From positions 372,001 to 436,000 of the forward strand of contig NZ_CP011125.1 in the NCBI RefSeq assembly GCF_000737325.1: a stretch of DNA of 64,000 nucleotides. Reading direction: 5' to 3'. The notes beneath the pieces are model-generated. The model had not been told where the DNA came from. It saw only the letters and a program-made list of their open reading frames with translations, and ran no database searches. This document shows positions 1 through 64,000 of this stretch, piece after piece. Origin of the DNA: Sandaracinus amylolyticus. Its GTDB lineage: Bacteria; Myxococcota_A; Polyangia; Polyangiales; Sandaracinaceae. Numbering within the stretch: position 1 is the stretch's first letter; every line of letters begins with the position of its first letter. The position numbers and the translations under genes were made by a program.

Positions 1-2952
1 CTCGGCGGTGACGATCTCGTGGAAGAGCCCGCGCTCCGCGGCGCGCAGCTCGATCGCGGCGAGCTCGAGCGTGCGCGCGGCCGCGGCCCACTCGGCGTGG
101 AGGAACGCGGCCGAGCCCTCGCAGAAGCGCAGGCGCGCGCTGGTCTCGGGGTCCTCGGTGCGCGCGGCGAGCGATCGCGCGAGGTCGAGCACGCGATGTT
201 CGCGCGCCGAGCGCCCCGCGCCGCCGATGCCCGCGAGGTACGGAACCTCGAGCGAGAGAGCGCGCGCGACGCGCGAGATCTCCCCCGCGCGCAGCGCGCG
301 GTCGACGTGCAGCGTCGAGAAGTACGCGCCCGCGGCGGTGTCGATCAGCGAGAGCCCTGCGGCCGCGGAGTACGCCGCGTCGATCGCGAGCAGCTCTTCC
401 TCGGGCACGAGCGCCGCGGGACGCTCGACGAAGTCGAGGCCTCGCAGCTCGAGCACGCCGCGCGCAGCGAGCGCGCGCGCGAGGATGACGGCGCGCGACG
501 AGGGGATCGTGAGCCCGACCGCGGCGAGCACGTCGCGCAGGTCGCGCAGCCCTTCTTCCACGTGCCCCGCGGTGAGCAGGAGCGCCGCGGCGCGGCGACG
601 GAGATCGAGCGCGTGCGCGCGACCCGGCGCGAGCTCCGCCGCTTGGACGAACGCGCGCGCGGCGTCGGCGGCGCGGCCGGCGTGGGCATGCGCGTCGCCG
701 ATGCGCTCGAGCAGCCGTGCGCGGGTGGCCCCGTCGTGATCGCGCAGCGCGAGCGCGCGCCGGTACGACTCCGCGGCGCGCTGGAACGCGAGGGCGCGCA
801 CCGCGAGATCCCCGGCGCGCTCGGCCTCGCGCGCGGCGGCGGCGAGATCCCCGGCGCGCTCGTGATGGAACGAGAGCGTGTCGGGATCGACGTGGCCGCT
901 CTCGGCGAGCGCGATCGCGAGCCCACCGTGGAGCGCGCGGCGCCGCATCGGCTCGAGCGCGGCGTAGGTCAGCTCGCGCACCCGGTCGTGCGAGGCCTCG
1001 ATGCGCTCGACGCCCGGCGCGACGTGCACCGTGACGAAGCGCGCGGCACGCAACGCCGCGAGCGCGGCGAGCTCGTCGTCGCCGCGCACGCCCGCGACGC
1101 GACCGACGATGCGGCGCGCGAGCGGCTTGCCCGCGGTGACGATCGCCTCGAGCATCGCGCGCGCGTGCGGCTCGAGGCGCTCGACGCGATGGAGCAGCAC
1201 CGTCTCCGCGCCCGCCGTCTCCTCGAGCACCGCACGATCGATCCGCGCCTGCTCCGCGAGCTCCACGAGCAAGAACGGATTGCCGTCCGCGACGTCGACG
1301 AGGCGCCGCAGCGGCGCGGTGTCGCTCGATGCCGCGAGGTGCTGCACGAGGGTCCGCGCGTCGTCGCGCGAGAGCGGCGCGACCTCCACCGCGCGTCGCT
1401 CGAGCCCCGGCGCGTCGCGCCAGAGCACGTCCTCGAACCCGATCGCGCCCTCGGTGCCGCGCCGCGAGACGATCACCAGCACCGGCAGCGCGCCGCCCTC
1501 GAGCACGTCGGCGAGCAGCCGCGCGCTGTCCGCGTCGGCCCACTGCGCGTCGTCGATCCACAACACGAGCCGCAGCGCCCGCGCGATGCGGCCCACCACC
1601 GCGCGCAGCGCGCCCGCGACCGCGCGCCGTCGCTCGGTCGGGCTCACCGCGGGCGGCGCCGAGCTGCGCCCCGCGAGCAGCTCGCGGTACGAGGGGAACA
1701 CCTGCGCGAGCGCGCCGATCTCGTCGTCGCCGATCGCGGCGTTGCGCTCCGGCTGCGGCAGCTCGAGCAGCCACTCGAGCAGCGCGTCCATCGCGGGATC
1801 GATCGCCTTGTACGGCAGCCAGTCCTGCTCGCGACAGCGCGCCGCGAGCACCAGCGTGCGCGGCTCGCGACGCGCGAGCTCGCTCGTGAGCCGCTCGACC
1901 AAGCGCGTCTTACCGATGCCGCTCGGTCCACGCACCGACACCACCACCGTGCGTCCGGCGCGCGCCGAGGCCGCAGCCGCGCCGAGCGCCTCGAGCTCAC
2001 GCGCGCGGCCCACGAACGACGCGCGCGCCGGGCGCGCGACGACCTGCTCGTCGCCCAGCGCGCGCAGCACCGCGGCCGCGTCGGGTCGCTCGCTCGGATC
2101 GCGCGCGAGCAGCGCCTCGGTGAGCACGACGAGATCCTCGGGAAGTCCCTCGGAGTCCGCGATGCGCGGCGCCGGGCCGAACACCTTTGCCGCGAGCACC
2201 TGCGCCGCGGGACCGACGAACGGCGTGCTGCCCGTGAGCAGCTCGTGCGCGAGCACGCCGACTTGATAGAGGTCGCTCGCGGGACCGAGCGTCTCGCCCG
2301 CGATCATCTCGGGCGACATGTAGCGCGGCGTGCCCGCCGCGGAGCGCGCGCGCTGCGTGCGATCGGCGTCGCTCACGAGCCCGAAGTCGACGAGCACCAC
2401 GCGCCCCTGCGCGTCGACGAGCACGTTCGACGGCTTCACGTCGCAGTGCAGCTTCCCATGCACGTGCAGGTGCGCGAGGCCGCGCACGATCTGCACGAGC
2501 ACCTGGCGCAGCCGATCGACGTCGGGCGTGACCCGCGTGCGCAGCTCGTCGTCAGCGACCTCGTCGTCGAGCGGCTCGTCGCCGCGCGTCCTGCGCACCC
2601 CGACGCGCGTCGTCTGCTCGCTCCGATCGGAGGGCCCGAGCACCCAGCGCCGCGCGTCCACGCCCGCGACGCGCTCCATCGTGAAGAAGTAGCGATCACC
2701 CGCGACGTGCAGCTCGTCGAGGCGCACCAGGTTCGGATGCGCGAGGTCCGCGAGCTCTCGGAATTCGCGCTTGAGCTGCGCGATCGCGCTCGGCGACGCG
2801 CGGTCGAGGATCTTCAGCGCGACGATCGCCTCGCGCCCGCGATCCCGCGCCTCGTACACGGTGCCGAACCCGCCCGCGCCCAGCTTGCGCAGCAGCTCGA
2901 ACCGTCCGCTCGCCAGCGTCTCGCCCGTCGCGTCGTCCGCGCTCGCCGTCAT
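1..2952 (-). CDS. Serine/threonine protein kinase fused to AAA-type ATPase (3' end cut by window)
   Basis: Translating the minus strand from ATG 2952 gives an open frame running off the left edge (about 984 residues seen). The N-terminal protein kinase has a glycine loop (GAGGFG, about residue 25), the ATP lysine K47, a catalytic loop HCDVKPSN with D171, DFG with D189 and an SPE motif. An ATPase module follows with Walker A GPSGIGKT near residue 342 and Walker B-like LVLWIDDAQWAD. Beyond this is an Ala/Arg-rich helical region that looks like TPR repeats. This is the architecture of large soluble PknB/ATPase/TPR signalling proteins common in myxobacteria. HRD is replaced by HCD, but the Asp and Lys needed for phosphotransfer remain. 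It is divergent from the gene at 3078. Substrate unknown. Confidence 0.93.
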   Translation of the reverse strand, partial: MTASADDATGETLASGRFELLRKLGAGGFGTVYEARDRGREAIVALKILDRASPSAIAQLKREFRELADLAHPNLVRLDELHVAGDRYFFTMERVAGVDARRWVLGPSDRSEQTTRVGVRRTRGDEPLDDEVADDELRTRVTPDVDRLRQVLVQIVRGLAHLHVHGKLHCDVKPSNVLVDAQGRVVLVDFGLVSDADRTQRARSAAGTPRYMSPEMIAGETLGPASDLYQVGVLAHELLTGSTPFVGPAAQVLAAKVFGPAPRIADSEGLPEDLVVLTEALLARDPSERPDAAAVLRALGDEQVVARPARASFVGRARELEALGAAAASARAGRTVVVSVRGPSGIGKTRLVERLTSELARREPRTLVLAARCREQDWLPYKAIDPAMDALLEWLLELPQPERNAAIGDDEIGALAQVFPSYRELLAGRSSAPPAVSPTERRRAVAGALRAVVGRIARALRLVLWIDDAQWADADSARLLADVLEGGALPVLVIVSRRGTEGAIGFEDVLWRDAPGLERRAVEVAPLSRDDARTLVQHLAASSDTAPLRRLVDVADGNPFLLVELAEQARIDRAVLEETAGAETVLLHRVERLEPHARAMLEAIVTAGKPLARRIVGRVAGVRGDDELAALAALRAARFVTVHVAPGVERIEASHDRVRELTYAALEPMRRRALHGGLAIALAESGHVDPDTLSFHHERAGDLAAAAREAERAGDLAVRALAFQRAAESYRRALALRDHDGATRARLLERIGDAHAHAGRAADAARAFVQAAELAPGRAHALDLRRRAAALLLTAGHVEEGLRDLRDVLAAVGLTIPSSRAVILARALAARGVLELRGLDFVERPAALVPEEELLAIDAAYSAAAGLSLIDTAAGAYFSTLHVDRALRAGEISRVARALSLEVPYLAGIGGAGRSAREHRVLDLARSLAARTEDPETSARLRFCEGSAAFLHAEWAAAARTLELAAIELRAAERGLFHEIVTAE

Positions 2953-3077
2953 CACTACTCGGCGCACCGACTCTACTCGATCACTCCGCGAGGCGCCGGG
3001 GATCGTCGCGCTCGCCGCGGCGTACGAGAGATCATGCGCGTCCACGCACGTTCGCGTCGTGATAGCGTCACGCGTCG

Positions 3078-3761
3078 ATGACGCCGGCGACCTCCGCGTC
3101 CCCGCGAGACCCGCGACGCGCACGCCGCCGTCGCCGCATCTCGCTCCTCGTCGCCGCGACGTGCTTCGCCTCCGCGTGGCTCGTGCCGAGCCTCGGCCAC
3201 GGCACGATCGAAGAGCAGCGTGCGCGTCTGCCGCCGGCCGCCGAGTGCGAGGACGAGTACGTCGCGGGCGTCTGGCGCTCGCACACGTACAGCGAGGTCT
3301 ATCGCGACTGGACCGTGTTCACGCTGACGATCCGTCGCGTGCCCGGACAGCCCGGACAGCTCGTCGGCACGATCCAGAACCACCAGTGGAGCGGCACCCC
3401 GCAGGACGAGGAGCCGCCTCCCTGCTCGCACGGCGGCTACGACTGGATCGTCTCGATGGACGCGCGCGGCTCGGTCACCCCCGACAACCGCGTGTTCTTC
3501 GGTGGCATCGGGATGTGGCGCCTCGACGAGGTGCGCTGTCAGGGCGGCCCCGGCGGCTACAACCTCGACAACTTCACCGGCGTGATCGACCCGTCGATCC
3601 TCGAGTTCCAATCCGTCAACAACGACGGAGGACGCGCCGTCGACGAGCCCGCGGTGTTCCGCCGCATCCGCTGCCCGCCGGTCGAGAGCGCGCAGTCGCC
3701 CACCGTGAACCCGCGCCCGCCCGCGTTCTATCCCGAGATGCGCGGCTGCGGCTGGCTCTGA
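3078..3761 (+). CDS. Hypothetical exported or membrane-anchored protein
   Basis: A 227-residue protein starting at ATG 3078. A very basic N-terminus (RRARRRRR) precedes a hydrophobic stretch at about residues 20-37, so it is probably exported or anchored. The rest is globular, with paired cysteines around residues 53-54 and 110-160, and Trp/Tyr-rich segments such as VWRSHTYSEVYRDWTVF. I do not recognise the family. It ends two bases before the DUF58 gene, so it probably belongs to the same transcript as the DUF58-transglutaminase-MoxR genes. Confidence 0.75.
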   Translation: MTPATSASPRDPRRARRRRRISLLVAATCFASAWLVPSLGHGTIEEQRARLPPAAECEDEYVAGVWRSHTYSEVYRDWTVFTLTIRRVPGQPGQLVGTIQNHQWSGTPQDEEPPPCSHGGYDWIVSMDARGSVTPDNRVFFGGIGMWRLDEVRCQGGPGGYNLDNFTGVIDPSILEFQSVNNDGGRAVDEPAVFRRIRCPPVESAQSPTVNPRPPAFYPEMRGCGWL

Positions 3762-3763
3762 GC

Positions 3764-5038
3764 ATGAAGGCACGGCTCGCACGCTTCGCTCGCCGCGCGC
3801 GCGATGTGTTCCCGCTGACGCGCCTCGGCGTGGTCGTGGTCGCGCTCGTGTCGCTCGCGCTGTGGATCGGCGTGCGCCACGTCGATCTCGTGCTGCTCGG
3901 GGCGAGCGCGATCGTCGGCGTCGCGCTCGTCCTCGGAATTCTGACCGTGGTCATCGCGCGCTGGCGCGTCGTGGTCGCGCTGCGACGCATCGACGGCGAC
4001 AGTGCGCTCTCGATCGAGTGTGGCCATCCCGCGCGCACCGGGTTCCGTCTGCCGCGCCTGCGATGGCTGCCGGGCGCGCGCGTGACGTGGACGTGGATCG
4101 CGCCGCACGCCGACCTGCGCATGCTCGAGGCGGGCGCGTGGATCGACGAGGAGGTCACGCCGCGCACGCGTCGCTGGAGCGACTCGCTCACCCGACGGAT
4201 CGAGGTCGGCGACGCGTTCGGCCTGTGCGCGATCGCGATGGAGCACGTCGAGACGCGCCCGGTGCGCATCCTGCCGTCGGTCGGCGGGCTCAAGCAGATG
4301 CACGTCGTGCACACGCTCTCGGGCGGCAGCGACATCACGCACCCCGCGGGATCGCCCGACGGCGAGCGCCTCGATCTGCGCCAGTACGCGCCCGGCGATC
4401 CGATCCGCTTCGTGCTGTGGAGCGTGTTCGCGCGCACCCGCGAGCTCGTCATCCGCACGCCCGAGAAGGCGCTCTCCGCGGCGCGCCGCACGCTCGCGTA
4501 CCTCGTGACCGGCCCTGCCGACGAGCCCGCCGCGGGCGCAGCGCGCGTGGCGGTCGACGTCGGCGCGCTCGGCGGAGACTGGGCGTTCGGCGCCGACGGA
4601 GTCGACGCGCCCGCGACGACGCGCGACGCCGCGCTCGAGGCGCTCGCGAAGAGCGCGTCCGCGCCGCACGAGCGCGCGGGCAGCGGGCTCGGCGCGTTCC
4701 TGCGCAGGGCGAGCAAGGACGGGGCAGGGCGCGCGGTGGTGTTCGTGCCGGGCAAGCCGGGCCCGTGGCTCGCGGGCGTGGTGCACGCGGCGAAGGAGCT
4801 CCCGGTCGACGTCGCGGGCCGCGCGCCGATCGAGTTCGTCGTGTGCACCGACGGAGTCGATCGCGCGAAGCCGCGCGCCGGGCTCGCGAAGCTCGCGCTG
4901 CAGGATCGCGACGAGCGCGAGATCGCGGTCGCGCACGGCGAGCTCCAGCAGGTCGTCGCCGAGCTCGGGAAGCTGCGCGCGAAGATCGTCATCGTCGATC
5001 GCCGCGGCGGTCACGTGCACCCGGCGGCGGGCGTGTGA
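3764..5038 (+). CDS. DUF58 domain protein, membrane anchored
   Basis: A 424-residue protein; ATG 3764 lies just after the previous stop. Two hydrophobic segments near residues 20-65 (LGVVVVALVSLALWIGV and LLGASAIVGVALVLGIL) form a membrane hairpin. The DUF58 signature is seen as LRQYAPGDPIRFVLWSVFAR at about residues 205-225. A VWA-like, Ala-rich C-terminal half follows. DUF58 proteins are typically encoded beside MoxR ATPases and TgpA-like transglutaminases, exactly as here. The stop codon overlaps the next start (TGATG), implying coupled translation. The exact role is not known; this family is thought to act with MoxR in assembling or activating envelope proteins. Confidence 0.9.
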   Translation: MKARLARFARRARDVFPLTRLGVVVVALVSLALWIGVRHVDLVLLGASAIVGVALVLGILTVVIARWRVVVALRRIDGDSALSIECGHPARTGFRLPRLRWLPGARVTWTWIAPHADLRMLEAGAWIDEEVTPRTRRWSDSLTRRIEVGDAFGLCAIAMEHVETRPVRILPSVGGLKQMHVVHTLSGGSDITHPAGSPDGERLDLRQYAPGDPIRFVLWSVFARTRELVIRTPEKALSAARRTLAYLVTGPADEPAAGAARVAVDVGALGGDWAFGADGVDAPATTRDAALEALAKSASAPHERAGSGLGAFLRRASKDGAGRAVVFVPGKPGPWLAGVVHAAKELPVDVAGRAPIEFVVCTDGVDRAKPRAGLAKLALQDRDEREIAVAHGELQQVVAELGKLRAKIVIVDRRGGHVHPAAGV

Positions 5039-7692
5039 TGCAGAAGGTCGACCGCGCCCGCGAGGCCGATCGCGACACGCTCTTCACGCGCTTCGCGCGC
5101 AGCGCGCGTCATCCGCTGCGCGTCGTCACGATGGGCGTCGCGACGTTCTGCATCGTCGCGGACGTCGCGATGGGCACCGGCATCACCGCGGCCGTGCTCG
5201 GCGCGATGGCGGGCGTGCTCGCGGGCGAGATCCTCGCGCGCACGCCGCTGCGCCTCTCCTGGGTGCTCGGCGGGCTCGCGGCGATCGCGGGCGTGGGCCT
5301 CGCGATCGGCGGGACGATCGTGCGCGTCGAGGGCATCGTCGCCGCGCTCGGCACCGGGCTCTCGCTGCACCTCACGAGCTTCGTCTCCTACGGCAGCGTC
5401 GCGTTCTTCGCGACCGCGGCGATGCGCGCGACCGCGAAGCGGCATCCGTCGTGGATCGCGCTCGAGCTCGCGTTCCTCGTGCTCTCGGTCGCGGCCGCGC
5501 TCGCTGCACATCGCGGCGGCATCGTCGTGCGCCCGCTCTGGCTCAGCGACTTCGCGTGGCGCCGCGGGATCGATCCCGCCGACGTCATCCTCGCGATCGG
5601 CATCGCGTCGGCGCTCGTCGCGATCTCGCTGCTGCTCTTCGAGCGCAAGGGACGCCTCAGCCTCGCCGCGCTCCCGCTCGTGCCGCTCGTCGCGATGCTC
5701 GTGGTGTCGTGCTTCGAGATCACGCGCGAGCAGGCCGCGCTCGGCGAGAGCTCGCCCGACTCGATCGACAGCGATCAGCAGGGCAACGACACCGGCGAAG
5801 AAGGTGACGACCAAGGCGGCACGAGCAGCGGCCTCGACGGCGGCGTGCCGCGCGACGGAGGCGGCAGCGGCGACGCAGGTCGCGCCGACGGCGGTGGTGG
5901 TGGCGGCGACGGCGGCCTCGATGGTGGTGCGGGCGGCCGCGCCGATGCGTCGCTCGACGGCGGCGCGAGCGGCGGCGGCGACGCCTCGCTCGACGGCGGC
6001 GCGAGCGGCGGCGGTGGTGATGCGTCCTCGCTCGACGGCGGCGCGGGTGGTGGCGACGGCGACGGCGGCGCGAGCGGCGGCGGCGGCGACGCGTCGATCG
6101 TCGACGGCGGTGGCGGCAGCGGGAGCGGCGCCGATGCATCGAGCGGCGGCGGCGGCGGCTCGCGCGGCGACGGCGGCAGCAGCGGTCAGCCGAGCGCGTG
6201 GGACGCGGGTGTCGGCGACGACGAGCTCCCGCCGCCGCGCGAGACCGGCGAGCAGGGCGAGCAGGGTGGCCCGGTCGATCCCAGCGAGCTCCAGGACCAA
6301 CCGCCGCCGAGCGGCGGCGGCGGATCGTCACCGGTCGCCGTCGTGCTCTTCGAGCGCGACTACTCGCCGCCCTCGGGCAACTACTACTTCCGCCAAGAGG
6401 CGTGGACCGAGCTCGAAGGCGTGCGCCTCGTGCCCACCACGCACGAAGGAGCCGACGGCGATCTCGCGCGCGCGATGCCGACGTCGCGCGCGCCGGTGAG
6501 CGCGCCGCCGCCCGCGCTCGGTCGCGATCAGGTGCCCGCGACCGTCGCGCTGCTCGTCGCGCACCCGCTGCCCTTCGCGCTCGAGTCGCCGGTGTGGTTC
6601 GCGGAGGCGCGCAACCCCAACCCCGGCCAATTCCGCCGCGCATATCGCTTCCTCTCGATGGCACAGACCATCGGGTACCAAGATCTGCTCGGACGAGGTG
6701 CCGGCGATTCCGCGTGGCCCGCCGAGGTGCGCGCGCTCTACCTCACGACGCACCCCGACGCGCGCTTCCAGGCGTTCGCGGACGAGACGATCGCGTCGAT
6801 GCCCGAGGCGCGCCGCGACGACCCGTTCGCGCGCGCCGTCGCGATCAAGCTGCGCCTCGACGAGATGCTCACGTACTCCACGCGCGAGCGCCACGCCGAC
6901 GCGGCGGATCCCGTCGTCGACTTCTTCTTCGGCAACCGGATCGGCTACTGCGTGCACTTCGCGCACACCGCGGTGTTCCTCTTCCGCGCCGCGGGCGTGC
7001 CCTCGCGCATCGGCGTCGGGTACATGAGCGAAGAGGCGAACCGTCGCGGCGGCTCGTCGCTGGTCATCCAAGCGGGCGACGCGCACGCGTGGCCCGAGGT
7101 CTACGTCGAGGGCGTCGGCTGGATCGTCCTCGACATCGCCGCGCACGAGAACCTCGATCCGCCGCGCCCTCCGCAGGACGAAGAGCTCCAGCAGCGCCTC
7201 GGCGAGATGGCGCGCGAGCAGCCGCCGGATCCCGAGGACGAGATCCAGCCGCAACAGACGCGCCGCCAGCAGGGCTCGCTCACGACGGCGCTGTGGATCC
7301 TGTTCGCGCTCGCGATCGCGCTGGTCCTCGCCGTGCTCTACGCGATCAAGCTCTGGCGCCGCGTCGCGCCCGCGTTCGCGTCGAGCCGCGCGCGCCCGCG
7401 CGTCGAGTACCGCGCCGCGCTCGATCGCCTCGCGGAGGTCGGCCTGGTCCGCGAGCACGGCGAGACGCGCGAGCAGTTCGCGGCGCGCGTCGCGCAGACT
7501 TCGCCCGCGTTCGAGCGCGCGACGGCGCTGCTCCTCGCATCGCGGCTCGGACATCCCGGCGCGCCGCCTTCCGATCCCGCAGCGTGGCGCGACGCGACCG
7601 CATCGATGAAGCGCGAGCTGCGCGCTTCGACCAAGACGTGGCGACGCCTGCTCGGCCTCGCGCATCCGCTCTCGTTCCTCGACTCGCGATGA
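5038..7692 (+). CDS. TgpA-like membrane transglutaminase with long Asp/Gly/Ser linker
   Basis: An 884-residue protein. The first 225 residues contain about six transmembrane segments. A low-complexity stretch rich in Gly, Asp and Ser (about residues 240-400, with repeats like DASLDGGASGGG) follows, then a transglutaminase core. The probable catalytic triad is visible: C638 in NRIGYCVHFAHTAVF, H683 in GDAHAWPEV and D699 in GWIVLD. One more transmembrane helix follows near residue 760, then a helical cytoplasmic tail. This matches the TgpA/DUF3488 arrangement; family members usually sit beside MoxR and DUF58. The linker is much longer than in typical relatives and resembles linkers in the lipoproteins of this window, so it probably spans periplasmic space. 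The stop at 7692 is followed closely by the moxR ribosome binding site. Confidence 0.92.
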   Translation: MQKVDRAREADRDTLFTRFARSARHPLRVVTMGVATFCIVADVAMGTGITAAVLGAMAGVLAGEILARTPLRLSWVLGGLAAIAGVGLAIGGTIVRVEGIVAALGTGLSLHLTSFVSYGSVAFFATAAMRATAKRHPSWIALELAFLVLSVAAALAAHRGGIVVRPLWLSDFAWRRGIDPADVILAIGIASALVAISLLLFERKGRLSLAALPLVPLVAMLVVSCFEITREQAALGESSPDSIDSDQQGNDTGEEGDDQGGTSSGLDGGVPRDGGGSGDAGRADGGGGGGDGGLDGGAGGRADASLDGGASGGGDASLDGGASGGGGDASSLDGGAGGGDGDGGASGGGGDASIVDGGGGSGSGADASSGGGGGSRGDGGSSGQPSAWDAGVGDDELPPPRETGEQGEQGGPVDPSELQDQPPPSGGGGSSPVAVVLFERDYSPPSGNYYFRQEAWTELEGVRLVPTTHEGADGDLARAMPTSRAPVSAPPPALGRDQVPATVALLVAHPLPFALESPVWFAEARNPNPGQFRRAYRFLSMAQTIGYQDLLGRGAGDSAWPAEVRALYLTTHPDARFQAFADETIASMPEARRDDPFARAVAIKLRLDEMLTYSTRERHADAADPVVDFFFGNRIGYCVHFAHTAVFLFRAAGVPSRIGVGYMSEEANRRGGSSLVIQAGDAHAWPEVYVEGVGWIVLDIAAHENLDPPRPPQDEELQQRLGEMAREQPPDPEDEIQPQQTRRQQGSLTTALWILFALAIALVLAVLYAIKLWRRVAPAFASSRARPRVEYRAALDRLAEVGLVREHGETREQFAARVAQTSPAFERATALLLASRLGHPGAPPSDPAAWRDATASMKRELRASTKTWRRLLGLAHPLSFLDSR

Positions 7693-7702
7693 GGTGATCC
7701 CA

Positions 7703-8755
7703 ATGGGCAGAGAGACCGATCACGGCGGCATCCAGAGCGAGCACATCACCTATACGCCCGCGCCGCGCATCGAGACGCTCGACGGCGCGTTCGGTGTCGT
7801 CCACCGCATGCGCGGCAGGCTCGCGCGCGCGGTGCGCGGTCGCGACGACGTGATCGACACGATCATCATCGCGATGCTCGCCGACGGGCACGTGCTGCTC
7901 GAGGACTTCCCCGGCTCGGGCAAGACGACGCTCGCGAAGGCGCTGGGCGACTGCATCATCGACGACCGGCCCGACGACGACATCGTCGCGATCCGCCGCA
8001 TCCAGTTCACGCCCGATCTGCTGCCGAGCGACGTGACCGGCACGACGATCTTCGATCCCAACACGAACAAGTTCTTCTTCCGCCCGGGCCCGGTGTTCGC
8101 GCACGTCGTGCTCGCGGACGAGATCAACCGCACGTCGCCGAAGGTGCAGAGCGCGCTGCTCGAGGCGATGGGCGAGAAGCAGGTCACGGTCGACAACCGC
8201 ACGCGCAAGCTCGACCCGCTCTTCTTCGTGATCGCGACCCAGAACCCGCTCGACTTCAGCGGCACGTTCCCGCTGCCGAGCGCGCAGCTCGATCGCTTCC
8301 TCTTCAAGATCAAGATGAAGCACATCCCGCGCGACGCGGAGCTCGAGGTGCTCGCGTCGATCCGCGCGAGGCGCCACGCGGGCGGCGCCGAGGACGACAT
8401 CCCGCGCATCACCCGCACCGAGATCCTCGACGCGCGCGAGGTCGTCGAGGCGCAGATCCACATGGCGCCCGAGATCCGCGAGTGCCTCGTCGACATCGCG
8501 GAGACGACGCGCCGCGATCCGCGCGTGCTCCAGGGCCTCTCGACGCGCGCGCTGGTGCTGATGATCCCCGCGCTCCAGGCGCGCGCGCTGACGCGCCGGC
8601 GCAACTACGTGACCGACGAGGACGTGCGCGCGCTCGCGCACTTCATCTTCTGCCATCGTCTCGAGCTCGCGCCCGGCGCGGGCGACGTCTACGCGCTGAC
8701 CGACGAGCTCGTCGCGGGCCCGCTCGAGAAGCTGGTGCGGCGTGTCGCGCGTTAG
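7703..8755 (+). CDS. MoxR-family AAA+ ATPase
   Basis: A 350-residue ATPase. I prefer ATG 7703 because GAGGTG at 7691-7696 is well placed as a ribosome binding site; an in-frame GTG at 7694 would overlap that site. Walker A is FPGSGKTT (about residue 70), Walker B VVLADEINR (about residue 137), and sensor/arginine-finger segments include IATQNPLDFSGTFPLP and SAQLDRF. MoxR proteins act as chaperone-like ATPases, usually with VWA or DUF58 partners, and the neighbours fit this. The last 14 bases overlap the next gene, so the operon is translationally coupled. Confidence 0.94.
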   Translation: MGRETDHGGIQSEHITYTPAPRIETLDGAFGVVHRMRGRLARAVRGRDDVIDTIIIAMLADGHVLLEDFPGSGKTTLAKALGDCIIDDRPDDDIVAIRRIQFTPDLLPSDVTGTTIFDPNTNKFFFRPGPVFAHVVLADEINRTSPKVQSALLEAMGEKQVTVDNRTRKLDPLFFVIATQNPLDFSGTFPLPSAQLDRFLFKIKMKHIPRDAELEVLASIRARRHAGGAEDDIPRITRTEILDAREVVEAQIHMAPEIRECLVDIAETTRRDPRVLQGLSTRALVLMIPALQARALTRRRNYVTDEDVRALAHFIFCHRLELAPGAGDVYALTDELVAGPLEKLVRRVAR

Positions 8756-10763
8756 ATTGATCGCGCTGATCGCGATCCTCGGCGCGCTGGTGTCGATCGG
8801 CGAAGCGCAGGATGCGTCACTGCCCGACGCCCACGCGCCCGACGAGGAGGAAGCGCTGCAGCTCCTGTCCGACGGGATGGCGGTCGGCGCGCGCACCCAG
8901 GCCGAGCGCGTGCTGCGTCGTGATCCCGACTCGGTCGTCGGTCACTACGTGCTCGGCCGCGTGCTCTTCGAGGCCGAGGGCTCGCTCGGACGCGCGATGT
9001 TCCACCTCGGCCGCGCGCGCGAGCTGCACGAGCGCAGCACGCTCGACCCGCACTCGCCGTTCCATCAGCAGCTGCTCTACACGACGTCGCGCCTCGCGGG
9101 CCAGATGGAGCTCTACGACTACCAGCTCGAGCTCCTCGGCTACTACGATCACCTCTACGATCCCGACCTCGTCGCCGAGCGCTGCTGGCCGCTGATGAAG
9201 CTCGAGCGCCAGGACGAAGCGCGCCAGTTCGCGTCGATCGCGGTCAATTCACCGAACCCGTGGCAGCGCTCGGCGGGCCTCAACGCGATGTGCGCGCTCG
9301 AGGGCGAAGCGCGCACGCGCGAGCCCTACTTCAACGCGTGCCTCGCCGCGCTCGAGGACGCACGACGCGGCATCGAGCGCGCCGCGCCCGACGAGGAGCA
9401 GCCCGGCATCGCGGTCGACGCGTACAACGCCGCGCTCGCCGCGACGGTCGCGCTGCGCTTCGAGGAGGCCGAGCGCTACGCGCTCGAGGGCGTGCAGCGC
9501 TTCGAGCCCACCGGCGCCGATCCGTGGCAGCTCCTCGTCGAGCTCTACCTGAGCGAAGCGCGCATGGACGACGCGCTCGGCGCGTTCGCGTCGATGATCC
9601 GCTGGAACGATCGCCAGCCCGCGTCGATGCGCGATCAAGGTCGCGCCGAGACGGAGGCGGTCGCCGCGATCGTGCTGCTGCTCGCGGGCGAGACCGTGCG
9701 CGCCGACGAGCGCATCGATCGCGCGCTCGCGCGCCCCGATCGCCGCGGCCTCACCACCGACGGCGCCGAGCAGGCGCGCGGACGTCACGCGCTGTTGCGT
9801 CGCATCATCCGCCGCACGCTCGAAGAAGAGCGCGCGGAGCGCGCGTCGTGGACCGGGCTCGGCGCGCGTGTCTCGACGTTCGCCGAGTCGATCCCGCGTC
9901 GCGTCGCGCGCTGGCCCGACGACGAGCGCATCCTCGGCGTGCTCGCCGACGACGAGCGCCTCGTCGACACGCTGCGCCCGTTCATGGCGGGCGGGATCAC
10001 GGGGCTCTCGCCGTGGCTCACCGGCGAGATCGTGTCGGTGCTCGGCCCGGCGATCGTCGCGGTGGCGCTCGCGGAAGCGCGCGCGCGTGACGCACAGGAG
10101 CCGCGCGCGACGCCGTTCTACGACGCGCTCGAGGTCGAGATCGCGGCCGCGCGTGGAGATGGCGAGACCGCGGTCGCGCTCGCGCAGCGCATCCTCCCGC
10201 AGCTCGCCGAGGCGCGCGGCTTCGCGCTGGTGCGTGCGCGCGTCGCCGCGATCGCCGCAGCCGCCGCCGACGACGCGGGCATGGAAGCGCAGGCCTACGA
10301 GCTCTACGCGACCGCGCTGGAGATCGACCCCGGCGTGCTGCGTCGCCTCGGGCTCGCGCTGCCGATCTCGATCTCGCATCGCGGCGGTGACTCGGAGAGC
10401 GCCGCGTCGCTGCTCGCGTCCTCGCCGCGCACGACCGAGCGCGATGGAGCGCTCGCGCTCGACGTCGAGCCCACCGCGCGCGGTCTCCGCGCATGCCTCC
10501 GCACTGCGAGCGGCAACGAGCTCCGCTGCGTCGAAGCGAGCGCGCCGCCCGAGACCGACGAAGCGCGCGCGGCCGAGGCCGAGCGCGACCCCGAGCTCGC
10601 CACGCTCACGCTCCCGCAGCGCCTCGCGCGCGAGGTGCATCGCGAGATGTGGAGCGCGCGCGTCGAGCTCTCGCGCGTCGACCTCTCGAGCCTCGACGGT
10701 CGCCCGATCGGCGGCTCGACGCTCGCGAACGAGCGCCTTCGTCAGCTCGTCGACGAGCCGTAG
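8742..10763 (+). CDS. Exported TPR-like repeat protein
   Basis: A 673-residue protein from GTG 8742, overlapping the end of the MoxR gene. The N-terminus (LIALIAILGALVSIGEAQ) is a probable signal peptide with cleavage near residue 22. The rest is helical with TPR-like pairs, for example VVGHYVLGRVLFEAEGSLGR and LALRFEEAERYALEGVQRF. It is probably a periplasmic scaffold working with the DUF58, transglutaminase and MoxR products of the same operon. No enzyme motif is seen. The specific partner is unknown. Confidence 0.85.
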   Translation: MSRVRLIALIAILGALVSIGEAQDASLPDAHAPDEEEALQLLSDGMAVGARTQAERVLRRDPDSVVGHYVLGRVLFEAEGSLGRAMFHLGRARELHERSTLDPHSPFHQQLLYTTSRLAGQMELYDYQLELLGYYDHLYDPDLVAERCWPLMKLERQDEARQFASIAVNSPNPWQRSAGLNAMCALEGEARTREPYFNACLAALEDARRGIERAAPDEEQPGIAVDAYNAALAATVALRFEEAERYALEGVQRFEPTGADPWQLLVELYLSEARMDDALGAFASMIRWNDRQPASMRDQGRAETEAVAAIVLLLAGETVRADERIDRALARPDRRGLTTDGAEQARGRHALLRRIIRRTLEEERAERASWTGLGARVSTFAESIPRRVARWPDDERILGVLADDERLVDTLRPFMAGGITGLSPWLTGEIVSVLGPAIVAVALAEARARDAQEPRATPFYDALEVEIAAARGDGETAVALAQRILPQLAEARGFALVRARVAAIAAAAADDAGMEAQAYELYATALEIDPGVLRRLGLALPISISHRGGDSESAASLLASSPRTTERDGALALDVEPTARGLRACLRTASGNELRCVEASAPPETDEARAAEAERDPELATLTLPQRLAREVHREMWSARVELSRVDLSSLDGRPIGGSTLANERLRQLVDEP

Positions 10764-10779
10764 CGCGACCGCGCGCGCA

Positions 10780-11706
10780 TCAGAAGCAGTCGGGCGAGGG
10801 GCCGGTCACCGTGCCGACTCCGTCGGAATTGATCGCGAGCGGCCCGGAGCAGGCCATCCAGGAGGAGCAGTACTGCTCGCACGTCTGCGCCGGGCGCGTG
10901 CAACTCGCGGTGTCGCGGAAGCAGGAGAGGAAACGATCCCGGTAGTAGTCGGGGCGACTGCCGCACGCCGTCCCGCACTGGTCGCACGTGGGCCCGGTCC
11001 AGTCGGAGCTGCACGAGCAGGAGAACGACGAGCCGATGCTCGTGCAGAAACCGCCGTTCCGGCAGGGATTCGGAGCGCACGCGTCGTCGATCTCGCAGCG
11101 CGGCCCCAGGTAGCCCGGCGCGCAGGTGCACATGAACGTGGCCACGCCTTCGACGCAGCTGCCTCCGTTGTGGCAGGGGTTCGGCGAGCATTCGTCGATG
11201 TCGGTCTCGCAGGTCTCGCCCTCGTAGCCGGCGCGGCAGGTGCACGTGAACGAGGCCACGCCATCGGCGCAGGTGCCTCCGTTCTGGCAGGGGCTCGGCG
11301 AGCATTCGTCGATGTCGGTCTCGCAGGTCTCGCCCTCGTAGCCCGCCGCACACGTGCACGTGAACGAGGCGACGCCATCGGCGCAGGTGCCTCCGTTCAG
11401 GCACGGGCTCGGCGAGCATTCGTCGATGTCGGTCTCGCAGGTCTCGCCCTCGTAGCCCGCCGCACACGTGCACGTGAAGGCCCCGTCGTCGTCCTCGCGG
11501 CACGTGCCTCCGTTCAGGCACGGGCTCGGCTCGCAGGGGGCCGGTCCCGCGTCGGCGGCGGTCGACGCGTCCTCCTCCGTGCCCGAGTCGACGGATCGAC
11601 CCGCGTCGAGTGCGCGGCCGGCGTCGTCGTCGGAGCTCGAGTCGGTGCTCTCGCAGCCGATCGCGAGCAGCGTTGCGAAGGTCAGGGCGTAAAAGGGTGC
11701 TCTCAC
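10780..11706 (-). CDS. Lipoprotein with tandem EGF-like domains
   Basis: Read from GTG 11706, the protein (308 residues) begins with a lipoprotein signal peptide ending in a lipobox LAIGC, followed by a Ser/Asp-rich linker. Five EGF-like units follow, each of the type CSPSPCLNGGTC...FTCTCAAGYEGETC, the middle ones of 38 residues. The repeats carry the DIDEC-like start typical of calcium-binding EGF domains. The C-terminal part adds more cysteine pairs (CSCSSDWTGPTCDQC). It is probably displayed on the outer surface for adhesion or binding. A GTG at 11745 is a possible earlier start, but it would put 13 polar residues before the signal peptide. The gene converges on the TPR gene, 16 bases away. 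Confidence 0.88.
   Translation of the reverse strand: MRAPFYALTFATLLAIGCESTDSSSDDDAGRALDAGRSVDSGTEEDASTAADAGPAPCEPSPCLNGGTCREDDDGAFTCTCAAGYEGETCETDIDECSPSPCLNGGTCADGVASFTCTCAAGYEGETCETDIDECSPSPCQNGGTCADGVASFTCTCRAGYEGETCETDIDECSPNPCHNGGSCVEGVATFMCTCAPGYLGPRCEIDDACAPNPCRNGGFCTSIGSSFSCSCSSDWTGPTCDQCGTACGSRPDYYRDRFLSCFRDTASCTRPAQTCEQYCSSWMACSGPLAINSDGVGTVTGPSPDCF
11162..11503 (-). repeat. Three near-identical 114-base units encoding EGF repeats
   Basis: Three copies of a 114-base unit follow each other, recognisable by the shared block starting near 11190, 11304 and 11418. Each encodes one 38-residue EGF-like module. The near-identity at DNA level indicates recent duplication or gene conversion, so copy number may vary between strains. 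Confidence 0.85.
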
Positions 11707-11730
11707 CCGACGAGGCTCGCACTCGTCGGG
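11706..11730. promoter_or_regulatory. Perfect 9-bp inverted repeat between divergent genes
   Basis: CCCGACGAG and CTCGTCGGG flank a 7-base loop. The repeat lies at the start codon of the EGF lipoprotein gene and about 65 bases upstream of the divergent patatin gene. It could be an operator or an mRNA hairpin that occludes the lipoprotein start. Function is inferred only from position. Confidence 0.4.
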
Positions 11731-11795
11731 GTCGTCGGTCCACACGCGCGCGAAGTGCCATCGATGTTCCCGGGTGCGGTATCCTCGGCGGCTCC

Positions 11796-13061
11796 GTGCC
11801 GATTCCGAGCCGCGCGAGCATCCCGCCTCCGTCCACCCACCGCGGCGAGTCCGCGATCGTCCTCGCCGGTGGCGGAGCGCGTGGCGCGTACGAGGCGGGC
11901 GTCCTCTCGTACGTGTTCGGCGAGCTCGCGCGGCGCTGCGGCACGCCGCGCATCGACATCGTCTGCGGCACCAGCGTCGGCGCGATCAACGGCGGCTATC
12001 TCGCGTCGGTGCTCGACGATCCGATCCCCGGCGTCGAGCGCCTCGTGCAGCTCTGGAGCGCGCTCGAGCTCGATCAGGTGATCGGCTTCGGCGTGATGCA
12101 GGCGACGAAGCTCGGTCGCGTCGTGATGGGCGGCCGCAGCGGCGCGGGCCTCTTCGACGCGACGCCGCTCACGAAGATCGTCGACGAGAACATGCGCTGG
12201 CAGCGCCTCGTGCGGAACCTGCGGCGCGGCGTGCTCAAGGCGCTGACGATCAGCGCGACGCACGTGGCCACCGGGCGCCCGTGGATCTTCGTCGATCGCG
12301 CTCCCGACGTGGAGCTGCCCGTCGGCCTTCCGCCGAACGTCGTGCTGCGTCCCGATCGCATCGGCCCGCAGCACGTGCTCGCGTCCGCGGCGATCCCGAT
12401 GCTGTTCCCGCCGGTCGCGGTGCGCGGCGAGCTCTTCGTCGACGGCGGCCTTCGCCTCAACACGCCGATGTCGCCCGCGATCCATCTCGGCGCGCGGCGC
12501 TTGCTCGTCGTGTCGCTCGCGAGCCAGCCGCTCACGCCGACGCCCGCGTTCGCGCCCGGCGTGTACCCCGGCGTCGCGTTCCTGCTCGGCAAGATCCTCA
12601 ACGCGTTCCTGCTCGATCACGTGAACGCCGACTTCCTCGAGCTCGAGCGACAGAACCGCTTCATCGACGACGGCGTCGCGCTCTTCGGCCCGCAGTTCGT
12701 CGACATGATGAACGCGCGCGCGGTCGCGATGGGACGCCCGCCGCGCCATCGCATCCACGCGCTCGCGGTCTACCCGCGCGAAGACATCGGGCGCGTCGCG
12801 AACGACCATCTGCGCAAGAACCACGTGCGCTTCGGGCGCCTGCTGGGGCGCGGCCTGCTCAAGCTGCTCGACATCGGCGAGGGCAGCGACGCCGACCTCG
12901 TGAGCTACTTGCTCTTCGACGGCCACTACGCGCGCGACCTGATGCGCATGGGCTACGAGGACGCGCGCTCGCGCGAGGAAGAGCTCGCGCGCTTCTTCTT
13001 CGATCCCGACGCGCCTCCGCCGCCTCCTCACGACGACATCGTCGACCCGCCGCTCGATTGA
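11796..13061 (+). CDS. Patatin-like phospholipase
   Basis: A 421-residue serine lipase of the patatin/RssA group. Visible motifs are the oxyanion-hole GGGARGAYEAG (about residue 25), the nucleophile elbow GTSVG (about residue 60) and the dyad Asp in LFVDGGLRLNTP (about residue 215). It should hydrolyse acyl esters of phospholipids or related lipids. I chose GTG 11796 because it is the last start before the conserved core and follows a TATCCT hexamer at 11780-11785; sequence further upstream reads as low-quality coding. No signal peptide is seen, so it is probably cytoplasmic. The C-terminus is rich in acidic residues and proline. Confidence 0.9.
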   Translation: MPIPSRASIPPPSTHRGESAIVLAGGGARGAYEAGVLSYVFGELARRCGTPRIDIVCGTSVGAINGGYLASVLDDPIPGVERLVQLWSALELDQVIGFGVMQATKLGRVVMGGRSGAGLFDATPLTKIVDENMRWQRLVRNLRRGVLKALTISATHVATGRPWIFVDRAPDVELPVGLPPNVVLRPDRIGPQHVLASAAIPMLFPPVAVRGELFVDGGLRLNTPMSPAIHLGARRLLVVSLASQPLTPTPAFAPGVYPGVAFLLGKILNAFLLDHVNADFLELERQNRFIDDGVALFGPQFVDMMNARAVAMGRPPRHRIHALAVYPREDIGRVANDHLRKNHVRFGRLLGRGLLKLLDIGEGSDADLVSYLLFDGHYARDLMRMGYEDARSREEELARFFFDPDAPPPPPHDDIVDPPLD

Positions 13062-13148
13062 GCTCGCGGGAAGACGCACGTGAGGAGCCTGCCCGCGGTG
13101 CGCAGATCACGTACGGTACGTCGTCTGATCCACATCCTGTGGGCCCCC

Positions 13149-13226
13149 GTGGACACGCTGTGGATAGATCTGTGGAAGTGCGCGGATCCACCCATGATTC
13201 GACAGTGGATCCCCCTGTGCTATCAC
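13149..13226 (+). promoter_or_regulatory. Promoter with phased GTGGA repeats and inverted repeat
   Basis: A TCGACA (13199-13204) and TATCAC (13221-13226) pair spaced by 16 bases fits a sigma70-type promoter for the TPR gene at 13269. Three direct GTGGA copies at 13149, 13160 and 13172 are 11-12 bases apart, about one helical turn. An inverted pair GGATCCAC (13184-13191) and GTGGATCC (13205-13212) carries the same core and overlaps the promoter. This looks like a binding array for one regulator. Confidence 0.5.
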
Positions 13227-13268
13227 TGAGGAATCCCGCTTGCGACGAATGCTCCAGGAGCGTGCGAC

Positions 13269-14015
13269 GTGACGCGGCCCAAGGAGGCCGAGGCACCGGA
13301 GTCGGCGGAAGATTTCCTCCGGCTGGCGCTCTCGGCGTCCGACGCGAAGGCGAGAGCGCGCTGGGCGCGCGCCGGGCTCGCCCTCGATTCCACCGACCTC
13401 GACCCCGATACGCAGGTGTTGCTCCTGCGACAGCTCTACCTGTCGCACGTCGAAGCGCGCCGGCTGCGCAAGGCGGTCGAAGTGGCCGAGCAGATGGCCT
13501 CGATCGGCCCTCTGCGCGACATCGCGCATCACGACGCGGCGCGCGTGCTCGCTGCGCTCGGCGAGCTGTCCGACGCGATCGTGCAGCAGCGGCTCGCGGC
13601 GCGTCACGCGCCGGCGGAGCGACGCAGCTTCCACCTCTGGAGCCTAGGTACCTTCCAGCACTGGGCCGGCGACGTCGACGACGCGCTGCGCTCGTTGCGG
13701 CGGGCCGAGCGCTGGGCGACGCGAGACCGCGCGATGATCCGCGCGCACTCCGCGTACGTGCGGCTCACCGCGGACCTCGCGGTGGCCGAGCTCGACGCGA
13801 TCGTGACCGCGCTGCAGAAGAGCCCGGCGCGCGAGGGCTACGGCCAGTGGCTGCTCGGGATGATCGCGTACGAGCTCGGCGATCGGCGCAAGGCCGCGGT
13901 GCACCTGCGCGCGTGGCTGCGCAGGCACGCGGCGCCCGACGAGGCGAAGACGATCACGCTGCGCGAAGAGCTGCGAAGAGCGCGCACGGCGCTGGCGCAG
14001 ATCGAGAGCGACTGA
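13269..14015 (+). CDS. TPR-like helical repeat protein
   Basis: A 248-residue protein starting at GTG 13269, with AGGAG about 8 bases upstream. It has no signal peptide or membrane segment. The sequence is built from Ala/Leu/Arg-rich helical pairs (LRQLYLSHVEARRLRKAVEV, LAALGELSDAIVQQRLAARH), typical of TPR folds. It is probably a cytoplasmic protein-protein interaction adaptor. No partner is evident from neighbours: the next gene is a lipoprotein about 100 bases downstream. Confidence 0.75.
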   Translation: MTRPKEAEAPESAEDFLRLALSASDAKARARWARAGLALDSTDLDPDTQVLLLRQLYLSHVEARRLRKAVEVAEQMASIGPLRDIAHHDAARVLAALGELSDAIVQQRLAARHAPAERRSFHLWSLGTFQHWAGDVDDALRSLRRAERWATRDRAMIRAHSAYVRLTADLAVAELDAIVTALQKSPAREGYGQWLLGMIAYELGDRRKAAVHLRAWLRRHAAPDEAKTITLREELRRARTALAQIESD

Positions 14016-14111
14016 GCGCGCTGACGCGCGACGGCGCGGATGCTACCGCTCGCGCGGGGCAACGACGCGCGACGTGGGTCGATGCGTGCGCGCTCACCGA
14101 GGGAGGCTCTC

Positions 14112-16568
14112 GTGCGTCGATATCTCGCGCTCGCCCTGTTGCTCGTCGCGTGTGAAGACCCGATCTGCAGTGCGGGCACCGAGTACGACCGCGGCGAGAA
14201 ACGCTGCATCTGCCGCGAGCCACGCGTCTGGACGGGCGAGGCGTGCGTGTACGATCCGGCGGGTGGTGATGCGGGCAGCAGAGCGGACGCGTCCGTCGAT
14301 GGCGCGATGGCATCGCCGCCCGTGTTGACGACGGTTGGGCTCTCGTCGTACCAGCCGATCGCGGGCGAGCTCTTGCGGGCCCACGCGGGGCGCATCCTGG
14401 CCGATGAAGCCTCCGATGCCGACGTCGCGTACGAATGGTTCGTCGACGACGTGTCGAGGGGAGCGGAGCCTCGGCTCGACACGGCCGGGCTCGATGCCGG
14501 GCAGCAGATTCGACTCGAGGCATGGGCGAGGTCCGGCGATGTCGAAGGTCCGCGCGTCGCGGTCGGCCCCGTGACCGTGCACGACGCGCCCGCCTGGAGA
14601 CCGCTGCTACCGCACCTGTCGTTCAACTCCGTTGCGGTCGCGCACGACGAGCGGCATTCCCGTTGGATCGTGGTGTCGCTCGGGGTTGCGTGGGAAACAC
14701 GCATCGAGGCGGGTGTGCTGCGGTTCACACCGCTCGCGACGACCGGGGCGGGACCCGTGCCGCTGCACGTGATCCTGGGCGCGGCGATCGATGCTCTCCG
14801 TCATCGCATGTACGTCGTGGCGGTCCAGCCTTCGATCTCCGCGGCTGTCGACGTGTTCGCGCTCGACCTCGCGGATCGTGGGCACGAGCGCTGGACGAGA
14901 CTCGACGCAGCCGGTTCGGTCGCGGAGAACACGCGCTTTCTGTCGGTCGTGTACGACCCCGCAACCGAGGTGTTGTGGATGCTTCCGGGCTTCGACGATG
15001 CGGGCGAAGTCGCGACCGTCCACGCGCTCGATCTGCGGGACGACACCCCGGAGTGGCGCTCGTTCGCGCGGCCTTCGGGGATCGAGGCGCGCGGCGGCTC
15101 GGCCGTCGCGCTGTCGCCGATCGAGCCGTCGATCGCGTACTCGTTCGGTGGCCTGATGCCCGACGGAACGATCTCCGGCCAGGTCGTACGTCTCTCGCTC
15201 GATCCCGCGGACCCGCGCGGCGAGTTGCTCGAAGGCGTCACACTTCCGAGCGGTCGATTCGGGGCGTCCGCCGTCGCGGCTGGAGGTGCGATCTTCGTCG
15301 CTGGCGGAGTGGCCGCGCTCTCGTCGACGGACCGCATGCCGCAGGGCCTCGCCCGGTTCGATCCCGTCGCGTCCACGCTCACGACCGAGCTCGAGACGTT
15401 CGAGAGCTCCGACTTTCTGGGCGTCGTCGCGCGTGACACGGAGCGCTCCGAGGCTGCGCTTCAGTACCTCCGCATCGCGCCCGATCGCACTTCGAGCACG
15501 GTGAGCGTCACGCGGCTCGAGGGCGCCGCGGCTCCTGTCCCGCTCGCGTCGCTCGACGTTCCTGTCGAGCTCTCCGATACCTCGTACCACCGCGGACCCG
15601 ATCGAGCTCTCGCGATCCGAGATGCATCCAACGCGCTGTATTGGCATCTCGACCCCGAGCGCGCGCGATGGACGTCCGTTCCGATCGCATCCGATCCGCT
15701 CAGCGGAAGGCCGACCGCCCGCGCCGGCATCCGCAGCGTGGGGAACCTCAGGAGCGACATCGTCTACCTCGGCACCGACATCGAAGGCGCGCCGGTCGAC
15801 GATGGTGCGTGGATCGTCGTCGAGGCTCCGGAGCTCACGTGGCGACGATTGGCCTTCGCGACGGCGCCCGGGGAGCCCTCGAGTGTGCTCTCACTGCCGC
15901 AACGGACGGGAAGCTCGTCGATTCGAGCGAGCTGCCGGTCGAGCACGTGGATATTCGGCGGCACGAGCGGGAGCACGGGACCGCGGGTGGCCGAGCTCTG
16001 GGAGCTCGTGTGTCGCGAAGCCGATGCTCGACACTGCGAGCTTCGCGCCGCCTCCACATCCGCGACGTGGCCGTCCGCGCGAGCCAGCACGACGATCATT
16101 CCGACGACCCAGCCCGTCGTGGGTGCGTGGATGTTCGGCGGGAGCATCGGTGCCCAGAGCTCCGCGAGCGACGTCTGGTTCCTCGATACGTGCGCTGGAA
16201 CGTTCTCCGCGGTGACTCCGTCGGGGGATCCACCGCCCGCGCGGTCAGGGCATTCGGCGGCTCTCGTCGAACGTGATGGGCTCGCAGAGATCGTCTACTT
16301 CGGCGGGATCGATCGCGACGCCGATCTCGACACGAGCACGCACTACGACGATGCCTGGCGCCTCACGATCCGTGGCGCCGACGCGGTGGAGTGGGCGTCG
16401 ATCGAACCGACCACAGCGTCTCGGCCCAGCGGTCGCACCGGACACGCGTCGATCCTCCATCGCTCGCTGTCGGCGACCACGGAGCGCCTGATCATCGCGG
16501 GCGGTCGCAATCGCGCGAGCGGCTCGTCGTCGCTCAACGACGTCTGGGAGCTCGTGCTGCGGCCGTGA
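14112..16568 (+). CDS. Kelch-repeat lipoprotein
   Basis: An 818-residue protein from GTG 14112, preceded by GGGAGG at 14101-14106. A lipoprotein signal peptide ends in the lipobox LLVAC. A short cysteine pair region (CSAGTEYDRGEKRCICREP) and Asp/Ala linker lead to a domain near residues 80-150 that resembles an Ig-like fold. The rest consists of beta-propeller repeats of Kelch/galactose-oxidase type, seen as YSFGGLMPDG, TWIFGGTSGSTGPRVAELWE and MFGGSIGAQSSASDVWFLD. It probably sits on the outer membrane and binds a protein or glycan. It converges on the gene ending at 16618, with a terminator between. Confidence 0.87.
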   Translation: MRRYLALALLLVACEDPICSAGTEYDRGEKRCICREPRVWTGEACVYDPAGGDAGSRADASVDGAMASPPVLTTVGLSSYQPIAGELLRAHAGRILADEASDADVAYEWFVDDVSRGAEPRLDTAGLDAGQQIRLEAWARSGDVEGPRVAVGPVTVHDAPAWRPLLPHLSFNSVAVAHDERHSRWIVVSLGVAWETRIEAGVLRFTPLATTGAGPVPLHVILGAAIDALRHRMYVVAVQPSISAAVDVFALDLADRGHERWTRLDAAGSVAENTRFLSVVYDPATEVLWMLPGFDDAGEVATVHALDLRDDTPEWRSFARPSGIEARGGSAVALSPIEPSIAYSFGGLMPDGTISGQVVRLSLDPADPRGELLEGVTLPSGRFGASAVAAGGAIFVAGGVAALSSTDRMPQGLARFDPVASTLTTELETFESSDFLGVVARDTERSEAALQYLRIAPDRTSSTVSVTRLEGAAAPVPLASLDVPVELSDTSYHRGPDRALAIRDASNALYWHLDPERARWTSVPIASDPLSGRPTARAGIRSVGNLRSDIVYLGTDIEGAPVDDGAWIVVEAPELTWRRLAFATAPGEPSSVLSLPQRTGSSSIRASCRSSTWIFGGTSGSTGPRVAELWELVCREADARHCELRAASTSATWPSARASTTIIPTTQPVVGAWMFGGSIGAQSSASDVWFLDTCAGTFSAVTPSGDPPPARSGHSAALVERDGLAEIVYFGGIDRDADLDTSTHYDDAWRLTIRGADAVEWASIEPTTASRPSGRTGHASILHRSLSATTERLIIAGGRNRASGSSSLNDVWELVLRP

Positions 16569-16578
16569 CGAGGAACGC

Positions 16579-16610
16579 GAGCTGGGCCGCAGCGATCCGC
16601 GGCCCAGCTC
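16579..16610. terminator. Bidirectional hairpin terminator
   Basis: GAGCTGGGCCGC and GCGGCCCAGCTC form a perfect 12-bp stem with an 8-base loop, between two convergent lipoprotein genes. No long U tract follows, as is common in very GC-rich genomes. Confidence 0.75.
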
Positions 16611-16617
16611 TCGGCGT

Positions 16618-18792
16618 TCACATCGAGTACGCGCTGCCCGCCGCGCCCGTGAGCCCGCCCGGCGCCGACCCGAGCGCCGCGCTGCCACCCGCGCCGCCGC
16701 TTCCCGGCGAGCTCGCGGTGATCGCGTTCGACGAGCTGGTCACCGCCGACGCGATCGCGAAGATGCCGTACGACGGCCCACCCGGGCCGCCCGAGCCGGA
16801 CCCCGAGTTGCCGCCGCGACCGCCGCTTCCGCCGTTGCCGCCGCCGCGCGCGTCGTCCGCGCCGTTGCCGCCCGCGCCGCCGTTGCCGCCACCCCCGCCG
16901 TCGCCGCCGTTGCCACCGCGGCCACCGTTGCCGCCGGTGCCGGAGATGATCGTGTTGCCGCTCGCGTCGATGCGCGCGGAGCTCGCGAAGATGCCGAACG
17001 AGCCGCCGCCGCCGCCGCCGCCGAGGCCCTGCGTGCCCGCGCAGCCTCCGCCACCACCGCCGCCACCGCTGCCACCGCGGTCCGCGTTGCAGACACCGGA
17101 CGCGCGGCCACCGCCTGCACCGCCGCCGCCACCGCCGCCGCCGCCATGCGTTCCGGGCGTGCCATCGGTGCCGCGCGGCGGTGCGTACAGCCCGCTCGCG
17201 ACGACGCCGATCGACACGACGGGCGCAGCGGCATTCGTGCCGTTCCCGCCGTTGCCGCCGCCGACCGACGGCGTTCCTCCGGCGCCAGAGCTGGCGAAGC
17301 ACACGGCCGCCGCACCGCCGCCGCTGCCGCCGGGACCAGCCGTGCCGGTCGCGGAGCCCATCGTGCCGGGCGAGCCCGCCGCGCCTCCGCCGCCGTCGTG
17401 CCCGCCGTTGCCGCCCGCGCCCCCGGGAGCGCATGCCGACGCGCCGCCGCTGCCGCACGGCGTGCTGGCGCAGGTGAAGCCCGAGCAGCCGTTGCAGCCC
17501 TCGAACCCGCGGCGTCCGTCCTGACCCCCGGCGCCGGGCGCTCCGTCCGTTCCCGGCGCGCCTGCCGCGCCGTTGCCGCTGCGGATCGTGTTCAGACGCA
17601 GCGTGACGAGCCCCGTCGAGTTCACGATTCGCACGCCGTACGAGCTCTCTCCGCCCGCGGTCGCGCCCGCCGAGACAATCGTGAAGAGCTGCACTTCACT
17701 GTCGCGCGTCAGGCCGGAGCCGAGCACCGCCGTCGTGCCGCCGTCGATCTGCGACACGAAGCTCGCGCTGCGACGCCAGCCCTGCGCCGCGTTGTAGCCG
17801 CCGAAGATGCTCACGCCGTCGGCGAGCACGATGCTCTCCGCGTACGCGCCGGCCGCGACGTAGACCTCCATCCGCGCGCGGCCCGACGTCCGCGCGAGCT
17901 CGATGCCGCGCGTGATCGTGGCGACCGGCATGTCGCGCGTGCCGGGGTTCGCGTCGTTCCCGCCGAGCGCGAGCGGCGCGACGAACACACCGATCGACGC
18001 GTCCCCGTCGATCCCGTCGCAGTTCGTATCGGCGAAGGTCGGCTCCGGACGATCGTCTCCCGCGGTCGCCGTGCACTCGCAGCCGTTCGCGCTCATTCCG
18101 TCCGCGTCGCCGAAGCCCTCGGCGCACGCGACGCCGCACGCGCCTGCGCTGCACACGGCCACCTGGTTGAGCGCAGGCGCGGGCGTCGGGCACACGATGC
18201 AGTCGTTCGCGCCGGTCCCGCAGCGCATCGGGTTCGTGAGCACGTCGTCGTACTCGGTGCTCACGCACATCCCGGCCGACTCGACGCACTCGTCGGCGCT
18301 GCAGCTGTTCGAGTCGTCGCAGTCACGCGAGCCCGGGCTCTGGCACCGCCCTTCGACGCACACCTCGACGCCGTTGCAGAAGTTCCCGTCGCCAGTGCAG
18401 TCGGTGTCGAACTCGCACGCCGGCGCCTCGCTGCACCCGATGCGGAGGTAGCAAGCGGTCCCGTCGGGGCACGCGGTGTCGTCGGGCGTGTTCTGGCATT
18501 CGTCGGTCGCGGTCACGCACTCGTCGCGCGTGCACGAGATGCCGTCGTCGCAGGTCGGGATCGCGCTCGCGATGCAGCGATTCTCCCGGCAGATCAGCCG
18601 ACCGTTGCAGAAGATCCCGTCGTCGGCGCAGTCCTCGTCGAACTGGCACTCACCGCTCGTGCTCCCGTCGCCCCGCGCCGCGTCCGACGTGCTGCCGTCG
18701 CGGCGACCTCCGCTTCCTCCATCGGCGCACCCGGCGATCGCGGCGCCGGCACAAGTCAAGAGAACGAGCCAACCCCATGCTCGCAAAGCCAT
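16618..18792 (-). CDS. Cysteine-rich lipoprotein with beta-helix-like and glycine-rich C-terminal regions
   Basis: A 724-residue protein from ATG 18792. The signal peptide ends in a lipobox IAGC. Residues 45-220 hold cysteine-rich units of the type CQFDEDCADDGIFCNGRLIC, repeated about four times. Next comes a segment resembling DUF1565/right-handed beta-helix proteins (NDANPGTRDMPVATITRGI, then VYVAAGAYAESIVL and VSIFGGY). The last 320 residues are extremely Gly-rich (GGNGGAGGNGADDARGGG), like PE-PGRS tails. This mosaic is common in surface lipoproteins of Sandaracinus-like myxobacteria. Function is unknown; a surface structural or adhesive role is plausible. Confidence 0.85.
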   Translation of the reverse strand: MALRAWGWLVLLTCAGAAIAGCADGGSGGRRDGSTSDAARGDGSTSGECQFDEDCADDGIFCNGRLICRENRCIASAIPTCDDGISCTRDECVTATDECQNTPDDTACPDGTACYLRIGCSEAPACEFDTDCTGDGNFCNGVEVCVEGRCQSPGSRDCDDSNSCSADECVESAGMCVSTEYDDVLTNPMRCGTGANDCIVCPTPAPALNQVAVCSAGACGVACAEGFGDADGMSANGCECTATAGDDRPEPTFADTNCDGIDGDASIGVFVAPLALGGNDANPGTRDMPVATITRGIELARTSGRARMEVYVAAGAYAESIVLADGVSIFGGYNAAQGWRRSASFVSQIDGGTTAVLGSGLTRDSEVQLFTIVSAGATAGGESSYGVRIVNSTGLVTLRLNTIRSGNGAAGAPGTDGAPGAGGQDGRRGFEGCNGCSGFTCASTPCGSGGASACAPGGAGGNGGHDGGGGAAGSPGTMGSATGTAGPGGSGGGAAAVCFASSGAGGTPSVGGGNGGNGTNAAAPVVSIGVVASGLYAPPRGTDGTPGTHGGGGGGGGGAGGGRASGVCNADRGGSGGGGGGGGCAGTQGLGGGGGGGSFGIFASSARIDASGNTIISGTGGNGGRGGNGGDGGGGGNGGAGGNGADDARGGGNGGSGGRGGNSGSGSGGPGGPSYGIFAIASAVTSSSNAITASSPGSGGAGGSAALGSAPGGLTGAAGSAYSM

Positions 18793-18835
18793 CCCGGATC
18801 CACCTCTCGGCTAGGTTCAGCGAGCGTACACGAAT

Positions 18836-18882
18836 GCACCTCTCCCCCACCACGGGGGGCGAGGGCGTGCAGAGAGAGGTGC
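18836..18882. other. Nested inverted repeat upstream of the metK promoter
   Basis: GCACCTCTC (18836-18844) pairs with GAGAGGTGC (18874-18882), and an inner CCCCC/GGGGG stem with a 5-base loop lies between them. It lies before the likely metK promoter, so it should not be part of the metK leader. It could be an operator or part of the leader of the divergent lipoprotein gene. Confidence 0.4.
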
Positions 18883-18887
18883 GCGGA

Positions 18888-18916
18888 TTGACTCGGCTCG
18901 TGGACTCCCTTATGAA
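18888..18916 (+). promoter_or_regulatory. Sigma70-type promoter of metK
   Basis: TTGACT (18888-18893) and TATGAA (18911-18916) are separated by 17 bases. Transcription would start near 18923, giving a leader of about 60 bases before ATG 18983. The leader has a small CCCGG/CCCGGG hairpin but no riboswitch I recognise. Confidence 0.65.
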
Positions 18917-18982
18917 CGCGCCGCCCGGAGCCCGGGCCGCCACGCACGTTCGACGCGCGAAGAAGAAAGGGTCGAAGCTCAG

Positions 18983-20254
<1,272 letters not shown>

Positions 20255-20280
20255 CCGTCTCCGCCTGAACGATCGCGCCA

Positions 20281-20317
20281 CGAAGGCCGCGCACCGGGAC
20301 ACCGGGCGCGGCCTTCG
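20281..20317 (+). terminator. Hairpin terminator after metK
   Basis: CGAAGGCCGCGC and GCGCGGCCTTCG form a perfect 12-bp stem. The stem sequence is almost the same as that of the terminator at 28837. Confidence 0.8.
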
Positions 20318-20392
20318 CGCGTTTCGAAGGTCGTCGCACGCCCGTTGCGCGTGCTCGTCGCCCTCGCCGACCATCTCGGCCAGGAGGGGACT

Positions 20393-21748
20393 TTGACGAC
20401 CAAGTATTTGTTGCCCGAGAGCGAGATCCCGCGTCACTGGTACAACATCCTCGCGGATCTCGGATCGCCGCCCGCGCCCGTGCTGCACCCGGGCACGAAG
20501 GAGGCGGTCGGTCCGAGCGATCTCGCGCCGCTCTTCCCGATGGCGATCATCGAGCAGGAGATGAGCGCGCAGCGCGAGATCGCGATTCCCGACGAGGTGC
20601 GCGACGTGCTCGGGCTCTGGCGACCGACTCCGCTCTTCCGCGCCCACGCGCTGGAGCGCGCGATCGGGACTCGCTCGCACGTCTATTACAAATACGAGGG
20701 TGTCAGTCCGTCGGGCAGTCACAAACCGAACACGGCAGTCGCGCAGGCCTATTACAACGCGCGAGAGGGCGTGAAGCGGCTCGCGACGGAGACCGGAGCG
20801 GGCCAGTGGGGCTCGTCGCTCTCGTTCGCGGCGGCGCGCTTCGGGCTGCACGTCACCGTCTACATGGTGAAGGTGAGCCATCAGCAGAAGCCCTATCGCC
20901 GCTCGATGATGCAGGTGTGGGGCGCGGAGGTGTTCGCGTCGCCGAGCACGCGCACCAACGCGGGCCGCAAGATCCTGGAGCTCACCCCGGAGAGCCAGGG
21001 GTCGCTGGGCATCGCGATCTCGGAGGCGGTCGAGGACGCGGCGACGCACGACGACACCAAGTACGCGCTGGGCTCGGTGCTCAACCACGTGTGTCTGCAC
21101 CAGACCGTGATCGGCCTCGAGGCGCAGCGACAGATGGAGATGGCGGGCGAATATCCCGACGTCGTCATCGGCTGCCACGGCGGCGGGAGCAACTTCGCGG
21201 GGATCGCGATCCCGTTCGTGCGCGACAAGATGAACGGCAAGAAGGTGCGCCTCGTCGCGTCCGAGCCGGCGAGCTGTCCTTCGCTCACGAAGGGCGTCTA
21301 CGCGTTCGACTACGGCGACGCGGTGGGGATGACGCCGATCGTGAAGATGCACACGCTCGGTCACGACTTCATGCCGCCGGGAATCCATGCGGGCGGTCTG
21401 CGCTATCACGGCGCGGCGCCGCTGGTGTCGAAGCTGCTCGACATGGGGCTCGTCGAAGCGGTCGCGTACCCGCAGCGCGCGTGCTTCGAGGCGGCGGTGA
21501 CGTTCGCGCGCGCCGAAGGGATCGTGCCCGCGCCCGAGTCGTCACACGCCGTGCGCGCGGCGATCGACGAGGCGAAGAAGGCCGACGCCGAGGGCACGAC
21601 GCGCGTCGTGCTCTTCAACCTGAGCGGCCACGGACACTTCGATCTCGGCGCGTACGATGCCTATCTCGCGGGCCAGCTCGAGGATTACGAATATCCGAGC
21701 GAGGCAGTCGCGAGCGCGATGGCGCAACTCCCGAAGATCGCGCTCTGA
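20393..21748 (+). CDS. trpB2: TrpB2-type tryptophan synthase beta chain
   Basis: A 451-residue PLP enzyme condensing indole and serine to tryptophan. The N-terminus [20 protein letters not shown] and overall length match the TrpB2 class (COG1350) rather than classical TrpB. The PLP lysine is in SGSHKPNTA and the phosphate-binding loop is [12 protein letters not shown] chose TTG 20393 because AGGAGG at 20382-20387 is correctly placed and homologues begin at this point; TTG 20345 is an alternative. No trpA or other trp gene is near, consistent with TrpB2 acting as a stand-alone indole scavenger. Confidence 0.93.
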
Positions 21749-21766
21749 GACGGGAAAAGAAGTCCG

Positions 21767-21843
21767 CTGAGGAGAGCAGGAATCACATGGAAGGAAGGCA
21801 GCACAGTACGGTGGTCCTTTCCTGACCCTCCTGCTCTCCTCAG
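21767..21843. terminator. Long inverted repeat between convergent genes
   Basis: Perfect 15-base arms (CTGAGGAGAGCAGGA and TCCTGCTCTCCTCAG) enclose 47 bases that can partly fold again (GGAAGGA with TCCTTTCC). It lies between convergent trpB2 and the phospholipase D-like gene, so it may be a bidirectional terminator. It is AT-richer than its surroundings and longer than a normal terminator. Confidence 0.55.
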
Positions 21844-21857
21844 AGCTCTCTCTCTCC

Positions 21858-23411
21858 TCAGCCGCGCGCACCGGCGACCGATTGCAGCGCCGTGACGACG
21901 CGCGCGACGATGCCGTGCGGGCGTTCGAGGATCTCCTCGAAGAGGCCCTCGTCGAAGGCTGCGGTCTCGGGGTCTCCGATGCTCGCGAAGAGATCGTCCA
22001 TCGGGCCCTGATCGGCGATCGCCTGATCCGGATCGAGCCTCGGGCGGTACAGCCGCCGCGGCTCGTTCGCGGCGAGCGCGCACAGGCGATCGACGATGCC
22101 CTCGACGCGCGACAGATCGCGGATCGCCTCCTCGGGCGTGACGCCGGTGTGCTCGGCCATCAGCGACACGCGCAGCGCGTGGATCCCGCGCGCGACGTCG
22201 TCGTGCTCGTCCTCCGCCGCCCACGCGAGGTTGAGCTCGGTGTCGAGCCCCATGCTGCGGTTCGTCGCGTTCGCCGATCCCAGCGTCAGGAAGCGATCGT
22301 CGACGATCATCAGCTTGCTGTGCACGTACGTCGGGCACGGGCCTTCGGAGTCGGCCTTGCGCGGCACACACGGCGAGAAGACGCCCATCGCGTGGCCGTT
22401 CTCCTCCGCGATGCGCGCGAGCACCGAGAGCGCGATGCGCTGCGGGCCCTCGATCGCCGCCTTCTCCATACGCCCCTCGAGGCACCACGGGACGATCACC
22501 ACGATCTCGAGCCGCCCGCGGCTCCGGTCGCGCATGCGGTCGGCGAGCGCCTCGACGATCACGCGCGCGGTGACGTACTGCGACTCGATGTAGACGAAGC
22601 GCTCCGCGCGCTGCAGCGCGCGCTCGTAGAGCGCCCGGATCTCGCGCACCGGCTCGCGCATCGGCACCACCGTCGCGCCGCGCGTGCGCGTGATCGCGAC
22701 CGGCCCGTGCCCGAGCGGCATGTGCGCGAACGGCGCGGACTCCGGGATCGGCTCGGGCACCAGCACCATCGGCTCGCCGCCCGCCGCGACCCAGCGGTCG
22801 ACGAAGTGCTCGACGAGATGGCGCACGACCGGTCCGCGCACGACCGACTGCACGTCGTGGTAGGGCAGGTAGAGCGCGCCCTTTCCGTCGAAGCGCATCG
22901 GGTTCTGATCGACGTGGCTGCGCTGGTCCCAGCGGTGCTCGCTGATGTCGATGCCTCCGAGCCACGCCGTGTGGCCGTCGACGATCGCGAACTTCTCGTG
23001 ATGGCTCGCGCCCGGCGCGTGGTTCGCGTCGTAGAGGAAGCGAAGCCGACCGCGCCCCGCGGAGCGAAGCTTGTCCGACGTCGCCCACTCGCGATCGAGC
23101 GCGTACACGCTCGACCAGTCCCACGCGAGCACGTAGATGCGCAGCTCGGGGTTGCGCGTCACGGCCGCGCGCACGATCTCGCGGAACGTGCGAGGGCGAT
23201 CCTCGTCCTCGTCGCGCCGGCGCATCCACACGCTGCTCTCGAGCTGCCAGCCCGCGATCAGCACGTACGCGCGCGCCGACTCGATCGCGTCGGCGAGCGA
23301 ACGGTAGTAGTCGTCGGCGTCGACGATCACACCGCTCCACGCGGGAGCGAGCGCGCTGCACGTCTCACCGACCTTCAGCAAGTCACGCACGAATCTCCGA
23401 TTCCTCCCCAC
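21858..23411 (-). CDS. Phospholipase D-family protein
   Basis: A 517-residue protein with two HKD motifs: HHEKFAIVDG at about residue 153 and HSKLMIVDD at about residue 350, each followed by the usual glycine/asparagine segment (GSANATNRS after the second). Such proteins cleave or exchange phosphodiester bonds, as in phospholipase D and cardiolipin synthases. No transmembrane segment is seen, so it is more like a soluble PLD than a cardiolipin synthase. GTG 23411 is supported by AGGAGGAG seven bases upstream. It overlaps the end of the hydrolase gene by 29 bases. Confidence 0.9.
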   Translation of the reverse strand: MGRNRRFVRDLLKVGETCSALAPAWSGVIVDADDYYRSLADAIESARAYVLIAGWQLESSVWMRRRDEDEDRPRTFREIVRAAVTRNPELRIYVLAWDWSSVYALDREWATSDKLRSAGRGRLRFLYDANHAPGASHHEKFAIVDGHTAWLGGIDISEHRWDQRSHVDQNPMRFDGKGALYLPYHDVQSVVRGPVVRHLVEHFVDRWVAAGGEPMVLVPEPIPESAPFAHMPLGHGPVAITRTRGATVVPMREPVREIRALYERALQRAERFVYIESQYVTARVIVEALADRMRDRSRGRLEIVVIVPWCLEGRMEKAAIEGPQRIALSVLARIAEENGHAMGVFSPCVPRKADSEGPCPTYVHSKLMIVDDRFLTLGSANATNRSMGLDTELNLAWAAEDEHDDVARGIHALRVSLMAEHTGVTPEEAIRDLSRVEGIVDRLCALAANEPRRLYRPRLDPDQAIADQGPMDDLFASIGDPETAAFDEGLFEEILERPHGIVARVVTALQSVAGARG

Positions 23412-24414
23412 GCCGCGTCTCCTCCTGGAGATCGCGGATCGTCTGCACGACCTCGTGGCAGCGCTCGAAGTGCGGCAGCCCGCGCGTGCCCGGCACGCGA
23501 TGCGCGCGCACCGCTCGGTTGTGCCGCTCGAGCGCGTGGAGCTGCCCGAAGTCGCTGTACGGATCGCGGTCGTAGAGCACGAGCGTCGGCACGCGCAGCT
23601 GCTCGTAGAGCGCCTCGCGCGCGTCGCTCGTGAAGAGTTGCCCCGCGACGAACGCGAACGGCGCGTGATGCGCGCCGTGCACGCGCGAGGTGCGCACCGC
23701 GTGATCGACGTACGCCTTGGGCGCGCGCCCGTGGAAGCTCTTGTCGAGGAAGTACTTCACGCTCGGTCGCGACGTCAGCACGCGATAGAGCGGCGACGCC
23801 CACAGCGGGACCTCGAGCGCTCGCTCGATGCGCGCGGCGCGCGCGGGATCGACGCGCGGCGCGCGCGATCCGAGCCCGGTCGGCGAGATGAGCGTCAGCG
23901 TGCGGAAGAGGTGCGGCGAGTCGATCGCCACGCGCGCGGCGATCTCGCTCGTGAGCGAGAGGGCCACCACGTCGACCGGCTCCTCGCGCGGCGTCACGAC
24001 GTCGACGAGGAAGCGCTTGAGCGCCTTCGCGTAGAGCATCGGGCAGTACTGGTTGGGCCCGCGATCCGACGTGCCGAAGCCCGGCAGATCCGGCGCGTAC
24101 ACCGGGCGCTCGCCGCGGAACGCGTCGAAGAGCGGCTTCACGTCGTACGCCGAGGCCGCGGCGTGGATGCCGTGCAGCAGCACGATCGGCCGCCCCTTCG
24201 CGTGCGCGTCGACGTAGTAGCCGACGCGCCCGATCAGCGCGATGTCGAGGTCGTGGTGCGCGGCGTCGAGCGCGCGCGGCGCATCGCGCGAGCCGAGCAC
24301 GCGATGCCAGACCTGCTCGACGCGCGCGAGCGCTTCGGTGATCTCCGGTGCCCGGGCGCGCACCGCGCGCGGAATGGTCGGCCGCGGGAGCTCGGTATCC
24401 AGTGCTCCAGCCAT
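23383..24414 (-). CDS. Alpha/beta hydrolase with altered nucleophile elbow
   Basis: A 343-residue protein from ATG 24414 with GAAGGAAGG upstream. The fold is seen from the oxyanion strand IVLLHGIHAAASAYD, DLPGFGTSDRGP, and a C-terminal Asp (LVLYDRDPYSD) and His (GLPHFERCHE). The nucleophile elbow reads ALSLTSE instead of GxSxG: the serine stays but both glycines are replaced. It may have unusual activity or be weakly active. It is probably cotranscribed with the phospholipase D-like gene, suggesting lipid metabolism. Confidence 0.86.
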   Translation of the reverse strand: MAGALDTELPRPTIPRAVRARAPEITEALARVEQVWHRVLGSRDAPRALDAAHHDLDIALIGRVGYYVDAHAKGRPIVLLHGIHAAASAYDVKPLFDAFRGERPVYAPDLPGFGTSDRGPNQYCPMLYAKALKRFLVDVVTPREEPVDVVALSLTSEIAARVAIDSPHLFRTLTLISPTGLGSRAPRVDPARAARIERALEVPLWASPLYRVLTSRPSVKYFLDKSFHGRAPKAYVDHAVRTSRVHGAHHAPFAFVAGQLFTSDAREALYEQLRVPTLVLYDRDPYSDFGQLHALERHNRAVRAHRVPGTRGLPHFERCHEVVQTIRDLQEETRRGEESEIRA

Positions 24415-24438
24415 CGTTCCTTCCTTCTCGTGCAGGGT

Positions 24439-25140
<702 letters not shown>

Positions 25141-25178
25141 CGTCGCCTCCCGTCGCGTGCGCGCACACCGCCGCGCGC

Positions 25179-25355
25179 TCAGGGGATCTCGTGGTCGTGA
25201 ACGTCCGTCGCGTCGTGCGCCGCCGCGGTGGCACGCACGCGCTCGTCCGTTCGTTCGTATCGAGGCTCGCCGTCCTGCGAGCGCGAGGCCTTCGAGAAGC
25301 CGAGGCCCGGTGGAGCGAACGCGAGGAACGTGAGGAGCACGAAGAGTCGGGTCAT
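25179..25355 (-). CDS. Small exported peptide, hypothetical
   Basis: A 58-residue ORF from ATG 25355 with AGAGAGG upstream. The N-terminus MTRLFVLLTFLAFAPPGLGF is a clear signal sequence; the rest is polar and His/Asp/Glu-rich. It ends 38 bases before the kinase-like gene and could be its operon leader or a secreted partner. No family recognised. Confidence 0.5.
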   Translation of the reverse strand: MTRLFVLLTFLAFAPPGLGFSKASRSQDGEPRYERTDERVRATAAAHDATDVHDHEIP

Positions 25356-25591
25356 GACGGCTTGCCTCTCTGTTCGGGACGCCCGAGCGTCGTTCCGCGA
25401 CGAGCATCCGCACCGGGACCCGAGCAATCGCGGTGCCGCACCGCGTCGCGCCGTCGTGCGCGCGCCGCGTATTCGAATCGCGGCGGGGGCTTGCGCCCCA
25501 CGTGTGTCGCGCTGGTCTCCGCATGCTCGCGCGAGGCCGCGATCATGCGTCTCCGCGCGGCACGTGCGCTGCAACTCCACGCGACGTGACG

Positions 25592-26608
25592 ATGCCCGAC
25601 GCCTCGATTCCGCGCGTGCAGCCCGAGCCGGAGAAGGAACGCGAGCGCGCGACGATGATCGTGAACCCGAGCTCCGGGAAGGGGCTCGGCGCGACGATGC
25701 ACGCGACGCTCGTCGAGCGGCTCCGCGCGCGCTGGCCCTCGCTCGACGCGGAGCTCTGCACGCTCGAGCACGACGCCGAGGCGATCGCGCGCGAGGCCGC
25801 GCTGCGCGACGTGCGCACGTTCGTCGTGCTCGGTGGGGACGGCACGCTCAACAACGTGATCAACGGAGTCGCGTCGGTGCCGGGCGCGCTCGCGCGCAGT
25901 GTGTTCGGCGTGCTCCCCGCCGGGACCGGCAACGATCTCGCGGGCACGCTCGGGCTCGGCACCTCGCTCGAGGAAGCGGCGGATCGCCTCGCTCGCAGCG
26001 AGGCGCGCACGATCGATCTCGGGCTGCTGGAGGATCGCCTCTTCGCGAACGTCTCGGCGGGCGGCCTCTTCGCCGAGGCGTCCGAGGCGACGAGCCAGGA
26101 AGCGAAGTCGCTCGCGGGACGTCTCGCGTACCTCGTCGCGGGCTCGCGCGCGCTGCTCGACCACGCGGGCGTCGGCGTCGAGCTCACTGCGACGACGCCG
26201 CAAGGTGCGCTCACGTGGCGCGGCACCATCGCGATGTTCGCGGTGTGCAACGCGCAGACGTTCGGCGGGGGCAAGCCGCTCGCGCCGTTCGCGCAGTGCG
26301 ACGACGGATGGCTGGACGCGTTCGTGGTGCAGGACGCGAACGCGCTCGGGCTCGCGCGCGTGCTGCTCGAGATCTCGGGCGGCACGCACCTCGAGGACGA
26401 CCGCGTCGTGGGCTTCCGGGCGTCGGAGATCGACCTGCGCTTCGATCGGCCGACCCACGTCAACGTCGACGGAGAGGTGGCGGTCCTCGAGCGTGCGCGC
26501 TATCGCGTGCTGCCGGGGGCGACGCGGGTGCTGGTGGCACCCGAGGCGGATGCCGACGCTGCACCGGCGTCCGACGCGAAGGTCACCGGGGCAGGGGAGC
26601 CCGAGTGA
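25592..26608 (+). CDS. Diacylglycerol kinase-like lipid kinase (YegS/DgkB family)
   Basis: A 338-residue protein. The N-terminal catalytic domain shows MIVNPSSGKG, the nucleotide-binding VVLGGDGTLNNVING, and LPAGTGNDLAG. The C-terminal beta domain carries CNAQTFGGGKPLAP and VNVDGE. Family members phosphorylate diacylglycerol, sphingosine or related lipids using ATP. I chose ATG 25592 because homology begins shortly after it; there is no strong Shine-Dalgarno site. It is divergent from the phospholipase/hydrolase operon, a link with lipid metabolism. Confidence 0.9.
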   Translation: MPDASIPRVQPEPEKERERATMIVNPSSGKGLGATMHATLVERLRARWPSLDAELCTLEHDAEAIAREAALRDVRTFVVLGGDGTLNNVINGVASVPGALARSVFGVLPAGTGNDLAGTLGLGTSLEEAADRLARSEARTIDLGLLEDRLFANVSAGGLFAEASEATSQEAKSLAGRLAYLVAGSRALLDHAGVGVELTATTPQGALTWRGTIAMFAVCNAQTFGGGKPLAPFAQCDDGWLDAFVVQDANALGLARVLLEISGGTHLEDDRVVGFRASEIDLRFDRPTHVNVDGEVAVLERARYRVLPGATRVLVAPEADADAAPASDAKVTGAGEPE

Positions 26609-26759
26609 GGCGCGTTCGGGGACGCCGGGTCGCGGACGCCACGTTGCGCACGACCGCGTTGTGACGTGACGCCCCGGTCGGCGCGCGGTCATGTGGCAGG
26701 ATGCCTCGCGTGAGGCTGAGGCAACGCCAAAAACCCCTGTGATCTGGCGCACCGAGACC

Positions 26760-26775
26760 TGGCATCCCGGGTGCT
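26760..26775 (+). promoter_or_regulatory. Sigma54-type -24/-12 promoter
   Basis: TGGCATCCCGGGTGCT matches the consensus TGGCACN5TTGCW at 9 of 11 defined positions, with GG and GC ten bases apart as required. It lies 47 bases before the start of the NtrC-type gene, suggesting autoregulation. Confidence 0.55.
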
Positions 26776-26821
26776 CAGCAGGGTCGCGGCTGGACGGGCG
26801 GGTCCGGCGCGTGGAGACACA

Positions 26822-28807
<1,986 letters not shown>

Positions 28808-28836
28808 TCCGACCGAGCACACGAGATCGAGACGAG

Positions 28837-28872
28837 CGAAGGCCGCGCTGCCGAGAGGGAGCGCGGCCTTCG
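28837..28872 (+). terminator. Hairpin terminator
   Basis: CGAAGGCCGCGCT and AGCGCGGCCTTCG form a perfect 13-bp stem after the NtrC-type gene. The arms match those of the metK terminator (20281) almost base for base. Confidence 0.8.
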
Positions 28873-28885
28873 TGCATCTGCGCGC

Positions 28886-28914
28886 TTGCGAACAAATAAG
28901 CATTCGCTTATACG
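28886..28914 (+). promoter_or_regulatory. Promoter with ArsR-type operator
   Basis: TTGCGA (28886-28891) and TATACG (28909-28914) are 17 bases apart. Between them and over the -10 lies the palindrome ATAAGC-ATTC-GCTTAT (28896-28911). The ArsR regulator encoded in this operon is the obvious candidate repressor. Confidence 0.7.
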
Positions 28915-28938
28915 ATGCGGACATCGAGGAGGAACACG

Positions 28939-29412
28939 ATGTCCCAGACGAGCCAGACGCCGCCCCCGCTCTCGCCGTATCTCACCGTCGACGACGCGAA
29001 GGCCGCGATCGAGTTCTACGTGCGCGCGTTCGGCGCGACGGAGCTCGGGCGCCAGGCGACGCCCGACGGCAGCAAGCTGATCCACGCGGCGCTCGTGCTG
29101 CCGAACGGCGGGCACGTGATGCTCTCGGACGACTTCCCCGAGATGAACGGCGGCGCGTCGAAGACGCCGAAGGCGCTCGGCGGCACGCCGGTCGCGATCC
29201 ACCTCGATCTGCCCGACGTGAAGGCGACGTGGGCGCGCGCGGTGGAGGCCGGCGCGCAGGTGAAGATGCCGCTCGCGCTGCAGTTCTGGGGCGACGAGTT
29301 CGGCGTGCTCGAGGACCCGTTCGGGCACCGCTGGTCGCTCGCGACGCGCGCGAAGGTCGCGACGAAGGACGAGCTCGACGCGGGCGCGCAGAAGCACTTC
29401 GGGCGCAAGTGA
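28939..29412 (+). CDS. VOC-superfamily (glyoxalase/PhnB-like) protein
   Basis: A 157-residue protein from ATG 28939 with AGGAGG upstream. It starts with LSPYLTVDDAKAAIEFYVRA and ends with GVLEDPFGHRWSLAT, the markers of PhnB/YdcJ-like VOC proteins. Such proteins bind metals and act on diverse small molecules; the substrate cannot be told from sequence. It is the first gene of a three-gene operon with an ArsR regulator and an AHSA1 protein. Confidence 0.92.
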   Translation: MSQTSQTPPPLSPYLTVDDAKAAIEFYVRAFGATELGRQATPDGSKLIHAALVLPNGGHVMLSDDFPEMNGGASKTPKALGGTPVAIHLDLPDVKATWARAVEAGAQVKMPLALQFWGDEFGVLEDPFGHRWSLATRAKVATKDELDAGAQKHFGRK

Positions 29413-29750
29413 GCGATCCGTTTCGCGCGATCGCGGACCCGACGCGCCGCGCGATCCTCGACGTGCTCGCCGAAGGCGAGCGCTCGGTCAGCGAGCTCTG
29501 CGCGTGCTTCGACGTGAGCCAGCCCGCGATCTCGCAGCACCTCGCCGTGCTGCGGGACGCGGGGCTCGTCGTGGTGCGCGCCGAAGGACGACAGCGCATC
29601 TACGCGCTCCACGCCGATCCGCTGCGCGAGGTGCACGACTGGTCGTCGCACTACGAGCGCTTCTGGAGCACGAAGCTCGACGCGCTCGGCGCGGTGCTCG
29701 CGCGCGAGGCCCGCAAGCCGAAGATCACGAAGAAGAAGGACGATCGATGA
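29409..29750 (+). CDS. ArsR-family transcriptional regulator
   Basis: A 113-residue winged-helix protein. GTG 29409 overlaps the previous stop (GTGA). The DNA-binding helix is in LCACFDVSQPAISQHLAVLR and the wing in VRAEGRQRIYAL. It lacks the Cys pair used by metal-sensing ArsR proteins. This subgroup is typically found beside AHSA1 and VOC genes and probably represses its own operon through the palindrome at 28896. Confidence 0.93.
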   Translation: MSDPFRAIADPTRRAILDVLAEGERSVSELCACFDVSQPAISQHLAVLRDAGLVVVRAEGRQRIYALHADPLREVHDWSSHYERFWSTKLDALGAVLAREARKPKITKKKDDR

Positions 29751-30283
29751 AGCGAGACATCCACATCGAGCGCACGTACCCGCATCCGCCCGAGCTCGTG
29801 TGGCGCGCGCTGACCGACCCTGCGCTGATCGCGGAGTGGCTCATGCCGAACGACTTCCGCGCGCAGGTCGGTCATCGCTTCACGATGCGCACCGATCCCG
29901 CGCCCGGCTTCGACGGGATCGTGAACTGCGAGGTGCTCGAGCTCAGCCCGCCGCGGCGGATGCGCTGGTCGTGGAAGGGCGGGCCGATCGACACGGTGGT
30001 CACGTTCGAGCTCGAGCCGGCGATCGTCTTCGCGCGGCCTGCGACGACGCTGAAGGTCGCGCAGACCGCGTTCGAGGGGCTCGACGCGGTGCTCGTGTCG
30101 TTCGTGCTGGGCGCCGGCAACCGCGCGGTGTACGGGCGTCACCTGCCGTACGTGCTCGATCGGATCGCGACCGGTGAGAAGGTCGAGAACGTGCGCCAGG
30201 CGTGCGCGAACGAGCGCGGGCGCTGGTGGTGGATCTCGCGCGCGATCGCGCCGGTGGTGGGACGGCGACGCAAGAGCGCGTGA
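29747..30283 (+). CDS. SRPBCC/AHSA1-domain protein
   Basis: A 178-residue protein; ATG 29747 overlaps the ArsR stop (ATGA). The N-terminal half is an AHSA1-like fold (RTYPHPPELVWRALTDPALI, then EWLMP and MRWSWKGG). It has a hydrophobic cavity fold that binds small ligands. The C-terminal half is less typical and ends in Trp/Arg-rich sequence. It converges on the gene ending at 30287. Confidence 0.85.
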   Translation: MKRDIHIERTYPHPPELVWRALTDPALIAEWLMPNDFRAQVGHRFTMRTDPAPGFDGIVNCEVLELSPPRRMRWSWKGGPIDTVVTFELEPAIVFARPATTLKVAQTAFEGLDAVLVSFVLGAGNRAVYGRHLPYVLDRIATGEKVENVRQACANERGRWWWISRAIAPVVGRRRKSA

Positions 30284-30286
30284 CGA

Positions 30287-30802
30287 TCACACCGCGGTGA
30301 TCTCGATGCTGCCCTCGCCGCGCAGGATCGCGATCGCGCGCGCAGCGCGATCGCGCGCGCACTCCACGGTCACGACGATGCGCCCCTCGCGGATGCGATC
30401 GCGGATGTCCGTCGCTTCGTTCTCCGACACGCCGAGGCCCACGAGCGCGCCGATCAGCCCGCCCGCCGCGCCGCCCGCGCCGGCGCCCGCGAGCGCGGCG
30501 ACCATCGGGCCCGCCGCGACCATGCCGATGCCGGGGATCGCGATCGATCCGACGGCCGCGAGCCCGCCGACGACCGCGCCCAGCGTGCCGCCGATGGTGC
30601 CGCCCGCGGTCGCGCCTTCGGCCGCGCGGTTGCTGGGAGGCGTGATGATCGGAGGTGCGCCGTCGAGCTCGCGCGCACGCGTCACGTCGGACATCAGCAC
30701 GCTCACGTCCTCGCGACGGAAGCCCGCGTCGACGAGGCGATCCACCGCGTGCTGCGCTTCGCGACGCGTCGAGAACACTCCGCTGACCACCTTCGTCCGC
30801 AT
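30287..30802 (-). CDS. Glycine-zipper protein of the general stress protein 17M type
   Basis: A 171-residue protein from ATG 30802 with GGAGG about 8 bases upstream. The N-terminal part (VVSGVFSTRREAQHAVDRLV, then DAGFRREDVSVLMSD) matches the YflT/GSP17M domain. The middle is a long Gly/Ala glycine-zipper stretch (about residues 70-130), able to insert into membranes, and the end has a ferredoxin-like segment IVVTVECARDRAARAI. Function unknown; these proteins are often stress-linked. It follows the carbamoyltransferase gene by 17 bases. Confidence 0.78.
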   Translation of the reverse strand: MRTKVVSGVFSTRREAQHAVDRLVDAGFRREDVSVLMSDVTRARELDGAPPIITPPSNRAAEGATAGGTIGGTLGAVVGGLAAVGSIAIPGIGMVAAGPMVAALAGAGAGGAAGGLIGALVGLGVSENEATDIRDRIREGRIVVTVECARDRAARAIAILRGEGSIEITAV

Positions 30803-30819
30803 CGGTCGTCCTCCCTCCG

Positions 30820-32661
30820 TCACGCGAGCGGCGTCGCGTGCGCCTCGCGCGTGCGCTTCGGGGGCTCGGCGGCGCGCGCTTCGCCGCGACGCTCGATCCA
30901 TCGATCACCGATCACCAGCGCGTCGAGCTCGCTCGCGAGGAAGCTGCGAAGCGCGTCGTCGGGCAGGTTCACGAGCGGCTCGCGACCCACGCGGAAGCTC
31001 GTGTTGAGCAGCACCGGCACGCCGGTGATCGCGCCGAACGCGTGCAGCAGCGCGTGCAGGCGCGGGCTCTGCTCCCACGAGACCGTCTGCACCCGCGCGG
31101 TCCCGTCGACGTGCGTGACCGCGGGCAGGCGCGCGACGCGCTCCGCGCGCACCGGCACGCTGAAGAGCTTGTGCGGGCTCTCCTCGACGCCGCTCATGTC
31201 GAACCAGACGTGCGCGAGCTCGAGCGGCACGGCAGGCGAGAACGATCGATCCTGCTCGAGGCGCCGGAGGATCGCGCTGACGCGCGCGCGGCTCTCGGCG
31301 CGTCGCGGATCGGCGAGCACGCTGCGCGCGCCGAGGGCCTTCGCGCCCCACTCCGCACGGCCCTGCAGCCACCCGACGACGCGCCCTGCGGCGAGCGCTT
31401 CGGCGACGGTGCCCTCGAGATCGCGAGGCATCGTCGCGCGCACCTGATCCGCGAAGTCGAGGAGCGCGCGATCGACGAGCACGTCGTCCGCGGACGCCCC
31501 GAGGAACGGCGTCGGCATCGCGCTCCGCTCGCGACCGATCCCGAGCATGTGGTGCATCGCGTAGAGCGCCGCGCCGAGCGCGGTCCCGGCGTCGTGCGCC
31601 GCGGGCTGCACGTGGATGCGATCGAAGAGCCCGCTGCGCGCGATGCGCGCGTTCGCGGCGGCGTTGAGCGCGAGGTCGCCCGCGAGGCAGAGATCGCGCT
31701 CCCCGGTGCGGGCGCGCAGCGTCGCGAGCGAGGCGAGCAGCGCGAGCTCGACGGCTTCCTGCAGCGCCGCCGCGACGTGCGCGTGACGCCCGGTGAGCGG
31801 CTCGCCGGGCAGTCGCGCCGGGCCGAGCGCGCGGATCATCGCGCGCGGATAGAGCGTGCCGTGCGGCGCGATCGCGTCGCGGAGCGCGAGTCGCGTGACG
31901 AGCTGGGGATCGACCGACGCGATCCCGTCGCGCCGGATCTGCACGACGCGCCGGAAGAAGCGCCGGTGGTGCGACGCGTCGCCGTGCGCGGCGAGCAACA
32001 TCACCTCGTGCTCCTCGCCCGGCTCGAACCCGAGGTACCGAGTGAACAGCGCATAGAGCGCGCCGAGGCTGTCGGGCGCGTAGACGCGATCGACGACCTC
32101 GATGCGCGTGCCGCGGCCGATCGCCGCGCTCGTCGCTGCGCTCTCGCCGTGCGCGTCCGCGACCAAGCAGAGCGCGCGATCGAACGGTGACGTGAAGAAC
32201 GCGCTCGCCGCGTGTGCGACGTCGTGGGGCACCGCGACGAAGCGCTCGGGCGCGATCGAGGCGCCGAGCCGCTGCTCGAGGAGGCGCCGTGCGTGCTCGT
32301 CCCCGCCCAGCGCGCGCTCTGCGCCGCGGAGCGCCGCCAGCGCCGCGCCCATCGCGGTGCGCGTCAGCGCGGAGAGCCGCGCGCGGCTGTGCGTCACCAT
32401 CTCCGCTCGCCACCGCTGATCGCTCGCGTGCGAGCACGCGACGAGATCGACGCCCTCGAGCGTCGCGAGGCCGACCGCGTCGAGGCAGTGGCGGATCGCG
32501 CGCTCGGGCACGCTGGCGCCGCGCGACGCGCGGGCGAAGCGCGCCTCCTCGCACGCTGCGATCACGCGCCCCTCGTCGACGATCGCGGCCGCGGCGTCGC
32601 GTCCCGCGCTGCGACCCGCGAACGGACCTTCGATCCCGCCGTGGTAACCGAGGACGATCAT
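30820..32661 (-). CDS. Carbamoyltransferase (NodU/CmcH family)
   Basis: A 613-residue enzyme transferring carbamoyl groups from carbamoyl phosphate, via a carbamoyl adenylate, to a hydroxyl of a small molecule. ATG 32661 is chosen because AGGAG lies five bases upstream and the family starts with MIVLGYHGG. The N-terminal Kae1-like part includes ACEEARFARA, VPHDVAHAASAFFTSPF and GFEPGEEHEVM. The C-terminal YrdC-like part includes GRAEWGAKALGARSVLADPR and LLNTSFRVGREPLVN. In NodU the target is a sugar, in CmcH a cephem; here no obvious scaffold genes are next to it. A palindromic operator-like site lies just upstream. Confidence 0.93.
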   Translation of the reverse strand: MIVLGYHGGIEGPFAGRSAGRDAAAAIVDEGRVIAACEEARFARASRGASVPERAIRHCLDAVGLATLEGVDLVACSHASDQRWRAEMVTHSRARLSALTRTAMGAALAALRGAERALGGDEHARRLLEQRLGASIAPERFVAVPHDVAHAASAFFTSPFDRALCLVADAHGESAATSAAIGRGTRIEVVDRVYAPDSLGALYALFTRYLGFEPGEEHEVMLLAAHGDASHHRRFFRRVVQIRRDGIASVDPQLVTRLALRDAIAPHGTLYPRAMIRALGPARLPGEPLTGRHAHVAAALQEAVELALLASLATLRARTGERDLCLAGDLALNAAANARIARSGLFDRIHVQPAAHDAGTALGAALYAMHHMLGIGRERSAMPTPFLGASADDVLVDRALLDFADQVRATMPRDLEGTVAEALAAGRVVGWLQGRAEWGAKALGARSVLADPRRAESRARVSAILRRLEQDRSFSPAVPLELAHVWFDMSGVEESPHKLFSVPVRAERVARLPAVTHVDGTARVQTVSWEQSPRLHALLHAFGAITGVPVLLNTSFRVGREPLVNLPDDALRSFLASELDALVIGDRWIERRGEARAAEPPKRTREAHATPLA

Positions 32662-32678
32662 CGGCGCTCCTGAGGTTG

Positions 32679-32694
32679 TTGAACGATCGTTCAA
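32679..32694. promoter_or_regulatory. Perfect 16-bp palindrome, TetR-type operator-like
   Basis: TTGAACGATCGTTCAA is a perfect palindrome located 18 bases upstream of the carbamoyltransferase start. Its form is typical of TetR-family operators. No TetR regulator is encoded in the window. Confidence 0.6.
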
Positions 32695-32900
32695 GCGCGC
32701 GACAGCAGCGCCCGGCGCGTCGCCGCGCGGCCGCGCGCGGTGCGATGCAGAGGCGGCGGCGCGAGGCGAGCGGCTTCGCGTCGTCGTTCCTCGCGCGTCG
32801 ACTCGTGGTCGGCTGGACGGCGCTCGGAGATCGGCTCGTCACGCCGCGGGGTCGCGAGCCACGCGGTCATCGAGCACGTCCTGCGGTTCGGAGCGAACAT
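32691..32900 (-). CDS. Possible small Arg-rich ORF before the carbamoyltransferase
   Basis: A 69-residue frame from ATG 32900 has AGGAGG six bases upstream, which is the only strong argument for it. The product is Arg-rich with no recognised domain, as random frames in this GC-rich DNA often are. It ends inside the palindrome at 32679. Otherwise I see nothing in the 32695-33117 region. A promoter for the SDR gene should also lie here. Confidence 0.25.
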   Translation of the reverse strand: MFAPNRRTCSMTAWLATPRRDEPISERRPADHESTREERRREAARLAPPPLHRTARGRAATRRALLSRA

Positions 32901-33117
32901 GGTGGGCCTCCTCGCGCGCGACGCGAACGACGACGCGCGCAGTGCCGGACTGCAGCGCGCGTACCACCGTGGCGCGTCGCGCACGCTGCGGTCCCGGCGC
33001 CCAGGGCGTGGCAGCTCGTCTCGACCTCCCGCGACGAGCGTGGCGCTCGCGCACATCCGAGCGGGGCGATGGGCACGGTCGCTGCTCGAGGGCGCCCTCG
33101 AGGAGCGAAGGACGAAC

Positions 33118-34128
33118 ATGGGATTCCGGACGCAGAGGGCGCTCGAGGAGCAGGTCGTCGTGATCACCGGCGCATCGAGCGGCATCGGGCTCAGCACCGC
33201 GCGGCTCGCTGCCGCGCGCGGCGCGGCCGTGGTGATGGCGGCGCGCAGCCCGGAGATCGAGCAGCTCGCGGAGCAGCTCCGATCCGAAGGAGGACGCGCC
33301 GAGGCGGTGGTCGCGGACGTGTCGAGCGAGGAGGACGTGAGGCACGTCGCCGACGTCGCGGAGGCTCGCTTCGGGCGCATCGACACGTGGATCAACAACG
33401 CGGGCACGTCGGTGTACGGACGCTCGCTCGAGGTGCCCGTCGACGACATGCGCGAGCTCTTCGACACCGACTTCTGGGGCACCGTGTACGGCTCGCGCGT
33501 CGCGGTGGAGCGCATGCGCGATCTCGGCGGGACGCTGATCAACGTCGGCGGCGTGATGTCGGAGCGCGCGCTGCCGCTCCAGGGCGCGAGCTCCGCGGCG
33601 AAGCACGCGGTGAAGGGGTTCACCGATGCGCTGCGCGTCGAGCTCGAGCACGACGAAGTGCCGGTGCAGATCACGCTCGTGAACCCCGCGTCGACCGACA
33701 CGCCGCTCTTCGCGCACGCGAAGAACCGCCTCGACGACGGAGTGCCCGCAGCGCCGCCGCCGGTCTACGCGCCCGAGGTCGCAGCGCGCGCGCTGCTCGA
33801 GTGCGCGACGCGGCCGAAGCGCGAGATCACGGTCGGGGCGGCGGGACGCGCGCGGCAGCTGCTCTCGCGATGGATGCCGGCCGTCGCGGACGAGCTCGCG
33901 GCGCGGCGGATGTTCGAGCCGCAGGTGCGGCGCGAGCCGCACGAGCCGCGGGTGCTCGGCGCAGGGTCGGAGCGTGGTGATCATCGCGGCATGGTGCGGC
34001 GGCGCGGCGAGCGTCCGGCGATCCGCGTGCCCACGATGCCCGCGGTGGTGGCCGGCGTCGGCGCGGTGCTCGTCGCGGTGGGCCTGATGCGCGTCGCCTC
34101 GCAGATCGCCGCGTCGCGCGCGGTGTGA
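33118..34128 (+). CDS. Short-chain dehydrogenase-like protein lacking the catalytic Tyr
   Basis: A 336-residue protein from ATG 33118. The Rossmann fold is intact: VVITGASSGIGLSTARL (TGxxxGIG) and WINNAG (NNAG). The catalytic YxxxK position reads SSAAKHAV, so the Tyr is Ser while the Lys stays. The Ser before it is in LINVGGVMS and seems lost as well. The C-terminus ends with a hydrophobic helix MPAVVAGVGAVLVAVGLM, suggesting membrane anchoring. It could bind NAD(P) and act as a regulator or scaffold, or use other residues. Confidence 0.88.
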   Translation: MGFRTQRALEEQVVVITGASSGIGLSTARLAAARGAAVVMAARSPEIEQLAEQLRSEGGRAEAVVADVSSEEDVRHVADVAEARFGRIDTWINNAGTSVYGRSLEVPVDDMRELFDTDFWGTVYGSRVAVERMRDLGGTLINVGGVMSERALPLQGASSAAKHAVKGFTDALRVELEHDEVPVQITLVNPASTDTPLFAHAKNRLDDGVPAAPPPVYAPEVAARALLECATRPKREITVGAAGRARQLLSRWMPAVADELAARRMFEPQVRREPHEPRVLGAGSERGDHRGMVRRRGERPAIRVPTMPAVVAGVGAVLVAVGLMRVASQIAASRAV

Positions 34129-34206
34129 TCGCGCGCCTCGTCTCGATGCGCGGACCGGCGCTTGCAGAACGTCGCGCAGACCTTCGGCACACGAGGAGGA
34201 ACGACG

Positions 34207-34551
34207 ATGTCTGCAGCGAAGGTGCTGACCGACCACGACGAGATCCGGGCCTGGGCGGAGGCGCGCGACGCGACTCCGTCGACGGTCACGAGCACGGCGA
34301 GCGACGACGACGTCGGCATCATCCGGCTCGACTTCCCGGGATACAGCGGCGAGGGGAAGCTCTCGCCGATCGAATGGGACGAGTGGTTCGAGAAGTTCGA
34401 CGCGAGCGGGCTCGCGCTGCTCGTTCAGGAGAAGACGGCCGACGGGCAGATCAGCAACTTCAACAAGCTGGTGAAGCGCGAGACCGTCGAAGAGGGCGAG
34501 TCGAAGAAGAAGAGCGCGTCGAAGTCGAAGGGCGCCTCGGCGCATCGTTGA
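34207..34551 (+). CDS. Small conserved protein of unknown function
   Basis: A 114-residue protein from ATG 34207 with AGGAGG eight bases upstream. The core (VLTDHDEIRAWAEARDATPS, then IIRLDFPGYSGEG and WDEWFEKFD) belongs to a widespread family of small proteins sometimes mislabelled as glucan branching enzymes. A Lys/Ser-rich tail follows. No catalytic motif is seen. It is probably soluble. A terminator follows at 34558. Confidence 0.85.
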   Translation: MSAAKVLTDHDEIRAWAEARDATPSTVTSTASDDDVGIIRLDFPGYSGEGKLSPIEWDEWFEKFDASGLALLVQEKTADGQISNFNKLVKRETVEEGESKKKSASKSKGASAHR

Positions 34552-34557
34552 CGCGCG

Positions 34558-34595
34558 CGCGGCGGGCACGAGGGCGCTCGCCTCGGCCCGCCGCG
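34558..34595. terminator. Bidirectional hairpin terminator
   Basis: CGCGGCGGGC and GCCCGCCGCG form a perfect 10-bp stem between convergent genes (ends 34551 and 34624). Confidence 0.75.
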
Positions 34596-34623
34596 TCCTG
34601 TCCTCGTCGCGAGCCGTCCCGCG

Positions 34624-36282
34624 CTACCGCGACGCCTGGCCCCACCGCATCAGCGCGCGGCGCTTCGGCGCTTCTTCGTCGGGCTGGCCGAGGTACTCGG
34701 ACGCGCCCCAGTAGCCGTATCGGCCGCCGCCCGCGCAGTCGACGTGGTGCATGAGAAGGCCGCCGCCGGCGTCGCGCCACGCGTCGAGATAGCGCAGATA
34801 GAATCCCTCCATCCGCGCGTCGCGATTGACCGCCGCGAAGAGCTGCTCGATGCGCTGATCGGTCTGCGCCGCGTCGTATCCGACGTAGTGCTGTCCGCCC
34901 TCGTACCCGACGAGCGGCAGTCCGTATTGCCGCGCGATCTCGAGGTTGCCGCTCACGTGCTCGCGCACGACGTCGATCGCCGACGCTTGCTCGCGCGCGA
35001 AGAACTCGTCGGGCGTCAGGCTCGCCCACTGGGGCAGCGTCTCGCCGGTCACCGTCGTGCCGAAATAGGGCGCGATCGCCCACGCATCGGCGCGCGACCC
35101 CGCGCCCTCGAACCCGAGGATCTGCTCCGCGACCCACGGGCTCGCGCTCTGCCCCGCGTAGACGCGCACCATGCGCGACGCGTCGCCGAGCCCCGCGCCG
35201 AACGCGCGATGCAATTCGCCGGTGCGACGCGAGTAATAACGGAGCACGGCCTCGTATCGATCCGACGAGAGCCCGAGTCGCAGCCCCTGGTCCGCCGCGT
35301 ACTCGTGCTGCGGGAACATCGAGTTCCACACTTCGTTCGAGTACTCGACCCAGACGCGCAGACCGGGATCCAGCCGCGCTCGGAAGAGCTCGCCCGCACG
35401 GCGCGCATAGTCGTCGTCGGCGCGCGACGGAAGGCTGATCCACGGCTCGGCGTGCACGCGATTGGCGAGATCGATCATCACCTCGAGCGGCGCGCGCGGC
35501 CCCCAGCGCACGTCCTCGAGCTCCGTGCGATCGCTCCACCGCGTCTCGAACTCGCGCGTGATCGTCGAGTTCGCGTCCGCCCAGTTCATGAAGCGGATCG
35601 CCGAATAGCCGCGCATCGAGCGGAGGAAGTCGGGATGGAACACCTGCTCTCGATGGATCTGCTCGAACGAGCGGCACTCGCCCGCGTCGCCGCACGGACG
35701 ACGCTCGTCGCAGTACCGCGCCTGGTCCTCGCTGCACGCGCCACCGGGCACCAGCACGCGGATGTTGCGCACCGGGTTCTGCGGGTTCGTCCGCATGATC
35801 ACCAGCTCGATGCCGGGACCGAAGCGACGAGGATCGATGTCGAGCACGTGACGCCCGGGGCGCGACTCGCTCTCGACGAGGCGCCCGGTCGCGCCCGCCG
35901 TGTACTCGAGCTCGCCTTCGCCGTCCCACAGCACGACGTAGCGACCGGCGGGGTGCGTGGTCATGTCCCAGACCATCAGCGTACGCGCGACTTGTCCCGG
36001 TCGCAGCGATCGCACCCATCCGTGCTCGTCGAGATCGAGCGTCCCTCCGCCGTCGAACGACGAGGTCGTCCCCGCGATCCACGGCCGCGACGTCTTCATC
36101 AGATCGACGAACGGCATCGCCGTCGACCAGTCGACGAGGAAATCGAGGTTCGTGCCGATCGGTGTCCGCAACGACGCGCTGGGATCACGTGCCGGGCGCG
36201 CCTGCGAAGCGCATTGACATCCCGCGAGCCACAGCGTCGCGCAGAGCCCCACCAGAACTGCTCGCATACGCCGCCGGCACAT
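34624..36282 (-). CDS. Glycosidase-like lipoprotein (clan GH-A type)
   Basis: About 552 residues if ATG 36282 is used; GTG 36306 and ATG 36267 are in-frame alternatives and none has a clear Shine-Dalgarno site. A lipoprotein signal peptide ends in WLAGC. A beta-rich N-terminal part leads to a TIM-barrel-like domain with WVEYSNEVWNSMFPQ (candidate acid/base Glu after Asn) and GYEGGQHYVGYD (candidate nucleophile Glu), the pattern of retaining clan A glycosidases. Similar proteins are often annotated as cellulose-binding proteins. The substrate is unknown. It is probably surface-attached. Confidence 0.8.
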   Translation of the reverse strand: MCRRRMRAVLVGLCATLWLAGCQCASQARPARDPSASLRTPIGTNLDFLVDWSTAMPFVDLMKTSRPWIAGTTSSFDGGGTLDLDEHGWVRSLRPGQVARTLMVWDMTTHPAGRYVVLWDGEGELEYTAGATGRLVESESRPGRHVLDIDPRRFGPGIELVIMRTNPQNPVRNIRVLVPGGACSEDQARYCDERRPCGDAGECRSFEQIHREQVFHPDFLRSMRGYSAIRFMNWADANSTITREFETRWSDRTELEDVRWGPRAPLEVMIDLANRVHAEPWISLPSRADDDYARRAGELFRARLDPGLRVWVEYSNEVWNSMFPQHEYAADQGLRLGLSSDRYEAVLRYYSRRTGELHRAFGAGLGDASRMVRVYAGQSASPWVAEQILGFEGAGSRADAWAIAPYFGTTVTGETLPQWASLTPDEFFAREQASAIDVVREHVSGNLEIARQYGLPLVGYEGGQHYVGYDAAQTDQRIEQLFAAVNRDARMEGFYLRYLDAWRDAGGGLLMHHVDCAGGGRYGYWGASEYLGQPDEEAPKRRALMRWGQASR

Positions 36283-36315
36283 AGTCACTCGGTTCGCTGC
36301 CCGCACGAGTCCGCA

Positions 36316-37224
36316 TCATGACAGCCGCGCGTGACGCTCGCCGAGCACGGGCGCGAAGAGATCGCCGCCGTGCTGCGCGAGCCGAGCGATCACCACGTCG
36401 GGCGCGAAGCGCAGACCGCTCGGCGCGCTCGCGCGGACGGCGAGCTCGACCTCGTCCCACGTGACCGGCGTCGACACGAGCGGGACCACCGTCGCGCGCG
36501 GCGAGTAGGGCACGACGATCGACTTCCACGCGTCGTTCTGTCCCCAGTCGACGAGCACCTTCCCCGCGCCCGCGGCCTTCGCCATGCGATCGGTGATGCG
36601 CGACGGATCGGCCGCGGTGAGCTCCTTCGCGATCTCGCGCGCGATCGCCTTCGTCTCCGCGTAGGTCGCGCCCGAGACCGGCGCGAACACGTGCACGCCC
36701 TTCGCGCCCGACGTCTTCGCGAGCGCGCGCAGCCCGCGCGCCTCGAGCTTCGCGCGCGCGTCGAGCGCGACGCGTGCGGCGTCGATCAACCCCGCCGGCG
36801 CGCGCGGATCGAGATCGATCACGAGCGCGTGCGGCGCGTCGGGCCGATCGATCGGCGCGAGGTACGCGTGGAGCTCGAGCGTGCCCTGGCCCGCGGCCCA
36901 CACGAGCGACGCCTCATCCTCGACGAGACACATCGTGAGCGCCTTGCCCGCAGGGCTGATCAGCGAGACGGTGCGCAGCCACGCCGGTGCGCCGCGCGGC
37001 GCGTTCGTCTGGTACCAGCCGCGCGCGTCGACGCCCTCGGGGAAGCGCGCGAGCGTGACCGCGCGACCGCGCAGGTGCGGCAACATCGCGGGCGCGACCG
37101 CGCGCAGGTACACGATCAGATCGCGCTTCGTCCATCCGATCGAGGGCCACAGCACGCGGCTCGGCTTGGTGATCGTGACCGCGCGGCCGTCGATCTCGAT
37201 CGTCTCGCGATCGTCGTCGCTCAT
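36316..37224 (-). CDS. LigD-type polymerase/primase domain protein
   Basis: A 302-residue stand-alone polymerase domain of the LigD family used in bacterial end-joining. It starts at ATG 37224 with VTITKPSRVLWPSIGWTKRD, and has the metal-binding LVIDLDPRA (DxD) near residue 140, LAKTSGAKGVHVF and a late DYLQN-like segment VLVDWGQNDAWKSIV. The start overlaps the ligase stop by four bases (ATGA), implying coupled translation. No Ku gene or 3'-phosphoesterase domain is in the window. Confidence 0.93.
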   Translation of the reverse strand: MSDDDRETIEIDGRAVTITKPSRVLWPSIGWTKRDLIVYLRAVAPAMLPHLRGRAVTLARFPEGVDARGWYQTNAPRGAPAWLRTVSLISPAGKALTMCLVEDEASLVWAAGQGTLELHAYLAPIDRPDAPHALVIDLDPRAPAGLIDAARVALDARAKLEARGLRALAKTSGAKGVHVFAPVSGATYAETKAIAREIAKELTAADPSRITDRMAKAAGAGKVLVDWGQNDAWKSIVVPYSPRATVVPLVSTPVTWDEVELAVRASAPSGLRFAPDVVIARLAQHGGDLFAPVLGERHARLS

Positions 37225-38261
37225 CGCGGCAGCTGCTCGAAGGTGCACGAGCGCGCCTCGCGATCGACGCGCCATCGCACGAAGCGCGCAGGGTGCCGGA
37301 AGCGCGTGGCGTCGAGGTGATCGTACGCGACCTCGACGACGCGCTCGGGGCGCAGCGGCAGCCAGTCGAGCGCCATCTCTCCGGGCGCCCAGCGACCCGC
37401 GGCGCCGGGCAGTCGTCCCATCGGGCTCGGCTCGAGACCGAAGCCGTGCTCCCACGGATGACCCTCGAGCGCGACCACGTCGGCGCGCAGCTCCTCGACG
37501 AGCGCGCGCCGGCGCGCCGCGGTGAACGTCGAGCACACGCCGACGTGACGGAGCACGTCCCCGTCCCACAGGCCGAGCAACAGCGACGCGACCGCGGGCC
37601 GCGGCTCTTTTTCAGTCGGCTGGTGCACGCGCATCCCTGCGAGCACGCAGTCCGCGGTGTGCTCGGGCTTGACCTTGATCATCGCGCGTTTGCCCGGCGC
37701 ATAACGGAGCGTGCGCGGTTTCGCGACGACTCCGTCGATGCCGCGCTGCGCGCCCTCGAGCCATGCCGATGCGACCGCGACGTCGTCGGTCGCCGGCGTG
37801 AGCTCGACGCGACCTTCGCCCTCGCGCGGCACGCGCGCGAGCAGCGACTCGAGCCGCGCGCGTCGCTCCACGAACGGGCGCTCGGTCCACGTCTCGTCGC
37901 CCACCGCGAGCAGATCGAACGCGACGAACGTCGCCGGCGTCTCCGTCGCGAGCCGCGCGACGCGCGTGCTCGCAGGGTGCGTGCGCAGCATGAGCGCCGC
38001 GAAGTCGAAGCCGCCCTCGCGCGCGATCACGATCTCGCCGTCGATCACGCAGCGCTCGCCGATCGCCGCGAGCGCGCGCACGAGCTCGGGGAAGTAGCGC
38101 GCGAACGGCTTGCCGTGCCGGCTGCGCAGATCGACGCGCCCGTCACGCTCGACGAACGCGATGCACCGGAAGCCGTCCCACTTCGGCTCGTAGAGAAAGT
38201 CGCCGCGCGGCAGCTCGCGCGCGAGCTCGGCGAGCATCGGTGCGATCGGAGGAGCGAGCAC
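37221..38261 (-). CDS. ATP-dependent DNA ligase (LigD ligase type)
   Basis: A 346-residue ligase. Motif I with the adenylated lysine is YEPKWDGFR near residue 30. Other nucleotidyltransferase motifs are RSRHGKPF, CVIDGEIV, FDLLAV, DGVVAKP and KVKPEHTADC (motif V). An OB-fold follows. GTG 38261 is chosen because it begins just before the conserved start and lies 11 bases after the AlkB stop. Together with the downstream polymerase gene it forms a split LigD. Confidence 0.93.
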   Translation of the reverse strand: MLAPPIAPMLAELARELPRGDFLYEPKWDGFRCIAFVERDGRVDLRSRHGKPFARYFPELVRALAAIGERCVIDGEIVIAREGGFDFAALMLRTHPASTRVARLATETPATFVAFDLLAVGDETWTERPFVERRARLESLLARVPREGEGRVELTPATDDVAVASAWLEGAQRGIDGVVAKPRTLRYAPGKRAMIKVKPEHTADCVLAGMRVHQPTEKEPRPAVASLLLGLWDGDVLRHVGVCSTFTAARRRALVEELRADVVALEGHPWEHGFGLEPSPMGRLPGAAGRWAPGEMALDWLPLRPERVVEVAYDHLDATRFRHPARFVRWRVDREARSCTFEQLPR

Positions 38262-38272
38262 GCCTCGGCGAT

Positions 38273-38965
38273 CTAGTCGCGACGTGCGCTGGATCGAGAT
38301 CCGGCGACCTTCGGCGCGATCGGCTCGGAGTGCCGGAACATCAGCGCGATCCGCGGCGACGCGTGCTTGGTCTTCGGCACGCAGTGCTCGACGGTGCGCT
38401 GGCACGCGCCGCCCATCACGACGAGATCGCCGCCGCGGATGACGATCACGCGCGACTGGCCCGACGCGCGGAACGGACGCACCAGGAACTTCCGCGTCCC
38501 GCCGAGCGTCGCGACCGCGACCACGCACTGCGCGCGATCGCGATGCCCGTGATCACGATGCCACGCGACGCTGTCCGCACCGTCGCGATAGAGCGCGAGC
38601 GTCGTCGAGTCGAGCGGCGCGTCGTAGCGCGACGAGAGCACCTCGCGCATCCGCTCGAGCAGCGGCGGAGCCTGGCCGTCCTCGGGCACGCGCGCGAAGA
38701 GGCGCGGCACGTCGACCATGCGCTCGTACATCATCCGTCGCTCGGAGCGCCACGCGATCGAGCGCTCGAGCGCGGCGAAGAGCGCCGCGTCGCCGCGCAC
38801 CCAGCCGGGCACGATCTCGATCCACGAGGGCTCTTCGTCGATCGCGTGCGCGCCGACGTCGATGCGCGTGGCGCGCGCGAACGTCGCGTCGATCTCCGGC
38901 GTGCTCGCCTCGTCCGCGCGAGGCGCCTCGAGCGCGTCCAGCCACGACAGCTGCTGAGCCGACAC
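38273..38965 (-). CDS. AlkB-like 2-oxoglutarate/Fe(II) dioxygenase
   Basis: A 230-residue protein removing alkyl groups from bases. The iron ligands are H and D in WHRDHG and H in VEHCVPKTK; the 2-oxoglutarate Arg is in RIALMFR. The closest type is the AlkB homologue 2/3 group (RYDAPLDSTTLALYRDGADS). GTG 38965 would start six bases after a -10 element, suggesting a leaderless message. It is the first gene of a repair operon with the ligase and polymerase. Confidence 0.92.
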   Translation of the reverse strand: MSAQQLSWLDALEAPRADEASTPEIDATFARATRIDVGAHAIDEEPSWIEIVPGWVRGDAALFAALERSIAWRSERRMMYERMVDVPRLFARVPEDGQAPPLLERMREVLSSRYDAPLDSTTLALYRDGADSVAWHRDHGHRDRAQCVVAVATLGGTRKFLVRPFRASGQSRVIVIRGGDLVVMGGACQRTVEHCVPKTKHASPRIALMFRHSEPIAPKVAGSRSSARRD

Positions 38966-38971
38966 CGGCTC

Positions 38972-38999
38972 AATCTACTGAAGTTGCGTTCAGTGTCGA
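38972..38999 (-). promoter_or_regulatory. Promoter containing a LexA-like box
   Basis: On the minus strand TCGACA (38999-38994) and TAGATT (38977-38972) are 16 bases apart. The spacer and its edges form ACTGAA-N6-TTCAGT. Read on the plus strand, CTGAAGTTGCGTTCAGT fits the Myxococcus LexA box CTRHAMRYBYGTTCAGS at 14 of 17 positions. Bound LexA would block this promoter of the repair operon. Confidence 0.6.
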
Positions 39000-39015
39000 G
39001 CGCGCAGAGACGACG

Positions 39016-39046
39016 ACGCCCGCGACGCCGTGCGGCGTGCGGGCGT
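39016..39046 (-). terminator. Hairpin terminator of the MopE-type lipoprotein gene
   Basis: ACGCCCGC-GACGCC and GGCGT-GCGGGCGT pair around a GTGC loop with one bulged base, 20 bases after the stop at 39066. Confidence 0.7.
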
Positions 39047-39065
39047 TCGTCACGCTCGCGTGCGA

Positions 39066-41444
39066 TCAGCGCGAGATCTGGATCGAGTACGTCGCGCTCG
39101 CGCACTGCGTTGTGTCCGCGACGCGCCGCACCTTGAACACGACGGTCGACGGCCACGGCGACGTGTGGCCCCCGAGGTACGCGGTGTTGCCGCTCGTCTG
39201 GTCGTCGACGAACTGGAACGCCGAGACGCCCGTCGGCATCCCCGCCCCGCAGATCATCGGCGTCGAGCATCCCGTGTAGAAGTCGATGACGAAGTTGCTC
39301 GCCGTCGGGCCCGCGAGGCGGATCCACGGCGTGCCCGCGGTCGGGCCGCGCACGCTCGTCGGGAAGTTCACCGCGTACCAGTCTTCGTCCATCGACGAGA
39401 CGAGCAGGCCGCTCACCATCGTCGTGCCGCCGGGGTTGATGTCGCCGACCGGCGTCGCCGCGGCGCACGCGCCCGCGGACGGATCGTCGAGGCACTCGCA
39501 GCCGTCGCCGTACACGCCGTTGAGGTCGTAGCGCCCGCCCATGCACCCGAACGTGCACGTCGCCGCGCTGCAGGTGTACGTCTCCGCGCCCGGCGCCGAC
39601 GGGCACAGCGACGCGCCGGGCCCGTTGTCCGCGGTGCCGTTGCAGTCGTCGTCGCGGCCGTTGCACGACTCGCTGACCGGCGTCCCCGCGGTGCACGTCT
39701 GCGGCATGCCGTTGATGCACGCCTGCACGTCGCGACGACACTCGCCCATGCCGCACTCCGTGCGCACCGCGGGGCTGTCGAGGTTGTTGCAGCTGCCGGC
39801 GATGTTGCCGGTGCACGTCCCCGGCGTCGGCGCCTGACACTGATCCTGGCAGTTGATCTGCAGCGCACCGCGCGGCTGGGTCGGGCAGATCACGTCGGGA
39901 CTCACGCATGCGCGCGCGCCGTTGCAGACGCCCGCGGCCTCGCTCACGTCCTGGCGGCGATAACACTCGTCGCCCCCGCCGGTGAAGCCGTCGTAGTAAC
40001 CCGCGCACGAGAACCCGGCGCACTCGCCGTCGACGTCGGCGCCCATCGGCACCGGCGTACAGGTGCCCTGGAACCCCGGCAGATCGCACGCCTCGCAGGT
40101 GCCCGTGCACCCGCTGGTGCAGCAGACGCCGTCGACGCACGTGAGCCCGTCCTGGCAGTCCTGGTTGCGCCCGCAGTTGCGGCCGGGCGGCAGGTCGGCG
40201 ACGCAGAACCCGAGGTCGCAGTGCGCCTGAGCGATGCACTCGCTGTCGACGGTGCAGCTCGTCGCGCAGGTGCGCGAGGTCTGGTTCTCGGTGCCGTCGC
40301 AGTAGATCGGATTGTACGGACCGCAGTCGTGCGCGAGCGTGGTGCTCCCGCAGGCGCGATCGTCGGGGATGCCGTCGACCGTCACGCACTGGAACTGCGC
40401 GTTGCACTCGGTCATACCGCGCGAGCCCTGGCAGTCCTCGGCGTCGGTGCAGATGCGCGTCACCGCGCCGCCGCCCGGGCACGTCGCGACGTCGCCGTTG
40501 CAGCACGTGCCGCTCGAGCAGCAGTAGCCGTTGTCGCAGTGCCCCGCGGTGCAGTCGGTGTCCTCGTTGCACGCGCCGCCGTCCGGCACGTCCTCGGCGC
40601 AGGTGCCGTCCTCGCAGTGCGCGCTCGCGATGCAGAACGTGTCGTCGTCGGTGCCCGCCGGCGCGCAGCCCGTCGCGCACGTCGTGCCCTCGTCGCCGCC
40701 CTCGCTGCAGGTGTAGAGCTCGCAGTTCGTGATCGTTCCGTCACCGCAGGTCGCCGACGCGCAGGTGCCGCCTGCGATCGCCGTGTACGTGCCGTCGCCG
40801 TCGTCGGTGCAGCGGCCCGAGTCGCAGTCGTTCGGGTTCTCGTCGACGGTACGGTTGCAGTTCGTGTCGATGCCGTCGCAGATCTCGGTGCGATCCGGGT
40901 GCACCTCGGGATCCGCGTCGTTGCAGTCCTCACCGAGACAGCCGATGCCGACCCCGTATCCGTCGCCGTCCTCGTCGACGCAGCACACGCCGCCGACCGG
41001 CGCGCAGATCGTCGCGTCGACGCCCGTGCCGGTCGCGTCGTAGATGCAGTTGAACGTGCAGCGGTCTTCCGTGGCGTCCGGGGGACACGTCGTCGCGGGG
41101 CACTCCGGCAGGTCCATCACGCAGCCCGGCAGACACGCCCGGCCGGCGCCGTGGGAGAGCAGCGCGCAGTAGCTGCCGATCTCGCAGTCCTCGTTGCGCT
41201 CGCACGACTCGCAGGTGCCGACGGGATCGGGCACCTCCGCGTCGGTGCCGGCGTCGGGCTCGATCCACGCGTCGATCGGGACGAACGCGTCGGTACTGCC
41301 ATTTCCGGCGTCGCCGGTGCCGCCGTCCATTCGGCCACCGTCACGGCGCGGAGGATCTCCGCCGTCTGCGCACCCGGCGATGCCCGCCAGGAGCAGTGGA
41401 CCCAGCACCACCAGCAGGCGAGCGAACGAGCGGACTGGCCCCAT
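39066..41444 (-). CDS. Cysteine-rich lipoprotein with MopE-type metal-binding motif
   Basis: A 792-residue protein from ATG 41444, supported by GGAGGG upstream. The lipobox is IAGC. A Gly/Asp-rich linker precedes many short cysteine-rich units such as CTAGHCDNGYCCSSGTCC. Residues about 135-170 hold a MopE-type motif (DEDGDGYGVGIGCLGEDC, then DADPEV and CDGIDTNCN), with a second truncated copy near residue 600. The C-terminal part is beta-rich and resembles pre-peptidase C-terminal domains (SMDEDWYAVNFP). It is probably displayed on the cell surface. Such proteins are abundant in myxobacteria; the function is unknown. Confidence 0.87.
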   Translation of the reverse strand: MGPVRSFARLLVVLGPLLLAGIAGCADGGDPPRRDGGRMDGGTGDAGNGSTDAFVPIDAWIEPDAGTDAEVPDPVGTCESCERNEDCEIGSYCALLSHGAGRACLPGCVMDLPECPATTCPPDATEDRCTFNCIYDATGTGVDATICAPVGGVCCVDEDGDGYGVGIGCLGEDCNDADPEVHPDRTEICDGIDTNCNRTVDENPNDCDSGRCTDDGDGTYTAIAGGTCASATCGDGTITNCELYTCSEGGDEGTTCATGCAPAGTDDDTFCIASAHCEDGTCAEDVPDGGACNEDTDCTAGHCDNGYCCSSGTCCNGDVATCPGGGAVTRICTDAEDCQGSRGMTECNAQFQCVTVDGIPDDRACGSTTLAHDCGPYNPIYCDGTENQTSRTCATSCTVDSECIAQAHCDLGFCVADLPPGRNCGRNQDCQDGLTCVDGVCCTSGCTGTCEACDLPGFQGTCTPVPMGADVDGECAGFSCAGYYDGFTGGGDECYRRQDVSEAAGVCNGARACVSPDVICPTQPRGALQINCQDQCQAPTPGTCTGNIAGSCNNLDSPAVRTECGMGECRRDVQACINGMPQTCTAGTPVSESCNGRDDDCNGTADNGPGASLCPSAPGAETYTCSAATCTFGCMGGRYDLNGVYGDGCECLDDPSAGACAAATPVGDINPGGTTMVSGLLVSSMDEDWYAVNFPTSVRGPTAGTPWIRLAGPTASNFVIDFYTGCSTPMICGAGMPTGVSAFQFVDDQTSGNTAYLGGHTSPWPSTVVFKVRRVADTTQCASATYSIQISR

Positions 41445-41539
41445 GAAGCCCTCCGGAGCGACGACGAGAGGCATCGTATCCAACGCACCGTTCGATTTCG
41501 AGAGGGTGGCCGGATGTTTTCCACACGACCGTAGTGCCG

Positions 41540-41569
41540 TTGACGGCCACTAGAAAAATCTCTTACCTT
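41540..41569 (+). promoter_or_regulatory. Promoter of the 41577 gene, probably leaderless
   Basis: TTGACG (41540-41545) and TACCTT (41564-41569) are 18 bases apart, and the -10 ends seven bases before ATG 41577. There is no Shine-Dalgarno site, so the message probably starts at the AUG. Confidence 0.6.
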
Positions 41570-41576
41570 CTTTTCC

Positions 41577-42119
41577 ATGCTTCAGCGGCGTCGTTTTCTC
41601 TCCGCGGTCGCGATGGCTCCGTTCGTGTTGTCAGTCGCACCCGGCAGCAGCGCGCGCGCCGATGACCGCGCTGCGCGTCGCCCGCGCGGAGCGACCCCCG
41701 GAGCGACGCCGTCGTCGAGCGCGCCAGCTGCGCCGCCGCCGGCCTCGGAGCTCTCGCAGCACCTCGTGCTCGCGGGCGGCTTCCGCGTGGTGCGCGCGTT
41801 CGGCGTCTACCACGGCGCGCTGCCGTTCGTGCTCGAAGGCGAGGGCCTGCGCTTCCAGATCGACGTGCTGCGTCGTGATGCGTCGGCGTCGACCGGTGGC
41901 GTGTTCGATGGCGAGCACTTCAGTCTGTTCGTGCACGGCCGCGCGTCGGGTGAGCTCGCCGCGACGTCGGAGCGCGGCGCGCGCGCGCTCGGTACCGCGC
42001 TCGAGCGCCGGGTGGCCGAAGGCATGACCGTGCCCGCCCTCGCGACCTTCGACCAGCGCCGCGCGATGGGCGCGGGCACGATCTTCCACGTCGACTACGA
42101 CGTCCCGGCCGCGATCTGA
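41577..42119 (+). CDS. Hypothetical exported protein with Tat-like signal
   Basis: A 180-residue protein. The N-terminus LQRRRFLSAVAMAPFVLSVA resembles a twin-arginine signal peptide. A Pro/Ala/Ser-rich linker (residues 35-60) follows, then a compact domain (LSQHLVLAGGFRVVRAFGVY, FVLEGEGLRFQIDVLRRD, IFHVDYDVPAAI). The family is not recognised. It precedes two radical SAM genes by 26 bases and may be in the same transcript; it could be an export partner or substrate, but no precursor-like repeat is seen. Confidence 0.75.
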   Translation: MLQRRRFLSAVAMAPFVLSVAPGSSARADDRAARRPRGATPGATPSSSAPAAPPPASELSQHLVLAGGFRVVRAFGVYHGALPFVLEGEGLRFQIDVLRRDASASTGGVFDGEHFSLFVHGRASGELAATSERGARALGTALERRVAEGMTVPALATFDQRRAMGAGTIFHVDYDVPAAI

Positions 42120-42145
42120 ACGGAGCGGCGCGGCCGTCCCGCGGT

Positions 42146-43192
42146 ATGCGACGCGCGACGCTCTCGCTCGGAACGACCTGCTCCCACGCGTGCATCGTCT
42201 GCGGGCTGCGCGACGACGCGCCGCGCACCGAGCTCGCCGCGCCGTCGATCGAACGACTGCGCGCGCTGCGCGAGACGTCGAGCGCGATCACGCTCGGCGG
42301 TGGTGAGCCGACGCTCGCGCCCGACGTGCTCGAGAGCGCGGTGCGCGCCGCACGCGACGTCGGGTTCACCGCGATCGGCGTGCACACGAACGGGCACGGG
42401 CTCGCGGCGATCGCGCGCTCGCTCGCGAGCGCCGGCCTCACCGACGTGCACGTCTCGCTGCACGGCGCCGACGCGCGCGTGCACGACTACCACACCGGTC
42501 GCGAGGGCAGCTTCGACGTGCTGTGGAGCGGTGTCGCCGCTGCACGCGCCGCGGGCCTGCGCGTGGTCGCGACGACGGTGCTCACGCGCAGCGACTTCCG
42601 CGTGCTCTCCGAGATCCCGATCCTGCTCCAGGCGCGCGGCGTCGAGGCGTGGCACGTCGCGGTCCCGCTCGCGCGCGGCGCGGCCTCCGACGACTTCGAT
42701 CGTGTCTATCCGCGCCTCGCGCTCGCGCTGCCGTTCGCGCTGCACGCGCTCGAGATCGCGCGCCGCGTCGGCCTCCGCGCGTACGTGAGCGGCGCGCCGC
42801 TGTGTCTGCTCGGGCCGATCGCGTCGCGATCGATCACGACGAGCGCGCGCAGCTTCCACGAGCGCTGCGATGGATGCGCGGCGCGCGAGGTGTGCCCGGG
42901 GCTCGATCCGATCTACCTCGCGCGCTTCGACGGTGACGAGCTGCGCGCGCGCGAGGATCGTCCCGCGAGCGCGGATCACGAGCCCGCCGCGTCGCTCTTC
43001 GTCGGTCCCGGCGAGCTCGCGCCGCTGCGCGCGCGCACGACGCACGAGCCGGTGCAGAGCGCGCGTCGGGCGCTGCCGATGTACGGACGCCCGCGCCGCG
43101 CGAACGCCGAGGTCGCGACGCGCAGCGCCAAGAGCGGCGAGGCGCTGCGCGAGATCCTCCCCGCGCTGTTCGAACGCGAAGAGGACGGCTGA
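42146..43192 (+). CDS. Radical SAM protein with C-terminal CxxC-x5-C motif
   Basis: A 348-residue protein. The 4Fe-4S site is CSHACIVC near residue 12, followed by LGGGEPTLA and the SAM-binding GVHTNG and VHVSLHGADARVHDYHTG. A C-terminal CDGCAAREVCPG motif (CxxC-x5-C-x-G) may bind a second cluster. The last 80 residues are Arg/Ala-rich. The core resembles those of the radical SAM genes at 43192, 46236 and 50749. The stop overlaps the next start (TGATG). It probably acts with the second enzyme on a peptide; the substrate is unknown. Confidence 0.9.
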   Translation: MRRATLSLGTTCSHACIVCGLRDDAPRTELAAPSIERLRALRETSSAITLGGGEPTLAPDVLESAVRAARDVGFTAIGVHTNGHGLAAIARSLASAGLTDVHVSLHGADARVHDYHTGREGSFDVLWSGVAAARAAGLRVVATTVLTRSDFRVLSEIPILLQARGVEAWHVAVPLARGAASDDFDRVYPRLALALPFALHALEIARRVGLRAYVSGAPLCLLGPIASRSITTSARSFHERCDGCAAREVCPGLDPIYLARFDGDELRAREDRPASADHEPAASLFVGPGELAPLRARTTHEPVQSARRALPMYGRPRRANAEVATRSAKSGEALREILPALFEREEDG

Positions 43193-44127
43193 TGGCGAAC
43201 ATCGGATATCTGCAGGTCGTCCGCGGGTGCAACCAGTACTGCCGCTTCTGCTCGAACCCGGCGAGCGGCTACATGCTCGACCTCGACACCGCGCTGCGCG
43301 CGGTCGACGACTTCGCGGAGCGCGGCTACTTCGGGATCATCCTCACCGGGGGCGAGCCCTCGCTCTCCGAGCTGATCCCGGACATCACGAAGCACGCGGT
43401 CGCGCGCGGGCTCCACGTCCGGATGATCACGAACGGATCACGGCTCGCGAAGCCGGGGCTCGCGGAGTCGTACTACGACGCGGGGCTGCGCCACTTCCAC
43501 GTCAGCATCCACTCGTGCGACGAGCAGCTCGAGGACTTCCTCACCGGCGTGAAGGGCAGTCATGCGCTCGCGATGCAGGCGCTCGAGAACCTCGGCCGCG
43601 TCGGCGCGACGGTGAACATCAACACGGTGATCAATCGCTTCAACGCGGATCACCTCGACAAGAACGTCCGCTACTTCGTCGGGCGCTTCCCGTTCCTGCG
43701 CCACTTCGTGTGGAACAACCTCGACCCCTCGATGGGCCGCGCCGAGACCAACCGCGACACCGCGCATCGCCTCGCGGACTTCGAGCTCTCGCTCGCGCGC
43801 GCGCTGCGCTTCCTGCACTCGACCGGGCGCACCTTCCGCGTCGAGCGCGTGCCGCTCTGCTACATGACCGAGTTCGCGCACTGCTCGACCGAGACGCGGA
43901 AGATCATCAAGGGCGAAGAGCGCATCGTGCACTTCCTCGACGAGAAGGGGACGGTGCGACAGACCGACTTCCGCCACCCGAAGAGCGAGGTCTGTCGCTC
44001 GTGCACGCTCGACTCGATCTGCGGCGGCTTGTTCGAGCTGGGCGATCACTACGACCTCGGCGAGCTGCACCCGGTGTTCGTCGATCGCGACGCGATCATC
44101 GCGAAGGTGAAGGCCGACCCGGACTGA
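43192..44127 (+). CDS. Radical SAM protein, partner of the preceding gene
   Basis: A 311-residue protein. The 4Fe-4S site is CNQYCRFC near residue 13, followed by GIILTGGEPSLSE, MITNGSRLA and FHVSIHSCDEQLEDFLTG. The C-terminal cluster motif is CRSCTLDSICGG (CxxC-x5-CGG). Unlike its partner, it has a compact C-terminus. Twin radical SAM genes of this kind commonly occur in peptide-modifying systems such as the His-Xaa-Ser system; the adjacent opposite-strand operon is of this type. Confidence 0.9.
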   Translation: MANIGYLQVVRGCNQYCRFCSNPASGYMLDLDTALRAVDDFAERGYFGIILTGGEPSLSELIPDITKHAVARGLHVRMITNGSRLAKPGLAESYYDAGLRHFHVSIHSCDEQLEDFLTGVKGSHALAMQALENLGRVGATVNINTVINRFNADHLDKNVRYFVGRFPFLRHFVWNNLDPSMGRAETNRDTAHRLADFELSLARALRFLHSTGRTFRVERVPLCYMTEFAHCSTETRKIIKGEERIVHFLDEKGTVRQTDFRHPKSEVCRSCTLDSICGGLFELGDHYDLGELHPVFVDRDAIIAKVKADPD

Positions 44128-44162
44128 AGAGCGTCCGAATCGGCTCGCTCCCACGCTGGCGA

Positions 44163-44498
44163 TCACGCCGAGATGCTGAAGCGCTCGGAGCGTCGCGCGA
44201 CGATGATCGTCGGGCGCTCCTCGAACGTGTGGTTCGCGGCGGCGAGCTCGCGAGCGAGCGCGTCGATGCGCGTCTTGCGCTGCTCGAGGCGCGCGACGTG
44301 CTCGCCGAGGCAGTGCTCGACCGACGCGAAGAACGCCTCGCGCTCGGGCGCCGTGAACGCACGCCCGAGGCGCGCGACGAACGCGGCGAGGGCGCGCCGC
44401 GCGCCCTGGACGTCCCCGCACAAGCGACGCTCCACCCAGTGGCGGGCGACGGCGCGAAGCGCGTGGATCTGGGGCGAATTCTGGGTCTCGTGGGTCAT
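44163..44498 (-). CDS. Small helical hypothetical protein
   Basis: A 111-residue protein from ATG 44498. It is rich in Ala, Arg and Glu and predicted to be all-helical (ALRAVARHWVERRLCGDVQG, VARLEQRKTRIDALARELAA). One Cys and no motif. The family is not recognised. It converges on the radical SAM pair and is divergent from the GH43-like gene. Confidence 0.6.
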   Translation of the reverse strand: MTHETQNSPQIHALRAVARHWVERRLCGDVQGARRALAAFVARLGRAFTAPEREAFFASVEHCLGEHVARLEQRKTRIDALARELAAANHTFEERPTIIVARRSERFSISA

Positions 44499-44669
44499 GC
44501 CCGTCAGTCGTCGGAGAGGCCTTCCGACTGACGCGCGCGCGCGTGCGCGCGAGAAAAAATCACCCGTCGATCCGCGCGCGATCGGCACGGAGATGCGGCC
44601 TCGAGGCAGCACGTTCCGGGGCCGGAAACGGCCTCGAGCGCGGCACGAGGCGTGCGATGCTCGCCGCCG

Positions 44670-46211
44670 ATGTCTCGGACAGCTCGCGGGTGGTGCGCGA
44701 TCGCGCTGGCGCTCGGGTCGGTGGGGTGCAGCGGGCAGCTGGGTGACGACGAGCGCCGGAGCGACGCGGGTCGCGATGCGTCGGCCTCGACGGTGAGCGA
44801 CGCCGCGCTCGACGCGAACGCGCCGGACTCGAGCCCGCCCGACGCCGGTCCGCCGCGCGGGATTCGCCACGAGCGATTCGACGACTACCACGCTCCGGCG
44901 CAGCTCGAGGTCGTCCCTGCGATCGACTTCGTGTGGGACGAGGGCCCGCTGGGCGAGGGCGCGCCGTCGGACTTCGTCTCCGCGCGGCTGACTGCGCTCC
45001 TCACGCCGCCCGCGACCGGCACGTACACGATCGCGACCGAGAACGACGACGGCGTGCGCGTCTGGATCGACGACGCGCTCGTGATCGACGACTGGCGCGG
45101 CCACTTCGTCGAGCGCCACGAGGCGACGGTGGAGCTGAGCGCGGGCACGCCGGTGATGCTGCGCGTCGACTACTTCGAGCTCGATCTCGCCGCGCAGCTC
45201 CGCGTGCTGTGGACGCCTCCCGGAGGCACCGAGTCGCCGATCGACGAGACGCACGCGCTCGCGGTGCCGCTCTCGGCGGAGCTCGCGCCGCCGGCGCCGC
45301 ACTTCGCGAATCCGGTGGTGCCCTTCGACTGCCCGGATCCCGGCGTCCTCGCCGACGAGGGCGCCTATTACATGGTCTGCACGGGAGGCCGATTTCCCAT
45401 CCGTCGCTCGCGCGATCTCGTGCGCTGGAGCGACACCGGTGCTGCGGTGCTCCCGAGCGGCGCACCGCCGTGGGCCGCGAACGGACACCGCAACTGGGCG
45501 CCCGAGCTCCATCGTGTCGGCGATCGCTACGTCGCGTACTTCACGTCGGTGAACGGCGCGAACGTGCTCTCGATCGGCGTGGCGTGGGCCGACGATCCGC
45601 TCGGTCCGTACACCGTGACCGGCGCGCCGCTGGTCGAGCACTCCGACGGAGTGATCGACGGCAACTACTTCCGCGACGACGACGGACGTCACTACCTCTT
45701 CTACAAGATCGATGGCAATGCGCACGGTCGCCCGACTCCGATCTTCGTGCGCGAATTGGCCGCCGACGGACTCTCGTTCGCACCCGGGAGCGTGGCAGTC
45801 GAGGTCCTGCGGAACGACCCACGAACGTGGGAAGGCGGCGTCGCCGAGGCGTCGTGGACGGTGCGTCGCGGCGATTTCTACTATCTGTTCTACAGCGGCA
45901 ACGTCTACGACGGTCGATATCGCACCGGCGTCGCGCGCTCGCGCAGCGTGACCGGTCCGTACGAGAAGCACGGCGCGCCGATCCTCACGAACGACGCGCG
46001 CTGGGTGGGCCCGGGGCACGGCACGGTGCTGCGCGTCGGCGACGAAGACTGGTTCTTCTACCACGCGTGGAACGCCACCGCAGGCGGCGGTCACGACGGA
46101 TCGCGCGGCAGGTTCGGTCTCCTCGACCCGATCACGTGGGAAGGAGACTGGCCGAGGATCGGCGATGGGACGCCCGGTGAGTCGCCGCGCGCGTGGCCGG
46201 GGCGCGAATAG
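44670..46211 (+). CDS. Lipoprotein with PA14 domain and GH43-like beta-propeller
   Basis: A 513-residue protein from ATG 44670. The lipobox is in LGSVGC. Residues about 65-205 form a PA14 domain (TGTYTIATENDDGVRVWIDD, LRVDYFELDLAAQLRVLW). The rest is a five-bladed-propeller glycosidase of the GH43 type: FDCPDPGVLADEGAYYMVC carries the catalytic Asp, HRNWAPELHRVGDRYVAYF, DGVIDGNYFRDDDGRHYLF and WEGGVAEASW the likely Glu. It probably cleaves arabinose- or xylose-containing glycans outside the cell. It lies between the radical SAM groups but seems unrelated. Confidence 0.9.
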   Translation: MSRTARGWCAIALALGSVGCSGQLGDDERRSDAGRDASASTVSDAALDANAPDSSPPDAGPPRGIRHERFDDYHAPAQLEVVPAIDFVWDEGPLGEGAPSDFVSARLTALLTPPATGTYTIATENDDGVRVWIDDALVIDDWRGHFVERHEATVELSAGTPVMLRVDYFELDLAAQLRVLWTPPGGTESPIDETHALAVPLSAELAPPAPHFANPVVPFDCPDPGVLADEGAYYMVCTGGRFPIRRSRDLVRWSDTGAAVLPSGAPPWAANGHRNWAPELHRVGDRYVAYFTSVNGANVLSIGVAWADDPLGPYTVTGAPLVEHSDGVIDGNYFRDDDGRHYLFYKIDGNAHGRPTPIFVRELAADGLSFAPGSVAVEVLRNDPRTWEGGVAEASWTVRRGDFYYLFYSGNVYDGRYRTGVARSRSVTGPYEKHGAPILTNDARWVGPGHGTVLRVGDEDWFFYHAWNATAGGGHDGSRGRFGLLDPITWEGDWPRIGDGTPGESPRAWPGRE

Positions 46212-46235
46212 AAGGCGACGCGACCGAGCTGCCGA

Positions 46236-47303
46236 TCAGGCGACCGGGACGAACTCGTCCCAGCCGTAGCGCTTCAGGTAATTGCCCCAGACGCCTTCAC
46301 ACGACTTCTCGTGCTTGCACTGCGCGCATTCGGCGCGCTTCTGGCGCTCGGAGTCGTCGAGATCGGCGCGGCGGATGGCGACGAGCTCGCGCGTCTCGCT
46401 CTGATCCGCGAGCGCTTCTCTGCGTCCCAGGAGCGCCTCCGCGGGCACCAGCTTCTCCGCGTTCGCCGCCGGCTCGTAGTGCACGTAGCTCTCGACGTAG
46501 CCGCGGTTGAAGTCCGGCAGCTTCGTCGTCGTGCAGAGCGGGATGTCGACGAGGAACGCCATCACCCGCGGCTCGGTCTTCGTCTGCTCTTCGAGGAAGA
46601 CGCGCGCGGTCTCCGCGATCTCGGTGTACGTCGGGAAAATGTGCTCGAAGTACGTGTTCGCGCGGCCGTTGGCCTGCATCACGTTGAACACGACCTGATC
46701 GACGCCGTGGGCGCGCAGGAATCGATAGATCTCTCCCATGTGCGGGAGATTGCGCTTCGTGATCACGGTGCTGGTGTGGAGCTCGACTCCATACCGCTTG
46801 TACTTCGTGATCACGTCGAGGCCCGCGACCGTCTGGTCGAAGCTCTCGGGCGTGCGCGTGAGGCCGTCGTGCAGCTTCTGCGTGTGGCCGTGGATGCTGA
46901 CGTAGAAGCGGTTCATCCCCGCCGAGATCAGCATGCGCGCGTACTTCTCGTACGAGAGCGAGCGCCCGTTGGTCATCACGCTGACGCGGCGGATCCCCGC
47001 TTCCTTCGCCCACCGCACCCAGTGCGGCAGTCGCGGGTTCGTCGTCGGCTCGCCCGACGTGAAGCAGATCTCCTCGGCGCCCTTCTTCTGCTCGAGGATG
47101 AACCGCACGAGCGCGTCGTCGGTCTGGCTGTTCGTGACGTAGCGAGCGTCACGATCCTCTTCCATGCAGAAGACGCAGTTGTTGTTGCACACCGCGCCGG
47201 TGAGCACGTGGACGCGCTCGTCCTTGTGCGCGATGCGCTCGTCGATCGAGGTGTGCTCGGCCTCCGCTCTGCTCGACGGAGAGCTGAGCACCGCCTTCGT
47301 CAT
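46236..47303 (-). CDS. Radical SAM protein of the His-Xaa-Ser-type cluster (HxsC-like position)
   Basis: A 355-residue protein. ATG 47303 overlaps the stop of the repeat peptide by one base (TGATG); GGGAG lies six bases upstream. Motifs are CNNNCVFC (4Fe-4S), ICFTSGEPTTNPRL, VMTNGRSLS and FYVSIHGHTQKLHDGLTR. The C-terminus has CAQCKHEKSCEG followed by YLKRYGWDEF. It holds the place of HxsC, the second radical SAM enzyme of His-Xaa-Ser systems. Its direct coupling to the precursor gene makes it the best candidate, along with HxsB, for modifying the repeat peptide. Whether it is orthologous to HxsC needs a profile search. Confidence 0.9.
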   Translation of the reverse strand: MTKAVLSSPSSRAEAEHTSIDERIAHKDERVHVLTGAVCNNNCVFCMEEDRDARYVTNSQTDDALVRFILEQKKGAEEICFTSGEPTTNPRLPHWVRWAKEAGIRRVSVMTNGRSLSYEKYARMLISAGMNRFYVSIHGHTQKLHDGLTRTPESFDQTVAGLDVITKYKRYGVELHTSTVITKRNLPHMGEIYRFLRAHGVDQVVFNVMQANGRANTYFEHIFPTYTEIAETARVFLEEQTKTEPRVMAFLVDIPLCTTTKLPDFNRGYVESYVHYEPAANAEKLVPAEALLGRREALADQSETRELVAIRRADLDDSERQKRAECAQCKHEKSCEGVWGNYLKRYGWDEFVPVA

Positions 47304-47563
47304 CACCAGCTCCCGTGCGAGCCGTGCGATCCGTGGGAGCCGTGAGAGCCGTGGGAGCCGTGAGAGCCGTGAGAGCCGTGGGAGCCGTGCGATCCGTGTG
47401 ATCCGTGCGAGCAGTGCTGCGCCAGCAGGATGTCGTCGCGCGTGTTGGGTTTGGCGAGGTCGGCCTCTTCCAACGCGCGATCCGCGATGGCGCGCTCGGT
47501 CGGGTCCATCAGACCACCCGCATTGCGCCGGAAGCTCGGAAGAACGTCGTCGTCGTCGGCCAT
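47303..47563 (-). CDS. hxsA: His-Gly-Ser repeat peptide, candidate modified precursor (HxsA-like)
   Basis: An 86-residue peptide from ATG 47563 with a perfect AGGAGG site six bases upstream. Residues 1-50 form an acidic, helix-prone leader (MADDDDVLPSFRRNAGGLMD, then ALEEADLAKPNTRDDILLAQ) with no signal peptide. Residue 51 is the only Cys. Eleven Ser-His-Gly units follow, then Ser-Trp. Read in phase, this is a run of His-Gly-Ser, the pattern that defines HxsA, the proposed substrate of HxsB and HxsC. It sits between hxsB and another radical SAM gene. I infer a ribosomally made, post-translationally modified peptide; a metal-binding His-rich peptide is the alternative. Confidence 0.8.
   Translation of the reverse strand: MADDDDVLPSFRRNAGGLMDPTERAIADRALEEADLAKPNTRDDILLAQHCSHGSHGSHGSHGSHGSHGSHGSHGSHGSHGSHGSW
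47312..47410 (-). repeat. Eleven 9-base units encoding Ser-His-Gly
   Basis: His is always CAC, while Ser uses TCG, TCA, TCC and TCT and Gly uses GGA, GGC and GGG. Such synonymous variation shows selection on the peptide rather than very recent DNA expansion. Confidence 0.95.
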
Positions 47564-47599
47564 GCCCCGCCTCCTACCGCTCCCAGGGAAAGCACCCGC

Positions 47600-49207
47600 T
47601 CACGGCGTCCGTGAAGCGTCCGCGCCGAGTGTACTACTAGACGTCCCCTGGATGAAATGGGCTCGCGGTCGGTTCGTCGTCCAGCGGCGGAAGACCTCCA
47701 TCGTGCCGGGGTCGGCATCGGCGATCTTCTCGAACAGATAGTCCTGGATTCCCTTGTGGACCGCGCAGACGCTGCTCTCGCGCATCCGCCCGAAGATCGT
47801 CCCCTGGGTCTTGTGGCTGTGGCTCGGGGCGACGCCGCAGTACGGCTGATACGCGCAGTTCACGCAATCGGGGCGCGCGTCGAGGTTCCCCGCGAGCACC
47901 ACCGCGCGCACCGTCTCGTGCCCGACGAGGCCGCGGTACGTCGCGTCGTTCACGTGGCCGAGCAGGAACGTGTCGTCGCCGGTCTCGTGGAGCATGCGAC
48001 CCTCGTCGCACGTGAAGATCGAGCCGTCGTAATTGTAGGCGAGCGCACCGATGCCCGCGCCCGACGGGCTGCGGATGTCGAGGAAGTTCGGGTCCTCGCC
48101 GCTCAGGATCTTCGTCAGGAAGATCGCCGCGTAGCGCTCGAGCACCTGAACGCCCTTCAGGTTCAGCTCGACCATGTAGTCGACGCACTTGCGGTAGTAG
48201 TCGAGGTACTCGGCGCGCGGGTACTCGAGGCGCGGGCCCGTCTTCTCGGCGAAGCCGAAGGGATCGAGCGGGCGCAGGAAGAGCGCGCGGCAGCCGAGGT
48301 CGACGTACTGATCGACCACTTCCTTCCAGAGCGGCAGCGTCTCGCGCGTCGTCGTGAGCAGCGCCTCGACGCGGTAGAGCGTCGTGTCGAGGCCGAGCTT
48401 CGCGTACTCCTCGTTGATGCGTCGGATCCACTTCACCGACGCTTCCCACGACGAGCCGCCGGTCTTGGTCCCGTCGGCGAGCTTGAGCGCAGGCAGCTTG
48501 CGCTGCTTGTCGTGCAGGCCCTGCGGGCCGTCGATGCTGGTGCAGATCTGGACGCGGTTCTCGAGCAGGAAGGCCAGCTTCTCCTCGTCCATCAGCGAGA
48601 GATTGCTGACCATCGTGAACTCGAGCGTCTTGGCCTCGCCACTCGCCGCGAGGCGCTCGTTCTTCTTCCGCGCGTACTCGATGACGTGCTTCACGACCGC
48701 GAAATTCACGAGCGGCTCGCCGCCCTGGAATTCGATCGTGATGCCGGGGCTCGTCGACGAGAGCGCGATGTCGACGCACTTCTCGGCGATCTCCGGCGTC
48801 ATGTCGGTGTGCACCGCGTCCATCGCGGCGCGCGACGCGTGGCAGTAGACGCACGTCTCGTTGCAGCGGAGCGTGACCACCAGCATGTGGAGGTTCGGCC
48901 CGTAGCCGACGAACGACTTGCGACGTCGCAGCGCGTCCGCAGCGCGCTTGGTGTCGTAGTGCGCGCGGAGGAAATTGCCTTCGCGCAGGCGCGCGTGGAG
49001 CTCGCTCTCGGGCGCGACGTTGCCTTCGACGAACGCGCGGAATTCGGCGTCCGCGAGCACGAGGAAATTGCCCTCGAGGTTCGTCAGCAGCACGCGCTGC
49101 TTCGGGAGCGCGCGATAGCGGAAGAACGCGGGGAACGTGGCCGAGGGGCGCAGGCCGCGCAGCGGGAACGCGCCGGGCGGGAGCTGCGAGTCGAGGGTAT
49201 CCGTCAC
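47600..49207 (-). CDS. hxsB: His-Xaa-Ser system radical SAM maturase HxsB
   Basis: A 535-residue enzyme; GTG 49207 overlaps the preceding stop (GTGA). An N-terminal domain of about 110 residues ends in VGYGPNLHMLVVTLRCNETC, where the 4Fe-4S motif CNETCVYC begins. IEFQGGEPLVNF follows. The C-terminal SPASM region carries the clusters FTCDEGRML, CVNCAYQPYCG and SVCAVHKGI, with HKTQGTIFGRMRES between. Length, motif order and the GRMRES segment agree with the HxsB family as I know it. It should modify the His-Xaa-Ser peptide encoded 36 bases downstream. The chemistry is not established for this family; three-residue cyclophane formation, as done by related SPASM enzymes on aromatic-x-x motifs, is a reasonable guess. 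Confidence 0.85.
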   Translation of the reverse strand: MTDTLDSQLPPGAFPLRGLRPSATFPAFFRYRALPKQRVLLTNLEGNFLVLADAEFRAFVEGNVAPESELHARLREGNFLRAHYDTKRAADALRRRKSFVGYGPNLHMLVVTLRCNETCVYCHASRAAMDAVHTDMTPEIAEKCVDIALSSTSPGITIEFQGGEPLVNFAVVKHVIEYARKKNERLAASGEAKTLEFTMVSNLSLMDEEKLAFLLENRVQICTSIDGPQGLHDKQRKLPALKLADGTKTGGSSWEASVKWIRRINEEYAKLGLDTTLYRVEALLTTTRETLPLWKEVVDQYVDLGCRALFLRPLDPFGFAEKTGPRLEYPRAEYLDYYRKCVDYMVELNLKGVQVLERYAAIFLTKILSGEDPNFLDIRSPSGAGIGALAYNYDGSIFTCDEGRMLHETGDDTFLLGHVNDATYRGLVGHETVRAVVLAGNLDARPDCVNCAYQPYCGVAPSHSHKTQGTIFGRMRESSVCAVHKGIQDYLFEKIADADPGTMEVFRRWTTNRPRAHFIQGTSSSTLGADASRTP

Positions 49208-49431
49208 TGCGCGGCTCCCGTCTTTCGAGCTTGGATGGTCAGACCGAGCGCGTAATTGCCGAGCTCGCGCGCGACGCGCTGGGCGCGACCGGGGCGCGCG
49301 CTCGCGATGCGCAGCACGACGTGATCGCCTTCGTCGCCGCGCGTGATCTCCGCGTGCGTGGCGTAGAGCCCGACCGCCTGATCGATCGCGCTCGCGAGAT
49401 AGAGCTCGCGATGGAGGCGCAGCTCGCTCAC
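49204..49431 (-). CDS. Small HxsD-like protein
   Basis: A 75-residue protein; GTG 49431 overlaps the previous stop and its own stop overlaps the hxsB start, both as GTGA. The sequence LYLASAIDQAVGLYATHAEI and the end ELGNYALGLTIQAR resemble a shortened HxsD, whose family is named after a LLNDYxLRE motif. It may be a second adaptor that presents the peptide leader to a radical SAM enzyme. I infer the relation from pattern only. Confidence 0.65.
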   Translation of the reverse strand: MSELRLHRELYLASAIDQAVGLYATHAEITRGDEGDHVVLRIASARPGRAQRVARELGNYALGLTIQARKTGAAQ

Positions 49432-49949
49432 GTCGCGCTCCCCTCGTCGCCGGGCTTCGCTGCAGCCTCCGGAGAACCGAGCGCGGGCGCGGCGGGCTCG
49501 TCCTTCTTCTTCTTGTACTTCTCCTCCCACGAGAGCCCGATGCCGAGCGGGTCCTCGAAGGGCTCCTCGGAGAAGTCGAAGTCCTTGAGATCGTCGAGCG
49601 TCGGCGGGCCCATCGCGCCGGTCACGGCCTGCAGCGTGACGGCCTCGATCACCGCGCGGTTGTCGCGCACGATCTGCGAGCGCCACGCGCAGCTGAGCAG
49701 CTCGTTCTGGAGCTCGCCGACCCAGCTGCGCAGCTCGCTCTCGCTCGCGGCCGCGTTCTTCGGCGTGAGCGTGATGCGCACCCGCGACGCGGTGCGATCG
49801 AGCAGCACGTAGCAGCGATCGAGGAACGTGTAGGCCGCGCCGTACACCGCGTCGAGCGGGTAGAGGGACTCGTCGATCGTCACCGTCACTGCGTGCGCCG
49901 ACACGTCGGCGTCGACCTGATCCGAAGGCATCCCTGCGAGCGCGCCCAT
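49428..49949 (-). CDS. hxsD: HxsD-like protein
   Basis: A 173-residue protein from ATG 49949 with GGAGG four bases upstream. The first 115 residues resemble HxsD: ESLYPLDAVYGAAYTFLDRC, a strand-rich middle (VRITLTPK), then ELQNELLSCAWRSQIVRDN where the family has LLNDYxLRE. A Lys/Pro-rich tail of 60 residues is added. HxsD occurs only with HxsB/HxsC and is thought to be an accessory, maybe a peptide-recognition protein. Confidence 0.7.
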   Translation of the reverse strand: MGALAGMPSDQVDADVSAHAVTVTIDESLYPLDAVYGAAYTFLDRCYVLLDRTASRVRITLTPKNAAASESELRSWVGELQNELLSCAWRSQIVRDNRAVIEAVTLQAVTGAMGPPTLDDLKDFDFSEEPFEDPLGIGLSWEEKYKKKKDEPAAPALGSPEAAAKPGDEGSAT

Positions 49950-49993
49950 GAAACCTCCGGCCGGAGACGTTACCCGAAAGCGAGATGCGCCGA

Positions 49994-50752
49994 CTACAGC
50001 GAGCCGCGCAGCAATGCGTCGAGGGTGGCGTCAGCGAAGGCGGGGGTCGGTGACTCGCGGGTCGCGAAGTAACCGCCGACGAACATCCGATGGCCCGCAC
50101 GGCGCAGCGAGTGTGCTGCGTGCCACGTGCACTGCTCTAGCAGTACGGCGGTGCCGGCAGTGGGCCGGAGCACCACCTGACCCGGCCAGTCCCGCGCGAG
50201 CGTGTCGTGCGACGGCGTGGTGGGGTCGCCGACGCGACGAGGGAGCACCAGCAGCGGCCCGCCGTCGTCGTCGAGATCGTCGAGGTAGACGACGACGATG
50301 ACGCGCTCGACCGTCGGCTTCGCAGGCCAGCGCTTCGCACGCATGCGCGTCCACTCCTCTTCGCCGTCGATGTGCGTGTGCCAACCGAAGAAGGGCCGCA
50401 TCCGATCGCTCACCGCCGCGCCGAGCGCCTCGAGACGCAGGTCGTCCCCGAGCAGCGCGCGCAGCGGCGAGAGCAGGCGATCACGGAGCAGCAGGGGCGC
50501 GATCTCGGGCGCGACGTGCTGGAGCCCGGTGATCGTGAGCCCTGTCGGTGTGAGCACGAACGACGCGGCGATCTCGGGCCGCGCGACGGTGACCGACGAC
50601 GGCGCGTAGAGCTGCTCGGGCGCCACCGCGTGGACGAGCCGTTCGAGCGAGCTCCGCGCGCACGCGATCTCGGCGGCCGAGAGCAACCCCGGGATCAGCG
50701 CATACCCTCGCTCACGAATGGCCTCGGCGACCTGCGTCGACGCGACGCTCAT
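49994..50752 (-). CDS. PhyH-like 2-oxoglutarate/Fe(II) dioxygenase
   Basis: A 252-residue protein. ATG 50752 overlaps the radical SAM stop (ATGA). Iron ligands are H and D in GWHTHIDGEE and H in CTWHAAHSLR; an Arg for 2-oxoglutarate follows in GHRMFVGGYF. It belongs to the phytanoyl-CoA dioxygenase superfamily, which hydroxylates or halogenates small molecules and natural products. It is related to the two at 54744 and 55510. The substrate may be the peptide or a separate small molecule of this cluster. Confidence 0.87.
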   Translation of the reverse strand: MSVASTQVAEAIRERGYALIPGLLSAAEIACARSSLERLVHAVAPEQLYAPSSVTVARPEIAASFVLTPTGLTITGLQHVAPEIAPLLLRDRLLSPLRALLGDDLRLEALGAAVSDRMRPFFGWHTHIDGEEEWTRMRAKRWPAKPTVERVIVVVYLDDLDDDGGPLLVLPRRVGDPTTPSHDTLARDWPGQVVLRPTAGTAVLLEQCTWHAAHSLRRAGHRMFVGGYFATRESPTPAFADATLDALLRGSL

Positions 50753-52092
50753 CCCTCACGCCTGCTGCCTCGTCCTCGCACCGAGCCGGGGCCGACCATG
50801 CCTTTGCGAAGGTCGAGCATCATGTTCCCCGGATCGCGCGCGACGATCGCCCGCGCCGCGGCGTGCACGATCTTCGTGAGGGTCGCGTGATCGTCACCGC
50901 GTGCGTTGCGGTAGTGCAGGTTGAACGACTTGCTGCGCGCGAGCGCGGGAGCATCACCGTCGCGCGCGGTGAGCACGATGTCGACCGACGATGCACCGTG
51001 CGCGAACCGGTACACGCAAGCGCGCCGCTGGACGACGATCTCCGTGAGCGCCGCGCCGGTCTCGCCGTCGACGCCCGCGACGAGCGCAGCCCATCGCGGC
51101 TGGTCGATCGCCGGCGCGTGACCGCCGGCGGACTGCTCGGAGCCGACCCACGGGCCGTACTCGGGCTCTTCCCACGGTGTCGTGCGCGGGTGAGGCGTGA
51201 GCGCATCGCGCTCCCAGCCGTGCTTCGTGATGTACGCGTGGTGCAGGCCGAGGCACGACTCGCCGTGCTCGCACTTCGCCTCGTAGAGGCACGCGAATTT
51301 CGGATACTTGTCGTAGAACTCCTCGACGATCACGACGTCGGCCTGCGTGTTGTCCTGCGTGCGCTCGTGCTCGCCGAGGAGGCATCGCGGGACGTACTTC
51401 ACGGCTGCGTCGATGCCGTGTCTGCGGCAGCTCGCGAGCGCGTCGCGCAGCCGCGGCGCGAGCGTGGACATCGGCGCGATCAGATCACGCTCGTCCGCGT
51501 AGTCCTCCATCGGCAGGTAGTTCCACCACTCCATGCGCGCCGGGCGGAAAGGGCGAACGGTCTCGACGATGTCGGCGAGGTGCGCCTGGTTGAGCGTGGT
51601 GAGCACCGTGTTCGTGATCAGCGTCGCGCCGAGCTCGACCACGTTCGAGATCCCGCGCATCGCCTCGTCGAAGCTACCCGGGCGCTGCGAGATGAAGTCC
51701 TGCGTCGCGGCGTCGTGGCCGTGCAGCGAGACGAAGAGCTCGTCGACGCCCGCGCCGATCAGGGCCTTCGCATAGCTCCGGTCGGCGAGGCGGCGCCCGT
51801 TCGTCTGCACGCGGATGTGCTCGAAGCTCTGCGACGCAGACGCGACGGTGACGTAATCGAAGAGCTTGCGCTCGAGCGTCACCTCTCCGCCGGTGAACGT
51901 GATGCGCCGGTATCGCCGGGTACGCCGGTTGTCCTCCACGGCGCGTTCGTACACGTCGAAAGGGACTCCTTTGTAGAAGTTCATCCCTTCCTGGACGATG
52001 CAGAACCGACAGGCGCTCTGACAGTGGAAGTCGACCGTGACCGTCAGATCCTCGAAGCGCGTCGGATCGAACCGTCCCTTGTAGCTCTGCAT
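50749..52092 (-). CDS. Radical SAM protein with added C-terminal domain
   Basis: A 447-residue protein. ATG 52092 overlaps the previous stop (TGATG). Motifs: CQSACRFC, ITFTGGEVTLE, VQTNGRRLA and ELFVSLHGHDAATQDF. After the core comes CLYEAKCEHGESCLGLHHAY and KHGWE, much like the end of the 46236 protein. An extra 120 residues follow (about 325-447), with LARSKSFNLHYRNARGDD; this part seems to be shared with the B12-type radical SAM proteins of the cluster. The function is probably peptide or small-molecule modification; the substrate is unknown. Confidence 0.89.
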   Translation of the reverse strand: MQSYKGRFDPTRFEDLTVTVDFHCQSACRFCIVQEGMNFYKGVPFDVYERAVEDNRRTRRYRRITFTGGEVTLERKLFDYVTVASASQSFEHIRVQTNGRRLADRSYAKALIGAGVDELFVSLHGHDAATQDFISQRPGSFDEAMRGISNVVELGATLITNTVLTTLNQAHLADIVETVRPFRPARMEWWNYLPMEDYADERDLIAPMSTLAPRLRDALASCRRHGIDAAVKYVPRCLLGEHERTQDNTQADVVIVEEFYDKYPKFACLYEAKCEHGESCLGLHHAYITKHGWERDALTPHPRTTPWEEPEYGPWVGSEQSAGGHAPAIDQPRWAALVAGVDGETGAALTEIVVQRRACVYRFAHGASSVDIVLTARDGDAPALARSKSFNLHYRNARGDDHATLTKIVHAAARAIVARDPGNMMLDLRKGMVGPGSVRGRGSRREG

Positions 52093-52985
52093 CAGAGCGT
52101 CCCGTAGTAGCTCGACTTCGGATATTCGAGCGTGCCGTCGGGCGCTCGTCGATAGTCGATACCGACGTCGAAATAGAGGTGCTCGAGCCGCTCGCGCTGC
52201 TGCCGCACGAAACCACGGATCGCTGCAGGGTACGCGAACCTGTCGAGGAACCAGATCAGCTGCTCGACGGTGATCCCGCTGTAGTAGATCGCGTCACAGC
52301 GACGCTTCTTTGCGATGCATACCTTCTTGCAGGCGAAGAGCTCGGGGAGGAGGACGCGCGAGAGCACGCGCGGGTCGGAGTAATCGACGAAGAGGCTGCT
52401 CGTGAGCAGCGAGAGCACGTCATCGACTTCACGCTTCGGTTCCATGAAGCGGTAGGTGTTCTCGAGCTCGGCTGTGCCGTCGCGCAGCTTGTACGAGCGG
52501 CCCGCGTGGGCCCTTTCGCCGGTGAGATACAGGTTCAGCTCGCGCACTTCTCCGTCGGCGATCGTCTGCGGAGAGACGTCGAAGCTGACCATCATGTACG
52601 GCACGGTCTCGCGGACCTGCGGGACGATGCGCATCCACGGCGAGAGCGCCGCGGCGATGCTCGTGATGGTCGCCTCGGGCGACTCCTTCTGCGGATCGTA
52701 GAAGTAGAGCTCCCACCAGAGCTGCGTGCCGTCCCACTTCACGCCCCAGACGGTGAGGTCCTGGCCGACGTGGCGCTGGACCGCCTCGAGCGGCGCGCGC
52801 AGGGCCGCCGTGGCGCCGCCGACCGCGAGAGAGTGCCAGAGCAGGTTCTCACCGCGGATCTTGCCGGGCCACGGACGACGCGGGCGGTAGGGCTCGAGGC
52901 AGTAGTCGAAATGACGATCGTGCTCGGTCGCGGGCACGAGCTCGAACGAACGGAGCAGCGTGTGAGGCTCGACGAGGTTGGGCAC
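52092..52985 (-). CDS. Unrecognised protein in the radical SAM/PhyH operon
   Basis: A 297-residue protein using GTG 52985; no Shine-Dalgarno site is seen, and 85 bases separate it from the upstream gene. Aromatic-rich strands dominate the first half (VWGVKWDGTQLWWELYFYDP, YMMVSFDVSP, LNLYLTGERAHAGRSYKL). The second half is helical, with two cysteines close together in ELFACKKVCIAKKRRC, and ends DVGIDYRRAPDGTLEYPKSS. I do not recognise the family. A strand-rich fold of the prenyltransferase (ABBA) kind is one untested idea. Its tight position before a radical SAM gene suggests a partner or substrate-handling role. Confidence 0.8.
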   Translation of the reverse strand: MPNLVEPHTLLRSFELVPATEHDRHFDYCLEPYRPRRPWPGKIRGENLLWHSLAVGGATAALRAPLEAVQRHVGQDLTVWGVKWDGTQLWWELYFYDPQKESPEATITSIAAALSPWMRIVPQVRETVPYMMVSFDVSPQTIADGEVRELNLYLTGERAHAGRSYKLRDGTAELENTYRFMEPKREVDDVLSLLTSSLFVDYSDPRVLSRVLLPELFACKKVCIAKKRRCDAIYYSGITVEQLIWFLDRFAYPAAIRGFVRQQRERLEHLYFDVGIDYRRAPDGTLEYPKSSYYGTL

Positions 52986-53070
52986 GTCAGTTCGGGAGAC
53001 CGCGTCGAGGCTATCACGAGCCGCTCCACGACGTCGCGCGCAGCGCGATGCGCGTCGGCGCGCGTTCGGA

Positions 53071-54747
53071 TCATAGCGCGCGGCGCAGGTCGTCGAGCGT
53101 CGTGGTCCCGAGCCGCACGGCGATCTCGTCGATCGCGCGGAGCAGGTGTGGCGGCGCTTCGCGTCCGCGGTACGAGATCGCGACGTGCTGCGACGCGCGA
53201 TAGTACGGCGAGCCGTCACGAGGTCCGAGGACGATGCGTTGCCGCGGGAGCCGTGCTGCGGCGTCGTCCAGCTCGAGGACGAGCGTGCCACGCTCCTCGC
53301 GCACGGTCTCGAGGCGCATCCCCTGCGTGGTCGCGCCGGGTGGCGCGAGCCCGAGCAGCGCTGCGAGCGCCGTGCTCGCTCTGCGCGGCGCGTGAGGGAT
53401 CTCGACGGGTCGCGCGCGCGTCGGCGCGTCCGCCTCGCGCGACGCTGCGCGCACGAGATCCGACTGGAGCTCGGCGAGCTCTCGAAAGGTGTCGTTCCGC
53501 TCGCGCTCGTTCATCGCCGAGGGAACACGCGGCGCGGGAAGGTCCCAGTCGTCGAAGCGCTCTCGCGCCGGGTCGGGCCAGCGGTCCGTCGAAGCCTCGC
53601 CGAGCACGGTGCCGGGCAGCGCGTGGTAGGTCGACCACATGAACGAGCCGGGGCGCAGCTTGCGCAGCAGCGCGACCGTGGAGTGGGCTTGCGCGCGCGT
53701 CTCGCCCGGGAGCACCGTCATCAGCGACGCGCTGGTGCCGAGGCCGACCGCGCGCGCGTCGTCGAACACGCGCTGGAGCACGACGTCACGGGTCCGCCGA
53801 TGCAGCACCTCGCGGCGGAGCTCCTCGTCGCCGGCCTCGACGCCGCAGTGGAAGAGCACGCATCCGGCTTCCTTCAGCAGCTCGAGCCGCCTGCGGCTGG
53901 CCGCGCTCGGGTGCATCTCGACCTTGAAGGGCAGCGCGACGCGCCGCGGGTACTCCTTCGCGAGCGCGTCGAGCCACTCGAGATCGATCGGGAAGTGCTC
54001 GTCCCAGAATTCGAAGCCGTCGGGGGCGTAGCGGTCGCGCAGTCGCGAGAGCTCGTCGCAGAGCTGCGCGACCGGGATCACGTTTCGCCGTGTCTCGAAC
54101 GCGTGGAGCTTCCCCCAGCGCGGCGCCGAGCAGTACGAGCACGTGAACGGACACCCACGGCTCGCGCGCGTCGGCAGAAAGCGATCGACGTGGGGACCGA
54201 ACGTGTTGATCCCGCGCGCGAGGCTCGCCCGCAGATCGCCGAACACGTCGTAGTCCCACGGGAGCAGCGCCGCGATGTCGGGCTCGGGATCCGCGCTCGG
54301 CGGCGGGCCCGTGAAGCCGTCGGGCCCTCGCACCCACAAGCCGGGGATCGAGCGCGTGGGTCTGCCCGACGGGAGCTGATCGAGCAGCGCGCGCAGCGGG
54401 CGCTCGCCTTCGCCGATCGCGATCGCGTCGACGGACGCGCAGCGCGCGACGTCGTGGGGCGCCATGCTCGCGTGGTATCCGCCGACCACCACGTACGCTG
54501 CGATCCGCGGTACCACGCGGGAGAGCAGGGTCTGTGCGCCGGGCCAGTCGCGGCTCATCGCGGAGACGGCGAGCACGTCGGGCGAGAGCGACTCGATGCG
54601 CGCCGCGACCTCGTCGATCTTGCTCCGCAGCGAGACCTCGAGCGCGCTCGCCTCGTGACCGGATGCGCGCACGACGGCCGCGAGGGCGGCGACCGAAGGG
54701 CTGAAGGGTCGCGGCGGATCGGTGAAGAAGAGGAAGAGGACCCTCAT
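53071..54747 (-). CDS. B12-binding-type radical SAM protein
   Basis: A 558-residue protein. ATG 54747 overlaps the previous stop (ATGA) with GGAG upstream. Residues 1-150 look like a cobalamin-binding Rossmann domain (VLFLFFTDPPRPFSPSVAAL, VVVGGYHASMAP). The radical SAM core starts at RGCPFTCSYCSAPRWG, with DGFEFWDEHFPIDLEWL after it and HCGVEAGDEELRRE. Class B enzymes of this kind are usually methyltransferases or catalyse other rearrangements. About 100 C-terminal residues (VREERGTLVLELDD, YYRASQHVAISYRGREAP) form a domain also found in its neighbours. Confidence 0.9.
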   Translation of the reverse strand: MRVLFLFFTDPPRPFSPSVAALAAVVRASGHEASALEVSLRSKIDEVAARIESLSPDVLAVSAMSRDWPGAQTLLSRVVPRIAAYVVVGGYHASMAPHDVARCASVDAIAIGEGERPLRALLDQLPSGRPTRSIPGLWVRGPDGFTGPPPSADPEPDIAALLPWDYDVFGDLRASLARGINTFGPHVDRFLPTRASRGCPFTCSYCSAPRWGKLHAFETRRNVIPVAQLCDELSRLRDRYAPDGFEFWDEHFPIDLEWLDALAKEYPRRVALPFKVEMHPSAASRRRLELLKEAGCVLFHCGVEAGDEELRREVLHRRTRDVVLQRVFDDARAVGLGTSASLMTVLPGETRAQAHSTVALLRKLRPGSFMWSTYHALPGTVLGEASTDRWPDPARERFDDWDLPAPRVPSAMNERERNDTFRELAELQSDLVRAASREADAPTRARPVEIPHAPRRASTALAALLGLAPPGATTQGMRLETVREERGTLVLELDDAAARLPRQRIVLGPRDGSPYYRASQHVAISYRGREAPPHLLRAIDEIAVRLGTTTLDDLRRAL

Positions 54748-55517
54748 CGGCGCTCCGGCACGCCGGCGCTGTACGCGCGGGCAAGCTCGGCGGACCCAGC
54801 GAGGGCGGCGGGGATCGTCGGGTCGCGACGGCGGGACGCGGGCGCATCGGCGCGCGTGACGAAGAACGCGATGAAGGCGCGCAGTCCTTCGCGCTTCATC
54901 GGAGTGACGGCGTGCCACGTCGGCTGATCGAAGAAGACGATGCTGCCTGCAGGCGCGCGCAGCTCGACGCAGCCGGGCCAGGGCTCGCTGCCCGGCGGGC
55001 GCGGTGGCGCGGTGGGCTCTCCCACGCGGCGAGGCCACACGAGCATCGTCCCGTGCGCATCGTCGAGCGGGCAGAGATACGTCGTGCACACGATCCGCTC
55101 GATCCTGTCGATCGGTGGGTACGTGCCGCGCACGTCCTCGCCGTCGATGCCGCCGACGTGGTGGTGCCAGAAGAAGAACGGTCGCGTGTGATCGGAGACG
55201 ATCCCGGCTGCGAGCTCGAGGCGCGCGCGCGGCCCGAGCAGCGTCTCGACGACGCCGCGGACCTCCGGCAGCAGCGCGATGTGCGCGGCCTCGGGGATGG
55301 GCTCGAGGATCCCGTACATCGCCATTCCCACCGGGCTCACGTGGACGCGCTCGCCGATGCTCACGTCGCGCTGCGAGAAGAGCTTGGGCGCACCGTGCGC
55401 GCGCCATTGCTCACGCATCTTGTCAGCCAACGTCTCGACGAGATGCTCGGGGACGGCCCCTTCGATCACGGCATGCCCTTGGGTCGCGATGCGGTGCGCG
55501 ACGTCGTGCTCACGCAT
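54744..55517 (-). CDS. PhyH-like dioxygenase
   Basis: A 257-residue protein. ATG 55517 with GGAGG eight bases upstream is preferred over GTG 55544. The iron site is seen as FFFWHHHVGGIDGED (H...D) and WHAVTPM (second His). It is a paralogue of the proteins at 55510 and 49994; all share the WHxHxxGID-like signature. It overlaps both neighbours (8 bases with the upstream gene, 4 with the downstream). Confidence 0.87.
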   Translation of the reverse strand: MREHDVAHRIATQGHAVIEGAVPEHLVETLADKMREQWRAHGAPKLFSQRDVSIGERVHVSPVGMAMYGILEPIPEAAHIALLPEVRGVVETLLGPRARLELAAGIVSDHTRPFFFWHHHVGGIDGEDVRGTYPPIDRIERIVCTTYLCPLDDAHGTMLVWPRRVGEPTAPPRPPGSEPWPGCVELRAPAGSIVFFDQPTWHAVTPMKREGLRAFIAFFVTRADAPASRRRDPTIPAALAGSAELARAYSAGVPERR

Positions 55518-56298
55518 CGCGATCGCCTCCGCGCGGAAGCACACTGGCCAGGACTTCGTCCGCGTCGTGGAGACGACGGAGCGACGTGTCCGTCGTGTGC
55601 GCGCGCGGCGCGTCCGCCGCCGCGAACCACAGCCCGACGAACATGCGAGGTGTCGCGCGAGGCGCGCAGGGGAGCACGGCGTGCCAGCAGCACTGATCCA
55701 TCAGCACGACGGTGCCCGCGGGAGCGTCGACCGCGAGCTGTCCCTCCCATGCGCGCGCCGCGCGATCGTGCGGCGGTCCCGACGCCCCGCTCACGCGGCG
55801 CGGATGGATCAGGAGCTGCCCGTTCTCGACGCACATCTCGTCGAGGTACACGAGCATCGCGACGCGCTCGGGACGCTCGATCGCGGGGCGGAGACCGAGC
55901 CGCCTGAAGCGCTCGTCGTCGATGCCGCCGACGTGGTTGTGCCACTCGAAGAAGGGCCGCGTGTGATCGCAGAGCAGTGCCGCGACGAGCTCGAGGCGCA
56001 TGTCGTCGCCGAGCGCGCCCCGGAGCACCGCGACCGCTCGCGGGTCGAGCAGGCCGCGTCGGAGCGCGGGTGCGTGGCCGAGCAGCTGGTGCAGGACGAG
56101 CCCGGTCCCCGAGATCTCGACGGTCGAGCGCGGCCACTGCGGCACGCGCGAGTAGAGCGCAGGCGCGCCGAGCTCCGCGTGCACGGCCGCGATGGTCTGC
56201 CGCAAGCGCGCGACCGTGGCCGGCGGGTAGAGCGCGGGAAGGATCGCGACGCCGTCGCGGACGAGCTGCGCGGAGAGCGGCTCGAGATCGCCGTTCAT
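55510..56298 (-). CDS. PhyH-like dioxygenase
   Basis: A 262-residue protein from ATG 56298, overlapping the radical SAM stop by four bases. The iron site is FFEWHNHVGGIDDERF and CCWHAVLPCA, with Arg in PRMFVGLWFA. It is close to the neighbouring copy at 54744, so tandem duplication is likely. In two adjacent copies the enzymes may act on successive positions of one substrate. Confidence 0.87.
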   Translation of the reverse strand: MNGDLEPLSAQLVRDGVAILPALYPPATVARLRQTIAAVHAELGAPALYSRVPQWPRSTVEISGTGLVLHQLLGHAPALRRGLLDPRAVAVLRGALGDDMRLELVAALLCDHTRPFFEWHNHVGGIDDERFRRLGLRPAIERPERVAMLVYLDEMCVENGQLLIHPRRVSGASGPPHDRAARAWEGQLAVDAPAGTVVLMDQCCWHAVLPCAPRATPRMFVGLWFAAADAPRAHTTDTSLRRLHDADEVLASVLPRGGDRDA

Positions 56299-57989
56299 TC
56301 GAGGGCGTCCCGCGCCACGAGAGGCGCGACGTCGGCGTGCACGCCATCGATCACCGACAACAGCTCGCGAGCGAGCGTGCGATCGACCGCGCCGCGATGC
56401 GAGTACGCGATGCGATCGCGCGCCGCGAAGTAGCGCCGGCCTTCGACCAAGGGCTCGGCGTGTAACGTGATCGCACCGGCGGGCGTGGTGAGCTCGAGCG
56501 CCAGCCCGCCGCGCTCTTCCATCACACCGACGAGGTTCCATCCCGACGCGGCGGCGCCGATCCGCGCGCCGAGCGCGCGTCGCGTGCCGACGTCGATCAC
56601 CGGCGCGCGCGAGATCGTGACCTCGGGCGTGCGCTCGGCCGGGATCCCGCGCAGCGTCCGCGACCCATCGACGACGAAGCCGACCCAGTCGTCGTTCAAG
56701 ATCGGCCGCGCGAACTGCGATGCACGCGCGACGACGCGCTCCCACTCGCGCTGCATCTGCTCGGCGTCCCAGCCTTCACACGACGTGATCCGGAACGAGC
56801 GCGGGTCGAATTGGATCTGCAGCGTGTCGGCGCGCTCGAGCAACGCGTCCGGGAGCGCGAAGCACCGGAAGATCTTCACGGTGTCGCCGAGCTCGATCGA
56901 GCGCTCCAGGGTTCGCCAGAACGACTCCGGGCCATCGCCCGGCAGCCCGAAGATCAGCTCGATGTCGACGTCGAGACGGCCGCGCATGCGCTTCAGCACG
57001 CGCTCGAAGCGATCGACGTCGAAGGGCCGCTGCATCCGCGCGAGCACCTCCTCGTCGAAGCTCTGGATTCCCACGCTCGCCTGCACCTGCGCGAACGTGT
57101 CGAAGAGCTCGAGGTGATGCTCCTCCAGGTGGGTCGGGTAGATGTGCCCGTGCACGATCTTGTCGCGCAGCGCGCGGACCTGTCGCTCGGCCGCCGCGAG
57201 ATTTCGGAATGCGCGCGGGCTGAGGTTGAACGCGGCGTCGACGAAGAAGACGTTCGGCACGTCGGCGGCGCGCAGCCCTTCGAGGTGTCGCGCGAGGTAG
57301 TCGCTCGAGTGGACGCGATCGGCCTTCTGCTCTCCCCACTGGCAGAACGCGCAATGGATCGGACATCCGCGGAACGTCTCGATGTAGCCCGTCTTCCCGA
57401 GCGGTGCCTGACCGAGCTGGTAGGGGGACGCGTAGGCGTCGATCTCGGGGCGCTCCACGTTGCGAGTGCGACGCCAGAGGCCGCGCGCCGGGATCTCGAG
57501 GCCTCCGACGCGCTCTCGCCAGTCGGGCTCGCGATGCGCACGCACGAGGTCGCGGATCGTCTGCTCGCCTTCGCCCGGGACGATCGCGTCGAGGCGATCG
57601 CGGAGCGGCTGATACACACCGAGATCGAGCACCGAGCGGCGCGCGGCGGGCCCTCCCGCGACGATCACGACACGGGGATCGTGACGGCGCAGCCGCTCGA
57701 CGAGACCGGTGAACACGTCGAGCGACCAGATGTAAGTCGAGAGTCCGACCAGCGTCGGACGGAACTCGCGCAGCGCTTCGAAGAAGGCGTCGGGATCGTC
57801 CGTGCACAGGTCGAGCAGCAACACCTCGACGTCGTGGAGCTCGGGGTCCGAGCGCAGCGAAGCGCGGAGCTTCTCGATGGCATACGAGAACGAATAGAAC
57901 GTCCCGTTCGGGTCGCGCCACGGCGAGTCCACCGCGACGAGCGCGACCCTCCGCTCGGAAGAAGCCGGCGCGTTCAGCGAGGTCCGCAC
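56295..57989 (-). CDS. B12-binding-type radical SAM protein, first gene of the operon
   Basis: A 564-residue protein from GTG 57989. The N-terminal 150 residues look like a cobalamin-binding domain (VALVAVDSPWRDPNGTFYSF, VVIVAGGPAARRSV). The core begins at RGCPIHCAFCQWGEQKADR with FFVDAAFNLSPRA and IFGLPGDGPESF. The C-terminus (VMEERGGLALELTTPAG, YFAARDRIAYSHRG) is shared with the 53071 protein. The promoter at 57997 would make the message leaderless. It may methylate a carbon centre. The substrate is unknown. Confidence 0.9.
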   Translation of the reverse strand: MRTSLNAPASSERRVALVAVDSPWRDPNGTFYSFSYAIEKLRASLRSDPELHDVEVLLLDLCTDDPDAFFEALREFRPTLVGLSTYIWSLDVFTGLVERLRRHDPRVVIVAGGPAARRSVLDLGVYQPLRDRLDAIVPGEGEQTIRDLVRAHREPDWRERVGGLEIPARGLWRRTRNVERPEIDAYASPYQLGQAPLGKTGYIETFRGCPIHCAFCQWGEQKADRVHSSDYLARHLEGLRAADVPNVFFVDAAFNLSPRAFRNLAAAERQVRALRDKIVHGHIYPTHLEEHHLELFDTFAQVQASVGIQSFDEEVLARMQRPFDVDRFERVLKRMRGRLDVDIELIFGLPGDGPESFWRTLERSIELGDTVKIFRCFALPDALLERADTLQIQFDPRSFRITSCEGWDAEQMQREWERVVARASQFARPILNDDWVGFVVDGSRTLRGIPAERTPEVTISRAPVIDVGTRRALGARIGAAASGWNLVGVMEERGGLALELTTPAGAITLHAEPLVEGRRYFAARDRIAYSHRGAVDRTLARELLSVIDGVHADVAPLVARDALE

Positions 57990-57996
57990 GACGAGA

Positions 57997-58026
57997 ACCG
58001 TAGGATTTTCATGTCGTGAGGGTCAA
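57997..58026 (-). promoter_or_regulatory. Promoter of the radical SAM/PhyH/Hxs operon
   Basis: On the minus strand TTGACC (58026-58021) and TACGGT (58002-57997) are 18 bases apart; the -10 ends seven bases before GTG 57989. This matches the layout of the promoter before 41577 (TTGACG-18-TACCTT-7-ATG). Confidence 0.6.
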
Positions 58027-58045
58027 GAGAGACCCGCTCCTCCGA

Positions 58046-59833
58046 TCACCGCGCGCGGCGCTCTTCCACGGTCAGCACGATCTGATCGAAGAGGTCGTTC
58101 TCGATGTGCTCGTCACGCCACGGCACGAGACGATCGGCACGCGCGTCCCAGCGCGCGACGAGCGACGCGCACCCCGTGACCGATGGATCGATCGTGACGG
58201 ACGTTCGATCCGCGCCGACGGTCGCGGACGGCGGCGCCTCGACGATGCGCATCGTGCGGCGCACCGGCAGTCCGACGTACAGCAGCGGCCGCAGCGTGCG
58301 CGAACCGTGGCGTGGATCCGGGCAGACCTCGATGTGCGCCTCGAGCAAGACGCCCCTCGAGGGCGTGCGCGGGAACTCGATCGGGCTCCGGTCGAGGGGC
58401 ATCTCGAGGTCCCGCGGCGACGTGATCACGCGGCAGCGCTCGGTCTCGGCGTTCACGTCGCACAAGCGGACTCCGCGGGTTCGAACCCACGTCTCGTGCT
58501 CGCACGCGCCGAGGGCGCCCGACGCGCTCCAGTGGATGTCGTCGCAGAGCGCGGTGGCCGCGTCGTCGCGCGTGACGACGGTGAGCCCGGTGCGCTCGTC
58601 GACGAGGGCGTCGTCTCGATCCCAGAGCCCGAGCGACCACACGAGCAGGTGGCTCGGCGCGGTGATCGCGGCGCCGTAGCCGGCGCGTGTGTGGGCTGCG
58701 AGATCGCGGAGGTCGCGATAGGCGAACACGCCTTCGTGGAAGCGATCGGCGGCGACGGCGTAGAACCCCGACGACCCTGCGACGAGCACGATGACGATGG
58801 CGCCGAGCAGAGCGCCCTCACGGCGAGGCCGGCGTGACACGCGCGACATCTCGTCGACGCACCCGCCGATCAGCGGCGCGAGCAACGCGAAGTAGAACGG
58901 AAAGATTGGATGGCGAGTGACGATCGCTGCGAGGATCGTGGCGGCGCTCATCCCTGCGGCGCTGCATGCGAAGGGGCGCGCGTCGGCCCACGCGAGCACG
59001 TGCCGTCGCGCGAGTCCCATCGCGACCACCGCGACCGCAGCGATCGCGATGGCGTCGAGCCCGACCTGGTGCGCGTTGTACGCGGCAGCGTGCGGCGTCG
59101 CGATCAGCTGCTCGGCCACGAAGCCCGCGGCCACGAAGAGGACGTCGCGCGCTCGATGCCGCAGGAGGAACGGCAGCCACACCACGAACGCGAACAGTGC
59201 GGCGATGTACACGCCGAGGGCGACGCCGTACGCCGCGCCGGCGAGCGCGAGCACGAGCGGCGAGCGACGCTCGGTGCTCCCGCACACGAGCCATACGAAC
59301 GGCGTCAGCGCCACGGGCGCGAGCGTCGGATGGAACGCGATGAACCCCGGCGCTGCGGCGTACGACACGACGAACGTCGCGAGCCCCGCGAGCGCGCCTG
59401 CAGCGCGATCGTGCGCACACGCCGTGACGAGTGCGGCGCCGGCGGCCTGCACGACCACGAACGCCGCGCGCATCCACTCCGGAGAGCTCGACACGCGCCA
59501 CAGCGCTGCGAGCGCCCAATCCCAGAGCACCCCGCCCTCGTACGACCCGTGCGACGCGAGCACGCCGCGCGTGGGGCACTCGCCGCGCTCGGCGCATGCC
59601 TGACCGAGCGCGAAGTCCACGGTCGAGTCCGCGGTCATCCAGAGCGTCGGCCCGACCGCGAGCGCGACGAGCGCACAGCCGATGGCGAGCAGCGCCGCGT
59701 CGCGCAGCGCGTGCGGTCTTCGCGGAGACGTCCGCCATACGACCACCGCGGCGAGTGCCCACGCGACGACGGCAGCCGCGAGGTGCGCCATCGCCTGGCC
59801 GAACGCGATCGTGCCGAAGTCTCCGTATCGCAC
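58046..59833 (-). CDS. Multi-pass membrane protein, GT-C-like
   Basis: About 595 residues if GTG 59833 is used. GTG 59884 and ATG 59791 are alternatives; the first would collide with the divergent epimerase promoter. About nine to ten hydrophobic segments occupy residues 15-380, and a soluble domain of 200 residues with several cysteines follows. A segment near the N-terminus (ADSTVDFALGQACAERGECP) sits in the first large loop, as in GT-C glycosyltransferases. No clear DxD or ExD motif could be fixed. It may transfer sugars from a lipid carrier, in line with the epimerase and GT2 genes beside it. Confidence 0.78.
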   Translation of the reverse strand: MRYGDFGTIAFGQAMAHLAAAVVAWALAAVVVWRTSPRRPHALRDAALLAIGCALVALAVGPTLWMTADSTVDFALGQACAERGECPTRGVLASHGSYEGGVLWDWALAALWRVSSSPEWMRAAFVVVQAAGAALVTACAHDRAAGALAGLATFVVSYAAAPGFIAFHPTLAPVALTPFVWLVCGSTERRSPLVLALAGAAYGVALGVYIAALFAFVVWLPFLLRHRARDVLFVAAGFVAEQLIATPHAAAYNAHQVGLDAIAIAAVAVVAMGLARRHVLAWADARPFACSAAGMSAATILAAIVTRHPIFPFYFALLAPLIGGCVDEMSRVSRRPRREGALLGAIVIVLVAGSSGFYAVAADRFHEGVFAYRDLRDLAAHTRAGYGAAITAPSHLLVWSLGLWDRDDALVDERTGLTVVTRDDAATALCDDIHWSASGALGACEHETWVRTRGVRLCDVNAETERCRVITSPRDLEMPLDRSPIEFPRTPSRGVLLEAHIEVCPDPRHGSRTLRPLLYVGLPVRRTMRIVEAPPSATVGADRTSVTIDPSVTGCASLVARWDARADRLVPWRDEHIENDLFDQIVLTVEERRAR

Positions 59834-59886
59834 GGTCCGTGGCGTCCGTGTCCCTGCGCGAGAGGCTACACTCGCGAGCGACACGA

Positions 59887-60876
59887 ATGCGACACGGGAC
59901 AGTACTGGTGGCCGGCGGCGCCGGGTTCGTGGGGTCTCAGCTCGTCCGCGAGCTCGTCGCGGACGACGCGCGCGTGGTGGTGCTCGACAACTTCCAGACC
60001 GGAGGCCGAGCGAACCTGGCCGAGGTCGAGCGCCGAATCGAGATCGTGGTGGGCGACCTGCTCGACGAGTGGTGCGTGCTCGAGGTCTTCCGACGCGTGC
60101 GCCCGACGCACGTCTTCAACCTCGTGGGCGAGACGTTCGTGCCGGCGGTGTACGACGCGCCCAAGCGATTCCTGCGCACGAATGTCGAGGGCCACCTCAA
60201 CCTGCTGATGGCCTGCCGGCAGTTCGACGTCGTACGCGTGGTGCACGCGTCGTCGGCCGAGGTCTACGGCCACCCCGAGCACGGTCCCGTTCGCGAGGAC
60301 CACCCGCTCGGCGCGGCGAACACGTACGCGGTCACGAAGCTCGCCGCGGACCGCCTCTGCGCGACGATGCACGCCGAGCACGGCGTGCCGGTGTCGATCG
60401 CACGGCTGTTCAATGCGTACGGCCCGCGCGAGACCGAGCCCTACGTGATCCCGGAGATCATCGCGCAGCTCCACGCAGGCGGGCCGCTCGTGCTCGGGGA
60501 CCTCGACGCTCGGCGCGACTACACGTACGTCGAGGACACCGCGCGCGGTCTGCTCGCGCTGATGCGGTCCGAGCTCGGGCCCGGCCGAGCCGTGAACATC
60601 GGCTCGAACAGCTCGCACAGCGTGCGCGAGATCGCGGAGATGCTCGCCGTGCTCATGGACCGCCCGCTCGAGCTGCGCGTCGACCCGGCGCGGCTGCGAC
60701 GCCAGGAGATCGCGCACCTCCAGGCGGACGCGTCGCTGCTGCGCGCGCACGGCTGGGCGCCGCGGGTGCCGTTGCGGGAGGGGCTCGAGCGCACGGTGCG
60801 GTGGTTTGCGGACAACGGGCATCGTTGGCCGTGGCAGGACCGCGTCCTCGGGACGTTCGTCTCCCGCAGGGACTGA
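59887..60876 (+). CDS. NAD-dependent sugar-nucleotide epimerase/dehydratase
   Basis: A 329-residue extended SDR protein. It has VLVAGGAGFVGSQLV (GxxGxxG), the catalytic Tyr and Lys in YAVTKLAADRLC and the Ser in VVHASSAEVYG. NAYGPRE and DYTYVEDTARGLLALM are typical of GalE/RmlB-like enzymes. The exact sugar is not determined. It stands alone on the plus strand among minus-strand genes, and ends four bases before the convergent glycosyltransferase gene. Confidence 0.93.
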   Translation: MRHGTVLVAGGAGFVGSQLVRELVADDARVVVLDNFQTGGRANLAEVERRIEIVVGDLLDEWCVLEVFRRVRPTHVFNLVGETFVPAVYDAPKRFLRTNVEGHLNLLMACRQFDVVRVVHASSAEVYGHPEHGPVREDHPLGAANTYAVTKLAADRLCATMHAEHGVPVSIARLFNAYGPRETEPYVIPEIIAQLHAGGPLVLGDLDARRDYTYVEDTARGLLALMRSELGPGRAVNIGSNSSHSVREIAEMLAVLMDRPLELRVDPARLRRQEIAHLQADASLLRAHGWAPRVPLREGLERTVRWFADNGHRWPWQDRVLGTFVSRRD

Positions 60877-60880
60877 ACGA

Positions 60881-61708
60881 TCACTCGCCGCCGAGGCGTC
60901 CCGGCCGATCCGGCGACGGGGGTCTCTGGCGATCGAAGCGCGCGCTCACCGCCGCGCCCAGGTAGTCGCGGCCGCGCACGAGATAGTCCGCCCATCGTGT
61001 GATGGTCTTCGACTGACCGGCGTCGCGCGTGCCCGCGGCGTACGGGACCTCGACGATGCGCGCGCCGCGGCGCTTCGCTTGCGTCCACAGATGCACGAAA
61101 TACTCGCCGTGACGTCCCCGCAGATCCAGGCTCGCGATCAAGGCGCGATCCCCGACGACGAATCCGCTCGTGTAGTCGTGCGCGCCGTCGCCCAGGATCG
61201 CGGGGAGCAGCAGGACGTTGAGCGCCCAGCTCAAGAGCACCGGGAGCGCCGCGTCTCGGCTCTCGCGCACGCGGTGCAGTGCGCGCCAGCGATCTCGGGC
61301 GCGATCGCCGACCTGTCCCTTGATGCGGCCCCCGCGCGTGAACCGCGAGCCGATCGCGAGGTCCGCGCCCGACGTGACCGCGTCGATCAAGCGACATAGA
61401 TCGTCGGGTGACATCGTGCCGTCGGCGTCCATCCAGCCGACGAGCGTGCCGCGCGCGCTCCCGATGCCGTCGAGCAGCGATGCCGTGAGCGATCGCGCGC
61501 CCCGGCGCGCGATCCATCGCACGCGCGGATCGTTCTCGGCGATCGCGAGCACGCGCTCGCGCGTTCCATCGGTCGATCCATCGTCGACGACGAGGATCTC
61601 GTCGGACGGAGCGAGCACGTCGAGGAGCTCCGGGACGAGGTATGAGACGTTCTCCGCCTCGTCGAGCGTCGGAAGGATCAGCGAGAGGCTCGGTCGATCG
61701 GCGGTCAT
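60881..61708 (-). CDS. Family 2 glycosyltransferase (dolichol-phosphate mannosyltransferase-like)
   Basis: A 275-residue GT-A enzyme: LSLILPTLDEAENVSYLVPE, the nucleotide-binding ILVVDDGSTDGT, the metal-binding VGWMDADGTMSPDDL and IGSRFTRGG. It resembles DPM1/PpmI-type enzymes that charge a polyprenyl phosphate with a sugar. A hydrophobic segment SWALNVLLLPAIL may touch the membrane. It starts four bases after the aminotransferase fusion gene ends. A lipid-linked sugar so made could feed the GT-C-like protein at 58046. Confidence 0.92.
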   Translation of the reverse strand: MTADRPSLSLILPTLDEAENVSYLVPELLDVLAPSDEILVVDDGSTDGTRERVLAIAENDPRVRWIARRGARSLTASLLDGIGSARGTLVGWMDADGTMSPDDLCRLIDAVTSGADLAIGSRFTRGGRIKGQVGDRARDRWRALHRVRESRDAALPVLLSWALNVLLLPAILGDGAHDYTSGFVVGDRALIASLDLRGRHGEYFVHLWTQAKRRGARIVEVPYAAGTRDAGQSKTITRWADYLVRGRDYLGAAVSARFDRQRPPSPDRPGRLGGE

Positions 61709-61712
61709 GACG

Positions 61713-63593
61713 TCACACCGCCCGCGCGACGATGCACGCGACGTACGATGCGGACGAAGGCGGCGACTCGATCGCCGGCCAAGCGCCGACGTGCACGAGC
61801 TCGAAGCCCCCGCGCGAGAGCGCGATGCGGAGCTCGGGCTCGTCGAAATAGCGCACCACGTGATCCTCGCGCGCGAGCTCGCGGCCGCGATCGTCCTCGA
61901 GCGCGTAGTGCACGGTGACGGTGCGTCGAGCGGCGTCCTGGGTGGGCCGCGCGCGCCGCGTGCGCCGTCCGGCGGGCGTCTCGAGCACGAGCGCGCGTTC
62001 GACGGGTGGATCGGCGATCACGGCGGGCGCGTGCCACACGTCGGCAACCAGAAGCGCGCCTGCGCGGAGATGTCGTCGTACGTTCGTGAGCGCGCGAGCG
62101 AGCGCGTCGTCGTCGGCAAGATAGCCGAGCACCGCGAACATCATGAGCGCCGCGTCGAAGGGAGCGGCGTCGATCGCGAACGTCTCGATGTCTGCGTGCA
62201 CGAAATCCACGCCGAGGACGCCGGCGTTGCGCGCTGCTGCGATCGCGAGCATCGACGCAGAACGATCGACGCCCGTCACGACGACGCCCGAGCTCGCGAG
62301 CGCGCGCGCATGGCGCCCCGTGCCGCATCCGAGATCGAGCACGCGCCGCACCGGCGTCTCGTCGAAGCGTTGGACGACGCGATGGAACGCGGCGACCTCC
62401 TCGTCGTACCGCTTGTCCGCGTAGATCGCGTCGTAGAGCTCGGCGTAGCCCGCGCGGAAGACGTTGGAGCGCCGCAGCGCCGCGCGCAGCGCGTCGCACA
62501 CTCGATCGATCTCCTGCTCGCGGAGCTGCGGCGAAGAGGGAAGGAGGAGCCCGTGTCGCGTGGCGTGCTCGGTGATCGGAAATTGCGCATCGATCACGAC
62601 GCCGCGATCGCGGAGCGCCGGCTGTTCGTGCATGCCCACGAAGAACCCGCGCGTCTCGATGTTCGATCGCGCGAGCACGCCACGCAGCTCGTCGCTCGCG
62701 ACGCCATCGACGACCACCGCGGTCATCCACGGCACCGGTCGCGCTCGAGGGTGCGCGACCGCGAAGCGCACCTGCGGGACGTCGGCGAGCCGCGCGCGGT
62801 ACGCGTCGTCGACGGCACGCTTGCGTGCGATCGTCTCCGCGACGCGCGCGAGCTGCGACAGGCCCAGCGCTGCGTTCACGCCGCTCATCCGGTAGTTGTG
62901 ACCGATCTCGTCGTGGCGAAATCGATCGTCGCGTCCGAAGAACAGGCTCGCGGCGTCGCGCGCGCGCTCGATCGTGGGCGCGTCGCGGCCGAGCAGCATG
63001 CCGCCTTCGCCCGTGGTGATCGTCTTGTTCGCGTAGAAGCTGAATGCCGCGAGCTCGTCCGCGCCACCGCAGCGACGCCACGCGCCCGCCACCTGCACCT
63101 CCGCGCCGATCGCCTGGGCGGCGTCTTCGACCACCACCACGCCCGCGCTGCGCGCGTCGCGTAGCGGATCGAGATCGACCGGGTGCCCGAAGAGGTGCAC
63201 CGCGAGCAGCGCTCTGGTGCGAGGTCCCACGCGCGCGAGCGCCGCGCCGATGTCGATGCACCAGGTGGTCGGGTCGACGTCGACGAGCACCGGTGTCGCA
63301 CCCACTGCGAGGATCGCGCGCACGCACGAGATGATGGTCAGCGACGGACAGATCACCTCGTCGCCGGGCCCGATCCGCAGCGCGATCAGCGCGAGCTCGA
63401 GCGCTGCGGTGCCGCTGCTCACGGCCACCGCAGCGGGGGCGCCGCAGTACGCGGCGAAGCCACGCTCGAACTCCCGCACGGGTCGCGTCACGCCCGAGAG
63501 CGTGCCCGCGCGCACCGCCATCGCCACGGCTTCGGCGTCCTCGTCGGTCACGCTCGGCGCGTACACCGGGATGTGCTCGTCGTATTCGCGCAT
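61713..63593 (-). CDS. DegT/DnrJ/EryC1 aminotransferase fused to a SAM methyltransferase
   Basis: A 626-residue protein from ATG 63593 with GAGAGG upstream. Residues 1-390 form a PLP sugar aminotransferase: SSGTAALELALIAL, VVVEDAAQAIGAEV and the PLP lysine near residue 190 in FSFYANKTITTGEGG. Residues 395-626 form a class I methyltransferase (VLDLGCGTGRHARAL, VDFVHADIE). It may build and methylate an amino sugar. The two activities are normally separate; the fusion is unusual. No stop or frame change occurs at the join. Confidence 0.92.
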   Translation of the reverse strand: MREYDEHIPVYAPSVTDEDAEAVAMAVRAGTLSGVTRPVREFERGFAAYCGAPAAVAVSSGTAALELALIALRIGPGDEVICPSLTIISCVRAILAVGATPVLVDVDPTTWCIDIGAALARVGPRTRALLAVHLFGHPVDLDPLRDARSAGVVVVEDAAQAIGAEVQVAGAWRRCGGADELAAFSFYANKTITTGEGGMLLGRDAPTIERARDAASLFFGRDDRFRHDEIGHNYRMSGVNAALGLSQLARVAETIARKRAVDDAYRARLADVPQVRFAVAHPRARPVPWMTAVVVDGVASDELRGVLARSNIETRGFFVGMHEQPALRDRGVVIDAQFPITEHATRHGLLLPSSPQLREQEIDRVCDALRAALRRSNVFRAGYAELYDAIYADKRYDEEVAAFHRVVQRFDETPVRRVLDLGCGTGRHARALASSGVVVTGVDRSASMLAIAAARNAGVLGVDFVHADIETFAIDAAPFDAALMMFAVLGYLADDDALARALTNVRRHLRAGALLVADVWHAPAVIADPPVERALVLETPAGRRTRRARPTQDAARRTVTVHYALEDDRGRELAREDHVVRYFDEPELRIALSRGGFELVHVGAWPAIESPPSSASYVACIVARAV

Positions 63594-63603
63594 GCACCGC
63601 CTC

Positions 63604-64000
63604 TCAACATCTGATCCAGGGCGGCGGCGGCGACGCGAGGGCGCGCTGCGGGTCCTCCTCGTCGCGCATCACCGCGACCGCCCACTCGAGCAGCGGGCGC
63701 ACGAGCTCGCGCGGCGCATCGCGCTCGCCGCGGAACGAGATCGCGTGGCGCGCGGTGCGCGCGTACGCGCGCTCTTCGTGATCGTGGGGCGCGACGAACA
63801 TCGCGACGTGCACGTCGCCCGCGCGGAACCGCGCGAACGGCTCGACGCTCCACAGCGGCGTGCCCGCGCCCGCCGGCTTGAAGTACGCGGTCCAGCGGAG
63901 CTCGTCGCCGCGCAGATCGACGCCGATCGATCGACACTGCCCGCGCTCGAACGGGAGCGCGCGCGCGCTCCGTGCGTCGTCGAACCCCGGCAGCGCGGCG
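63604..64000 (-). CDS. Partial hypothetical protein (5' end cut by window)
   Basis: The minus-strand frame is open from the window edge to a stop at 63604, giving 131 C-terminal residues. It includes IGVDLRGDELRWTAYFKPAG and later YARTARHAISFRGERDAPRE. The second segment resembles the C-terminal domain of the B12-type radical SAM proteins (YRASQHVAISYRG, FAARDRIAYSHRG). It stops ten bases before the aminotransferase fusion gene. I do not recognise the family. Confidence 0.75.
   Translation of the reverse strand, partial: AALPGFDDARSARALPFERGQCRSIGVDLRGDELRWTAYFKPAGAGTPLWSVEPFARFRAGDVHVAMFVAPHDHEERAYARTARHAISFRGERDAPRELVRPLLEWAVAVMRDEEDPQRALASPPPPWIRC

Follow-up and report, generated by a model that had tools for sequence, protein, structure and literature searches.

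The window analysed here, a stretch of 64,000 nucleotides from Sandaracinus amylolyticus, contains an operon of five genes between positions 46236 and 49949, all of which lie on the minus strand:

49428..49949, minus strand: HxsD accessory protein (TIGR03976, 52.2 bits, cut-off 50)
49204..49431, minus strand: HxsD-like accessory protein (NF038315, 64.7 bits, cut-off 41)
47600..49207, minus strand: HxsB, radical SAM/SPASM maturase (TIGR03978, 533 bits, cut-off 370; best PDB relative 5wgg)
47303..47563, minus strand: HxsA4 precursor peptide, 86 aa (NF038313, 102.5 bits, cut-off 55)
47312..47410, minus strand: HxsA4 core of eleven Ser-His-Gly units with His-Cys before and Ser-Trp after (read from the sequence; coordinates counted from the ATG at 47563)
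46236..47306, minus strand: HxsC4, radical SAM protein (NF038332, 631 bits, cut-off 500)

The initial annotation had described these as five coupled genes of a His-Xaa-Ser peptide-modification system. Both the gene coordinates and the assignment are borne out: in a profile search with the HxsA/B/C/D families, the products of all five genes (HxsD, HxsD-like, HxsB, HxsA4 and HxsC4) exceeded the curated NCBIfam cut-offs, among them that of the gene at 47600, whose identity as HxsB the assignment depended on. The same five genes make up the HxsA4/HxsC4 subtype in NCBIfam (NF038313, NF038332, TIGR03978, TIGR03976, NF038315), and by these profile matches the operon is a member of this annotated subtype. 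Neighbouring genes overlap by 4 bp (GTGA) at three of the four junctions (HxsD/HxsD-like, HxsD-like/HxsB and HxsA4/HxsC4). HxsB and HxsA4 are separated by 36 bases, and the peptide gene is preceded by the motif AGGAGG at 47570-47575, six bases 5' of its ATG. HxsD and the HxsD-like protein are homologous to each other (hhalign, probability 95.8). The N-terminal 110 residues of HxsD are modelled with confidence as a compact alpha/beta domain; a Foldseek search with this fold reached E 0.02 at best, to a Pcc1/DCoH-like arrangement, and gave no functional lead. That HxsB carries an RRE in its N-terminus is a guess, as the PDB profile search for such an element returned only E 0.15.

The HxsA4 peptide of the window consists of a 49-residue leader followed by HC, eleven SHG units and SW. 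The Gly-only repeat, the lone Cys and the final Trp had been noted as departures from HxsA; compared with 96 precursors from 94 genomes, all three turned out to be standard traits of the described HxsA4 subfamily. In these precursors, which were accepted only with at least four consecutive SHx so that rare substitutions may be under-counted, 1384 of the 1409 units starting with S[HLQ] read SHG, 20 SHA and 5 SHS. All six Ser codons and all four Gly codons are used within the repeats, and the mean difference between neighbouring units is 2.1 nt, with identity in only 13%. As the SHG units are near-invariant while all synonymous codons occur, the repeat is kept by selection at the protein level and not by recent DNA slippage or chance. 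The first unit follows His-Cys in most precursors, while a few have the Cys replaced by Gly or Ala, and all complete precursors (91/91) end in HGSW or HGQW. The number of units ranges from 5 to 49, some precursors being cut by contig ends; a same-genus relative has 13. In two loci (L131 and L232), the core is very long, with 41 and 48 HxS units; the repeat number is thus loosely constrained. With classical HxsA (TIGR03979) the system shares HxS repeats, HxsB and HxsD. However, the window peptide scores only 26.1 bits against the classical model, whose cut-off is 121.7, and it differs in its pure SHG repeat and in the lack of a hydrophobic segment, which lies ahead of the repeats in the classical-type precursors of three loci (L141, L142 and L144). 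Outside Myxococcota, a locus of an Elusimicrobiales MAG (L067; 1418-1732, minus strand) encodes an HxsA-like peptide that has a hydrophobic segment, ends in SHGQW and adjoins relatives of HxsB and HxsD.

Although the five genes are real and coupled, the set had been drawn too small. By clustering the ORFs around HxsB in 68 loci, we identified a further, convergent operon at 41577-44127 that the initial annotation had overlooked:

41577..42119, plus strand: TatP, 180 aa, twin-arginine signal, proposed export escort (invariant RR in a 19-row alignment; no named family)
42146..43192, plus strand: rSAM_a, HxsC-like radical SAM protein (best NCBIfam match HxsC, 90.5 bits, below the cut-off of 268)
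43192..44127, plus strand: rSAM_b, HxsC-like radical SAM protein (HxsC, 89 bits, below the cut-off; present in nearly every genome with HxsB)

The usual neighbours of HxsB in the 68 loci are HxsD, HxsD-like and HxsC-like proteins together with a recurring small protein bearing a twin-arginine signal. HxsD is found near HxsB in 47 of them, and in several rSAM_a adjoins the TatP gene. In one genome (G236) the corresponding operon stops 16 bases from HxsA4; in the window, the two are separated by HxsC4 and a gene with GH43 and PA14 domains. The latter gene (44652-46211) lies between HxsC4 and the rSAM_b operon, and a relative of it is likewise placed in the same-genus genome (L071). In contrast to the NCBIfam HxsA4/HxsC4 set, TatP belongs to no family and rSAM_a and rSAM_b stay below the HxsC cut-off. 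Searches of TatP against Pfam and NCBIfam returned generic TAT-signal models only. The twin arginine and the following hydrophobic stretch are present in 19 of 19 aligned rows and in 19 of 20 further sequences from a profile search, and beyond the signal about 100 residues of the protein form a conserved domain. A fold search with TatP reached a Foldseek E of 0.55 at best, and none of the re-aligned hits exceeded a Z of 4.7 (RseB).

We then determined the distribution of these genes across 379 Myxococcota genomes, given here as raw counts that ignore relatedness. HxsA4 was found above its cut-off in 115 genomes, HxsB (at E 1e-60) in 126 and HxsC4 in 52, 34 of these above cut-off. All 52 genomes with HxsC4 also have HxsB, though the two are often far apart. 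HxsB is likewise present in 99 of the 104 genomes with TatP and in 116 of the 122 with rSAM_b, the exceptions being mostly incomplete genomes; conversely, TatP and rSAM_b are missing from a few genomes with HxsB. One genome that is 93% complete (G140, locus L301) has TatP beside rSAM_b and no match to HxsB, and perhaps harbours a divergent relative of the system. TatP lies within 15 kb of HxsB in 56 genomes and not so in 42. The co-occurrence is thus seen with and without linkage and cannot be put down to proximity alone. Linkage and co-occurrence thus suggest that the system extends beyond the five genes to TatP, rSAM_a and rSAM_b. Within the libraries and the open literature searched, TatP and the near-universal rSAM_b are new additions to the known His-Xaa-Ser kind.

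The leaders of the HxsA4 precursors themselves differ with regard to export. In 22 genomes they contain a segment that is hydrophobic and free of charges and that as a rule follows EEGK(I/V)T. A twin arginine is kept in this cis segment in G330 (TRRDF...), G002 (TRRNF...), G272 and one of the two precursors of G098; the remaining segments have RK, RG, RS or KK in its place, and most cis signals, being devoid of RR, might use Sec. TatP is absent from all 22 genomes with such an export-like segment and present in 70 of the 72 others in which a precursor was read, where the classes were set by cut-offs together with our own reading of the leaders; a hydrophobicity cut-off of 1.4 places two TatP genomes in the cis class as well, one of them through an upstream start that is implausible. 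TatP is missing from two of the genomes without a cis segment: G158, at 88% completeness, and G357, where the contig stops shortly after rSAM_b and where, judging by the relatives G236 and G294, TatP would be expected to follow. At the level of families, seven have the cis signal, 19 have TatP and none has both. The leaders of one TatP-containing family (f24) align with the cis signal, its hydrophobicity being replaced by charges (FLSSEEGKITRKQAAQISTFLLMAG compared to FLSSEEGAISEKQEERVSTFLTLSG), as if the cis signal had decayed where TatP is present. In locus L222 (G330), the HxsA4 precursor bears a Tat-like signal of its own (TRRDFVETSASLLLLGAGASLLGGG), and this genome has no TatP and no match to rSAM_b.

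On a tree of HxsB from 84 genomes, the cis signal requires three changes and TatP four. Only one change is forced by well-supported branches, the paired test yields one supported independent pair, and the number of independent switches between cis signal and TatP lies between one and four. Because the changes on this tree are few, the genome counts are not independent, and genome-based Fisher values overstate the association. The trade-off between cis signal and TatP is therefore suggestive, being consistent throughout but based on few evolutionary events.

We propose that these genes form a His-Xaa-Ser system of the HxsA4 subtype that matures and exports its peptide. The export signal would lie either in the precursor in cis or on TatP as the carrier of a hitchhiking peptide. 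We assign this reading a probability of roughly 0.5. In its full form, which we put forward more tentatively, HxsA4 would be a radical-SAM-modified ribosomal peptide and a Tat hitchhiker on TatP as its dedicated escort, the signal having shifted between precursor and escort during evolution. Within the cytoplasm and with the leader as guide, HxsB and the HxsC-like enzymes, aided by HxsD and its paralogue, would modify His and/or Ser side chains in every His-Gly-Ser unit; the finished peptide would then leave this compartment. In some lineages its export would be driven by the hydrophobic or Tat-like signal of the precursor itself; in others, including that of the window, the signal-less peptide would ride out through the Tat translocase bound to TatP. 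HybOC and PaoABC are established examples of hitchhiker export through Tat (PMC4273604), and Tat transports folded proteins (PMC6708511). By this reasoning, the pathway would suit a crosslinked peptide; Tat export, if true, would in turn imply that HxsA4 is folded or crosslinked before it exits the cell. The likeness to the known pairs is that a signal-less cargo would travel with a partner bearing the Tat signal, with the difference that in this system a small peptide modified by radical SAM enzymes would be carried. TatP has no homology to the hitchhiker partners and gives weak matches in the signal region to MelC1 only. MelC1/MelC2 is a further Tat hitchhiker pair.

Alternatively, TatP may be the outside partner of a peptide that has arrived by another route, serving it as periplasmic binding protein, receptor or processing factor. 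Co-occurrence and adjacency fit this role equally well, and so does the conserved domain that TatP has in addition to its signal; however, it leaves unexplained why TatP is absent exactly where the precursor has an export segment of its own, and we consider it rather doubtful. The pattern of cis signal and TatP could also reflect ancestry only, with two early-diverged subtypes that differ in many ways and no functional trade-off between them. While the small number of independent switches on the HxsB tree is in line with this explanation, the TatP rows form two separate clades, the cis rows split into more than one group, and G330 belongs to a class whose other examined HxsA4 genomes have TatP. 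The placement of the long branches (G330, G002 and G009) is unsure. We regard ancestry alone as rather unlikely.

With respect to the chemistry, His and Ser are the obvious targets of modification, as they are the constant residues of the core. By analogy with cyclophane-forming SPASM enzymes, the initial annotation had suggested that each His is crosslinked to its Ser. In favor of such a crosslink, HxsB is of the SPASM type, and His and Ser are strictly repeated around a variable position occupied by Gly, Ala or Ser. However, HxsB reached 104 bits against the profile of nif11, 99 against PapB, 87 against SCIFF and 65 against AnSME, compared to 33-45 bits against the cyclophane models YhhB, DynA, GrrM, XyeB and AmcB, all below the respective cut-offs (310-450). 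By profile score, HxsB thus stands closer to SPASM enzymes of the thioether, sactipeptide and sulfatase-maturase types than to these cyclophane enzymes. Its best PDB relative, 5wgg, bears no more specific annotation there than radical SAM protein; we take it to be the thioether-forming enzyme CteB. Among characterised enzymes, the thioether SPASM enzymes (the SCIFF maturase CteB, and PapB) provide both the closest profiles and the closest structure to HxsB. A Cys thioether in each HxsA4 unit is nevertheless impossible, as the core contains at most one Cys. The profile scores together with 5wgg weaken the cyclophane analogy and still leave room for the crosslink itself, for which, moreover, our search of the open literature returned no chemistry of HxsA, HxsB, HxsC or HxsD; we see a His-Ser crosslink as possible, though on balance questionable. 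Modification of Ser (or His) without a crosslink, for instance if Ser were oxidised to an aldehyde or acid in the manner of sulfatase maturases, would yield a metal-binding or reactive polymer. This is suggested by the matches of HxsB to anaerobic sulfatase-maturase profiles and structures, but these mostly reflect the shared radical SAM/SPASM fold; we judge it rather improbable. The loss of 2 Da per unit that had been put forward as support for crosslinks would fit a crosslink and the oxidation of Ser to an aldehyde alike, so that mass loss cannot separate the two. Poly-His-Gly-Ser would bind metals even when unmodified, and the peptide might accordingly be a plain His-rich metal binder, with the radical enzymes acting elsewhere; the tight linkage and co-occurrence of the precursor with HxsB, HxsD and several radical SAM genes render this very unlikely. 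Metal binding as the role of the exported peptide is a guess.

His-Xaa-Ser systems are widespread in bacteria and have for years been known by annotation alone. The wider list of parts, with rSAM_b being near-universal and TatP present in the signal-less class, indicates which genes to co-express and that the product should be sought outside the cytoplasm.

Further genes border the two operons. Next to the TatP operon, the opposite strand encodes a protein of 805 aa (39066-41483) that contains a putative metal-binding motif of the MopE type (PF11617). On the other side, the genes for a PhyH protein (49994), a radical SAM protein (50749) and a 399-aa ORF (52092) adjoin the five-gene operon and were considered as members of the system, but were rejected as the relatives retrieved for comparison, the same-genus genome among them, have no counterpart at this position. 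They belong to a different cluster directly upstream of the operon (49994-63593), which comprises PhyH-like dioxygenases (49994 and 55510), B12-binding radical SAM proteins (53071 and 56295), the radical SAM protein at 50749, which is HxsC-like, the orphan ORF at 52092, and the sugar genes for an epimerase (59431), a GT2 protein (60881) and a DegT aminotransferase-methyltransferase fusion (61713). This may be a natural-product or glycan cluster.

Follow-up and report, generated by a model that had tools for sequence, protein, structure and literature searches.

A run of twelve genes in Sandaracinus amylolyticus places B12-binding radical SAM proteins and PhyH-type oxygenases directly upstream of a set of hxs genes, and raises the question of whether the two halves constitute one dedicated peptide pathway or have been brought together from different sources. 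The run (g1 to g12, 57989 to 46236) lies within the window, by which we mean the whole stretch of 64,000 nucleotides that was analyzed; coordinates above 64,000 continue the same numbering. A preliminary description had read the run as a single operon whose enzymes carry out successive modifications of one product, possibly a His-Gly-Ser peptide.

Organization of the twelve-gene run

All twelve genes are carried on the minus strand and have the codon-position GC bias expected for genes. Eight of the 11 junctions overlap by 1-8 bases (g2/g3 by 8, g5/g6 by 1, and g1/g2, g3/g4, g6/g7, g8/g9, g9/g10 and g11/g12 by 4 each), and the other three are gaps of 85 bases (g4/g5), 44 bases (g7/g8) and 36 bases (g10/g11), which bears out the one-strand, mostly overlapping layout first described. 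The single promoter proposed at 57997 was not supported. A sigma-70 scan of 46000-60200 returned no matches, which says little for a genome of 70% G+C, and the directon continues upstream of g1 with a same-strand gene (58046-59884) only 56 bases away, so that transcription may begin earlier than 57997. An internal promoter and terminator at the junction of g7 and hxsD (49950-49994), which the preliminary description named as evidence against a joint operon, were also looked for, and neither a terminator nor a sigma-70 promoter was found in what is a weak test.

The Hxs4 genes

The five 3' genes encode HxsD (g8, 49428-49949, 173 aa; TIGR03976, 52.2 bits, cut-off 50), an HxsD-like protein (g9, 49204-49431, 75 aa; NF038315, 65 bits, cut-off 41), the radical SAM maturase HxsB (g10, 47600-49207, 535 aa; TIGR03978, 533 bits, cut-off 370), HxsA4 (g11, 47303-47563, 86 aa; NF038313, 102.5 bits, cut-off 55) and the radical SAM protein HxsC4 (g12, 46236-47306, 356 aa; NF038332, 631 bits, cut-off 500). 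With all five above their own NCBIfam cut-offs, g8-g12 are assigned by these models as a complete peptide-maturation set of the variant which NCBIfam names Hxs4. The classical models for HxsA (TIGR03979, 26.1 bits on g11, cut-off 121.65) and HxsC (TIGR03977, 88.7 bits on g12, cut-off 267.9) were not reached.

In the HxsA4 protein a leader is followed by the triplet HGS repeated 11 times in succession, and the chain ends in Trp. This Trp was present in all 29 distinct HGS-repeat peptides seen, a count which omits L100, a low-complexity open reading frame matched by pattern and lacking an HGS run. Because genomes lacking g5 have it just as well, its conservation is by itself no evidence for Trp tailoring. 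With respect to genomes having no HGS-like peptide within 1.5 kb of HxsC4, none was recognized by composition at the 11 loci examined.

The upstream module

Both g1 (56295-57989, 564 aa; PF02310, 46.3 bits; PF04055, 56.9 bits) and g4 (53071-54747, 558 aa; PF02310, 53.2 bits; PF04055, 53.6 bits) exceed the cut-offs for a B12-binding and a radical SAM domain, and their CxxxCxxC motifs read CPIHCAFC and CPFTCSYC, respectively. Neither reaches the NCBIfam cut-off of the KedN5-type or any other named B12-radical SAM methyltransferase family, the best matches being NF033712 for g1 (83.7 bits, cut-off 700) and TIGR04013 for g4 (86 bits, cut-off 251). The probable reaction of the two proteins is C-methylation.

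PhyH-type Fe/2-oxoglutarate oxygenases are encoded by g2 (55510-56298, 262 aa; PF05721, 27.2 bits) and g7 (49994-50752, 252 aa; PF05721, 31.8 bits), both above the cut-off of 22. The third PhyH-like protein, g3 (54744-55517, 257 aa), falls below every Pfam cut-off although it can be aligned with g2 and g7, is 32% identical to g2 and has the same WHxH and WHA motifs. The gene content first described, which included three PhyH dioxygenases, was therefore confirmed for the two B12-radical SAM proteins, the further radical SAM protein, the Hxs set, g2 and g7, and g3 is retained only as PhyH-like. Where an HxD...H iron-binding triad would be sought, all nine aligned PhyH-type proteins have W-H-x-H followed by D or G two residues on, with a register against two ordinary PhyH proteins of the genome which is ambiguous (MAFFT, hhalign), and the distal WHA and Arg218 are invariant in the same nine. 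The AlphaFold2 model of g2 (pLDDT 88.2) predicts a fold closest to FtmOx1 (Z 20.7, rmsd 3.1, 234 aligned) and also resembling EasH and OkaE.

The gene between g4 and g6, g5 (52092-52985, 297 aa), had been listed as encoding an unknown protein, and in agreement with this neither Pfam nor NCBIfam yielded a match to it at E 0.1. Its predicted structure (pLDDT 87.2) now points to a PT-barrel (ABBA/DMATS-fold) prenyltransferase. The 14 Foldseek hits with E<0.001 were all prenyltransferases, headed by AmbP1 and AmbP3 (AmbP1, E 8.7e-06), as were all 50 matches listed by VIA (Z 10.0-13.8), among them auraA (Z 13.8, rmsd 4.0, 244 aligned); the fold resembles that of the indole prenyltransferases AmbP1, CymD and FgaPT2. 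Profile searches with the g5 sequence gave weak matches to LynF/DciF-type chains (E 0.17-0.39). Matches of the same profile to HIV gp41 (E 0.0017 and up) were rejected as chance, being confined to a short stretch (52-86) and having no support from the fold. On the strength of the model, g5 is probably a PT-barrel enzyme, with prenyl transfer as its predicted reaction.

Downstream, g6 (50749-52092, 447 aa; PF04055, 69.4 bits) encodes an HxsC-like radical SAM protein which scores 97.1 bits on NF038332 (cut-off 500). A g6-like gene adjoins g5 in all 30 loci from 30 genomes; g5 and g6 are an invariant pair and form the core of the tailoring module. The C-terminal parts of g1, g4, g6 and a further family, fam325, look related, which suggests one common kind of substrate. 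No short conserved peptide that could serve as a precursor private to g1-g7 was found in the recurring clusters around g5 loci, where short open reading frames are easily missed at high G+C.

A breakpoint at the stop codon of g7

Comparison with a relative of the same genus (G539) points to different histories for the two halves. The hxs block (46228-49998) is 94.4% identical in the two genomes, and homology stops at 49998, the stop codon of g7, with no match directly upstream. It resumes on the far side, where 64715-65602 matches 42300-43193 of G539. Between these two points G539 has a single radical SAM gene (rSAM383, 43300-44496), the place of which is occupied here by about 14.7 kb. The junction (49950-49998, minus strand) appears to have kept the hxsD leader of the ancestral locus. 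Sequence comparison thus identifies the run as a composite, strain-specific operon with halves of different history, and we infer that the 14.7 kb stretch came in and displaced the upstream neighbour of hxs. The replacement left 44 bases between g7 and hxsD, so that the hxs genes are likely to be transcribed from upstream and hence together with g1-g7. G539 also carries g5, on the same contig and 38 kb from HxsC4.

The earlier framing, in which all twelve genes are an ancestral system serving the His-Gly-Ser peptide alone, would account for the unbroken strand and the overlaps, and for a second linkage described below (G381). The breakpoint speaks against it, as does the absence of g1-g7 beside hxs in G539, which keeps its hxs genes, and at the HxsC4 loci of G149, G099 and G168. 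Furthermore, of 17 genomes only 4 have HxsB and HxsC4 no more than 10 kb apart. We reject a single ancestral system, which we consider very unlikely.

The replaced stretch also includes the gene at 58046-59884 (minus strand, 612 aa), which has no Pfam or NCBIfam match and, judged by eye from its long hydrophobic stretches, may encode a membrane protein. It is followed by an NAD-dependent epimerase/dehydratase (59908-60876, plus strand; PF01370, 195.6 bits), a family 2 glycosyltransferase (60881-61708, minus strand; PF00535, 84.5 bits) and a DegT-type aminotransferase fused to a methyltransferase domain (61713-63593, minus strand; PF01041, 315.4 bits; PF13649, 73.3 bits). The 3' part of the fam325 gene (63607-64000, minus strand) runs beyond the window end in an open frame of 63607-64797, over which the simple codon-usage script placed a plus-strand gene (64067-65602); gene calls in other genomes came from such a script and have approximate ends. 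A fam325 gene adjoins g5 in several relatives (X539, L169, L033, L038).

On the other side of the operon and outside it, two further HxsC-like radical SAM proteins belonging to the same island are encoded on the plus strand (42146-43192 and 43192-44127; TIGR03977, 90.5 and 89 bits, cut-off 267.9).

Co-occurrence of the module with Hxs4

HxsC4 was present in 27 of 30 genomes with g5 compared with 73 of 317 in the class (Fisher 1.9e-16, kinship and genome size ignored), and at genus level in 21 of 22 g5 genera compared with 45 of 151 (Fisher 2.6e-12, genera not being independent); the overlap lists behind these tests were compiled by hand. HxsA4 exceeded its cut-off in 25 of the 30 g5 genomes and in 52 of 192 genomes of a class sample which includes some g5 genomes. 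Outside the class, the phylum sample contains 12 genomes with g5-like genes, and in these the best matches to the HxsC4 model were far below cut-off or absent.

The distance from g5 to HxsC4 on one contig was 4.8 kb in G000, 11.6 kb in G490 and 21 kb in G085, and 595 kb in G115, 609 kb in G446 and 2.7 Mb in G509. Genes of the hxs type were found within about 10 kb of g5 at three of the 30 loci, namely G000, G381 and G244 (g5 31% identical), and at none of the remaining 27, several of whose contigs end sooner. Among the 30 g5 loci, the twelve-gene fusion was seen only here. In G381, from another family, an rSAM-MT gene, HxsD, HxsD-like and an HGS-repeat peptide are followed by g5-g6-g5-g6-g1 (about 12.5 kb in all, about 10.5 kb from HxsD onwards), the three hxs-type genes lying some 1-2 kb before the module genes. 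This is a second, independent close linkage with another gene order.

The possibility that the two halves never occur together in relatives, which would have counted against the preliminary description, is rejected, as they share genomes and, occasionally, loci; the upstream module is truly associated with Hxs. The gene g5 also accompanies other island genes, for example that of a double radical SAM protein, and the link to HxsC4 may thus be a link to such islands in general.

Relation to known systems

The locus resembles the HxsA4/HxsC4 variant of the Hxs system in all five of its proteins, and differs from the classical system in missing the HxsA and HxsC cut-offs and in having a tailoring module fused upstream. 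Maturation by HxsB/HxsC is called putative in a passage of PMC9062424.

The top Foldseek hits of g5, AmbP1 and AmbP3, belong with WelO5 to the hapalindole/ambiguine/welwitindolinone pathways, and WelO5-family proteins (PF22814) are encoded at relatives of the g5/g6 locus; no Pfam match to this family was obtained in the module of this window. We know of no counterpart of g6, g1, g4 or Hxs in the hapalindole-type pathways. The fumitremorgin, ergot and okaramine pathways combine DMATS prenyltransferases with FtmOx1, EasH or OkaE, and the folds nearest to those of g5 and g2 include enzymes of this group. The present locus, unlike these, is bacterial and includes B12-radical SAM and Hxs genes, and identity in the structural alignments is just 8-18%. 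The ABBA-fold prenyltransferases of RiPP pathways, a group which also includes the lanthipeptide enzyme MppC, share the predicted fold of g5 (Z 10-11 to PagF, LimF, KgpF and DciF); g5 is set apart by the HxsC-like radical SAM neighbour that it always has. Precursors of the PagF, LimF, KgpF, DciF and MppC classes were not seen at this locus.

Weighing the explanations

The reading we prefer, at about even confidence, is that an Hxs4 set has been joined by a swapped-in tailoring module which most likely decorates a peptide of the radical SAM islands. In the 3' half, an HxsA4 precursor ending in (HGS)11-Trp is accompanied by HxsB, HxsC4 and two HxsD-type small proteins. In the 5' half, the g5/g6 core is joined by two B12-radical SAM proteins and three PhyH-type oxygenases, and would have arrived within the 14.7 kb stretch. 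The module belongs to the genes on which the islands of HxsC-like radical SAM proteins draw in this class, where it appears almost confined to genomes with HxsC4. The folds of g5 and g2 are predicted, and the reactions and substrate of the module are put forward on that footing; HxsA4 is the one candidate peptide seen here, and action of the module on the His-Gly-Ser peptide is plausible. A more specific proposal, a ribosomal peptide pathway of a new kind, seems doubtful to us: that HxsB and HxsC4 modify the HxsA4 repeats and a swappable cassette adds prenyl and methyl groups to the same peptide and oxidises or halogenates it, possibly on the terminal Trp or else on His. The cassette of that pathway comprises the prenyltransferase and the HxsC-like radical SAM protein, with B12-radical SAM, PhyH or WelO5-type members.

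It is a real possibility that two unrelated pathways have become chance neighbours in a radical-SAM-rich hot spot, with Hxs maturing its own peptide and g1-g7 acting with the sugar and aminotransferase genes (58-64.7 kb) to make a small prenylated, methylated and oxidised aromatic compound, for example one derived from Trp. AmbP1, CymD, FgaPT2, FtmOx1, EasH and OkaE act on indole alkaloids, and the presence of so many such enzymes among the nearest folds of g5 and g2 fits a non-peptide product; the WelO5-family genes at related loci, the 27 g5 loci without hxs in the examined flanks, and the strain-specific nature of the replacement agree with this. The frequency of HxsC4 among g5 genomes, the linkage in G381, the HxsC-like character of g6 and the related C-terminal parts of g1, g4, g6 and fam325 argue the other way. 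That the whole island (42 kb to about 88 kb) is one very large cluster, with the twelve genes a slice of it, appears distinctly unlikely. Seven of the eight HxsC-like matches of the genome do lie at 414-450 kb of contig C1, island gene sets recur around HxsC4 in G168, G182 and G539, and a double radical SAM gene adjoins g1-g5-g6 in G149. Such islands are, however, split and reshuffled between genomes, and 46 of 73 HxsC4 genomes lack g5.

Significance

The Hxs system has so far been a bioinformatic prediction, which the open-access papers we found either call putative or simply list. With the present locus come a sequenced organism, a compact gene set and an hxs locus in two natural states, with and without the cassette, within one genus. 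The locus also brings to light a recurring prenyltransferase/radical SAM pair, whose prenyltransferase is unnamed in Pfam and NCBIfam, and indicates that tailoring modules are swapped in and out of radical SAM islands, here with homology breaking off sharply at a stop codon. Should HxsA4 be a substrate of the cassette, then prenylation, C-methylation and Fe/2-oxoglutarate-dependent oxidation would come together on a repeat peptide of the radical SAM type; no published description of this combination was found among the results of our literature search. The product may be a heavily decorated His-Gly-Ser peptide of a kind undescribed so far.

Gene Content and Predicted Folds

Twelve genes (g1 to g12) lie on the minus strand between 57989 and 46236, with 8 of 11 junctions overlapping and gaps of 85, 44 and 36 bases at the other three. 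Family searches matched the gene types named in the preliminary description: g1 (56295-57989) and g4 (53071-54747) are B12-radical SAM genes, g2 (55510-56298), g3 (54744-55517) and g7 (49994-50752) are PhyH-type, g6 (50749-52092) is a radical SAM gene, and g8 to g12 reached the NCBIfam cut-offs for HxsD (49428-49949), an HxsD-like protein (49204-49431), HxsB (47600-49207), HxsA4 (47303-47563) and HxsC4 (46236-47306). By these cut-offs the Hxs set is the HxsA4/HxsC4 variant (Hxs4) and not classical HxsA/HxsC. While the same-strand run of twelve genes was confirmed, the directon is longer than had been claimed, since a gene on the same strand (58046-59884) stops 56 bases upstream of g1. The genome is a single contig of 10,327,335 bases.

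The remaining gene, g5 (52092-52985), previously described as an unknown protein, gave no Pfam or NCBIfam match. An AlphaFold2 model built on a ten-sequence alignment (mean pLDDT 87.2) was compared with known structures; all 14 Foldseek matches at E < 0.001 were prenyltransferases, led by AmbP1 and AmbP3, as were all 50 rows of a second structural alignment (Z 10.0-13.8). These matches make a PT-barrel prenyltransferase the very probable identity of g5, by predicted fold. When g5 was called at E <= 1e-20 in the 317 genomes of the class that were examined, a g6-like radical SAM gene adjoined it in 30 of 30 carriers. The g5/g6 pair is the core of the upstream module (g1-g7), around which g1, PhyH genes and, in other loci, WelO5-family or Rieske genes vary. 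In G539, a genome of the same genus, a relative of this module (locus L153, 5893-12205) combines g5/g6 with three WelO5-family genes and a member of gene family fam325; the pair is thus surrounded there by different tailoring genes.

With respect to the PhyH-type proteins, the predicted g2 model (pLDDT 88.2) had FtmOx1 as its nearest structure (Z 20.7). All 9 aligned PhyH-type proteins carry WHxH at the HxD motif position, with D or G two residues on, and from these residues an altered iron triad, or a halogenase-like site in the G group, is possible. Comparison of C-termini by hhalign relates g1 to g4 (probability 90) and gives fainter signals (33-38) for three further pairs among g1, g4, g6 and fam325; these four may share one substrate-binding domain.

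Comparison with Related Loci

In G539, HxsD, the HxsD-like protein, HxsB and HxsC4 are 91-99% identical in amino acid sequence and unchanged in order, and HxsA4 has an identical leader followed by 13 repeats versus 11 here. DNA identity over 46228-49998 was 94.4%. This homology ends at 49998, at the g7 stop codon (49994-49996), and resumes at 64715-65602 (window numbering continued past its end). Between these edges G539 has a single radical SAM gene, rSAM383, whereas the present genome has g7-g1 and genes for a 612-aa protein, an epimerase, a glycosyltransferase, an aminotransferase-methyltransferase and fam325 (63607 onward). The g5/g6 copy that G539 does have is a different one (50% identical), is accompanied by three WelO5-type genes and has its g5 approximately 38 kb from HxsC4. 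Hxs genes without g1-g7 were also found in G099 (order rSAM-MT, HxsD, HxsD-like, HxsB, HxsC4) and in G149, where g1-g5-g6 genes lie on a separate contig. Given these breakpoints and loci, the run is best read as a composite, and the suggestion of a single ancestral twelve-gene system is not supported. To judge from the other genomes, the g1-g7 cassette would have been gained here and not lost elsewhere. Because only about 49 bases of the shared hxsD upstream region are left, hxs transcription would probably depend on an upstream start.

Co-Occurrence of the Module with Hxs Genes

Within the 317 genomes, g5 was present in 30 and HxsC4 (E <= 1e-120) in 73, with 27 of the 30 g5 genomes carrying both; the exceptions were G206, G470 (84% complete) and G371 (65% complete). 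Fisher tests, run without a genome-size control, gave 1.9e-16 for genomes and, at the genus level (21 of 22 versus 45 of 151), 2.6e-12; genera are not independent. HxsA4 was over cut-off in 25 of the 30 g5 genomes and in 52 of 192 class-sample genomes, a sample that includes some g5 genomes. Outside the class, 12 phylum-sample genomes had g5-like genes and no HxsC4 over cut-off.

Physical linkage is looser than this co-occurrence. Hxs genes were found in g5 flanks (up to ~10 kb, several ended by contig ends) at 3 of 30 loci, those of the present genome, G381 and G244. The important case is G381, from another family, in which rSAM-MT, HxsD, HxsD-like and an HGS-repeat peptide are followed by g5, g6, g5, g6 and g1 within ~12.5 kb. 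On single contigs g5 and HxsC4 were separated by 4.8 kb here, 11.6 kb (G490), 21 kb (G085) and 38 kb (G539), and elsewhere by 595 kb (G115), 609 kb (G446) and 2.7 Mb (G509).

Seven of the eight HxsC-like matches in the present genome fall within 414-450 kb of contig C1. This island of HxsC-like radical SAM genes occupies 42146-44127 of the window and, beyond it, L083 2587-15706 and L084, with a DUF483 gene (L083:1067-2602) between its parts. Its genes include a radical SAM-methyltransferase fusion, two double-radical-SAM-domain proteins and a 1070-aa radical SAM protein. Since further genes of the island, among them the one for the double radical SAM protein, are likewise found together with g5, its association may be with entire islands of this HxsC-like type. 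At the level of genome and island, the functional association proposed for the module and Hxs is supported, both by the 27 of 30 genomes and by the G381 linkage.

Proposed Function

No description of this gene combination was found in the open-access literature searched. The characterized enzymes closest to g5 and g2 work mainly on indoles, and HxsA4 ends in Trp, as do all 29 distinct HGS-repeat ORFs collected. The terminal Trp also occurs in genomes that lack g5, however, and on a rival reading the product may instead be a free small molecule. In a survey of 41 HxsC4 loci, 16 had no HGS-repeat peptide in their 1.5 kb flanks (L005, L007, L009-L012, L014-L018, L133, L134, L140, L143 and L147), and HxsC4 may thus have a substrate that is encoded elsewhere or is of another kind. 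On the likeliest reading, HxsB and HxsC4 would act on HxsA4, and g5 would prenylate, g1 and g4 methylate, and g2, g3 and g7 oxidize an island peptide, for which HxsA4 would be the candidate at hand.
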